Shown here: piece by piece, positions 1 through 38,903 of the stretch
Layout: each line of letters starts with the position of its first letter
Numbering within the stretch: the stretch's first letter is position 1
DNA from: a virus
Direction: 5' to 3' (one strand)
Virus record (IMG/VR): IMGVR_UViG_3300044675_000556
Span: 1 to 38,903 of that record
DNA length: 38,903 bases
Translations under genes and position numbers: made by a program
The notes under the pieces: model-generated
Told to the model about the DNA's origin: nothing
What the model saw: the letters and a program-made list of their open reading frames with translations, nothing else
Database searches by the model: none

Positions 1-20
1 GAATTGTATGTGACTGCCAT
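1..20 (-). CDS. Start of baseplate/fibre-like protein (partial copy)
   Basis: This is the left-end copy of the first six codons of the gene that is complete at 38349-38705. Its ATG is at 20-18, one base downstream of the TAA at 24-22 that ends the gene at 22-366. The remainder is found only after closing the circle at position 38685. Confidence 0.85.
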
Positions 21-218
21 TTTATTCCGCCAGATCCCAGTTGAGGTTCTCTTCATTCCAGAAGTAAATCTTTTTGTCTTTTGGATAAGGCTTTGGCGCT
101 TGCCACTGTGCTTTGGAATCAAGCGTCCAAGAATCAAAAGGTTTTGGCGCTATGAATGCGTCAAGCTCTTCGTCATAATAGTATCCAACTGCTGCAAAGT
201 TCTTCCGAATGCGCCCAT
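1..218. repeat. Left copy of 218-base terminal repeat (circular overlap)
   Basis: Bases 1-218 match 38686-38903 base for base except position 91 (c), which is t at 38776. The repeat begins inside one gene and ends inside another, so it is most simply the overlap left when a circular or concatemeric genome was assembled into a linear contig, not a physical terminal repeat. The mismatch is a third-position change (AAG versus AAA, lysine) in the gene at 22-366. Confidence 0.95.
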
Positions 219-366
219 TGTATGAAGTTCGAAGGCACTTCTGATTTCTGAACTCCCCGTAATACTTTTCCCAGTCCGAGATTCCTTCAATAACTTCTGT
301 TTCATTTCGTCCAGTAATGACTTCAACCACCAGATTATTCTCGTCAAGAAATGCGTAGTGCGCCAT
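22..366 (-). CDS. Small virion-associated protein, paired with glycine-rich adhesin
   Basis: A 114-residue protein of unknown function. It shares its layout with the 81-residue protein at 20180-20425: an N-terminal MAH-(F/Y)-A stretch, a V-EVI segment, then T-SYNG-IR near the middle followed by FA--G--Y. In both places the gene directly follows a glycine-rich adhesin-like gene, so the two are probably paralogues serving the same adhesin type, as fibre chaperone or cap. The C-terminal third is rich in Trp, Pro and Lys and is absent from the shorter paralogue. The start codon overlaps the stop of the gene at 366-1229 (TAATG). Related small proteins are common in environmental tailed phages, but I know of no assigned role. 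Confidence 0.75.
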   Translation of the reverse strand: MAHYAFLDENNLVVEVITGRNETEVIEGISDWEKYYGEFRNQKCLRTSYNGRIRKNFAAVGYYYDEELDAFIAPKPFDSWTLDSKAQWQAPKPYPKDKKIYFWNEENLNWDLAE

Positions 367-1229
367 TAGACAGTCACCAATCCTGTTCCAGCGGTAAATT
401 TATAGTATTTGTATCCGCCTGTTACATACCGAGTATAAGTTAATCCAGCAGCGATTGTTGTGAGATCCGGTTTCGAATCTGCGTAGCGAATAATTACAAT
501 ACCTGAGTTGCCATTGCCTTGACCGCCTCCTCCACCGCCAGTATTAGCTGCGCCGTTTCCATTTCCGGGCATTCCTTGGGTTGAGCCGTTTCCGTCATTG
601 CCTCCGCCGCCTCCAGCAAACCAATAGGTTCCGCTTACATTTTGTCCAGAGCTAGTCGCCAAGCCCCACGCTGAATACGCAGAAGATCCTGCTCCGCCAT
701 TGCCTCCAAGATAGCTCGCTCCGCCTATGGCGTTGGTTCCTACGGCAGTTGCGCCTCCTCCGCCGCCTCCACCCCAAGTAGAAGGGCCGAATCCATTTCC
801 GCCAGCGAAGCCTTGGCCTGCCGTTCCTGCTCCGCCTGTTCCACCGCTAGATCCCGTAGAAGAAGCTCCGCCTCCGCCTCCAGATCCGCCGCTTGAACCA
901 TTCTGCCCAGACTGACCATTGTTACGATAAGAAGCTCCGCCTCCACCGCCTATTGCAGTAGAAGAACTGAAAGCACTGTTTGAACCGTTGCTTCCGTTAG
1001 GGCCATTCTGCGTTGTAAGAGTTGCTCCTCCTGATCCAATGGTGATTGTATAAGTTGGATCAGATAAAGAGAAAGCCGACAATCCAATAAGTCCGCCAGC
1101 TCCACCGCCACCTGCTTGACCGTATTGAGATCCGCCTCCACCACCACCGGCAACAATTAAAACGTCAGCGGAAATTACAGAAGAACCTCCGGCTGGCTGA
1201 GCGACTGCTCCAAAGATAGCGCGACGCAT
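366..1229 (-). CDS. Glycine-rich tail-fibre/adhesin-like protein (copy 1)
   Basis: 287 residues. A short head (about 1-20) is followed by an ADVLIVAGGGGGG segment, then about 200 residues dominated by runs of Gly with Ala, Ser and Asn, and a C-terminal block with GNSGIVIIRY and a Tyr-rich end closing in FTAGTG-V-V. This is the phage glycine-rich adhesin architecture, thought to fold as packed polyglycine helices at fibre tips. Homologous copies lie at 20430-21227 and 36724-37560. The gene sits between terminase and portal rather than in the tail module, so it may decorate the head or neck. The start follows the upstream stop directly (TAAATG). The long antisense proline-rich ORF is a shadow of the Gly codons. 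Confidence 0.75.
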   Translation of the reverse strand: MRRAIFGAVAQPAGGSSVISADVLIVAGGGGGGSQYGQAGGGGAGGLIGLSAFSLSDPTYTITIGSGGATLTTQNGPNGSNGSNSAFSSSTAIGGGGGASYRNNGQSGQNGSSGGSGGGGGASSTGSSGGTGGAGTAGQGFAGGNGFGPSTWGGGGGGGATAVGTNAIGGASYLGGNGGAGSSAYSAWGLATSSGQNVSGTYWFAGGGGGNDGNGSTQGMPGNGNGAANTGGGGGGQGNGNSGIVIIRYADSKPDLTTIAAGLTYTRYVTGGYKYYKFTAGTGLVTV

Positions 1230-1511
1230 TTAGATACCAGAGAAAAGAACTACTACATCTCCTGCTGAAGTTGCGCTACCTGCAATAGCCCAAAGAGCGT
1301 CGTTTGCATTAAGGCAGATTACCAAGCTAGAAGCAGCAGCGATTGTTGCGCCCTTTGTTGCTCCAGAAGTTGCAACGCTAGATCCGCCGACATAAATAGG
1401 CGAAGCAGATCCGTTGTAAATAGTTACCGTTGTGTATTGCACACCATTTGGAAGCTGAAAGAGCTTCGCAGCAGCGGTTGTAACGATTGGATTTTGCTGG
1501 ACAAGTGCCAT
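1230..1511 (-). CDS. Small beta-rich decoration-like protein
   Basis: 93 residues, Ala/Ser/Thr/Val-rich, with no Cys pairs and no membrane segment. The pattern of an I-N turn, -VG-S-V, a G--L step, a D-L(W/Y)-I strand and a closing VV-L-SG is shared with the 100-residue protein at 33610-33912, so the two look like paralogous jelly-roll or Ig-like virion proteins. The start is well supported by AAAGGAG seven bases upstream of the ATG. It lies just downstream of the large terminase (11-base gap). A capsid decoration or head-fibre base role is inferred from size, composition and position. Confidence 0.6.
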   Translation of the reverse strand: MALVQQNPIVTTAAAKLFQLPNGVQYTTVTIYNGSASPIYVGGSSVATSGATKGATIAAASSLVICLNANDALWAIAGSATSAGDVVVLFSGI

Positions 1512-1522
1512 TTTTTTCTCCT

Positions 1523-2890
1523 TTAAGACTCAGACTGAATCATAACAGAACCGCACTTGGAGCAATGGCTTTGGGACTTAGGCATAGGGAGATTACATTT
1601 TGCGCAAAAGTTAGCAATCGCGTTAAAGTAATTGGAAATGTTGGCAGTTCCTAGAAGGTCGCTGAATCCCTGCACCATAGCGTCAAGGCGATCTGGAGAG
1701 TCTGAGCTTTCAGGAGTCCAGAGGGTCATTTGTTCTTCCAGTTTGTCGAAGGCTCCGACGTGCTTGATTCTGCCCTGCTCATACATTGCAGCAACCGGCT
1801 CGGCTCTGAGTTTCTTTCCGACGTGGACTCGCACTTCTCGAATCGGCAAAGTTGCGTCGACTTGGCGCAAGACTGCACTCACCATGTCCCCTCCTTGATT
1901 GACTTCGACCAAGATTGAATCTGCTTTCCATTCCTTGAAGACTTCTACTGCCTTGCGCGCCCAGTCAAGAGGGCTTCCCTTGAAGGAGTAATCTGCCAAG
2001 ACATAGCCGAATCCTCTTGCGTCGGCTCCACAGACAACGATTCCTGTTTCGTCTGAGGCTTGCGTATTGGTTACGGCTGGATCTATGGAAACAGTAATCC
2101 GAGAAAGAGGAGGGATTTCCCCCACGCGATTGCGCTCGATTAGCCCACGAGTCCAGAGCGCTCCTTCGACGTCCTCCAGAATCTCCCCGTATAACTCCTG
2201 CCTTCCAAGGCGAGTGCCGTTGTAGCGCGCTTGTAATTCGATAAGGGCTTGGGGCGCAAGGTTGGCTGCATTGTCAAAAGTTGAGCCTCGCACGACCACG
2301 ACAGAGCCGTCATCTCTGGAGTTGAGCTTGCGGATAAGAGGCACAGGCTTAGGGGTCGTTGTGATCACAGTCCGGGGGTGGTCGCCAAGCCGGAGGCCGA
2401 ACTGGAGCTGGTCGTAGGTATCTTCATAGCGCCAAGCGGCTAGCTCGTCGCACCACGCTCCGTGGTGTTGAGGGCCTCTGAGGCGATCTGGCTCGTCGGC
2501 TGAGAAGAGCTTGATTCTGCTCCCATTGACGAGCTTGATTTCCCCAATAGAGCGGTTGTAATAATCGAGAACGCCATACTGACGAAGAATGGGGAGCAAG
2601 CCTGACTCACCCTCTGCACAAGTATCTCGAACGTCGCCGAAGGTTGGGGCGATAACTGCCCACCTTGTATCTCTTTGCGTGATCGCTTGCCACGCAATCC
2701 ATTCAGCGGCAGTTCTGGTCTTTCCTGCTCCACGCCCGGCGAGATAGAGCCAAGTCGTCCAAGCCTCGTCCTCATTGGGTAACTGTTCCGGCCTCGCCAG
2801 ATCGTTCTCCCAGAGAATCCTCCTGTCCTGCAATCTCTCGTACAGCTTGGACAATTTCGCGTGTTCTCTGTCGTAAAAGGTTTCCGTCAT
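1523..2890 (-). CDS. terL: Terminase large subunit with C-terminal zinc ribbon
   Basis: The 455-residue packaging motor. The N-terminal ATPase shows a Walker A motif GRGAGKTR (52-59) and a Walker B region GAWCDELAAW. The C-terminal RNase H-like nuclease is recognisable by SIDPAVTN, ILVEVNQGGDMV and DRLDAMVQGF, which carry the acidic metal ligands. It drives ATP-dependent DNA translocation through the portal and cuts the concatemer. Oddly, the last 29 residues form a CxxC...CxxC zinc ribbon (C429, C432, C443, C446) that most large terminases lack. The start is fixed by GTGGAGG nine bases upstream, which makes the gene overlap the small terminase frame by 119 bases. Confidence 0.93.
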   Translation of the reverse strand: MTETFYDREHAKLSKLYERLQDRRILWENDLARPEQLPNEDEAWTTWLYLAGRGAGKTRTAAEWIAWQAITQRDTRWAVIAPTFGDVRDTCAEGESGLLPILRQYGVLDYYNRSIGEIKLVNGSRIKLFSADEPDRLRGPQHHGAWCDELAAWRYEDTYDQLQFGLRLGDHPRTVITTTPKPVPLIRKLNSRDDGSVVVVRGSTFDNAANLAPQALIELQARYNGTRLGRQELYGEILEDVEGALWTRGLIERNRVGEIPPLSRITVSIDPAVTNTQASDETGIVVCGADARGFGYVLADYSFKGSPLDWARKAVEVFKEWKADSILVEVNQGGDMVSAVLRQVDATLPIREVRVHVGKKLRAEPVAAMYEQGRIKHVGAFDKLEEQMTLWTPESSDSPDRLDAMVQGFSDLLGTANISNYFNAIANFCAKCNLPMPKSQSHCSKCGSVMIQSES

Positions 2891-3257
2891 AACTAGTTAC
2901 CTCCACTTCAGTTTTTATTGGGGCGTCTATGCCGAACAATTTTGCGTCGCGTTCTAAGATTTTGAGCATTAGCTTAATCGCCTCGAAGTCGCCTTGGAGG
3001 ATTTGGGGCCAGATTGCTTTGAGCGCTATCTCCAGCCTTTGCCTATGAAGCTCGCGCATTTCAGAGTTGATTGCGTCGTCCCTAACGCGCTCCATTGCTC
3101 GGCGAAAGGCAGCTCTGGCTCCAGATTCATTTGAGTATCCGAGCTTCCGCGCTATCTGGTCAAAAGTTGCTCCGCCTTGGCGATAAGCCACAACCTGACG
3201 CTCTTTCTCGAAGAGTTCAGGATCTAGTGAAATTACTTGCGTATCGTTTTCTTGCAT
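2772..3257 (-). CDS. Terminase small subunit-like protein
   Basis: 161 residues. An N-terminal helix-turn-helix (about 20-50, with AYRQGGATFDQIARKLGY) resembles the DNA-binding domains of small terminases and homeodomain-like HTH proteins. It is followed by a long charged helical region (60-115) suited to oligomerisation and a flexible C-terminus. Its place directly upstream of terL supports recognition of the packaging site. The reading frame continues 119 bases into terL, so its C-terminal 39 residues are encoded on the same DNA as the terL N-terminus. The start is eight bases after the stop of the Mom-like gene. Confidence 0.75.
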   Translation of the reverse strand: MQENDTQVISLDPELFEKERQVVAYRQGGATFDQIARKLGYSNESGARAAFRRAMERVRDDAINSEMRELHRQRLEIALKAIWPQILQGDFEAIKLMLKILERDAKLFGIDAPIKTEVEVTSYDGNLLRQRTREIVQAVREIAGQEDSLGERSGEAGTVTQ

Positions 3258-3264
3258 AGTCGCA

Positions 3265-4044
3265 TTACGATTCTTGGGTATGAGGTTGGAGCAGTGGGGT
3301 CAGATTTGCACTGCCCTCTTCTGGCAGGGAGCCAGACGTGTCGCTTTCTACACTTCCACCGCGTGAACCTAGATACATTTTTGCCCCGGCTCTTTCAATC
3401 TCAGAGAAAGGAATCTCTGCGACTGTAAGACGCTTTCTTGCTTCGGGCTTCAGGAAATAAACATACCTCAGTTGAAACCCTTCCGCTTTTTCAGCACCGA
3501 TACTGCTCAGGAACTTGTGGCTTGATTCTGTTCCTGTCTTTCCCCACTTTTTCTGAAGCTCCGAAGATACTCCTGTGGTGAAGTTTATGTCTGCCGCGTA
3601 TTCCCCGTCTGGCAAGCGCCAAATCGTCTTGTTGCGGTTGATCTGAGTAAGCACAAAGCCAGAAGCGCGGTAGATAGTTCCGTCGCCACATTGAGTCCCG
3701 TCTGCGAATGAGATTACCCACTCCAAGTGAGGAGCGTGCTTTTTGAGCATTTTAAGAGCAACTCCTATTGCGCGAGATTCAGAGTTGCGAGGCAGAGCGT
3801 CGCTGAATGCCATTCGATTAAGTTCGACAAAGCCATTCCAAGGAGTTCCAGCGACTAGACCCTGAGTCTTGCGCTTATCCATAGAAGGGCCGAACTGGAG
3901 CGCTCCCTCTAGCTTGCCGTTATAGAAAACGCCTATGTGGATCTGTGAGTTAGGAGCAACTTTCTTACTGTAATGAATCTTGCGCACAAGAGCGTTCGCC
4001 TCGGCTGAGGTAATTGGTTTTAAGACTATGTCTTTGGCGCTCAT
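3265..4044 (-). CDS. Mom-like DNA-modification protein (GNAT-type fold)
   Basis: 259 residues. The core (about 25-135) carries HYSKK (24-28), GVFYNGKLEGALQFG (38-52), ELNRMAFSDALPRNSESRAIG (74-94) and SFADGTQCGDGTIYRASGF (112-130). I recognise this as the phage Mom-like family, related to GNAT acyltransferases. In phage Mu, Mom converts adenine to a carbamoylmethyl-modified base that blocks many restriction enzymes. Substrate and product here cannot be read from sequence. The C-terminal 80 residues are less conserved and end in a Ser/Gly/Pro-rich tail. The start overlaps the stop of the ParB-domain gene (ATGA), so translation is coupled, and the small terminase gene follows after seven bases. 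Modification just before packaging would fit this position. Confidence 0.65.
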   Translation of the reverse strand: MSAKDIVLKPITSAEANALVRKIHYSKKVAPNSQIHIGVFYNGKLEGALQFGPSMDKRKTQGLVAGTPWNGFVELNRMAFSDALPRNSESRAIGVALKMLKKHAPHLEWVISFADGTQCGDGTIYRASGFVLTQINRNKTIWRLPDGEYAADINFTTGVSSELQKKWGKTGTESSHKFLSSIGAEKAEGFQLRYVYFLKPEARKRLTVAEIPFSEIERAGAKMYLGSRGGSVESDTSGSLPEEGSANLTPLLQPHTQES

Positions 4045-4640
4045 ACCTGAGTTCCCAAAAAGATTTCAGCCATTCTTGTAAGGGCATTCCCATTACGGTT
4101 TGTGTTATCCGATTCCGGGAACTCTCCAAGGGCAACTGAAGCGCTAATCGCTTCGTTCACTGTTTGGACTTGCTCGTGGCTAAGAGTAAAAGTTACTTGC
4201 TGGAATTGGGATTGTTCCTTTGCGGTCTTATCGAATGCGTCTGCCCAATCGTCAGCGCTTGCTTGAAGAATCTTCTCAAAGCCAAGCTCTTTAATGTCCC
4301 ACGCCATTTCTTCAAGATCTACAAGTTGCGTTGCGAGGATTGCTTCGTCCCACTCCGCTAATTCTGCCGAGCGATTATCTGCGAGCGCGAAAGCCTTTGC
4401 CTTGTCGGTATCCCAATCTTCAGGAACTTCAACCACTGCAATCTCTTTCCACTTTAAGCCTTTGGCTGCTTCATAAGTTCCGTTACCTGCAATGATTACG
4501 CCGTTATGAATAACAATCGGCTTTCTTTGTCCGAATGCGTCAAGGCTGGCAGAAATAGCTGCAAGGTTTTTCTCCGAATGTTTGCGAGCATTGTTCGGAT
4601 CTGGCTTAATTTCTTCAAGCTTTACAGTTTTAATTTCCAC
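4041..4640 (-). CDS. ParB/Srx-like N-terminal domain protein
   Basis: 199 residues starting at GTG, with a strong AAGGAGG five bases upstream. Residues 1-90 form a ParB-like domain: VKLEEIKPDPNNARKH, then SLDAFGQRKPIVI and AGNGTYEAAK, the last matching the conserved nucleotide/DNA-binding box of the family, followed by ALADNRSAELAEWDE. The C-terminal half is helical and unassigned. No ParA lies nearby, so partitioning is unlikely. In phages such domains often accompany DNA-modification enzymes, and here the gene is coupled by a 4-base overlap to the Mom-like gene. It could guide that enzyme, act as a nuclease, or bind DNA for packaging; the first is my preferred inference. Confidence 0.75.
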   Translation of the reverse strand: MEIKTVKLEEIKPDPNNARKHSEKNLAAISASLDAFGQRKPIVIHNGVIIAGNGTYEAAKGLKWKEIAVVEVPEDWDTDKAKAFALADNRSAELAEWDEAILATQLVDLEEMAWDIKELGFEKILQASADDWADAFDKTAKEQSQFQQVTFTLSHEQVQTVNEAISASVALGEFPESDNTNRNGNALTRMAEIFLGTQV

Positions 4641-4663
4641 GTTTGCCTCCTTGCATTACTTTA

Positions 4664-4840
4664 TCACTGGGGTTTTATGTCCGCCAGTTTCAAACGCTCA
4701 TCTAATAAGTCGTCAAGAGTTTCCAGTAAAAGATTTCTGCGTTGCGGTTTCAAGCGGTCGTCAGCCAGAAGCGTCTGTATGTGCTTCATAGCCTCGTCGA
4801 GATCTTCGACTGTTACCTCTTCAGTTATTACAACGGTCAT
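4664..4840 (-). CDS. Small acidic hypothetical protein (58 aa)
   Basis: A 58-residue ORF from ATG at 4840 to TGA at 4664, filling the space between the HTH protein and the ParB-domain gene. It begins MTVVITEEVTVEDLDEA and is predicted to be helical, with LLLETLDDLLDERLKL near the end. The start is nine bases after the upstream stop, with no clear ribosome-binding site. No family is recognised. Support comes from operon packing and from the absence of any competing frame. Confidence 0.55.
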   Translation of the reverse strand: MTVVITEEVTVEDLDEAMKHIQTLLADDRLKPQRRNLLLETLDDLLDERLKLADIKPQ

Positions 4841-4849
4841 GCACGAAGA

Positions 4850-5035
4850 CTAGCGGTGCTTACGTGCCTCTCGCTTGGCAGCATAAGCGGTTACCTCTTC
4901 GGTAGAATAGAAAACATTTCGCCATTCCCGGCGCTTCCACTTCAAGGTTCCTCTGTGCTGAATCTGTCGAAGGTTGTTGATAGTAATTCCAAGGTAGTCC
5001 GCGACCTCTTGGGAGGACATTTCATTCTCTACCAC
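4850..5035 (-). CDS. Small MerR/excisionase-type HTH protein
   Basis: A 61-residue DNA-binding protein. MSSQEVADYLGITINNLRQIQHRGTL is a typical helix-turn-helix followed by the W-KR wing of the HTH_17/excisionase class. This fold is used by phage excisionases and by small transcriptional regulators. No integrase is encoded in the window, so a regulator role in the switch to late genes is more likely than excision. Its start overlaps the end of the SSB gene by seven bases. Confidence 0.75.
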   Translation of the reverse strand: MVENEMSSQEVADYLGITINNLRQIQHRGTLKWKRREWRNVFYSTEEVTAYAAKREARKHR

Positions 5036-5397
5036 GGCGCAACCTCTTCTTTTGGCGCTGGCTTGCTCTTTCCTGAGCGAGCTACCTTGGCAATAGATTC
5101 TGCGTTGATTTCAAGCGAGGTTTTCTCTTCGCCGTTCTTATCTTTGTAATTTGACTGGCGGAACTTGCCAATTATGAGAACCGTATCGCCCTTTGCGTAG
5201 TTATCTACAACAGTTTCCGCTTGTGATCCGAAGACCACAACATTGAACCAAATTGTTTCGCCGTCTTCCCATTGCCCCGTAACTTTATTCTTTGTGCGCG
5301 GAGTTTCTGCAACTGAAAACTTTGTAATTCCAAGATCGCCGGAGAACTTAATCTCTGGGTCTTTGCCAATGTTGCCCTGAACCGTAATTTGTGCCAT
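5029..5397 (-). CDS. ssb: Single-stranded DNA-binding protein
   Basis: 122 residues with the SSB OB-fold: MAQITVQGNIGKDPEIKF at the start, GITKFSVAETPR, an IWFNVVVFGSQAETV segment and GDTVLIIGKFRQSNYKDKNG. The C-terminus is Lys/Pro-rich and ends EEVAPW, a shortened relative of the acidic tip through which SSB contacts partners. It would coat ssDNA during phage replication and recombination. It is packed directly after the HNH gene (its ATG follows the HNH stop) and before the HTH gene. Confidence 0.92.
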   Translation of the reverse strand: MAQITVQGNIGKDPEIKFSGDLGITKFSVAETPRTKNKVTGQWEDGETIWFNVVVFGSQAETVVDNYAKGDTVLIIGKFRQSNYKDKNGEEKTSLEINAESIAKVARSGKSKPAPKEEVAPW

Positions 5398-5730
5398 TTA
5401 CTTCGCCTTCTCTAGTAATTTGTAGCTTCCGTCGTCTAATAGTAATACGATAGAGCCGTCTGGTCTAATCAGAGGGTGCTCGTCGGGCCTGGCCCAAGAC
5501 GGAACCATAAATCCCATACGCTCAGATTCTTCAGGATTGTCGTGGATTGAATCCTTTTGCTGAATGTGGCAAGAATTGTGGACGGCAATTAAGTTCGAAA
5601 CCTGATCCTTGCCGCCCCTAGATTTGAGCTTTCGGTGGTGGAGATTGTAAGCGTCAGAGAGAACGCCTCCGCATTTCTCGCAATAGCCCCCAGCGCGCTC
5701 AATGACTTTCTGAGCAATCTTTTTGTCCAT
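5398..5730 (-). CDS. HNH endonuclease
   Basis: 110 residues. The HNH core is clear: YCEKCGG (C17, C20), NLHHRKLKSRGG (H31, H32), VSNLIAVHNSCH (N46, H51, C54), making a zinc-stabilised beta-beta-alpha metal nuclease that nicks or cuts DNA. The C-terminal half (WARPDEHPLIRPDGSIVLLLDDGSY) resembles the tail of free-standing phage HNH proteins. HNH enzymes in terminase operons assist genome packaging in several phages. Here three phage genes and a small ORF separate it from terS/terL on the same unit, so either a packaging role or a homing role is possible. Confidence 0.88.
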   Translation of the reverse strand: MDKKIAQKVIERAGGYCEKCGGVLSDAYNLHHRKLKSRGGKDQVSNLIAVHNSCHIQQKDSIHDNPEESERMGFMVPSWARPDEHPLIRPDGSIVLLLDDGSYKLLEKAK

Positions 5731-5739
5731 AAGTGAATC

Positions 5740-6222
5740 CTAGTACCAAGGGTTTCCCTTTTGGGCTTGGCGTTGCCAAAACGCCCAAGCATTACAAGGC
5801 GTGTCGTAGCGCTTGTAAATGTATCTCAGCCCTGCCTTAATCTGGATTTTTGGATCTTTCGGCTTGTAAGGGTATTTGTAATTGCCCCAAGTCGAAGGCA
5901 AGAACTGAAAAAGCCCAAAAGCCCCGGAGGATTTGTTGTGCGCCAGAGGATTCCAGCGACTTTCGTGGTGAATGAGCTGGTCAAGGCAAGCGAACTCCTT
6001 CTTGCTTCCCCATTGCGCCATTACGCTTTGGTGAGCAATCTCTTTTGGAGTCATTTTCATAGCTTTTGTTGCGAGAGGCGCTTGGGCCTGCGCGCAACTT
6101 ATAGATAAGCCGAGTCCTACCGCTATGGCAATTACAAGGACTCTAGCTCTGAGCCGTATCGGATCAGCCCTTCTTTCCGCCACAATAGGCGCAGATAGTA
6201 ATTCCGTAAATCTGAGCGCCAC
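5740..6222 (-). CDS. Exported lysozyme-like transglycosylase
   Basis: 160 residues from a GTG start; a later GTG at 6183 in the same frame is an alternative. A basic segment RLRAR precedes a hydrophobic stretch (29-42) and an AQA-type signal-peptidase site near 46-48, so the enzyme should be secreted. The catalytic domain follows, with the Glu in CLDQLIHHESRWNPLAHN (E87), then SSGAFGLFQFLPSTWG, an AGLRYIYKRY segment and a C-terminal CNAWAFW...WY closing block, as in actinobacterial Rpf/SLT-like transglycosylases. It cleaves peptidoglycan glycan strands. It is about 12 kb from the lysis cassette and sits in the SSB/terminase unit, so it may serve the virion or superinfection rather than release. 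Confidence 0.8.
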   Translation of the reverse strand: MALRFTELLSAPIVAERRADPIRLRARVLVIAIAVGLGLSISCAQAQAPLATKAMKMTPKEIAHQSVMAQWGSKKEFACLDQLIHHESRWNPLAHNKSSGAFGLFQFLPSTWGNYKYPYKPKDPKIQIKAGLRYIYKRYDTPCNAWAFWQRQAQKGNPWY

Positions 6223-6262
6223 AACCGGTGCAGCGTTGAATCATTTTGTCGTTGCTTTCCAT
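6164..6262 (-). CDS. 32-residue zinc-ribbon peptide
   Basis: A short ORF from ATG at 6262 to TGA at 6164. GAAAGGGGAAC just upstream gives a good ribosome-binding site. The peptide carries RCTGCG and CAYCGG, two CxxC knuckles ten residues apart, ending GKKG: a minimal rubredoxin-like zinc ribbon. An internal ATG at 6244 is a second possible start. It is the first gene after the TATAAT box at 6299-6304, and its 3' 59 bases overlap the predicted start of the transglycosylase in another frame. The function is unknown. Confidence 0.65.
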   Translation of the reverse strand: MESNDKMIQRCTGCGAQIYGITICAYCGGKKG

Positions 6263-6298
6263 TCTTGTTCCCCTTTCAGAGAAGAGTTTGGTCTGAGA

Positions 6299-6304
6299 AT
6301 TATA
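6299..6304 (-). promoter_or_regulatory. Promoter -10 box (TATAAT) for the SSB/terminase unit
   Basis: Read on the minus strand, 6304-6299 is a perfect TATAAT preceded by ACGGG. It lies 36 bases upstream of the zinc-ribbon peptide start and just after a large hairpin. No good TTGACA match is present 16-18 bases upstream, so it may need an activator; the phage WhiB protein is a possible one. Confidence 0.5.
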
Positions 6305-6313
6305 CCCGTAATG

Positions 6314-6358
6314 CCGAATCTGGCTCCCAACTAGAACGGTAGTCGGGAGCCGATTCGG
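6314..6358 (-). terminator. Long inverted repeat ending the early operon
   Basis: CCGAATC-t-GGCTCCC (6314-6328) pairs with GGGAGCCGATTCGG (6345-6358): 14 base pairs with one bulged base around a 16-base loop. It lies in the 180-base gap between the 37-residue gene (6443-6556) and the zinc-ribbon gene. A T-run is lacking, so termination may be weak or factor-dependent. It is immediately followed by a TATAAT box, so it separates two transcription units. No tRNA cloverleaf fits here. The rest of the gap (6359-6442) shows nothing I recognise. Confidence 0.55.
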
Positions 6359-6442
6359 TGGCGCAGATCTGGCTCGGCTAGGGAGCGTCTTGACCAGTCT
6401 TGGCAGGAAATGAATAAACCCGCTTTGACGCCTCTTCAGTAA

Positions 6443-6556
6443 TTATTCAGTTGGTTCTTCTGATAGCCCTAGGGCTTTGAACAGAAGGTTATTTGAGTGC
6501 TCAATAGCTTTGACGATTTCTTCTCGCTCGGCTTGGATTGCTTCTCGAATGCTCAC
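6443..6556 (-). CDS. 37-residue coupled hypothetical protein
   Basis: A short ORF starting at GTG (6556) and ending at TAA (6443). AAAAAAGGAGA lies seven bases upstream, and the start overlaps the stop of the preceding gene as GTGA, so translation is coupled. The peptide is a single predicted amphipathic helix (IREAIQAEREEIVKAIEH) ending in an acidic tail. No family is recognised. It is the last gene before the hairpin at 6314-6358. Confidence 0.65.
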   Translation of the reverse strand: MSIREAIQAEREEIVKAIEHSNNLLFKALGLSEEPTE

Positions 6557-6780
6557 GCGAATCTCCTTTTTTGGTTATAGGCTGAAACTGCCAAGGATTG
6601 CGCTGCCTTGCATTCTGCGCAGGTTGGCTCTCCTTGCTTCAGGTGTCGGGCGTATCCTGCTCTGGTTCCGCATTGAGCCACTTTTCTGTTGGGCTGAGTT
6701 CTAGGCGTTGGCTGAGCCTTGCCTTCGTTGCGCTCGCAAGCGAGGCACTGATACTTTCTGAAGCAGAAGCAGTCGCTCAT
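6553..6780 (-). CDS. Cys-rich zinc-binding protein (actinophage type)
   Basis: 75 residues. The N-terminus has C4, C6, C12 and C15; the central and C-terminal part reads CGTRAGYARHLKQGEPTCAEC followed by a basic helix with KAAQ. The CGT-AGY-RH--GE--C-EC pattern recurs in small actinobacterial and actinophage proteins and suggests a zinc-stabilised DNA-binding domain. The start overlaps the upstream stop (TAATG) and the stop overlaps the next start (GTGA). The specific role is unknown. Confidence 0.7.
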   Translation of the reverse strand: MSDCFCFRKYQCLACERNEGKAQPTPRTQPNRKVAQCGTRAGYARHLKQGEPTCAECKAAQSLAVSAYNQKRRFA

Positions 6781-7121
6781 TACATTTCACCTGCACAAGT
6801 TTCGCAAAGTTGCCAGTCGCCGTAAGAAGTCAATTCCTCAGATTTTTCTTTTCTTTCACACCTTGTGCAAGGAGAAAGATCTTCGACCAACTCGTTCATC
6901 ATCTCGTCCAACGCTTCGTAATCAAGCTCTCCGCTGATCCACTTAATGTTGTCGGGCGTTCTTTGCGTGTCCAGCCCGGAATCTGTGCAAAAATCTATGT
7001 AAGGGCGCTTGCCTTTGTAATCCTTCATAAAGGCAACGGCTTCTGTATAGATTGAATACTCGTTGTTAAGCCAAAGGCTCACATTCCAAGTCGAGCGATT
7101 TTTCCAGCCTTCGTAACTCAT
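6780..7121 (-). CDS. NRSTWNV-family protein with zinc-ribbon tail
   Basis: 113 residues with the start placed at ATG 7121, which overlaps the upstream stop (ATGA) and begins MSYEGWKNRSTWNVSLWLNN. That opening is a hallmark of a small phage protein family of unknown function found in many tailed phages. The middle is predicted helical and acidic (DEMMNELVEDLSP), and the C-terminus adds CTRC...CETC, a zinc ribbon not usual in the family. An upstream in-frame start at 7163 would overlap the preceding gene by 46 bases and is less likely. Confidence 0.75.
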   Translation of the reverse strand: MSYEGWKNRSTWNVSLWLNNEYSIYTEAVAFMKDYKGKRPYIDFCTDSGLDTQRTPDNIKWISGELDYEALDEMMNELVEDLSPCTRCERKEKSEELTSYGDWQLCETCAGEM

Positions 7122-7291
7122 AGCTCTACCTCCTGAGAGTTCTCGTATCCGCATTTTTCGCACTTCCAGTCAATGTCGGCAGAAGGGCCTTCAGCGTCAA
7201 ACTCTGCAAGGTAATCTCCTGAGCATTGCCAGCAAACCAAGTTCATACTGTAAAACTGGGAATCCACTCCAGATCCGCGCCAGTAACTCAT
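7118..7291 (-). CDS. 57-residue zinc-ribbon protein
   Basis: The start is placed at ATG 7291, overlapping the upstream stop by four bases. The peptide contains CWQC (about residue 20) and CEKCGY (about 43-48) with an acidic segment between, a complete four-Cys zinc ribbon. It ends in a short acidic tail. It lies in a run of six coupled small genes downstream of the compact methyltransferase. Possible roles are DNA or RNA binding or modulation of host proteins; none can be chosen from sequence. Confidence 0.65.
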   Translation of the reverse strand: MSYWRGSGVDSQFYSMNLVCWQCSGDYLAEFDAEGPSADIDWKCEKCGYENSQEVEL

Positions 7292-7482
7292 TTTGCACCT
7301 CCGCAAAGGGAGCAAGGGCAAGCAGGGTTGTGCCAAATCTTTTCCCTAATCACTCCAACGGCTCGCATAAAGCCCCAGTAAGCGTCTTCTGTCAGGCTTT
7401 GGCTCTCTGCAAAAGCAGTAACTTCCGCAGCAATCTTTTCCCGAAAGTCAATCTCGGCTCCAGTTATTGAATTACTTGCCAT
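7288..7482 (-). CDS. 64-residue helical hypothetical protein
   Basis: Begins MASNSITGAEIDFREK and is predicted helical over residues 9-50. It ends HNPACPCSLCGGAK, a Cys cluster that could bind metal with only three cysteines. GAGG lies nine bases upstream of the ATG. The coding region overlaps both neighbours by a few bases. A similar pattern of a helical domain with a short C-terminal Cys cluster occurs in other actinophage early genes. The function is unknown. Confidence 0.6.
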   Translation of the reverse strand: MASNSITGAEIDFREKIAAEVTAFAESQSLTEDAYWGFMRAVGVIREKIWHNPACPCSLCGGAK

Positions 7483-7654
7483 AGCCAGTTACCTCGTCAA
7501 TCATTTTGAGGCAAGAGCCGTAGCCCAGCGCGTTTCCGCCTTCTCCGACATAGCAAACGTCGCGAGTTGCATAGGTAAAGAGGCTCAAAATCAAAGCCCC
7601 CACAATGATCACTACTGCCCTGCGCCTAACTATGTATTTCCGTTCCATTCTCAT
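7472..7654 (-). CDS. Small membrane protein
   Basis: 60 residues with a basic N-terminus (RKYIVRRR), one hydrophobic segment (about 13-27, VVIIVGALILSLFTYA) and an extracytoplasmic part with two Cys. The topology is either a single-pass inner-membrane protein or an uncleaved signal anchor. AAGGAGG lies seven bases before the ATG, which overlaps the methyltransferase stop as ATGA. No family is recognised. Placement in the early block suggests interaction with the host envelope rather than lysis. Confidence 0.6.
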   Translation of the reverse strand: MRMERKYIVRRRAVVIIVGALILSLFTYATRDVCYVGEGGNALGYGSCLKMIDEVTGYGK

Positions 7655-8298
7655 TTATTGCCCTCCTTGTTTGATTTGATTGCTTGCAAAATGTCTTGGC
7701 TCAAAGCCAAAGGGATTCGAGAGCGCTCTTTGGCTCCACTTAATCCTTGAGTGCCAGTTTTTGAACCTCTTGGAGCTGCGTCGTGGCAAGGCATTCCATT
7801 TTTACAGGCTGGGCGCGGAGTCCAGCCTTTTACGCCTCCCCAAAGGTCAGTCGGCTTCATTCGAGAGTCCCCGTATTGGCAGTATGTAATTGTTGTTCGA
7901 GGGAATCCCTTCACAACTGGCAGTTTGCGAAGCATTCCGCGCGGATTTTCCATAAGCCAGCCCTCGCTGGGATTCAATTCCTGAAGCAATTTCAGCGTGT
8001 GAGCCACTAACTCTTGGCTTGCTTTCGCAGCCTCAGTCTTAGGAACTGGATTTTCTCCGCCGTTGGCCCAATGGTGCCAAATACTCGCTACGCTGAATGA
8101 AGTGCAAGGAGGAGAAGCCCAAACAAAGTCAGGTTGCCCGTATTTTGCAATCAAATCCTGAGCGTTAAGGCTTAAAACATCAACATTTTCTGTCGCCTCA
8201 AAAAAGGAATCCAACTCAAAAGTGATCACTGTATGCCCTGCGTCCTTGAAGGCTTGCGTGGAACTTCCCGTTCCGGAAAAGAAATCGTAAACAATCAT
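7651..8298 (-). CDS. Compact C5 cytosine DNA methyltransferase-like protein
   Basis: 215 residues. The SAM-binding motif is DFFSGTGSSTQAF (5-17). The catalytic Pro-Cys motif is in ASPPCTSFS (C65), the ENP motif is in WLMENPRGMLRK (117-119), and CQYGDSRMKPTDLWGG closes the core. These are C5 methyltransferase motifs I, IV and VI. The large target-recognition domain and the usual motif IX/X end are missing or much shortened, so it may be a minimal enzyme with broad specificity. It is coupled at both ends (ATGA). It probably protects phage DNA from restriction, adding to the larger split enzyme at 12513-13887. Confidence 0.8.
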   Translation of the reverse strand: MIVYDFFSGTGSSTQAFKDAGHTVITFELDSFFEATENVDVLSLNAQDLIAKYGQPDFVWASPPCTSFSVASIWHHWANGGENPVPKTEAAKASQELVAHTLKLLQELNPSEGWLMENPRGMLRKLPVVKGFPRTTITYCQYGDSRMKPTDLWGGVKGWTPRPACKNGMPCHDAAPRGSKTGTQGLSGAKERSRIPLALSQDILQAIKSNKEGNK

Positions 8299-8426
8299 TT
8301 GTTGCCCTCTTCTGTTAGGTGGCTGGGCTTGATTGCCCTCGCCATTTTTCCAGCTATTGCCTCAGCCATTTCTTCGGAGTATCCGCTTTCAATGAGGCTC
8401 TGTTTAAACTCTTCAAACTCGCTCAT
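8295..8426 (-). CDS. 43-residue helical hypothetical protein
   Basis: A short ORF from ATG 8426 to TGA 8295. The stop overlaps the start of the methyltransferase (ATGA). The peptide begins MSEFEEFKQSLIESGYSEEMAEAIAGKMARAI, predicted to form two helices of an acidic, UBA-like appearance. Its start overlaps the end of the upstream zinc-finger gene by 14 bases. It could be a small partner of the methyltransferase, but that is only suggested by coupling. Confidence 0.6.
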   Translation of the reverse strand: MSEFEEFKQSLIESGYSEEMAEAIAGKMARAIKPSHLTEEGNK

Positions 8427-8643
8427 TTATGACCGCCTCCCCGTTGATTACTCTCCAGCCTGTCGAATGAATGTAACCGCAATGGTGGCAAGAGCCTCGG
8501 CGAACGTCATAAAGATTTCCGCAAACGCAGCCAAGATCTCGAACTACTGGCTCTCCTGAATGGAAATCGTAATGAAGCATTAAGAGATACCTCTGCTCAA
8601 AGGCTTTTCCGCAATTCTCGCAAGCGTAGGTTTTCTTAGCCAT
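8413..8643 (-). CDS. C2H2 finger plus zinc-ribbon protein
   Basis: 76 residues with the start at ATG 8643, one base overlapping the upstream stop (TAATG). Residues 5-30 resemble a C2H2 finger (YACENCGKAFEQRYLLMLHYDFH). A second metal site follows, with CVCG and CHHCGY. C2H2 fingers are uncommon in bacteria but recurrent in actinophage early regions. A DNA-binding regulator is the simplest reading. Confidence 0.7.
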   Translation of the reverse strand: MAKKTYACENCGKAFEQRYLLMLHYDFHSGEPVVRDLGCVCGNLYDVRRGSCHHCGYIHSTGWRVINGEAVINERV

Positions 8644-8969
8644 TACGCGCCAACCTTTGCAAGTTCCTTTGCTTGGTGCATTTCGATAAGCCACTCAACC
8701 TGCAATTCAAGGGAGTCTGCGTAATCTGCTCCGACGTGCTCCTGTGTCCAATGGTCTTTGGGAGCGTGAGCCGAATAAAAATCTGCAATGTGCTTTGATT
8801 CTTCAGGATTGCTCCAAACGTGTCCTTCAGCCCAGCGAACCGCTAGTCCGCCTCCGTCGCCTTGGTCTTCAAGGAATGCAATCAGTTTTCCGTCGCGGTA
8901 TAAATCCGCAGTGAGAGCAACGCCGTTGCGCATTTCCATTTGTTTCATTTTCTTGATCTGATACTTCAT
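8643..8969 (-). CDS. Hypothetical early protein (108 aa)
   Basis: 108 residues with a mixed alpha/beta pattern: an N-terminal KMEMRNGVALTADLYRDGK strand pair, a GDGGGLAVRW segment, then helices rich in His and Glu (HIADFYSAHAPKDHW). It is the first gene after the repeated regulatory element at 9005-9035, so it probably heads an operon running to 6443. AAGGGAAAC precedes the ATG. Small proteins of this pattern occur in many actinophages, but no function is known to me. Confidence 0.65.
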   Translation of the reverse strand: MKYQIKKMKQMEMRNGVALTADLYRDGKLIAFLEDQGDGGGLAVRWAEGHVWSNPEESKHIADFYSAHAPKDHWTQEHVGADYADSLELQVEWLIEMHQAKELAKVGA

Positions 8970-8987
8970 TTTGTTTCCCTTGTTTGG

Positions 8988-9005
8988 GAGAGCCTCTTGG
9001 CTCTC
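8988..9005 (-). promoter_or_regulatory. Small hairpin in the leader of the 8643-8969 gene
   Basis: GAGAGCC-tctt-GGCTCTC is a perfect 7-bp stem with a 4-base loop, placed between the repeated element and the ribosome-binding site. It could stabilise the leader or modulate translation. There is no adjacent T-run, so it is not an obvious terminator. Confidence 0.4.
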
Positions 9006-9035
9006 TGTTAGGGATAACAGTAGCCCTCAGATTAT
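9005..9035 (-). promoter_or_regulatory. Early regulatory element, copy A
   Basis: 31 bases matching 14951-14981 at 28 positions. On the minus strand the shared core reads ATAATCTGAGGGCTA and then TGTT, with ATAAT suited to a -10 box and GAGGGCTA to the start region. It lies 36 bases upstream of the first gene of a minus-strand operon. It is either a promoter with a conserved initial transcript or an operator bound by a phage regulator. Confidence 0.6.
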
Positions 9036-9064
9036 GGTTTTCCAACTATTACAGAAAGATTTTT

Positions 9065-9090
9065 GAGCCTATTTTGAGCCTGTTCAGCCT
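9065..9090 (-). promoter_or_regulatory. Three phased AGCCT repeats
   Basis: AGCCT occurs at 9066, 9077 and 9086 in the 129-base gap after the RusA gene, spaced about one helical turn apart, with flanking T-tracts and an inverted GGCTC at 9096-9100. Phased short repeats just upstream of a -10-like box look like a binding array for an activator or repressor. Confidence 0.4.
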
Positions 9091-9098
9091 GTTTTGGC

Positions 9099-9476
9099 TC
9101 AGATTTCAAGCGTTTCGAGCCTAATCTCAGCCCCAACAGAAGCCCCGTAGAGCTTCTGAGCCTCAATCTGCACAACCTGCCCGTCGTCCTCATAGGCAAC
9201 CCCTGTAAGCCCGTCAAGGACGGCTCGAATGAGCTTGTCCAGATCTGGAGCCACAGAGGGCCAGGCCCTTTTGACGGTTTTTGGGCGCGGCATAAAAAAG
9301 GTAATGGTGATTTTAGTGGGCAATGAATGAGGAGTTGCCCCGGCGAGCCGAGCTTCCCAGCCGATAAGCGAACGCCAGCCAGCGAGCGCTGATCCCTGAG
9401 AATGCAGGACGCGCCCGTTAATCACTTTCATACTGCCTTGTGGAATAGGGATTCCATTAACGCGGAAAGTAATCAC
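9099..9476 (-). CDS. rusA: RusA-type Holliday junction resolvase
   Basis: 125 residues. The N-terminal FRVNGIPIPQGSMK and the signature PDLDKLIRAVLDGLTGVAYEDDGQVVQIEAQK (78-108) are diagnostic for RusA. D78, D80, D88, D97/D98 and K108 provide the metal-binding acidic cluster. The dimeric enzyme cuts four-way junctions and would debranch recombination and replication intermediates before packaging. It is coupled by a 4-base overlap (ATGA) to the upstream small gene. The length is typical. Confidence 0.92.
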   Translation of the reverse strand: MITFRVNGIPIPQGSMKVINGRVLHSQGSALAGWRSLIGWEARLAGATPHSLPTKITITFFMPRPKTVKRAWPSVAPDLDKLIRAVLDGLTGVAYEDDGQVVQIEAQKLYGASVGAEIRLETLEI

Positions 9477-9661
9477 CGAACCATAGTAACAAAGCCGTTA
9501 GCGACGGCGAACTTTGGCGCTCCGTGATCGTCTTGAAGAAATAAGTCGTAAGTGCCAATACGGTCTGGCCCTTCTAGACATTTAACTGTCCAGACTTTAG
9601 ATTCCACGACGATTTGGTCGCCAGCTTGAATTGCGGTTACATCTGTTGGAACGAGAGTCAT
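9473..9661 (-). CDS. Small beta-rich hypothetical protein (62 aa)
   Basis: The start is placed at ATG 9661, with GGGAGAGG just upstream; a TTG at 9676 is less likely. The peptide begins MTLVPTDVTAIQAGDQIVV and is predicted all-beta, like an SH3 or small OB barrel (GDQIVVESKVWTVK, then FVTMVR at the end). It is coupled to rusA by an ATGA overlap. The function is unknown; a nucleic-acid-binding barrel is possible. The 71-base gap upstream holds only a 6-bp inverted repeat, GTAATC/GATTAC. Confidence 0.6.
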   Translation of the reverse strand: MTLVPTDVTAIQAGDQIVVESKVWTVKCLEGPDRIGTYDLFLQDDHGAPKFAVANGFVTMVR

Positions 9662-9732
9662 CACCTCTCCCTTCAATCGAGTAACAAAAGCGTAAGGCTT
9701 ATGGGTAATCCCAGCAAGTCAAGTTGAGATTA

Positions 9733-10524
9733 CTAGACACGCCGTAGAAGATCCTTCAAGTAATCTGGCATAGGCACCGCCTGTTCCTGCGCTCTTCGAT
9801 TTTCCTCGTCGATTTTTTGCGCTCGCAATCTTTCGGCTTCAGCCTTGGCTCTCGACTCTAGTAGCTCCCTCGCTTTGATTTCCTCCTGCGTAAATTTCCT
9901 TGGAGGCAGAGGCTCGTCAAGCCAGCGTTCGGCATTGAGCCAAGTCGCAGGATAAGCAGTGAAGGACTCGTCCCTGTTGGGGTCGTTTGCATAGCGCAGC
10001 GCGCCCTCTACCGCCTTTTGGCGATCCTCTTGGGGTAATTTATCCCAAGCCTTTTTCGCGGCTCCCTTGGCGGTTTTACGAGGATAGGCTTTGTAGAAAT
10101 CTTCAAACGAAGGCGAATCAGTGGGTGGTTCCAAGGGTGTTTCTTTAGGGTGGTTCATAGGGCGCGAAAGTCGCCCCGTTGCTGGAGCCAAAGTCGCCTC
10201 GTTATCTCCTTCAATGTCGCCCCGACCTTTGCGCTGCGACATAGTGTCGCCCCGAAGCTTGCCAAGGTGGATTGTGTATTTGTTCGGACGGCGATCATCT
10301 CTGCAATTTAAGGAACCCCCGGCTCGCTTCTCCAAATGAAGCCAGCCCTCTTTCTGAAGATTATTCACGCAACGCTGGACAGTACGAATTGTAAGGCTTG
10401 CTTTCTCTGCGATAAGCCTTTGAGAAGGCCAAGCCTCGGTGCCGTCGTCGCTGGCGTGATCAGCAATTACAAGCAGAACCATTTTCTCGCTTGTTGGTAG
10501 CTTCGTTTTCCAGATTTCAGACAT
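9733..10524 (-). CDS. HTH replication-initiator-like protein
   Basis: 263 residues from ATG 10524. Residues 1-90 form a winged helix: KTKLPTSEKMVLLVIADHASDDGTEAWPSQRLIAEKASLTIRTVQRCVNNLQKEGWL. A low-complexity linker follows, then a C-terminal module with FEDFYKAYPRKTAKGAAKKAWDKL and YPATWLNAERW, as in phage replisome organisers and helicase-loader proteins. It ends in a charged coiled-coil region. It most likely binds the phage origin and recruits the host helicase, which fits the absence of phage helicase and polymerase genes. The start overlaps the WhiB stop by eight bases. An upstream in-frame start at 10584 would extend deeper into whiB and is less likely. Confidence 0.78.
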   Translation of the reverse strand: MSEIWKTKLPTSEKMVLLVIADHASDDGTEAWPSQRLIAEKASLTIRTVQRCVNNLQKEGWLHLEKRAGGSLNCRDDRRPNKYTIHLGKLRGDTMSQRKGRGDIEGDNEATLAPATGRLSRPMNHPKETPLEPPTDSPSFEDFYKAYPRKTAKGAAKKAWDKLPQEDRQKAVEGALRYANDPNRDESFTAYPATWLNAERWLDEPLPPRKFTQEEIKARELLESRAKAEAERLRAQKIDEENRRAQEQAVPMPDYLKDLLRRV

Positions 10525-10861
10525 TAGTTTGATACTCAACGACTGCCTCCTTAATGTCGGTAATCGAGATACCATACTCGGCAAGCTCTGAGATTATCTC
10601 TTTCGAGCGAATGTAAGGCGCGCGCCCATTGAAAGCGTTTCTCTCATTGCTCGTCATTCCTCCCCAGACTCCGTAAGTTTCGTGCTCCAGAGCATAGGCA
10701 AGGCACTGCTTATAGATAGGGCAACCCCCACAGATTGTGCGCAGAATCCCCACGTCAATCCAATCACTGTGCCTTCGATTTTCTTCGACCAAATAGAAGA
10801 GGTTAGTAGGAGCGCCCTTGCAGTTTGCTTTGTCCCAATTTACTTCGCTGTACCTTGGCAA
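10517..10861 (-). CDS. whiB: WhiB-like iron-sulfur transcription factor
   Basis: 114 residues. The four conserved cysteines are C14, C44, C47 and C53, spaced C-x29-C-x2-C-x5-C, followed by the GVWGGM turn (64-69) and a basic C-terminal region. These are the hallmarks of the Wbl family, whose [4Fe-4S] proteins bind the primary sigma factor of Actinobacteria and alter promoter choice. Phage members can repress host genes or block superinfection. The C-terminal 40 residues after the turn are longer than the usual AT-hook-like end. It overlaps the nuclease gene upstream by 22 bases. It is the strongest host indicator in the window. Confidence 0.93.
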   Translation of the reverse strand: MPRYSEVNWDKANCKGAPTNLFYLVEENRRHSDWIDVGILRTICGGCPIYKQCLAYALEHETYGVWGGMTSNERNAFNGRAPYIRSKEIISELAEYGISITDIKEAVVEYQTNV

Positions 10862-11508
10862 CCCACTTCTCCTGTTCCGTCATAAAACTTGCAATAGCTG
10901 GAGCAGAATCCCGCCCACTTTTCCGGCGCTGGAGGAGTTTTGCTTGCAGCGAGCGCCTTAACCTCGTCAAGCCAAGCAATCGCCTCCAAAGCAATAGCCT
11001 CGTCATAGGTTTCGACGTGAACTCTGATCTCAGCCATTTCACCGTCGCGAGGAATTGCTACAAGAGCTACCTGCTTGACTTCGTGTCCATTCTGAGAAAG
11101 GAGCCAGCCGTAGGTTTGGACTTGCCACCTTTGTTGCTGGCTTGGGAAATAGCGCAAAGATTTCTTTTTGGTCGTTTTCCAATCTACAACCATTCCTGAG
11201 TCTTTGATAAAAAGATCCACGTGCCCTTTAAGCCCTCCGTGGGCGACCTGCTCTTCGATTATGAAGTTGTCGCCAAAAGGATCTTCGCGAACAATGGCTT
11301 CAGAGATTCCCGAGTGAATGAATGTGCCGAGAATGGCTGCAAGAGATTCCGTTTCTGGATTTGTAACTGGCTGGGCTATGAGGTTGTAATAAACCTGTCG
11401 GCGACAACCTCCGAGGCTAGACGGGCCGATTTCGACTTGCTTGGATCTGTCCCTGTTGGCGTCAAACGCCGTGAGAGATTTGGTCAGAAGGCTATTCAGG
11501 TCGGTCAT
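10840..11508 (-). CDS. Cas4/RecB-like exonuclease
   Basis: 222 residues of the PD-(D/E)XK superfamily. H65 in GTFIHSGI, D98 in GHVDLF, D109 and K111 in VVDWKTT, and QVQTYGWLL form the nuclease core. C35 near the N-terminus and C202, C206 and C217 near the C-terminus match the split four-Cys iron-sulfur cluster of Cas4 and AddB-type nucleases. It is likely a ssDNA exonuclease producing ends for annealing by the protein at 14342-14914. No CRISPR array is present, so it is a recombination enzyme. Confidence 0.85.
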   Translation of the reverse strand: MTDLNSLLTKSLTAFDANRDRSKQVEIGPSSLGGCRRQVYYNLIAQPVTNPETESLAAILGTFIHSGISEAIVREDPFGDNFIIEEQVAHGGLKGHVDLFIKDSGMVVDWKTTKKKSLRYFPSQQQRWQVQTYGWLLSQNGHEVKQVALVAIPRDGEMAEIRVHVETYDEAIALEAIAWLDEVKALAASKTPPAPEKWAGFCSSYCKFYDGTGEVGCQGTAK

Positions 11509-11746
11509 TTATGCTCCAAATACAAAGTAGGATTTTTCTCTTGAATGGATCTGGCAGTTTCAAGCTCTCTTCGTGCTCAATCGCTGGCAGATTTTTTTGA
11601 ACTTCTTGTGCAATTATGGCTCTCCAGTAGCCTTCAAACTCGCTTGCGAGAATCTCAAAAGAGATCCTTCCGTCCACAATTGTTGTGAAAGAATCGCTCT
11701 TTATGTATTGCAAAGTTTGATCGTGAAAGGCAACTGGGTTCGTCAT
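11492..11746 (-). CDS. Hypothetical early protein (84 aa)
   Basis: 84 residues, predicted mainly helical, with an acidic middle (ASEFEGYWRAIIAQEVQKNL) and a short C-terminal strand (ILLCIWSIN). No motif is recognised. It is coupled to its neighbours: the ATG overlaps the stop of the 46-residue gene, and its end overlaps the nuclease start by 17 bases. Between a recombination nuclease and small helical genes it may be an accessory factor, but that is only context. Confidence 0.6.
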   Translation of the reverse strand: MTNPVAFHDQTLQYIKSDSFTTIVDGRISFEILASEFEGYWRAIIAQEVQKNLPAIEHEESLKLPDPFKRKILLCIWSINDRPE

Positions 11747-11883
11747 TTAAGACTCTCGCGAATTGCCTTGGCTGCTTGCTCCTCTGAAAGCTCAGGGTGC
11801 TTTTTCCTGTAAGCCTCTATGAAAGCGTAGTAAACGGCTTTACCTGATTCCGTTAATTCATAGGTTGTTTCTTCTTCGCTCAC
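11743..11883 (-). CDS. 46-residue helical hypothetical protein
   Basis: A short ORF from GTG 11883 to TGA 11743. The GTG overlaps the preceding stop (GTGA) and the stop overlaps the next start (ATGA), a fully coupled arrangement typical of real phage genes. GAGG lies close upstream. The peptide contains YELTESGKAVYYAFIEAYRKKHPELSEEQ in two predicted helices. No family is recognised. Confidence 0.65.
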   Translation of the reverse strand: MSEEETTYELTESGKAVYYAFIEAYRKKHPELSEEQAAKAIRESLK

Positions 11884-12251
11884 GCTACCTCCATAGAAAC
11901 TCGAACGGACGTTCCAATAGATCGCGTAATGTCCACCTGCGTTTTAATTCTGGAGGCATTCGCTCGCCCTGCTTTAACCATTGCCTCGGCTTGGGCTAAG
12001 CGGAAGTGCAGATCTTGGTTCTCAATAAGAGCCAAGTCCTCGCGCTCTTGCAGGGTGTAATTCTTGCCGTTGGGCGCAGATTTAGAAGCGTAAGTCATTC
12101 GCGACTTTGCCAAAGCAACTTCGTAATGAGCCTTGGTAATGTAGTAATTATCTTCTTGTTGCTCCAGCTCCTTTTGGATTGAGTCCAAATCTTTAGAGAG
12201 GGCATACAGGCGTTGCTCAATTTGAGCCGGGGTAATGATTGCGTTACTCAT
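11880..12251 (-). CDS. Coiled-coil hypothetical protein (123 aa)
   Basis: The start is placed at ATG 12251, overlapping the end of the HTH gene by eight bases. Residues 8-100 form a long helical, probably coiled-coil region, beginning PAQIEQRLYALSKDLDSIQKELEQQE and continuing with KAHYEVALAKSRMTY. The C-terminus is a short Thr/Arg/Val-rich stretch. A dimerising helical protein in the recombination block is all that can be said. Confidence 0.65.
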   Translation of the reverse strand: MSNAIITPAQIEQRLYALSKDLDSIQKELEQQEDNYYITKAHYEVALAKSRMTYASKSAPNGKNYTLQEREDLALIENQDLHFRLAQAEAMVKAGRANASRIKTQVDITRSIGTSVRVSMEVA

Positions 12252-12516
12252 TGGCTGGCTCTTCCTCAACTTCAGGAACTGCCTTCAATGGATTTGTTGG
12301 CTCGATCTGCTCTTGGCGGAGGATTACTTTCGCCGTATCGGCAGCGAGATCCATTTGGTCAGGAACAAGGACGTAGCCGCTATCTTCTAGCGCCTTGCCA
12401 ACTGTATAAGGGCTTATGTGAAGCGCCTCAGCTAGACGGCGGATCGAAACCTCTTGGTGATTTACTGAAACAATCCAACCCATTGGTGGATTAAACTTTT
12501 TTGTTTTGTCGCTCAT
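12244..12516 (-). CDS. HTH-domain protein (90 aa)
   Basis: The start is placed at ATG 12516, overlapping the methyltransferase stop as ATGA. Residues 18-50 carry a helix-turn-helix (VSIRRLAEALHISPYTVGKALEDSGYVL), and the C-terminal half is acidic and Pro-rich (VEEEPANE at the end). A DNA-binding regulator or nucleoid-type protein is likely. Coupling to the cytosine methyltransferase could mean that it controls that gene. Confidence 0.65.
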   Translation of the reverse strand: MSDKTKKFNPPMGWIVSVNHQEVSIRRLAEALHISPYTVGKALEDSGYVLVPDQMDLAADTAKVILRQEQIEPTNPLKAVPEVEEEPANE

Positions 12517-19081: not shown

Positions 19082-20175
19082 TAGTAGGTTCCAGTCGTTA
19101 AAGTCAAAGTGATTCGCTCTGGCCCGTCTTCACCCGGAGTTACGCTAAGAGCAACAAGGCGATAGATTGCGTCAAGGGTTGTTGGAAATCTATTGTCTGT
19201 AATTACAACGCGGATTTCATCACCAATTACATAGGTTCCGTATTCTGGATTCTGCGAAGGTGGAGCTACGACGCGCAAAGTTGTTGGAGGATAAGAGGTC
19301 GCCGTAATTTGACCATTCGCTAATCCTGTGAGCATTGTTGCGTCCGTAATGTCTGAGTAATTAGCCTCTTGCTCTAGCAAAGGCCAGCCCTCGGAAAGCT
19401 TGGTCGAATCTGCAACTGTGGAGATCAGCTTCCCCTCATTGCTACCAGCTCCAAGGGCGTAAATAGTATTTGCAGCGATTGAAGCGTCTTCTGGGTATTG
19501 GTATTCAACAATGTTTCCGGCTGGGAATTGAAAAACTGGAGCCGTCAAGCTGGTTGGGGAGTAGGTTGTTCCAGATTTAGGGTAGGAGAGAACCAATCTT
19601 TTTGTTGGATTTCCTCCTCCGTCGTAGGCAACTTGAATGTTAAAGTCAAAGCCGTTGAGTTGCTTTGAGAGATCCTGAAGCGCGGAGTAAACATTCTTTA
19701 ACTCATACCCGTAATAAGTTCTGCTCACAAGAACGCCAGAAGTTGCAGGGCTAACCGAAACTCCTATGTCGCCAGAGGGAGCTGCTTGCGCATTTTCTAC
19801 TAGAAGGTTGGCAATAACGAGCTGGTCTTCATTTGTATAAACTAAAGTGTTTGCAATCTTGCGACGCTCAAAATAAGACTCAAACTCGCGCGCTTGAAAA
19901 GTTAAAGTTTGAGCCGTTGAATTGTATTCTCGGTTCCAGATTACTCCGCCCCAAACAAGAACGCCGTTGCGATCTACATAAATGGCGGTGCGACCCGGAA
20001 TTGTGCCAGCGGAAACGTTAAGATTTTCAGCATTTACGCCGGAGAGTAATAAATGTCCAGAAAAAGTTCCTGCACTATTTAATTGTTGCGTGAAATTAAC
20101 GCCCGTGATTGGTAGCTCTGCAAGAATCGCGTTAGTCAAAAGATCAGCAAAAAGATAACGGTATGAGGTAGCCAT
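19081..20175 (-). CDS. Gp37-like distal tail (hub) protein
   Basis: 364 residues. The N-terminal RYLFADLLTNAILAELPITGVNFTQQLN and the RTAIYVDRNGVLVWGGVIWNREY segment (about 64-84), followed by the QTLTFQAREFESYFERR strand, match siphovirus Gp37-like/hub proteins at the tail tip. The rest alternates beta segments with YGYELKNVYSALQDLSKQLNGFDFNI. It would form the baseplate hub after the distal tail protein. The start lies five bases after the preceding gene. Confidence 0.75.
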   Translation of the reverse strand: MATSYRYLFADLLTNAILAELPITGVNFTQQLNSAGTFSGHLLLSGVNAENLNVSAGTIPGRTAIYVDRNGVLVWGGVIWNREYNSTAQTLTFQAREFESYFERRKIANTLVYTNEDQLVIANLLVENAQAAPSGDIGVSVSPATSGVLVSRTYYGYELKNVYSALQDLSKQLNGFDFNIQVAYDGGGNPTKRLVLSYPKSGTTYSPTSLTAPVFQFPAGNIVEYQYPEDASIAANTIYALGAGSNEGKLISTVADSTKLSEGWPLLEQEANYSDITDATMLTGLANGQITATSYPPTTLRVVAPPSQNPEYGTYVIGDEIRVVITDNRFPTTLDAIYRLVALSVTPGEDGPERITLTLTTGTY

Positions 20176-20179
20176 TCCG

Positions 20180-20425
20180 TTAAGATTCTACTGGGTGCTC
20201 GAAAGTATCTGCAAGAGGATTGTAAATCATTCCAGCGGACGCGAATCTTCCACGGATAGAACCGTTGTAAGAAGTTTGAACCCAATTTCCGCCAAAAGTA
20301 TCTTTGCAAAATTGCGCACCGATAGCTTCTTGTTCAACTTCATTTTCGTCAAGTAAAACTGCGTTAGCAATAACTATTACTTGTTCAACAATGTTTTGTT
20401 CACTTATTTTTGCAAAATGTGCCAT
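20180..20425 (-). CDS. Small protein paired with glycine-rich adhesin (short paralogue)
   Basis: 81 residues opening MAHFAKISEQNIVEQVIVI and containing W-QTSYNGSIRGRFASAGMIYNPLADTF. The same TSYNG-IR--FA--G--Y core is present in the 114-residue protein at 22-366. Both follow a glycine-rich adhesin gene. The shorter copy ends at the point where the longer one adds its Trp/Pro/Lys-rich tail. It may assist folding of, or cap, the adhesin. Confidence 0.75.
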   Translation of the reverse strand: MAHFAKISEQNIVEQVIVIANAVLLDENEVEQEAIGAQFCKDTFGGNWVQTSYNGSIRGRFASAGMIYNPLADTFEHPVES

Positions 20426-20429
20426 CTCA

Positions 20430-21227
20430 TTACCCCGTTACTATAACTATAACGCCCGAACCGCCAGAGCCACCATTACCATTTGAGCCAGTATAGTAAC
20501 CTGCTCCTCCACCGCCACCTGTATTAGCGCTACCGCTTGATCCATTGCTACCAGAAGCTCCTCCGCCTCCAACTCCTCCGGCAGCAATAGAGCCGTTTGA
20601 CGTTCCTGCTCCGCCTCCGCCAAAGTTTGTTGCGACCCCCGTAATTGAAATTGAGCGACCAGCTCCTCCAGCATAAGCTCCGCCAGAACCGCTTACTCCA
20701 ACTGCAGCAGTTCCTCCTCCTCCTGAAGCATTTCCAGTACCTCCGTTAAATCCTTGCGCACCGCCAAGCATTGCAGTTCCGCCATTTCCTGCACCGCAAC
20801 CACCTTTTTGACCAGTTGCGCCAAGTGTGGACATACAACCGCCACCAATAGCGACAAGATTTCCGACGGCAGAAGCGTCTCCTACATAAGCAGGTTGTGG
20901 AGAGCCAGAGCCACCAGATCCAGAACCACCAGCTCCGATTGTTACTGTAAGAGTTCCAGCAGGTAAAAGAGCAGCGGTATCGTAAATCATTCCGCCAGCG
21001 CCAGCGCCTTGTTGAGCAGCACCCGGAACTCCTCCTCCGCCACCGACGATCATAATTTCAGCGGTTCCAGCAGCTCCTACCGTGATTGAACCTGAGCCGT
21101 TAAATCTATAAATTGTTTTACCGGGGCGCGTGGTGGTATCAACACTTGGCGATCCAGTAGTACCAGTTATGGTTGCTTTTCCAATTCCCCCACCGCCAAA
21201 AGCAAAACCAGTTAGAAGAGGACTCAT
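20430..21227 (-). CDS. Glycine-rich tail-fibre/adhesin-like protein (copy 2)
   Basis: 265 residues. After about 60 residues including a TTTRPGKTIYRFNGSGSITVG strand, the AEIMIVGGGGG segment opens a Gly-rich body that ends GGSGGSGVIVIVTG. The body has the same organisation as 366-1229 and 36724-37560, but the Tyr-rich end is absent because its equivalent (YRF-GSG-ITV) lies at the N-terminus. It is located in the tail-tip module, so it is the copy most likely to contact the host. The start overlaps the fibre gene stop by four bases. Confidence 0.75.
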   Translation of the reverse strand: MSPLLTGFAFGGGGIGKATITGTTGSPSVDTTTRPGKTIYRFNGSGSITVGAAGTAEIMIVGGGGGVPGAAQQGAGAGGMIYDTAALLPAGTLTVTIGAGGSGSGGSGSPQPAYVGDASAVGNLVAIGGGCMSTLGATGQKGGCGAGNGGTAMLGGAQGFNGGTGNASGGGGTAAVGVSGSGGAYAGGAGRSISITGVATNFGGGGAGTSNGSIAAGGVGGGGASGSNGSSGSANTGGGGGAGYYTGSNGNGGSGGSGVIVIVTG

Positions 21228-22249
21228 GCGAATTTCACCGCGCCTCCTGCTAGGACTGTGTAGGTTGGCGTTGCTGCCGTTTTGATAATTGTAAAAGTGT
21301 ATGCGTCAATCGAGCTTGCATTTCCAGCGCTGGGCGCAGTTCCTCCAGACCATTTTGGAGTCACCGCAGATCCGTCAATCTGAAAAGCATTAGCGTAGTA
21401 AGCAGTTCCTCCGTTGGTATTAAGGAATACCGCAGAAATAGAATCTCCAACTGCAAGAATTGAGCTGAGCGTTGCTCCTGAGCTTCCTCTAAAATTAAGA
21501 GTGAAGTTAGCGCTGGCATTTGTTGTGTAATAAAGAACGCCCTGAGTCAATAAATCAAAGTTAATTGTTCCTGTTGCTGCCGTTGCTGATACTGTGTTTC
21601 TTTCTTCTGGCGCAATCAAAGTTTTGTTTGAAAGATTCTGAGTGCCAGTTAAAGTAGCAACTGTGGAATCTATGGCAACCACAGGGATTGGGCCTGTTCC
21701 ACTTGTTACTGTAATTCCTGTGCTGCCTTGAACTTCAGTTATGTCGCCAACAGGTAAGTTGGTTGTTACATTCACTCTTGTATCAGTAATGTTCGCAGTC
21801 AAAATTGAAGTCGCTCCGGCTGCAACTGCGATTGTTGCCAAAGAGATCGAGTTGGCTGGAGTTGCTGGCGCTACTGGTGAGGCAGCAGCAGTTCCAGTAA
21901 CAACGTTGATTGAAACCTCATTGAGCAATCCTGAGTAATAAGCGTCTGAAACTGTAATACAAACTCGGTCAATTCTAGGGTTGGAAGGATTGGCAGTTGC
22001 AATTGTCGCAATAGCAGAAGCGTCATTGTAGAATTGGTAAACGCCCATGTTGGATTGTGTTGTTCCAACGATTGCGCCCCAACCTGAAGCGACCAAAACG
22101 GACATACCGGTTGGCGAATTTTGAGTAACCGCAAGAGAAGACGAACCAATGATTCCAGTTGTTGCGATAATTCCTTGCATAGTCAGGCGATCGTTCTCCG
22201 CTGGGTGCGAAGCATTCTGAAGCCAGCTCGGTGGTGTGCGTAATGCCAT
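21224..22249 (-). CDS. Tail fibre/baseplate protein
   Basis: 341 residues. The N-terminal MALRTPPSWLQNASHPAENDRL motif is typical of a widely shared actinophage and environmental-phage minor tail protein, followed by a beta-rich domain with SGWGAIVGTTQSN and NPRIDRVCITV. The C-terminal half is a beta-rich fibre with repeated Ser/Thr/Ala (LTGTQNLSNKTLIAPEE, then an Asn-rich trimer-like end). It is likely the receptor-binding or fibre-base subunit, coupled to the glycine-rich gene downstream. Confidence 0.75.
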   Translation of the reverse strand: MALRTPPSWLQNASHPAENDRLTMQGIIATTGIIGSSSLAVTQNSPTGMSVLVASGWGAIVGTTQSNMGVYQFYNDASAIATIATANPSNPRIDRVCITVSDAYYSGLLNEVSINVVTGTAAASPVAPATPANSISLATIAVAAGATSILTANITDTRVNVTTNLPVGDITEVQGSTGITVTSGTGPIPVVAIDSTVATLTGTQNLSNKTLIAPEERNTVSATAATGTINFDLLTQGVLYYTTNASANFTLNFRGSSGATLSSILAVGDSISAVFLNTNGGTAYYANAFQIDGSAVTPKWSGGTAPSAGNASSIDAYTFTIIKTAATPTYTVLAGGAVKFA

Positions 22250-22258
22250 TTCTTCTCC

Positions 22259-23125
22259 TTAAATGTACGCCGACCGCCATTGTACCGTGGCAGCAGTAAC
22301 TCCTGCCAATGTACTAGCTCCGGTCAGGTAAAATTGGTTTGCTCCCGGTGCTGCACCGAACCAAGTTGAGGTTCCAGTAACAAGATTGCGAGCAGCAACC
22401 CCATTTACTGTAACGTATTTTGAGTCCAAATCTACATAAATTATGTCCGTGTTTGAATAGCTTCCGGTGATAGTAATGTAATCGCCAGTTGTTGAATTGC
22501 CAAGAGTTGGGTTCAAGATTGGGCCGTTCAATGTGATTGTTGGATAAGTGGTAGCCCAGCCATTGTTTTCGATTGTGGTTGTAGCTCCAGTAGATCCAAA
22601 GCCATAAACAAGGTTATAGGTTCGGTCATAAGTTCTGCCAAGGGCATTTGAAACCGCAAGAGAAGCGGTCTGCAAAGTATCGTCATAAAAGCGAGGATCT
22701 GGGCAGAAGAATGTGTATTGGCTTCTAATGTAGCCGTATGTGTAATCCGGATCAACCAGAGTTCGATTCGCTCTTACGCGAGCATTGACTCTCTGTAATC
22801 CATTAGCAAGAGAGAGTTGAAACTGCAAAATTGTTGTGCCTGTTGTTTGAGGCAGGAGCGCTCTCTGGAGCAGATTGTAATTCGCCTGTGCGCTCAATCC
22901 ATTACCGCCAACAGTCAAAATTGTGGCCGTTATTTCGCGCCCTGAGAGGAAATCATTTCCTGTGAACATTCCGTCGGCATAGCCTCGGTTGTCATCTTGG
23001 TTGCGGATAGAGGGCAGGGATTCAAGGCCACTCAAGTCAAGAATCTGGTGAACCGAATTGCCTCCGCCAAAAACATAGCCGTCAAAGGCGAAGGAATACT
23101 GAGCTAGGTTGGATACTGTTGGCAT
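22259..23125 (-). CDS. Distal tail protein (Dit-like)
   Basis: 288 residues following the tape measure directly (TAATG). The N-terminal half, with SFAFDGYVFGGGNSVHQILDLSGL, REITATILTVGG and RANRTLVDPDYTYGYIRSQYTFFCPDPRFYD, fits the Dit/baseplate ring family of siphoviruses, and the C-terminal half is a beta-rich galectin-like domain (NGWATTYPTITLNGPI). It would form the hexameric ring joining tail tube to tip. Confidence 0.8.
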   Translation of the reverse strand: MPTVSNLAQYSFAFDGYVFGGGNSVHQILDLSGLESLPSIRNQDDNRGYADGMFTGNDFLSGREITATILTVGGNGLSAQANYNLLQRALLPQTTGTTILQFQLSLANGLQRVNARVRANRTLVDPDYTYGYIRSQYTFFCPDPRFYDDTLQTASLAVSNALGRTYDRTYNLVYGFGSTGATTTIENNGWATTYPTITLNGPILNPTLGNSTTGDYITITGSYSNTDIIYVDLDSKYVTVNGVAARNLVTGTSTWFGAAPGANQFYLTGASTLAGVTAATVQWRSAYI

Positions 23126-25803
23126 TACATTGTTACCATTCTGCCACCGCCACCGCGCGCTGCCCTTGCGGCGTAAGATTGCTCGAAGAATTGCGCGGTT
23201 GTTAAACTTTGAGTCGATCCAAAGCGCATTGCGTCAGCAACGGCGTTTGCGCTTGCTTGCGGATCTGCAAGGTTTGTGCCATTGACCGTTGTATTGTTGT
23301 TAATTACAAGGTCGCCCGTGGACATAGCAGCCAAGCCGAGGTTCTGAGTTCCAGCCAAAATTGGAGCAGCTGAGGATCCAGCAAGAGCGCCAGCAGCAGC
23401 CTTCGCTCCAGCCAGCTCCTTAATCTGAAGGGCAGTCTTTCGCAGCTCCTCTTGCAATTTTGCAAGCTTCTCTCTTGTGTCCTTTTCAAGCGCGTCAATC
23501 GCTTCGTTGTAAGCGCTTTGAGCCTCAAAGAGAGCGTCTTGGAGTTCATTTTGATTCTTGGTCAAGGCGTCAGCTAATTCTTGGGAGTTTCTAACAAGCG
23601 CTTTGTCTAGATCCTCGCCAATTTTGACGTATTCATTCAGAAGCTCTTCAGTCGCAAAGCTTGTTGAGGTGCTCATTTGTTCGGCAAGCTTATCCAGCCC
23701 ATGCTTGCTTACATCCTGCAAGCCAGCGTAAAGCTCTTGTAATTGACCCTTGGTTTCTGGCGTTGCGTTAAGCAAAGCGTCAGCCATAGAGCCACCCAGC
23801 TCTGGGCCTTGGGAGATAACCTCTTGAATAAATGTCTGAGAAAAACCTGCGCTTGCCAAGGCTCCGGCTTGCTCTTGGAGCTTCTTAACGGCAGCAAACT
23901 TTTCTTTCATTTTCTGAAGCAAGCCAGCGCCACTCTTGTCGCTATCTTCAAACATTTTTGAGAGGTCAAACTTTGCGCCTTGCTCGAATGCGTTGCGCAA
24001 TAAATCTCTACCCTTTTGGATTACTGCCAAGCGGTCTTGATCTGCTTTTGCGTTTAATTCAAGCGCTTTGTTAGCGTAATCTTTCTCAATAGCAAGTTTC
24101 TTTTTCTCGTATTCTTCGTTGAGTTCAACAACTCTTTCGTTGAAAGCCTCTTCCATTTTGAAACTCTTACTCTGAGCCTCAGCAATAACTTTGTCCATTT
24201 CGGCGTAATTCTTTTTAACGTCTGCGTTAAGTTTGCTGAGAGCCTTCTTCTTTTCGGCTGCACTTTTTTTAGCTGCTTCAATTTGTTCAGCAGTAAGTCC
24301 CGGAGTATGGAGTTCTCCTTCTACTTCTCCAGCTGGGGGTTTGTCTGATCCGCCAAAGCCCGGTATCTTGATTTTTTTGTTGGCAATCCCGTCGAGAGTG
24401 CCTTTGAAACTTTCTACTTTGCTGGCAGCTGATTCTGCAAAGTCGCCAACTTTTTCAATTCCTGAGTTGATAAAGTCCAGTCCTTGTTGCGCATACTTTC
24501 CAACACCCGGAAGTTTAGACATAATGGTCAGCCACATTTTTAATGGCCCAGTGACCACTTTGAGAATAATTTCAATCATTTGACCCCAAGCGCGGATCAT
24601 AAAAGCAACATAAGTAATTACGCCTTTAGCAATAGTCACAATTACCTTGCGGAAAGTTTCAGAATGATTCCAAGCAATGACAAACCCAGCTGCTAGAAGA
24701 GCAATCGCTGCGACAATTAAACCAATCGGGTTTGCGTACATTGCAGCGTTAAGTTTCAGCATAGAAGCAGCAAGTCCATTTGTTGAAGCAATAGAAGCAA
24801 GCTGCCCACCCTTCATAAGCACTTGAGCAACCGCGTAAGCAGCCTGAACTGTTTTGCTAATTGCAAGTATCGCGTTATACGCTTTCATTGCGACAATTCC
24901 AGTAATAACAACCGCAGTAAAAGCTGCCAACGCCTCTTTGTTTTTGTTAAGAAAATTAAATACAGGAGCAAGATACTTGCTCCAGAAATCTCCAAAAGCT
25001 TTACCGATTGTAAGAAGAATTGGCTGAAGTTTTGTGACAAGATCGCGCCCAAAATCTGCAACTTTATCTTTGGCGCGAGCGATAGCTCCTGCAAAAGTAT
25101 CTCCGGCTGCTGCTGCTGCTCCGCCGAACTCGACATTCATTTCAGCAAGAATGACTTTCTGCGCGCCCATAACGTCGCCGGCAGCCATAAGGCTTTGGAT
25201 TTGATCCTTCTGGGCTTGAGTAAAGACAACGCCTACGCGCGTGAGAGCAGTAATTCCCTTGATTGGATCGTTAAGAGCTTTACCAAGCTGAACAGTTGCT
25301 CCCTGTAAATCTCCTCCCATTTTGACCGAGAGATCCAAAGCAGCAGCCGAGGCTTGATTGAAAATGTCGTTGTTCTCTCCTGCAATGTTGCGAATGTTGG
25401 TAAATGTTTGAAAGACTGCCTGTGATTGCATAATCAGGTTTTCATCTACGCCAGAAAGGTATTCAAGGGCGCTTGCTTGTTCTTTTAATCCTTCAACGCT
25501 CAATCCGGCAGCATTTCCTGTGGATTCAATACCTGCGCGAAGCTGCGCGGTTGCTTTTTCGTATTGCTGAGCGTCTGCGATTGCGCCTTGAAGGCCAGAC
25601 TTCAAGAGATTCAATCCCTGAGTCATTACATTTCCAGCAAAAACACCCACCGCTGCTGCCTTAAAATTAGACAGAAAACTTGTTTGTTTCTTAACAGTGC
25701 TACCAAAGTCGTCAAACTTAGAGTTCAGCTGCTGCATTTGATTTTTTATGTTCGCGGTTTCGAGTTGTAATTCGACCAGAACTGGAGGGATTGTGCTTGC
25801 CAC
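23125..25803 (-). CDS. Tape measure protein
   Basis: 892 residues, the longest ORF. The N-terminus is helical, with ETANIKNQMQQLNSKFDDF. Conserved ALNDPIKGITALTRVGVVFTQAQKDQI follows near 200. Hydrophobic segments at about 290-345 and 355-400 could insert into the host membrane during DNA entry. Long coiled coils occupy 510-600 and 720-800. No peptidase or lysozyme domain is seen. The protein sets tail length; at about 1.5 angstrom per residue this predicts a tail near 130 nm. It lies directly after the chaperones and HK97 gp10-like gene, as usual. Confidence 0.92.
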   Translation of the reverse strand: MASTIPPVLVELQLETANIKNQMQQLNSKFDDFGSTVKKQTSFLSNFKAAAVGVFAGNVMTQGLNLLKSGLQGAIADAQQYEKATAQLRAGIESTGNAAGLSVEGLKEQASALEYLSGVDENLIMQSQAVFQTFTNIRNIAGENNDIFNQASAAALDLSVKMGGDLQGATVQLGKALNDPIKGITALTRVGVVFTQAQKDQIQSLMAAGDVMGAQKVILAEMNVEFGGAAAAAGDTFAGAIARAKDKVADFGRDLVTKLQPILLTIGKAFGDFWSKYLAPVFNFLNKNKEALAAFTAVVITGIVAMKAYNAILAISKTVQAAYAVAQVLMKGGQLASIASTNGLAASMLKLNAAMYANPIGLIVAAIALLAAGFVIAWNHSETFRKVIVTIAKGVITYVAFMIRAWGQMIEIILKVVTGPLKMWLTIMSKLPGVGKYAQQGLDFINSGIEKVGDFAESAASKVESFKGTLDGIANKKIKIPGFGGSDKPPAGEVEGELHTPGLTAEQIEAAKKSAAEKKKALSKLNADVKKNYAEMDKVIAEAQSKSFKMEEAFNERVVELNEEYEKKKLAIEKDYANKALELNAKADQDRLAVIQKGRDLLRNAFEQGAKFDLSKMFEDSDKSGAGLLQKMKEKFAAVKKLQEQAGALASAGFSQTFIQEVISQGPELGGSMADALLNATPETKGQLQELYAGLQDVSKHGLDKLAEQMSTSTSFATEELLNEYVKIGEDLDKALVRNSQELADALTKNQNELQDALFEAQSAYNEAIDALEKDTREKLAKLQEELRKTALQIKELAGAKAAAGALAGSSAAPILAGTQNLGLAAMSTGDLVINNNTTVNGTNLADPQASANAVADAMRFGSTQSLTTAQFFEQSYAARAARGGGGRMVTM

Positions 25804-25805
25804 TT

Positions 25806-26240
25806 TTATCCCTTCATAAGACGCGCGAAATTAACTGTAAAAATGCGGTTGAGATTCCCACTTTTTACCATGTATGCAGTTGCCGTACTGAGAAAAGGAT
25901 ACCGCACACCAGACTTCCAGCGTGGGCTACCTAATTCAACCGCGCGTGCGTATGCAACGCTTGGCCCAACAGTTGCAACATAAGATCCGAAACCGTATCT
26001 AACTTCTGTTGAAATTGAGCGTTGCAGAGTTCCCGTAACTTTGTTTGGGCCGGGGCCTGTGCCGGGAGTATGCCCTTGCCCTCTTGGGTGAGTTCCAGTA
26101 TTAGCGTTCAGCTTTGCTTGGCGCTCTAATCCGAGAGCAGCTTGCGTCAGAGCTAGTTGCCCAGCTTGCTCGATTTGTTGCTCAAAAGCAGACAGACCAG
26201 CGAGGACTTGCGATAGATTCTTTACAATAATCGCAGCCAT
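25806..26240 (-). CDS. HK97 gp10-like tail/neck protein
   Basis: 144 residues. KNLSQVLAGLSAFEQQIEQAGQLALTQAALGLERQAK leads to a TGTLQRSISTEVRYGFGSYVATVGPSVAYARAVELGS core ending with YPFL-TA, as in the HK97 gp10 family of neck and tail-completion proteins. These usually lie between the capsid genes and the tail tube; here the gene lies after the tail chaperones. Its start overlaps the stop of the frameshifted chaperone (TAATG). Confidence 0.7.
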   Translation of the reverse strand: MAAIIVKNLSQVLAGLSAFEQQIEQAGQLALTQAALGLERQAKLNANTGTHPRGQGHTPGTGPGPNKVTGTLQRSISTEVRYGFGSYVATVGPSVAYARAVELGSPRWKSGVRYPFLSTATAYMVKSGNLNRIFTVNFARLMKG

Positions 26241-26796
26241 TACCCACCAGCCTGTTCTGCCTTCTCCGCTTTAACTTCTTCTACCGCTCCACTTATTGCC
26301 AAGAGCCAATCTGCGTGAATCGCCGAAATGTTATCCACTTGGTCAGGTGTCCAACCGAAGCGATCTGCAAACTGCCAGTAATAAAAGCTTTCATCTGGAT
26401 ACTCAAAGTCTGAGAGTCGCTCACCGCCTTTGAGCCACCACTTTAATCTTTCAAGCTGGCGGTATCCGCTTTTGGGTTCTTCTCATTTTCGACTGTCTTG
26501 CTGAGGCTAGGGAAGAGCTTTGATTGCGCCTCCTGCGTTGCTTCAACGAGAGCGTCGTAGTCTGGGATTTCAAGCTCGTCAAGAGATTCCAGCTTGATTG
26601 AAGGAGGAACAAGGTCAAATGACCAAGATTCAACAAGCATTGCAATAAGCGCGTCGCCTAGAACGAGAGCCTTAGAAAGCTCGCCTTCTGCGCTATCGCT
26701 TGCCTTGATCACATTTTTACGGTCTTTGACGCGCAAGAGTGAAGGATCTTTGAGAACTACGGTTGCTCCTGAAGGGAGCTTTACTTCTTTAGACAT
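26240..26796 (-). CDS. Tail assembly chaperone, -1 frameshifted long form (G-T)
   Basis: The product of programmed -1 slippage at CCCAAAA (26470-26476). It shares 109 residues with the short form and then enters a 76-residue extension in the -1 frame, beginning SGYRQLERLKWWLKGGERLSDF and ending KAEQAGG, for 185 residues in total. The extension frame stops at 26240-26242, overlapping the next start. This mirrors gpG/gpGT of lambda, in which the long form binds the tape measure and the short form coats it. The extension has no start codon of its own with a ribosome site, consistent with a frameshift origin. Confidence 0.85.
26443..26796 (-). CDS. Tail assembly chaperone, short form (G)
   Basis: 117 residues, starting ATG 26796 with AGGAAAGG upstream. 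It opens MSKEVKLPSGATVVLKDPSLLRVKDR, the common start of siphovirus gpG-like chaperones in which LPSG---L--P is frequent, and is predicted helical and acidic after that. It lies between the tail tube and tape measure genes. It should be present in excess over the frameshifted long form and coat the tape measure during tail assembly. Confidence 0.85.
   Translation of the reverse strand: MSKEVKLPSGATVVLKDPSLLRVKDRKNVIKASDSAEGELSKALVLGDALIAMLVESWSFDLVPPSIKLESLDELEIPDYDALVEATQEAQSKLFPSLSKTVENEKNPKADTASLKD
26470..26476 (-). promoter_or_regulatory. Programmed -1 ribosomal slippery site C CCA AAA
   Basis: On the minus strand the zero frame reads AAC CCA AAA GCG. The heptamer C-CCA-AAA fits X-XXY-YYZ exactly, allowing re-pairing as CCC AAA. 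Continuing at AGC GGA in the -1 frame opens a 76-codon frame that ends exactly at the next gene. It lies eight codons before the zero-frame stop. Confidence 0.85.
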
Positions 26797-26850
26797 TGTG
26801 TGCCTTTCCTGTTGGGTTGCCTTCCCTTTATCTTAACAAATCAAGGGCAA

Positions 26851-26894
26851 GTGGGTAGGGAAATCGGGAAGGCGTTCGATTTCAACCTACCCAC
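26851..26894 (-). terminator. Long hairpin after the tail tube gene
   Basis: GTGGGTAGG (26851-26859) pairs with CCTACCCAC (26886-26894), and GAAATCG (26860-26866) pairs with CGATTTC (26877-26883), giving 16 base pairs with a 2-base bulge and a 10-base loop. It lies 11 bases after the tail tube stop. It likely attenuates late transcription or protects the 3' end of the abundant tail tube message. Confidence 0.7.
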
Positions 26895-26905
26895 CTGCTT
26901 GAAGA

Positions 26906-27892
26906 TTACTGGTAAGTGCCAGAAGCCTTCGCGTTCTTCAGAACCCACTTGATTGGTGAGTATCCTGCGGTTGCACCTGCGTCTGTTGTATTCGCTTGGC
27001 CGTTAATGTCCACGGAAATCTTTACAAAGTCAGAACCGCGGTCGCTTGCTGCTGCGACGTAAGCACCCTTTGTGAGAGTAGCTTGAATCTGAACCGCGGT
27101 TGCACCTGCGCCATAAGCCCAGTTGAGAATGATTGCTGGCTGAGTATTTGTAAGGAAACGAGTGAGTTCTGTGTTGTCTTCCATAAGAAACTCAAGCTTT
27201 CCTGTTACTTCAAGAGGCCCAACAAAAACATTGTAAGGATTTTGAGTCTGGCTGATTCCATAAATAGGAGTTACCGGACGCTTCATTGCGATTTCACCAC
27301 TCATTGAGTTAGTGATAGAAGTTCCGCCGATAGAAACTGTTCCTTGCCATACTGGAGTAGGGAGAACGGTTGAGAAGCTTGGAGTTGGAGTTGCTGCTGA
27401 AGCAGATCCCCAGCCAGTTCCCTTTGCGTCGTATTCAAGCATTCCGTCAGCATTAAATTTCAATGTGAAATCGTGAATCTGAACGCCAGAGTATGTGCGA
27501 ACCGCTGCTGAGTAGAAATCTGTGAATGTATAAGAAACAGGCTGTGTATCTGCTGCTGCAACTCCTGAATTTTCAAGCGAAATTGTATGAGTATAAGGAG
27601 CAGAAGCGCCTACTGTTGCAACATCTCCAAGGAGGCCAGCAATTCCATAACCAACGGTATCTGCAAAGACAGATCCGCCGAAGTCAATGGTTGAGCGAGT
27701 GCGACCCGGAATGTAGTTGTAGCTCTTTACGTTAGAACCACGAAGTCCTTCGTCGTAGAGTGGGTCAATAATGTCAACGGCCTTTAAGCTTGAAGCCATT
27801 ACTGGAATAAAATCTGTTGGAGTTACTGGAGTGCCTTTTGTTACTTCCTTGGCTACGCCTAAGTAACTTCTGACGGACGCTTGTACTGACAT
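26906..27892 (-). CDS. Major tail tube protein
   Basis: 328 residues, opening MSVQASVRSYLGVAKEVTKGTPVTPTDFIPV, the typical start of siphovirus tail tube proteins. GRTRSTIDFGGSVFADTVGYGIAGLLGDV and later TGKLEFLMEDNTELTRFL are beta-tube segments. The order, after the head-completion proteins and before the chaperones, fits. It is followed by a hairpin expected for a highly expressed gene. At 328 residues it is longer than minimal tube proteins, suggesting extra loops or an added beta domain in the middle. Confidence 0.85.
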   Translation of the reverse strand: MSVQASVRSYLGVAKEVTKGTPVTPTDFIPVMASSLKAVDIIDPLYDEGLRGSNVKSYNYIPGRTRSTIDFGGSVFADTVGYGIAGLLGDVATVGASAPYTHTISLENSGVAAADTQPVSYTFTDFYSAAVRTYSGVQIHDFTLKFNADGMLEYDAKGTGWGSASAATPTPSFSTVLPTPVWQGTVSIGGTSITNSMSGEIAMKRPVTPIYGISQTQNPYNVFVGPLEVTGKLEFLMEDNTELTRFLTNTQPAIILNWAYGAGATAVQIQATLTKGAYVAAASDRGSDFVKISVDINGQANTTDAGATAGYSPIKWVLKNAKASGTYQ

Positions 27893-28062
27893 TACTTCAC
27901 CTCTTCTGCGGTTGAGTCAGACGAGGCTGACGGTTCAATAATTGCTGGGGTTTCTTTTACTGGTGTGATTTTAACAGAATCGTCAAAAGACTTTCCTGCT
28001 TCGAGAATAACGCCAAGCGTAGGATACTCGCGCGCGTCGCTTCCCTCGTTAGTGATTTTCAT
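27892..28062 (-). CDS. Small protein before tail tube gene (56 aa)
   Basis: A short ORF from ATG 28062 to TAA 27892, overlapping the tail tube start (TAATG). AGGAGCAAGA gives a strong ribosome site. The peptide opens MKITNEGSDAREYPTLGVILEAGKSF, a pattern seen in small proteins between tail terminator and tail tube genes of actinophages, and ends in an acidic Ser/Glu-rich tail. It is probably a minor virion or assembly protein. Confidence 0.7.
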   Translation of the reverse strand: MKITNEGSDAREYPTLGVILEAGKSFDDSVKITPVKETPAIIEPSASSDSTAEEVK

Positions 28063-28070
28063 TCTTGCTC

Positions 28071-28562
28071 CTATGCTTGGATCATCTCTGTTACGTCGAA
28101 TTGTATCTCAGCGAAGGTTTCCGTTGCAGGGCTTCCCTCGACTGAAGCTGGCTCTCCGTATGTGCAGTTGATTTCTGGTTCGGCACCTTGCCAAACTAGA
28201 GTTCCTGTTGCGTCGCCGAAATTATGGTCGGCGCGTAATCTGGTTTTGATTGCGTCAATGAGAGTGTCAAACTCAACCATTGCGTCTTGTGAATTGCGAA
28301 CAAGTGAGTGCTGATAGACCTGAAGAATGATTGAGTAATCTACGCGCTTCCACCCGTTAGTTGCTCCTCCGATAGCCAAGCGCTTTTCGCGCTCGCTCTG
28401 AATGAAGATTACTACGGCAGCACGAGAGAGCTGACCCGGCTGGGAATTGACTTGAAAATCTATGCGCTTGGGAAAGCTGGTGAAGATTTGGTTGAGATTT
28501 GTAATGTTTCCTGCCAAGAGATAGTTGTAAAGCGTCGCGCGTACGCCTGTGCGCCCTGCCAT
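28071..28562 (-). CDS. Tail terminator-like protein
   Basis: 163 residues. The layout is helical at the start (GVRATLYNYLLAGNI) and then beta-rich, with PGQLSRAAVVIFIQSEREKRLA, VDYSIILQVYQHS and a C-terminal TFAEIQFDVTEMI strand. This fits the tail terminator/tail completion families. It follows the head-tail adaptor and overlaps it by one base (TAATG). The assignment relies on gene order more than on motifs. Confidence 0.65.
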   Translation of the reverse strand: MAGRTGVRATLYNYLLAGNITNLNQIFTSFPKRIDFQVNSQPGQLSRAAVVIFIQSEREKRLAIGGATNGWKRVDYSIILQVYQHSLVRNSQDAMVEFDTLIDAIKTRLRADHNFGDATGTLVWQGAEPEINCTYGEPASVEGSPATETFAEIQFDVTEMIQA

Positions 28563-29452
28563 TAGCGAATCCGCTTGTATAGGTCAAGCATTCTCAGCGC
28601 CAGCTCAATCTCTGAGCCATAGAGCGCGCCTCCTGAAATGTTGCCCGTAGGCTGGGTTGTAATGCTCATAGTCAAGGAGCGATCTCCTCGAACCTTCAGA
28701 AATGCCGTTGTAATCAAGATACAGGCTTCTTTGATTGTCTGGGGTAGATTGCTTATCCCAACGCCAGAAGCGTGCGTATAGGTCAGCGCAGAGGTCAAGG
28801 GAACCGTTGTAGATCCGTAGGTATAGCTGCTGGAAACAGTTACTCGCTCGCTGCTTGCTCCGTCATAGATTCTGAGCTTCATTCCGGCAACAATTCCGTC
28901 GGCAGATTGGACGGTGAGAGAGCTTGCTGCTGCGGTTGCGCTTGCAATTAGGTTGTTTGCATAGCCAGAGGTGTATTCATAGCGCGTGTAAATCTGCTGG
29001 CGTGGAGCGCCATAAGGTCCGAAAGCCAGAGGGCCTTGGCTGGAATAGGTCGTCGCCATGTTAGCCAGAGGAATAACTACCTGCTGGCTCTCAAACCAAG
29101 CCTTCGAGGGATCTGGGAGGGCAACCAAATTGTTAGGGTCAGCTCCATAAGAGAAGCTCTGAAGAGAAATGATTGGGCTGTTGTTGGGGTGAAGGGCGAT
29201 TGTTCCTTGGCCTGTAATCCGAACGCGCTGGGTTTCTGTTTGAGTTGAAGCGTTGAGATTTTGATTCAGATACTCGTCCATAAATGAAGAGGCGCGCAGG
29301 ATTGCATTCGCTAGTTCTGCGTCTTGCGCTTGGGCATTGCCTCCAACGACAAGATTGTCAAAGTCAATGGAAGTCGGAGCGTTTTTGTATTCGGCGACAG
29401 TAATGTAAGGATTCTCGCTGAACGCGCTTTGCGGTGTTATACCTGTCGCCAT
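28562..29452 (-). CDS. Head-tail adaptor-like protein with beta insertion
   Basis: 296 residues. The N-terminal part (YITVAEYKNAPTSIDFDNL, then ELANAILRASSFMDEYLNQNL) and the C-terminal LPQTIKEACILITTAFLKVRGDRSLTM with ELALRMLDLYKRIR match head-tail connector proteins of the HK97 gp6/SPP1 gp15 type. A beta-rich stretch (about 165-225, ASSLTVQSADGIVAGMKLRIYDG) lies between and looks inserted. It would bind beneath the portal. Confidence 0.75.
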   Translation of the reverse strand: MATGITPQSAFSENPYITVAEYKNAPTSIDFDNLVVGGNAQAQDAELANAILRASSFMDEYLNQNLNASTQTETQRVRITGQGTIALHPNNSPIISLQSFSYGADPNNLVALPDPSKAWFESQQVVIPLANMATTYSSQGPLAFGPYGAPRQQIYTRYEYTSGYANNLIASATAAASSLTVQSADGIVAGMKLRIYDGASSERVTVSSSYTYGSTTVPLTSALTYTHASGVGISNLPQTIKEACILITTAFLKVRGDRSLTMSITTQPTGNISGGALYGSEIELALRMLDLYKRIR

Positions 29453-29455
29453 AGC

Positions 29456-29731
29456 TTAGTCTCCGTCTTTGTTTATTTCCGAGCTGCTTTCATGACCGCA
29501 ACGGCCACATTTTTTAAACCAGCTACCGAATCCGCATTCGTTACAAGTGTAACCGAGGTTGTGATTTGTTGTCGCTCCCATTAGAGAAGCCTCAAAGAAT
29601 CCCTCTGCCTTCATTGCTCGCGCGTCGTTATCGCTGACGGTATAAACCCCTGAGCGATTTGGCTTGTAGCTTCTGTTTCCGATTGTGGTTTCAGCTACTC
29701 GCTTATCCGGTGCGACCATTCTCTTCGCCAT
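29456..29731 (-). CDS. Small zinc-ribbon protein downstream of capsid gene
   Basis: 91 residues. The first 55 residues include TTIGNRSYKPNRSGVYTVSDNDARAMKAEGFFEAS, a pattern also seen in small virion proteins near capsid genes. The C-terminus adds YTCNECGFGSWFKKCGRCG, a four-Cys zinc ribbon. GAGG precedes the ATG. It lies between the major capsid and head-tail adaptor genes, so it is a plausible head or connector component. Confidence 0.7.
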   Translation of the reverse strand: MAKRMVAPDKRVAETTIGNRSYKPNRSGVYTVSDNDARAMKAEGFFEASLMGATTNHNLGYTCNECGFGSWFKKCGRCGHESSSEINKDGD

Positions 29732-29784
29732 GCTTGCCTCCTAATTTTAGAGTGAGCCTTTTAGCGACTTGCTCAGGTCGTGCC

Positions 29785-29801
29785 TTATCTCTAGGAGATA
29801 A
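29785..29801 (-). terminator. Hairpin after the major capsid gene
   Basis: TTATCTC-tag-GAGATAA is a perfect 7-bp stem with a 3-base loop, 10 bases past the capsid stop. A second pairing, TGAGC/GCTCA, lies just downstream. It probably acts as an mRNA 3' protector or partial terminator after an abundant message. Confidence 0.5.
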
Positions 29802-29811
29802 AGAGGGTTAC

Positions 29812-31479
29812 TTATGCGCTTGTGATTCCTGAAACTGCGCCGTTCCATGCTGGAGCGGTGCAGAAGAATGTTCCGCGGAAGTATGTTGAGAACTCATACG
29901 CGAACTGAGTTACTGGCCATTGAATGCCCATGTAATCTTGAACGAGGAAGTTGCTCCATACATCGGAAACCTCTGTATCTGGAATTGGAAGTGTGAAGGA
30001 GAGAACTGGAGATACGCCCTGTGGAAGCCAAGGGTGAACTTCAAGATCTACTGCCTTACCTGTAACTTCATTCTGAAGACCGGTAACGATTGAGCCATAA
30101 GTGGTTCCACTTGTGCCCGGGTCGTTAATAGTTAAACGATAGTTAGCATTTGAGCCAGACTTGATTGCGTCTGAGAGCTGCTTGCGGTCATTACCGTTAA
30201 GGAGAACCAAATCTGGATCTGCCTTGACTGAATCATAAAGACGCGCAAACACTGTCTGGAATTCCGCACCCGGATTAGAGGTTGAGAATGTGGAGTTGAT
30301 TGCGTTGTTAAATCCTGAGTTTGCACCAAGAACTGTTGGAAGGATTCCGTCGTAACCTGTTGCATAAGCAGAAGTATCTGCGCTTGCACGAGAAGCTGCT
30401 GCACCTGTTGTGGTGAGAGCTGCGTTGTTACCAGTTAGGCCCTGAGTTCCTGCACCCTGAATTGTGAAGGTACCTGTTCCGCGAAGCGTTCCCTGATACT
30501 TGAGGTTTGCTGCACCTGTTGCAGTTCCAACATAAATGTTGTAACCAAGAGCGCCAGCAACCGCAGTTGAAACTGTAACTGTAAGAACGTCGCCAGAAGC
30601 AACAACAGTATTCGCTTCAGTTCCGAGGATTGACTCACCGAAACCTGTTGTTGAAATACCAGCGTCAGCAGTTACGTTAACGTAGTAAGTGTTTGCTGCG
30701 ATTGCAACCTGTGATCCTGAAGCAACTGGAGAAGCAAGTGCGAATGTTGGTGCTGAAAGCGCTCCTGAATAACCTGAAGCAGTTCCGCGTGCCATAAGCA
30801 TCATGCGCTCTTCCATAAGCATTGTTGCGTATAGAGTAGAAGTAGATGAAAGCTGACGGAGATCCTGATACCCAAGGCCAGAGAAGTTAGCGTCGAAGCT
30901 TACTGAATCTGAAAGTGAGTATGAGTTGTAAGGTAGAACTAGATCATCAGCTGCGTAAGAAATTAACTTACCGCGCTCGTAGTTGATTGAACCGAACGCT
31001 TGAGTTGAAGTTTCTGTGATACCCGGCCAAGTCTGTCCGACTCCGCCTGTACCTGTACCTGTGTATCCAAGAATTCTCTTGACGCGGTGTGAAGTACCAA
31101 CGCCCTTCTTGCGCGGAATGCGGTTACGAAGTGGAGTTGGTCGTGGTGTGAGCAGCTTTGCAGGTGCTTCGAGATCGAAGGCTGCGAAAGAGGTGCTCAA
31201 TGGAGAGGTGAGAGTAATGTCTTTCTGAATCTCCTGCATTGCTAGACGCTGAGAAGCGAGAGCATTGTTGAGACCAGCGAGAGCGTCTGGAGCGAGCGAC
31301 TTGCTTGCTGCCAGTGCTTCAAGTTGAGCAGTTGGATCTACGGCTGGCGCTTGACCCGGAACAGAAGAAGAGTTTGAAAGTGACTTACCGAGGACTTCGG
31401 TAAACTCTTCCATTTTCTGAGCTGCTTCGAGTGGGCTTGCGTCGCCGAAGAGATCCTTTGCGCGTGGCATTTCCGCCAT
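29812..31479 (-). CDS. Major capsid protein with Ig-like insertion
   Basis: 555 residues. An N-terminal acidic helical part (1-95) is consistent with a cleavable scaffold-like delta domain. The HK97-type core resumes with RVKRILGYTGTGTGGVGQTWPGITE, NYERGKLISYAADDLVLPY and later NGNDRKQLSDAIKSGSN and a VHPWLPQG loop. Residues 243-342 (APTFALAS ... FTIQG) read as an FN3/Ig-like beta sandwich with a GYNIYVG strand, inserted in the core and probably displayed on the capsid surface. AAAGGAAC precedes the ATG. It follows the protease/scaffold gene. Confidence 0.88.
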   Translation of the reverse strand: MAEMPRAKDLFGDASPLEAAQKMEEFTEVLGKSLSNSSSVPGQAPAVDPTAQLEALAASKSLAPDALAGLNNALASQRLAMQEIQKDITLTSPLSTSFAAFDLEAPAKLLTPRPTPLRNRIPRKKGVGTSHRVKRILGYTGTGTGGVGQTWPGITETSTQAFGSINYERGKLISYAADDLVLPYNSYSLSDSVSFDANFSGLGYQDLRQLSSTSTLYATMLMEERMMLMARGTASGYSGALSAPTFALASPVASGSQVAIAANTYYVNVTADAGISTTGFGESILGTEANTVVASGDVLTVTVSTAVAGALGYNIYVGTATGAANLKYQGTLRGTGTFTIQGAGTQGLTGNNAALTTTGAAASRASADTSAYATGYDGILPTVLGANSGFNNAINSTFSTSNPGAEFQTVFARLYDSVKADPDLVLLNGNDRKQLSDAIKSGSNANYRLTINDPGTSGTTYGSIVTGLQNEVTGKAVDLEVHPWLPQGVSPVLSFTLPIPDTEVSDVWSNFLVQDYMGIQWPVTQFAYEFSTYFRGTFFCTAPAWNGAVSGITSA

Positions 31480-31498
31480 GAGTTTAGTTCCTTTCGGG

Positions 31499-33610
31499 TT
31501 AGTTGTTTTTAGTAATTGCGTCTGCTTCGGTGAAGTATTTCTCCGCCAAAAGTTTGTAACCCTTCATAAGATCAGGGTCAGTTGACGCGTCTGCTTTAGC
31601 CTTGTAGGTGGCTGCCTTTACTAGAAGATCATTTGTTGAATGATCGACTGGTTTGATAGTCCTTTTCGGACCACCGGCGACCGCGAGTGACTTTGCAACT
31701 GCTAACTCCGATTCCAAACCTACCGCCTTACTAACTGCTGCCTCTTTTGCATTAGCTAGTTGGGCGATCTCTGACTTTAGAGATTCGGTAGCGCTCTTGA
31801 TTGCTTTCTCAACGATTGCTTCAATTTCTTCTGCGAGATTTTCACCCTCAGAAACTTTTTCTTCTTCGGCTGCTGGAGCCTCTTCTGTTGCAGGAGTTTC
31901 TTCTGCTGGCGTAGCTTCTTCAGCTGGAGCAGCCTCTTCTGCCTCTGGCAATTCTTGATCCTTTAGCTCAGAAACAACCTCTGTTGGCTCTGCGCTCTTG
32001 GGAGTTTCTTCAGGAGAAACAATGTCCGCGGTGGTAACGTCTGATCGGCCGTGAGATTCTTCTGGCAGACCGCAACCGCATTCTAAGCACTTGTGAGTTT
32101 CGGCAGATTTGTGTCCTTCTTTAGCTGAGGTGTATTTTGAGTAGCATTCTTTTGCAAACTCTTCGTCCATTCCAGCCTCTTTGCAGCGCGCCTTGAATGC
32201 GTCAAAAGTTTCACCCTTGTTTGGTTTCATTTCTTTCATGTGGTGAGATTTTTCTTCGTCTTCTGGCTTTGCTGCCAATTCAATGTCTTCTGCTTCTAAG
32301 ACTTCGCCTTCGCGAACTTCGCCCTGATACCACTCGAATAAATGGTGAACCGCTGAGAGCAGGTGAGCGATAGACATTTCCTCGTTGCTGCCTTCTGAAT
32401 CCATTTCACCAGCTTCGACAACAATGAGTTGGGCAAGAGCGCGACGCGCGTCTTCGTATAGCTTCTGGTCAAACTTAACAATGTCCGCAGGAGCGATTGA
32501 CTTTGAGAGTTCGATAAGTTCTTGTGCGTTCTTCATAAGTAGTGCTCTCTTTTCTGCGTCGTCTGAAATCTGGAGTAATTCTAGTACAAGAGGGCTTGCT
32601 TCTGCACTCTTCTCTTTCTTCTTGTATGTGCCTCCGCGCTTTTTGTATTCGCGAGTTACCCAAGCATTCGCTACCGCTGAAGGATAAACTTCAAACTTCT
32701 TCTTGGCTTCAGCTTTGACGCGTGAGTAAAGTTCCTTATCCGCTGGCTCTGAGCTTTCTCCGCCGGCGTTGATTCCTTCGTAATCTGTCTCTTCTTTTTC
32801 GATTAGCTCTTCAGTTTTCCACATACCGCTTTCGCCTTCTGCGCTCTTGGCGAGGACAAGTTGGCAGTTGGGGTTCGCTGGGCGATCAACAAGCGACACT
32901 TCGACGATTTGGCCGTCAATGATTCTTCCGTTTACTGCCTTGGTATCGCGCACAACGCGTGGGGATTTGATTCCGATACTGAAGCCTTTGAGGACTCCTG
33001 TATCTACTTTCTTGACTGAGATTGGATCAACAACAAGCGCGTGAATGTAATGCCCGTCGGCTTTCTTCTCGTATTCCTTGGCAACTCCAGCAGCGATTGA
33101 AGAGTGCTGCTCGCGAATGTTTCCGCCAGATTTGAACCACTCTGGCATAGCTCGGTCAAGCCAAACAGGATCACAAATCTGTTGGTCAATGTCCAGAGAA
33201 TCGTCTGTCGCCTTTCCGTAAACCATAAGGGTTCCGTCGTCGCGCTTATCAGCTTTGACAATCTCAAAAAAGGCGGTAGTTAAATCATTCACTGTCGATT
33301 TCTCCTTAGATTCATTTTCTTTCACAATTTTTTTAGCCCATGCCCACCCTGCGTCGCCACCCCATAGCAACCAAGCTATGTAGCCAGCGCTATCTACTCC
33401 CCAGCCTTCGCCCTTTTTATCCACTTCGTGGCGAGCAAAGTACGAGGTCATTCTTTTTACTGTATCCAAGGATACGGCAGAGCCGTTCGAAAGGTCGCGC
33501 GCGCGAGCGACTCCAATAGCGGTTCCGCCTCTTCCGTATTTCTCCCGTAATTCTAGACCGCGTTTCGCATTAGCGCGAACGGGTGCCGGAGGTATGAATC
33601 CGTCTGCCAT
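31499..33610 (-). CDS. Multidomain prohead protease/scaffold
   Basis: 703 residues. (1) Residues 11-95: a RGLELREKYGRGGTAIGVARARDL...YFARHEVDKKG...AWLLWGGDAGW domain known in actinophage capsid proteins. (2) About 110-255: an XkdF/S78-like prohead protease with H169 (REQHS), S211 (GFSIGIK) and EVSLVDRPANP. (3) About 290-330: LYSRVKAEAKKKFEVYPSAVANAWVTREYKKRGG. (4) A helical region, an ETFDAFKARCKEAGMDEEF motif and a CLECGCG metal knot. (5) An Ala/Glu/Pro-rich linker. (6) A C-terminal coiled coil suited to scaffolding. It would assemble with the capsid protein, scaffold the prohead and then cleave it. Carrying six parts in one chain is unusual. Confidence 0.85.
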   Translation of the reverse strand: MADGFIPPAPVRANAKRGLELREKYGRGGTAIGVARARDLSNGSAVSLDTVKRMTSYFARHEVDKKGEGWGVDSAGYIAWLLWGGDAGWAWAKKIVKENESKEKSTVNDLTTAFFEIVKADKRDDGTLMVYGKATDDSLDIDQQICDPVWLDRAMPEWFKSGGNIREQHSSIAAGVAKEYEKKADGHYIHALVVDPISVKKVDTGVLKGFSIGIKSPRVVRDTKAVNGRIIDGQIVEVSLVDRPANPNCQLVLAKSAEGESGMWKTEELIEKEETDYEGINAGGESSEPADKELYSRVKAEAKKKFEVYPSAVANAWVTREYKKRGGTYKKKEKSAEASPLVLELLQISDDAEKRALLMKNAQELIELSKSIAPADIVKFDQKLYEDARRALAQLIVVEAGEMDSEGSNEEMSIAHLLSAVHHLFEWYQGEVREGEVLEAEDIELAAKPEDEEKSHHMKEMKPNKGETFDAFKARCKEAGMDEEFAKECYSKYTSAKEGHKSAETHKCLECGCGLPEESHGRSDVTTADIVSPEETPKSAEPTEVVSELKDQELPEAEEAAPAEEATPAEETPATEEAPAAEEEKVSEGENLAEEIEAIVEKAIKSATESLKSEIAQLANAKEAAVSKAVGLESELAVAKSLAVAGGPKRTIKPVDHSTNDLLVKAATYKAKADASTDPDLMKGYKLLAEKYFTEADAITKNN

Positions 33611-33912
33611 TATGAGTTCGAGAACTGTCCGGTAAGCAAGACGCCTACCACCGCGGTTTTACCTGCTGCACAGATTCCGTAAAGAGTATCTCCAGAGAAA
33701 AGCTGAATCTCAAACTTGTTTGCAATTCCGGTTGTGGTAAATTTAGTAAGTACATAGCCATTGGTAATTGAAACATTAGACGCCCCAACGTGGCAATCAT
33801 TTGTATTGTCAATGTTGTTAATGAAAACGTCCATTTTTCCAAACTTGCCGTCATTTGAAACAATCATAGTTGGAGTGTCGGTTAAAGTTACCGAATAACT
33901 TTTTAACGCCAT
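33610..33912 (-). CDS. Small beta-rich head decoration-like protein
   Basis: 100 residues. MALKSYSVTLTDTPTMIVSNDGKFGKMDVFINN, a VGASNVSITNGYVL turn and a DTLYGICAAG strand follow the same order as the 93-residue protein at 1230-1511, so they appear homologous. It lies between the MuF-like and protease genes, where decoration or head-fibre proteins are common. The stop overlaps the protease start (TAATG). Confidence 0.65.
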   Translation of the reverse strand: MALKSYSVTLTDTPTMIVSNDGKFGKMDVFINNIDNTNDCHVGASNVSITNGYVLTKFTTTGIANKFEIQLFSGDTLYGICAAGKTAVVGVLLTGQFSNS

Positions 33913-33933
33913 TGGATCTCCTTCGAGTTACCG

Positions 33934-34773
33934 CTAATCATACGACAGACTGTCGAGATAATCTTGGCCGAGACTTGGATCATCAACCATACCTTCAATA
34001 ACTGGGAGCAAAGCGCACCGGCAATTAGGGTGAGCAGGTGGTTCGGTATCTCCAGAGTCAAAAGCTTGGCCAAGATTTACAACTTGCCCGTCATTAGGCG
34101 CACAAATGTCGCAAGGCTGAACCGCATTCCATTCAACCTTTTCAACTCCAGACTCTTCATAAAAGAATCGAGCAGCAACAGACATTGCGCGATTCTGCTC
34201 AGTAATTGCAATCGTTAGCGCTCGCGCAGGATCTCCAATCTTCTCTGTTATGAGTTTTGCTGCTTGCGTTGGGCTAGCTCCAGAAGCGATTGCGTCTGCC
34301 AGAGCTGTTCCAATTTTGTCGTATCCGGCTTTGGCGATTGCTTTACTGACGATCCCAGCGCCGTCGAGGAGCCGCTTAAAAGCTCCGCGAGGCCGCAGTA
34401 ATAGAGCTGTCGCCTTATTGCCGGGCGTCCAGCTGCTCCAATCCACGCTGGCGTCGGCCTTTGTGAGCGATTTATCGGCCTTACGACGGGCCTGAGCTAC
34501 GGCCTCCTGAGCAGCAGCTTCCCCAAGGAGATAGCCGTCAGCGTATAGCTTTGAGATCACCGCGGTAATAGGCTCCAGATTTATCTGAACGTTGAGCATT
34601 GCCCAAGCCCTAGCGCGAGCGCGATCTTGCGTAATGTCGCCGCTTGGATAGGGCTGGCTCTTGGAATACTCCTCAAAAATGTCCCGGGCGTCGATACTTT
34701 GCCGAATTGCAGCCCGGACCTTGACCGAATTCCTCGCTGCTATGCGCCCGTCAGCCTTGTGAGCGCCCCACAT
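33934..34773 (-). CDS. MuF-like head morphogenesis protein
   Basis: 279 residues with the start at ATG 34773, overlapping the portal stop by one base (TAATG). It is a long helical N-terminal part followed by the MuF C-terminal module: ITEQNRAMSVAARFFYEESGVEKVEWNA, CDICAPNDGQVV and EPPAHPNCRCALLP. The Cys/His set likely binds zinc. Such proteins are minor head components made next to the portal. No toxin domain is fused at the C-terminus. An upstream in-frame start at 34833 lies within the portal gene and is rejected. Confidence 0.85.
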   Translation of the reverse strand: MWGAHKADGRIAARNSVKVRAAIRQSIDARDIFEEYSKSQPYPSGDITQDRARARAWAMLNVQINLEPITAVISKLYADGYLLGEAAAQEAVAQARRKADKSLTKADASVDWSSWTPGNKATALLLRPRGAFKRLLDGAGIVSKAIAKAGYDKIGTALADAIASGASPTQAAKLITEKIGDPARALTIAITEQNRAMSVAARFFYEESGVEKVEWNAVQPCDICAPNDGQVVNLGQAFDSGDTEPPAHPNCRCALLPVIEGMVDDPSLGQDYLDSLSYD

Positions 34774-36659
34774 TAGGAAATGTACGCCTTGGCTAGCTGG
34801 CGAGCTGTTTCCAGATCTCCCTCCATTGCGCAACGATTGAGAGCGTCGGCAACGACAGAATCTAGGGTTTTGAACTCAAAATCTCGGCCTCTGCGCCCTT
34901 TGTTAGCCCATTTCATAAAGGCTTTTACCTCAGCTGCTACTTCAATCTTGTTTGGCTCAGCCTCTTCTTGCTCTTCCGGCTCAACCTCCGGCTCTTCCGG
35001 CTTTACTTCCGGCTTTGCTGGAGCATTCTCGCCCTCTGTTCCTTCAATCTCTGTCACGCCGTCGGATTCAAGCTGAGGAGCTGATCCTCCAGCCATTGCG
35101 TCAATAATTCCGTCCGGGCTGAAGAGGAGAACGGATTGCCCGGCGAGCAGAATTGGCATGTCGGCTTGTGGGGTATCCAAGAGAGGCAAGCCAAGCTCTG
35201 CTCTGCCCTCATTGACTGTCTTAGCAGCTGAGGTGATCTCGATTTGGTGTTTGCGCGCAGAAGATTCTGTATCTTGGCGCTTGCTTGGCATAAGCTTAAA
35301 CTCTAGCTCGCGTGGCATTCCAAGGTAAGCGTAAGAAAGATTTGTGAGCATTTTGTTCAGCCAATTTACAAGAGGCTGCGCTCCAAGAGCTTCAGCATTT
35401 CCAGCCTTGCCCTCTTCAAACCCTGCTCCGCCTAGACCACCCTTTGGATTGTAGCCAATTTCTGTTGGCTGGACTCCGAAATGGCCGCAGATTGACTCAA
35501 TGAGAAAGTTATCCAGAGTATCTTTGAACTTCTCGCCATAGCCTTCGTCCATTACCGCTTTTAAGCCGGTCGGCAATAGGCGAGCACGCTTGCGTTGCTC
35601 TGTCTGCCCTGCAAGATCATCGTTGAGAATGTTCTCATACGCGCGTAAGAGATCAGGATTTGTTCCCCAAGTTGCGTCTGTTTCAAACATCATTGCAGGG
35701 ATCACGCCGTCTGTGTATTCAGCGCGAATCCATTGCTGGCGTCGAAGATAAATGTCTGCAAGAGGGAGCGAGCGCTCTACTGGGCTTTGGCCATAAACGC
35801 TCGTTGTTCGGCGATTGCGCACAAGATAAGCAAGGTCGTCGCAAGTAAATTCGCCGTCTGCCTGTGGGTCGTCGCTATTAGCTGAGAATTCAGAGCGAGG
35901 GAATCCGTAAAGAATCTGCTGGAATGCAGGAGCCGGAGCCATAGGTCGCATGCCTCGGTCGTCGAGGAGAGGCTTAATTGTTGCGCCGTCAAGAATCTGC
36001 AAGCCATAAAGTTCTCCGCCTACTGTTTTTTGAGGCCAGATTGCAAGAGCGTCAATGACCAAAACCTCTTCAAGCGCAATCATTAGCCAATCGGTAAAAG
36101 TTAATCCGTTGGCTTTGTCTGGATTTTCCCAGAATGTGCGAATGCGGTCAATCTCTTCGGTTAATTCTTCGCGAGCAGTAACCATTGCGCGAACGTGATC
36201 TCCACCGCTCTTGGATTGAATCTTTTCACCTGCGTCTTGGCCAAGCACAATGTCGAAATCTAATCCTACGAGCTTTGATTTAATAACTTCAACGCACCGA
36301 CGAATTATGTCGATCTGATCTGCTGCTGCTCGAAGAGTCTTGAATGGAACAAGACGCGTTTCTGTAATGTTTATGTTTTGCGCTACTTGGTATTCATAGC
36401 GTCGAGGATCAGGGCGTCCGTCTGGACGAAGAGGGTTGATTGCGCCGGGCGTAATTGGATTTCCCGGACCAAACGGAACCATAGAGAGCCAAGGGTTGCG
36501 CTCTAGCGGAACGTTGTTGCCATAAGTTTGTCCGATTGCGCCGTTAGCTTGGCGCATTTGTTGTTCAGTCATTGCGACTGCACCGGCTGGGAGATTGGGC
36601 GCTGCTTTTTCTACATCTGTTCCTGCGATTGCTTTTGCGATTCGATCTCTTAGACCCAC
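34773..36659 (-). CDS. Portal protein
   Basis: 628 residues from GTG 36659, with AGGGAG upstream. The HK97/SPP1-like portal core is recognisable by DQIDIIRRCVEVIKSKLVGLDFDI, FTDWLMIALEEVLVIDALAIWPQK, LLDDRGMRP and YLVRNRRTTSVYGQSPVERSLPLADIYLRRQQW, then VQPTEIGYNP and ELEFKLMPSKRQDTESSARKHQIEI. It forms the dodecameric DNA channel at one capsid vertex. The C-terminal 100 residues hold a Pro/Glu-rich linker and a helical domain. It lies upstream of the MuF gene but is separated from terL by six fibre-like genes. Confidence 0.92.
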   Translation of the reverse strand: MGLRDRIAKAIAGTDVEKAAPNLPAGAVAMTEQQMRQANGAIGQTYGNNVPLERNPWLSMVPFGPGNPITPGAINPLRPDGRPDPRRYEYQVAQNINITETRLVPFKTLRAAADQIDIIRRCVEVIKSKLVGLDFDIVLGQDAGEKIQSKSGGDHVRAMVTAREELTEEIDRIRTFWENPDKANGLTFTDWLMIALEEVLVIDALAIWPQKTVGGELYGLQILDGATIKPLLDDRGMRPMAPAPAFQQILYGFPRSEFSANSDDPQADGEFTCDDLAYLVRNRRTTSVYGQSPVERSLPLADIYLRRQQWIRAEYTDGVIPAMMFETDATWGTNPDLLRAYENILNDDLAGQTEQRKRARLLPTGLKAVMDEGYGEKFKDTLDNFLIESICGHFGVQPTEIGYNPKGGLGGAGFEEGKAGNAEALGAQPLVNWLNKMLTNLSYAYLGMPRELEFKLMPSKRQDTESSARKHQIEITSAAKTVNEGRAELGLPLLDTPQADMPILLAGQSVLLFSPDGIIDAMAGGSAPQLESDGVTEIEGTEGENAPAKPEVKPEEPEVEPEEQEEAEPNKIEVAAEVKAFMKWANKGRRGRDFEFKTLDSVVADALNRCAMEGDLETARQLAKAYIS

Positions 36660-36723
36660 GTGAATCTCCCTAGTTTGCCCTTATGTTTCGGCTTGCGTAA
36701 TAGTAACAGAAACGCTTCAGCTA

Positions 36724-37560
36724 TTAAAGAGTTACTGTTCCTGTTCCTGCGGTGAATTGGTAAACTCGAAATCCTGCGCGTGTTGGTTGTGAATAGACCA
36801 AAGAGCCACCAATCGAAGTGAGAGCTGGGTAAGTGTCGGCATAAGCAAGAATTACAATTCCGCTTCCGCCATTTCCTCCGTTATTACCTTGCATACCGCC
36901 ACCACCACCGCTGCCAGTATTACCTGTTGCAGCATTTCCCGGTGAGCCGCCACTTCCAGCGCCACCACCACCTCCAGATCCAGCACTTGTTGCGTATGCG
37001 CTAGACCCACCAGCTCCTCCTCCTCCTGCGCGAGCAGTCGAGGTGCCATTTATTGAAGAGGTCGCGCTACTTCCGCCAGAGCCAGCGGTTCCTGCGCCGT
37101 TATTATTTCCGCCGACGCCACCTGCTCCACCGCCACCGCCACCGCCGAGTCTTTCGTTTGCTCTGCTTCCAAGTCCGCCGTTATTTCCTTGTCCAGAGAT
37201 TCCAGTTGCCGTAGTGTTTGGATCTATAGCAGAGCCACCACCAGAACCGCCATTGGCTCCGTTGTCTGGATCGCCAGCGTCAGAACCTCCACCGCCACCG
37301 CCAGTAGAAGTAATGCTTGAAAATACTGAGTTGCTTCCATTGCCACCGATACTCGAAGTACCGCCAGCACCGCCTCCGCCGACAGTAATTGTGAAAGGAG
37401 AGCTTGAAACATTCAATGTTCCTGTTCTGTATCCTCCAGCACCTCCACCGCCACCGAAAGACCTGCCTCCGCCTCCGCCACCTGCAATAACAAGGTATTC
37501 AATAGGTCGAGAAAGATTGCTGGCAATAGCAGAAGACGCAGTTATTCCGAGTATCGGCAT
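36724..37560 (-). CDS. Glycine-rich adhesin-like protein (copy 3)
   Basis: 278 residues. After a short head, IEYLVIAGGGGGG opens a polyglycine body with long Gly/Ala/Ser/Asn runs. It ends GGNGGSGIVILAYADTYPALTSIGGSLVYSQPTRAGFRVYQFTAGTGTVTL, close to the end of copy 1 (366-1229), so these two are nearest relatives. It lies beside the portal gene. Its start overlaps the fibre gene stop. The long plus-strand proline-rich ORF here is an antisense shadow. Confidence 0.75.
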   Translation of the reverse strand: MPILGITASSAIASNLSRPIEYLVIAGGGGGGRSFGGGGGAGGYRTGTLNVSSSPFTITVGGGGAGGTSSIGGNGSNSVFSSITSTGGGGGGSDAGDPDNGANGGSGGGSAIDPNTTATGISGQGNNGGLGSRANERLGGGGGGGAGGVGGNNNGAGTAGSGGSSATSSINGTSTARAGGGGAGGSSAYATSAGSGGGGGAGSGGSPGNAATGNTGSGGGGGMQGNNGGNGGSGIVILAYADTYPALTSIGGSLVYSQPTRAGFRVYQFTAGTGTVTL

Positions 37561-38348
37561 TATGCGCTCAGATCACCGACGAGAACCCAAGTATCCGTTC
37601 CTCGCTTAATAAGAGTTGCCGAAGACCACTGCGCTCGCAATTTCAGTCCCGGAGTTGCGTTGATTGTTACGCCTCCTGTTGCTACCACCGTTGTTTGCCC
37701 TGCTCCAGTTTGTAAAATGTTAATCTGCGTTCCTGTTGGATACGCGACAGTTGCATTTAAGGGAACAGTTAAATTGTTGGCAGATCCGTTGTTCATTTCG
37801 ACAAGCTTGCCTCTATCTGCAAGAACCAATGTATAAGAAGCTACCTGCGCGCTAGTGGCTAAGTCCGATAACTGAACATTTCCTGTTCCAATTTCGTCTG
37901 TGATTGCTGCTGCAAAGTTGGCAGAAGAAGGAGTTGCTAGGAAAGTCGCGACTCCTGTTCCTAATCCTGAAACACCTGTACTGATTGGCAACCCTGTTGC
38001 GTTAGAAAGAGTTCCAGAAGTAGGAGTACCAAGTGCGCCTCCTGCAATAAGTAATGTAGCTGAACTTGGGATCGTTGTTGAGTTAATTGTTAAAGAATCT
38101 ACATTCGATACGGTTGCGCCCGAAGTTAAAGCCGTCGAGCCTAGCGTGATTGTAGAATAAGCAGAAGAGGTAGCCCATTGCGTGTTGTAATTTGTTCCGT
38201 CAATTTTTGCCAAGACTTGTCCAGTAGTACCTCCTGCTGGCACACCGACTCCTGCTGCTCCCGTTGCTCCTGCTGGCCCTATTGGACCCGGAGTTGATAC
38301 TTGAATGATTGGATTCGGAAGTTGCGTAATTACTATTGTTTCAGCCAT
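37560..38348 (-). CDS. Collagen-like tail or head fibre protein
   Basis: 262 residues. The N-terminal 25 residues precede GPIGPAGATGAAGVGVPAGGTTGQVLAKIDGTNYNTQW, a short collagen-like repeat followed by the G---Q-L-K-----Y-T-W fold-entry motif of phage fibres. A repetitive Ser/Thr/Ala-rich shaft (LGTPTSGTLSNATGLPISTG) and a beta-rich tip (RGKLVEMNNGSANNLTVPLNA...DTWVLVGDLS) follow. It is a fibre for surface attachment. Its neighbours in the terminase-portal interval are also virion adhesins. Confidence 0.8.
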   Translation of the reverse strand: MAETIVITQLPNPIIQVSTPGPIGPAGATGAAGVGVPAGGTTGQVLAKIDGTNYNTQWATSSAYSTITLGSTALTSGATVSNVDSLTINSTTIPSSATLLIAGGALGTPTSGTLSNATGLPISTGVSGLGTGVATFLATPSSANFAAAITDEIGTGNVQLSDLATSAQVASYTLVLADRGKLVEMNNGSANNLTVPLNATVAYPTGTQINILQTGAGQTTVVATGGVTINATPGLKLRAQWSSATLIKRGTDTWVLVGDLSA

Positions 38349-38705
38349 TTATCTTGTCACATTCGCTGAGGCGGTGAGGATTCCTTGCACTAATCGAGTA
38401 ACGACTGAGCCTGAAGTGATTTCAAGATCATAAACGTAAGGGGTTCCAGCTTGGGTAGAAGCGGTAAGTGAATTAGATTGCGCAGCCGTTATCTGAACCG
38501 CGATTGTTCCTGTTGCGCCTGTAATAGTAATTCCGCTGCCAGTTGCAAGAGAGATCAGCGCAGTAGAAGCTTCTGGGGTTGTGCGTACTTGCATAGCCGC
38601 CGTATAGCCTGTGAGGTTAATTGGAGCGCCGTCAGTATCTTTATACTCAAAAGTAACTGCCCAGTTAGAACCTATGTCTATTGTTGAATTGTATGTGACT
38701 GCCAT
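38349..38705 (-). CDS. Ig-like/BppU-N-terminal-like fibre base protein
   Basis: 118 residues with the start at ATG 38705, one base after the stop of the gene that wraps from 22-366. A longer in-frame reading from 38822 overlaps that gene and is rejected. IGSNWAVTFEYKDTDGAPINLTGYTAAMQVRTTPEAS, GSGITITGATGTIAVQITAAQS and YVYDLEITSGSVVTRLVQGILTASANVTR match the small beta-sandwich proteins that resemble the N-terminus of baseplate upper protein BppU. It probably anchors the fibre encoded downstream. Confidence 0.75.
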   Translation of the reverse strand: MAVTYNSTIDIGSNWAVTFEYKDTDGAPINLTGYTAAMQVRTTPEASTALISLATGSGITITGATGTIAVQITAAQSNSLTASTQAGTPYVYDLEITSGSVVTRLVQGILTASANVTR

Positions 38706-38903
38706 TTTATTCCGCCAGATCCCAGTTGAGGTTCTCTTCATTCCAGAAGTAAATCTTTTTGTCTTTTGGATAAGGTTTTGGCGCTTGCCACTGTGCTTTG
38801 GAATCAAGCGTCCAAGAATCAAAAGGTTTTGGCGCTATGAATGCGTCAAGCTCTTCGTCATAATAGTATCCAACTGCTGCAAAGTTCTTCCGAATGCGCC
38901 CAT
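38686..38903. repeat. Right copy of 218-base terminal repeat (circular overlap)
   Basis: Identical to 1-218 except t at 38776 for c at 91. See the left copy; joining the ends at 38685/1 restores the gene order and two genes cut by the ends. Confidence 0.95.
38707..38903 (-). CDS. Small adhesin-partner protein (partial copy, right end)
   Basis: A duplicate of the C-terminal 65 codons of the gene complete at 22-366, running off the window end. The only difference is the silent AAA codon at 38776-38778. It should be merged with 22-366 in a circular annotation. Confidence 0.9.
   Translation of the reverse strand, partial: GRIRKNFAAVGYYYDEELDAFIAPKPFDSWTLDSKAQWQAPKPYPKDKKIYFWNEENLNWDLAE

Follow-up and report, generated by a model that had tools for sequence, protein, structure and literature searches.

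A predicted exported transglycosylase of a phage and its probable non-AUG start, set between a mini-ORF stop and a covarying hairpin

The wall enzyme and its genomic setting

We analysed a 38,903-base IMG/VR virus record (referred to here as the window); all relatives counted below are likewise IMG/VR contigs and may be fragments. The open frame annotated at 5740–6222 on the minus strand (GTG start at 6222) matched Pfam SLT (2.2e-11, 43.8 bits against a cut-off of 21.3) and NCBIfam AggPromo_Cterm (5.2e-22, 79.6 bits against a cut-off of 40), which bears out the claim of a sequence-only reading that an SLT-like second muralytic enzyme lies here. The relevant genes and parts of genes were as follows.

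5740–6159, minus strand: lytic transglycosylase ORF of the exported type, 139 aa plus stop (domain profiles, inferred start)
6079–6159, minus strand: predicted signal peptide, residues 1–27, with AxA-type cleavage after CAQAQA (rule-based scoring)
5767–5997, minus strand: SLT/aggregation-promoting-factor C-terminal-type domain (NCBIfam match, alignment)
5964–5962, minus strand: catalytic Glu codon (alignment of relatives)
5988–5986 and 5796–5794, minus strand: invariant Cys codons (alignment of relatives)
5398–5730, minus strand: HNH endonuclease, directly downstream of the transglycosylase (profile match; neighbour kept in most relatives)
5029–5397, minus strand: SSB, downstream of HNH (profile match; conserved neighbour)
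17677–18150, minus strand: CHAP endolysin, the main lysin (Pfam CHAP 1.3e-5, PHROG endolysin 1.4e-54)

AggPromo_Cterm was matched by all 53 members of the transglycosylase family at E ≤ 0.001, and the catalytic Glu within an E-S motif (E40-S41), together with two cysteines, was invariant among the 53 aligned relatives. An AlphaFold2 model of the mature enzyme, built from 53 sequences, reached a pLDDT of 90.3 and superseded an earlier prediction from nine sequences (pLDDT 65). In a PDB structural search with this model, MltE, phiKZ gp144 and MltF came out on top with probabilities near 1, at a best E of 4.8e-3 (none reaching 0.001) and an rmsd of ~5 Å for the first ones, while phage SLT proteins were best in a viral structure library (E 8.4e-10). 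By sequence and model, the product of 5740–6159 is assigned to the lytic transglycosylases of the SLT/LT_GEWL fold, with predicted peptidoglycan-cutting activity. The enzyme itself is of a kind already known, and only adds a new member.

An Rpf-like identity, which had also been proposed, was ruled out, as the Rpf-type profiles scored below cut-off (Pfam PF06737, 16.7 against 27 bits; NCBIfam RpfC, E 0.14); the PDB search placed the model and the Rpf crystal structures in the same general lysozyme fold. One scan of genome contigs for a host-gene source turned up no closely related cellular gene; among full-length relatives the nearest, L241 from an Actinobacteria MAG, has a GTG start with a Shine-Dalgarno (SD) sequence and gave no match to the hairpin model described below. 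Matches of the transglycosylase suggest an actinobacterial host for the phage; those of the terminase were mixed.

Counted with the inferred start codon as residue 1, the n-region had a net charge of at least 1 in 100 of 102 distinct proteins. A hydrophobic core was present in all 102 and an AxA site in 95, and the predicted cut fell at residue 27 in 79. These features, scored by a simple rule rather than by SignalP, agree with the signal peptide claimed previously and predict that the enzyme can be exported via Sec. In the 19 of 20 long related records that have an SLT place, the transglycosylase stood free of any tail or tape measure protein, and the window's own tape measure protein (23125–25803, minus strand) had no SLT domain by Pfam. 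A virion role is not favoured, because the signal peptide looks cleavable and the tape measure fusion is missing.

The transglycosylase gene lies ~12 kb from the CHAP endolysin gene. The order mini-ORF, transglycosylase, HNH, SSB, small HTH gene and terminase was repeated in most relatives, so that the placement noted before, far from the lysis cassette and within an SSB/HNH/terminase unit, is a recurrent one; in loci whose transglycosylase starts with ATT, no HNH turned up. Exactly one SLT place, a free-standing ORF of 133–169 aa, was present in 19 of the 20 long related virus records, and the Pfam SLT search of the twentieth gave no match. The PHROG of the window's endolysin was also found in 18 of these 20. 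The lysis cassette proposed at 17416–18431 was recovered in part: the endolysin at 17677–18150 stood, with a Pfam CHAP score exactly at the model cut-off, and the holin was weakly supported, as the profile search gave no holin match for 17416–17676 and a below-cut-off one for 18147–18521 (Phage_holin_3_6, E 0.014). Megablast of window positions 1–20000 found no close named phage.

Several other genes of the window were recorded in passing. The frame at 3265–4044 (minus strand) strongly matched the Mom DNA-modification family (Pfam PF25680, 1.4e-57) and adjoins a weak ParB_N match at 4041–4640; relative L092 has both, at 84% and 72% identity. Two genes resemble C-5 cytosine methylases (7651–8298 and 12513–13178, minus strand), the former having a counterpart in L073 at a different place, downstream of SSB, with 71% identity. 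In the terminase large subunit (1523–2890, minus strand), the C-terminal residues 425–450 gave weak zinc-ribbon matches (E ~0.02–0.03).

The start codon of the transglycosylase gene

The start region, on which the sequence-only reading was silent, is the most unusual feature of the locus. Its elements are listed below.

6157–6159, minus strand: inferred start codon ATA (aligned column of 102 distinct proteins)
6169–6174, minus strand: transglycosylase SD, AGAAGG (sequence)
6164–6262, minus strand: upstream mini-ORF, 32 aa, CxxC...CxxC zinc-ribbon-like, with a TGA stop ending 4 nt before the ATA (sequence)
6276–6270, minus strand: the mini-ORF's own SD, AAAGGGG (sequence)
6299–6304, minus strand: −10-like hexamer TATAAT, 42 nt upstream of the mini-ORF ATG (sequence)
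6109–6146, minus strand: conserved RNA hairpin, at +14 from the start codon (alignment, covariation)
6143–6137 with 6118–6112, minus strand: hairpin core in the window (alignment)
6129–6127 with 6121–6119, minus strand: inner helix of the hairpin in the window (alignment)

We gathered 238 viral loci by protein patterns that exclude the start codon and collapsed identical proteins, which gave a set of 121: 102 non-AUG proteins, the window's included, and 19 in a separate clade. Of the loci, 225 are represented by a protein of this set, and the other 13 were accounted for singly, nine being near-copies of the ATT group, two near-copies of the ATA group, one cut off (L210) and one a distant relative with ATG (L024). 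When the 102 proteins were aligned on the hydrophobic core, the start column read ATA in 63, CTG in 20, GTT in 15 and ATT in four; these counts come from related sequences and do not represent a probability. ATG, GTG or TTG stood there in 0 of 102, leaving no counter-example in the coupled group. GUU, one of the four codons, initiates translation very poorly in model systems, a point against the non-AUG reading.

In 79 of the 102, the stretch from the in-frame stop upstream to the start column held no canonical codon; in the other 23, either a canonical in-frame codon lay upstream or the frame was not closed there. In L005–L010 a stop codon opens the enzyme frame and no ATG, GTG or TTG precedes the hydrophobic core, and in L156 and L187 a stop codon stands immediately before the ATA. 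A TTG two to three codons after the start column offers a usable alternative start in five of the 102.

Inside the same ORFs, ATA makes up 26% of Ile codons, CTG 10% of Leu codons and GTT 28% of Val codons, and across these sequences the restriction at the start column is not explained by ordinary codon usage. In 56 of the 102, the start ATA overlaps the mini-ORF stop as ATAA or ATAG. Part of the ATA restriction can stem from this overlap; the ATAC, ATT, GTT and CTG cases lack it. On the protein tree the codon label switches several times (12 over all states, including one artefact of a misplaced row), with no switch to ATG, GTG or TTG inside the non-AUG group. The sister clade of 19 proteins (L014–L018, L020–L023, L144, L146, L148–L153, L155 and L157; tree support 99) has ordinary ATG starts with an SD (MLNIRIN...), a longer N-terminus and different neighbours. 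Decoding of AUA as Met was considered and rejected: among 53 residues aligned to internal ATA codons, ~2% were Met and most were I, V or L. Since ATA inside genes aligns with Ile, Val or Leu rather than Met, the genetic code is therefore normal.

The window frame offers two upstream in-frame candidates, GTG 6222 and GTG 6183, both without an SD. GTG 6222 lies inside the overlapping 32-codon ORF (6262–6164), where it arises incidentally from a Cys-Gly codon pair (TGT GGC). The frame is open from this position in relatives L002 and L026 as well, and most relatives have no counterpart of the GTG. The strand and the ORF given earlier for 5740–6222 were correct, and the annotated start at GTG 6222 is very probably wrong; judged from the aligned relatives, the transglycosylase most likely starts at ATA 6159–6157, giving a protein of about 139 aa. 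A stop-to-stop comparison of other genes in the window flagged 84 of 135 ORFs as lacking a canonical start, a noisy result made up mainly of shadow frames; one flagged case, at 36680 on the minus strand, proved on inspection of its sequence to have an ordinary GTG with an SD.

The mini-ORF stop and the hairpin

The mini-ORF stop lay within −4 to +4 nt of the inferred start in all 102 loci (offset −4 in four, −3 in 36, −2 in one, −1 in one, +1 in 15 and +4 in 45), and the same detector placed at nine shifted positions fired in 0–20 of 98–102. A core SD tetramer was found 4–12 nt before the start in 83 of the 102, against 0–17 at shifted positions, leaving 19 loci without one. The stop thus sits where that of a translationally coupled pair is expected, and the two frames are probably coupled. 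Upstream of the mini-ORF ATG, TANAAT occurred at 30–60 nt in 77 of 101 relatives compared with 2.3% of random windows; a generic sigma-70 two-hexamer scan found no promoter at the start region of the window's transglycosylase.

Mini-ORFs are typically ~20–40 codons long. Relative to the enzyme, 36 are in frame, with a single stop codon between the two, 61 end at −2, +1 or +4, and five at −4 or −1. Their peptides carry a zinc-ribbon-like CxxC pair in 47 loci, a single CxxC in 38 and no CxxC in 17, and the window's peptide gave only a weak, below-cut-off Pfam match (zf-ChsH2, E 0.012). In L127–L142 the mini-ORF encodes an unrelated, Cys-free peptide of ~21 codons, and its stop is still at the start codon. 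Because the CxxC content varies so widely, translation of the mini-ORF looks more conserved than its peptide, as if the peptide were replaceable.

Downstream of the start, 87 distinct sequences aligned from the start codon onward and folded without constraint gave a consensus hairpin with an outer helix of nine pairs and an inner helix of three. Its cells were paired in 92.8%, against 77.8% after shuffling and 29.9–48.9% when slid; the covariation score was 0.437 (0.187 shuffled, at most 0.162 slid), and cells changed on both sides numbered 183, against 75.9 shuffled. Compensatory changes occurred in nine of the 12 pairs, and 20 sequences thinned to below 70% identity still had 90.8% of cells paired. 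A synonymous Gly codon tracks its hairpin partner (71 T-GGA, 10 C-GGG, six T-GGG and no C-GGA), so that the pair is Watson-Crick in 81 of 87 and wobble in the other six. The distance from the start column to the hairpin was 13 nt, without a gap, in 87 of 87.

Rfam gave no matches at E ≤ 1 across window positions 5600–6700. A covariance model of the hairpin recovered the start region of the window and of all four other non-AUG loci searched, the model having been built from sequences that include or are close to these. It matched neither the starts of the ATG-clade loci in that search nor any part of L241 or of the Streptomyces phages L320 and L321. A weak second match was seen away from the enzyme gene (G007:C1:30060–30118, minus strand; E 0.001, 21 bits).

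In the window itself the hairpin has a seven-pair core, and the pairs of columns 14–54 and 16–52 fail. Folded alone, a window slice favoured an SD-blocking structure (hairpin probability 0.06), and a longer slice formed the core hairpin. The idea of the 5′ arm as a general SD-blocking switch was discarded, as blocking exceeded a probability of 0.3 in only three of 87 sequences, the window among them; the mean was 0.05 where an SD was found.

A weak start for a wall enzyme, and systems compared

We consider it likely, from these patterns, that an exported wall-cutting transglycosylase is kept at low, coupled translation by a weak non-AUG start. The phage would make a small Sec-exported lytic transglycosylase that cuts the glycan strands of the host wall, apart from its CHAP endolysin. 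Ribosomes would translate the upstream ORF of ~20–40 codons, terminate a few nt from the enzyme start, and be left beside the SD, where they could re-initiate at the non-AUG codon (AUA 6159–6157 in the window), assisted at this weak codon by the SD and by the hairpin 13 nt downstream. The role of the hairpin may be positioning, not repression. The leading edge of an initiating ribosome (the toeprint position) lies approximately where the hairpin begins, and the hairpin may therefore hold the ribosome at the weak codon. The low dose of enzyme, reaching the wall once made, could prepare or assist lysis or trim the wall without early killing. Such a throttle would make sense because overproduction of a transglycosylase that is exported can be toxic: Kayvirus tgl resisted cloning behind a constitutive promoter, and it lysed E. 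coli (PMC7150955). Re-initiation near a stop codon in E. coli is SD-helped and IF3-sensitive (PMC2268962), and natural AUA/AUU starts in S. aureus give about 10% of AUG output (PMC13009471). More tentatively, the start region may represent a phage RNA element not described before, one that causes bacterial ribosomes to initiate at AUA, AUU, CUG or GUU. In this view the mini-ORF delivers the ribosome, and the hairpin, at its constant distance of 13 nt downstream, would keep the ribosome on the weak codon by acting at its mRNA entry, as a bacterial counterpart of Kozak's hairpin.

The same elements could be read in other ways. A hairpin a few nt past a stop codon is a typical stimulator of recoding, and with the 36 in-frame mini-ORFs one stop away from the enzyme, stimulated frameshifting or readthrough of that stop could produce a membrane-anchored zinc-ribbon/transmembrane/transglycosylase fusion. 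We regard such programmed recoding as decidedly improbable: the mini-ORFs meet the enzyme in each of the three frame relations, more than one recoding event could serve, and the hairpin spacing is constant relative to the start codon (87 of 87) but not relative to the stop. Some clades also replace the mini-ORF with unrelated Cys-free peptides, and the geometry of the signal peptide fits the odd codon as residue 1. Alternatively, a phage or host protein bound to the hairpin might shut the enzyme off until late infection, in which case the non-AUG codon would only lower the ceiling. A covarying hairpin just inside an ORF does resemble translational operators, that of the MS2 replicase among them. 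Repression at an operator nevertheless seems unlikely to us: the ribosome explains the fixed 13-nt spacing more naturally, no candidate binding protein emerged, and the zinc-ribbon peptide, with its CxxC pair present, halved or absent, is too variable for a universal ligand.

It would be very surprising if the gene were an ordinary secreted second endolysin, read from the canonical GTG 6222 or 6183, with the start-region alignments coincidental. The frame is indeed open from 6222 in the window, L002 and L026, and secreted phage transglycosylases exist (PMC7150955). However, an upstream canonical start is absent in the 79 relatives counted above, both GTGs overlap the mini-ORF and lack an SD, and initiation there would lengthen the N-terminus by a charged segment ahead of the signal peptide.

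If the enzyme is translated from a weak, coupled start, the locus points to a way in which phages limit the dose of a wall-cutting enzyme exported during its synthesis. Starts at ATA, GTT and CTG lie outside what gene finders normally consider, and the whole family is therefore likely to be mis-started or missed. Some hundred natural variants, with four non-AUG codons and a covarying hairpin, provide a test of how weak starts are selected after termination.

Among known enzymes, the secreted Tgl of staphylococcal Kayvirus phages, proposed as an additional endolysin, is similar in being a phage lytic transglycosylase whose signal peptide is cleavable and of the AxA type, made besides a CHAP-containing main endolysin and from an early-type promoter (PMC7150955). 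With its own AxA signal peptide and separate CHAP endolysin, the window enzyme is predicted to be Tgl-like in function. The two differ in position, tgl being three genes from lysK and the window gene ~12 kb from the endolysin in an HNH/SSB/terminase unit, and the available text describes no non-AUG start for Tgl, the term 'start codon' being absent from it (PMC7150955). The 'transglycosylase/endolysin' genes of Streptomyces phages, such as Jay2Jay gp42 and Joe gp55, encode the same domain with ~34–50% identity; Jay2Jay gp42 adjoins an HNH gene, like the window transglycosylase, and these two genes have canonical start candidates, unlike the window family. In many Gordonia and Corynebacterium phages the same domain, also with ~34–50% identity, is built into the tape measure protein as a virion fusion.

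The M13 gV-gVII and MS2 coat-lysis pairs restart at canonical codons. They are similar to the phage family in that an upstream stop lies at the next gene's start and an SD is helpful, and the termination-reinitiation model, in the part of the source available, does not include a downstream hairpin (PMC2268962). Likewise, infC, ccpN and cvfC1 have a conserved AUA/AUU start with a strong SD and about 10% of AUG output, but they are cellular housekeeping or regulatory genes, whereas the window case is a phage wall enzyme (PMC13009471). The phage family differs further in using four non-AUG codons, in having a mini-ORF stop placed at the start codon and in its conserved hairpin downstream. A literature search that mostly excluded subscription journals found neither a phage non-AUG start of such a kind nor a bacterial or phage downstream hairpin serving a non-AUG start, and the start element, combining a mini-ORF stop, a non-AUG codon and a hairpin, appears to be new, even though the kind of enzyme is already known. 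The nearest likeness for the hairpin is eukaryotic: Kozak reportedly placed a hairpin 14 nt downstream of weak start codons. That is nearly the same distance after a weak start as in the phage family, but Kozak's hairpin acts on scanning 40S subunits.
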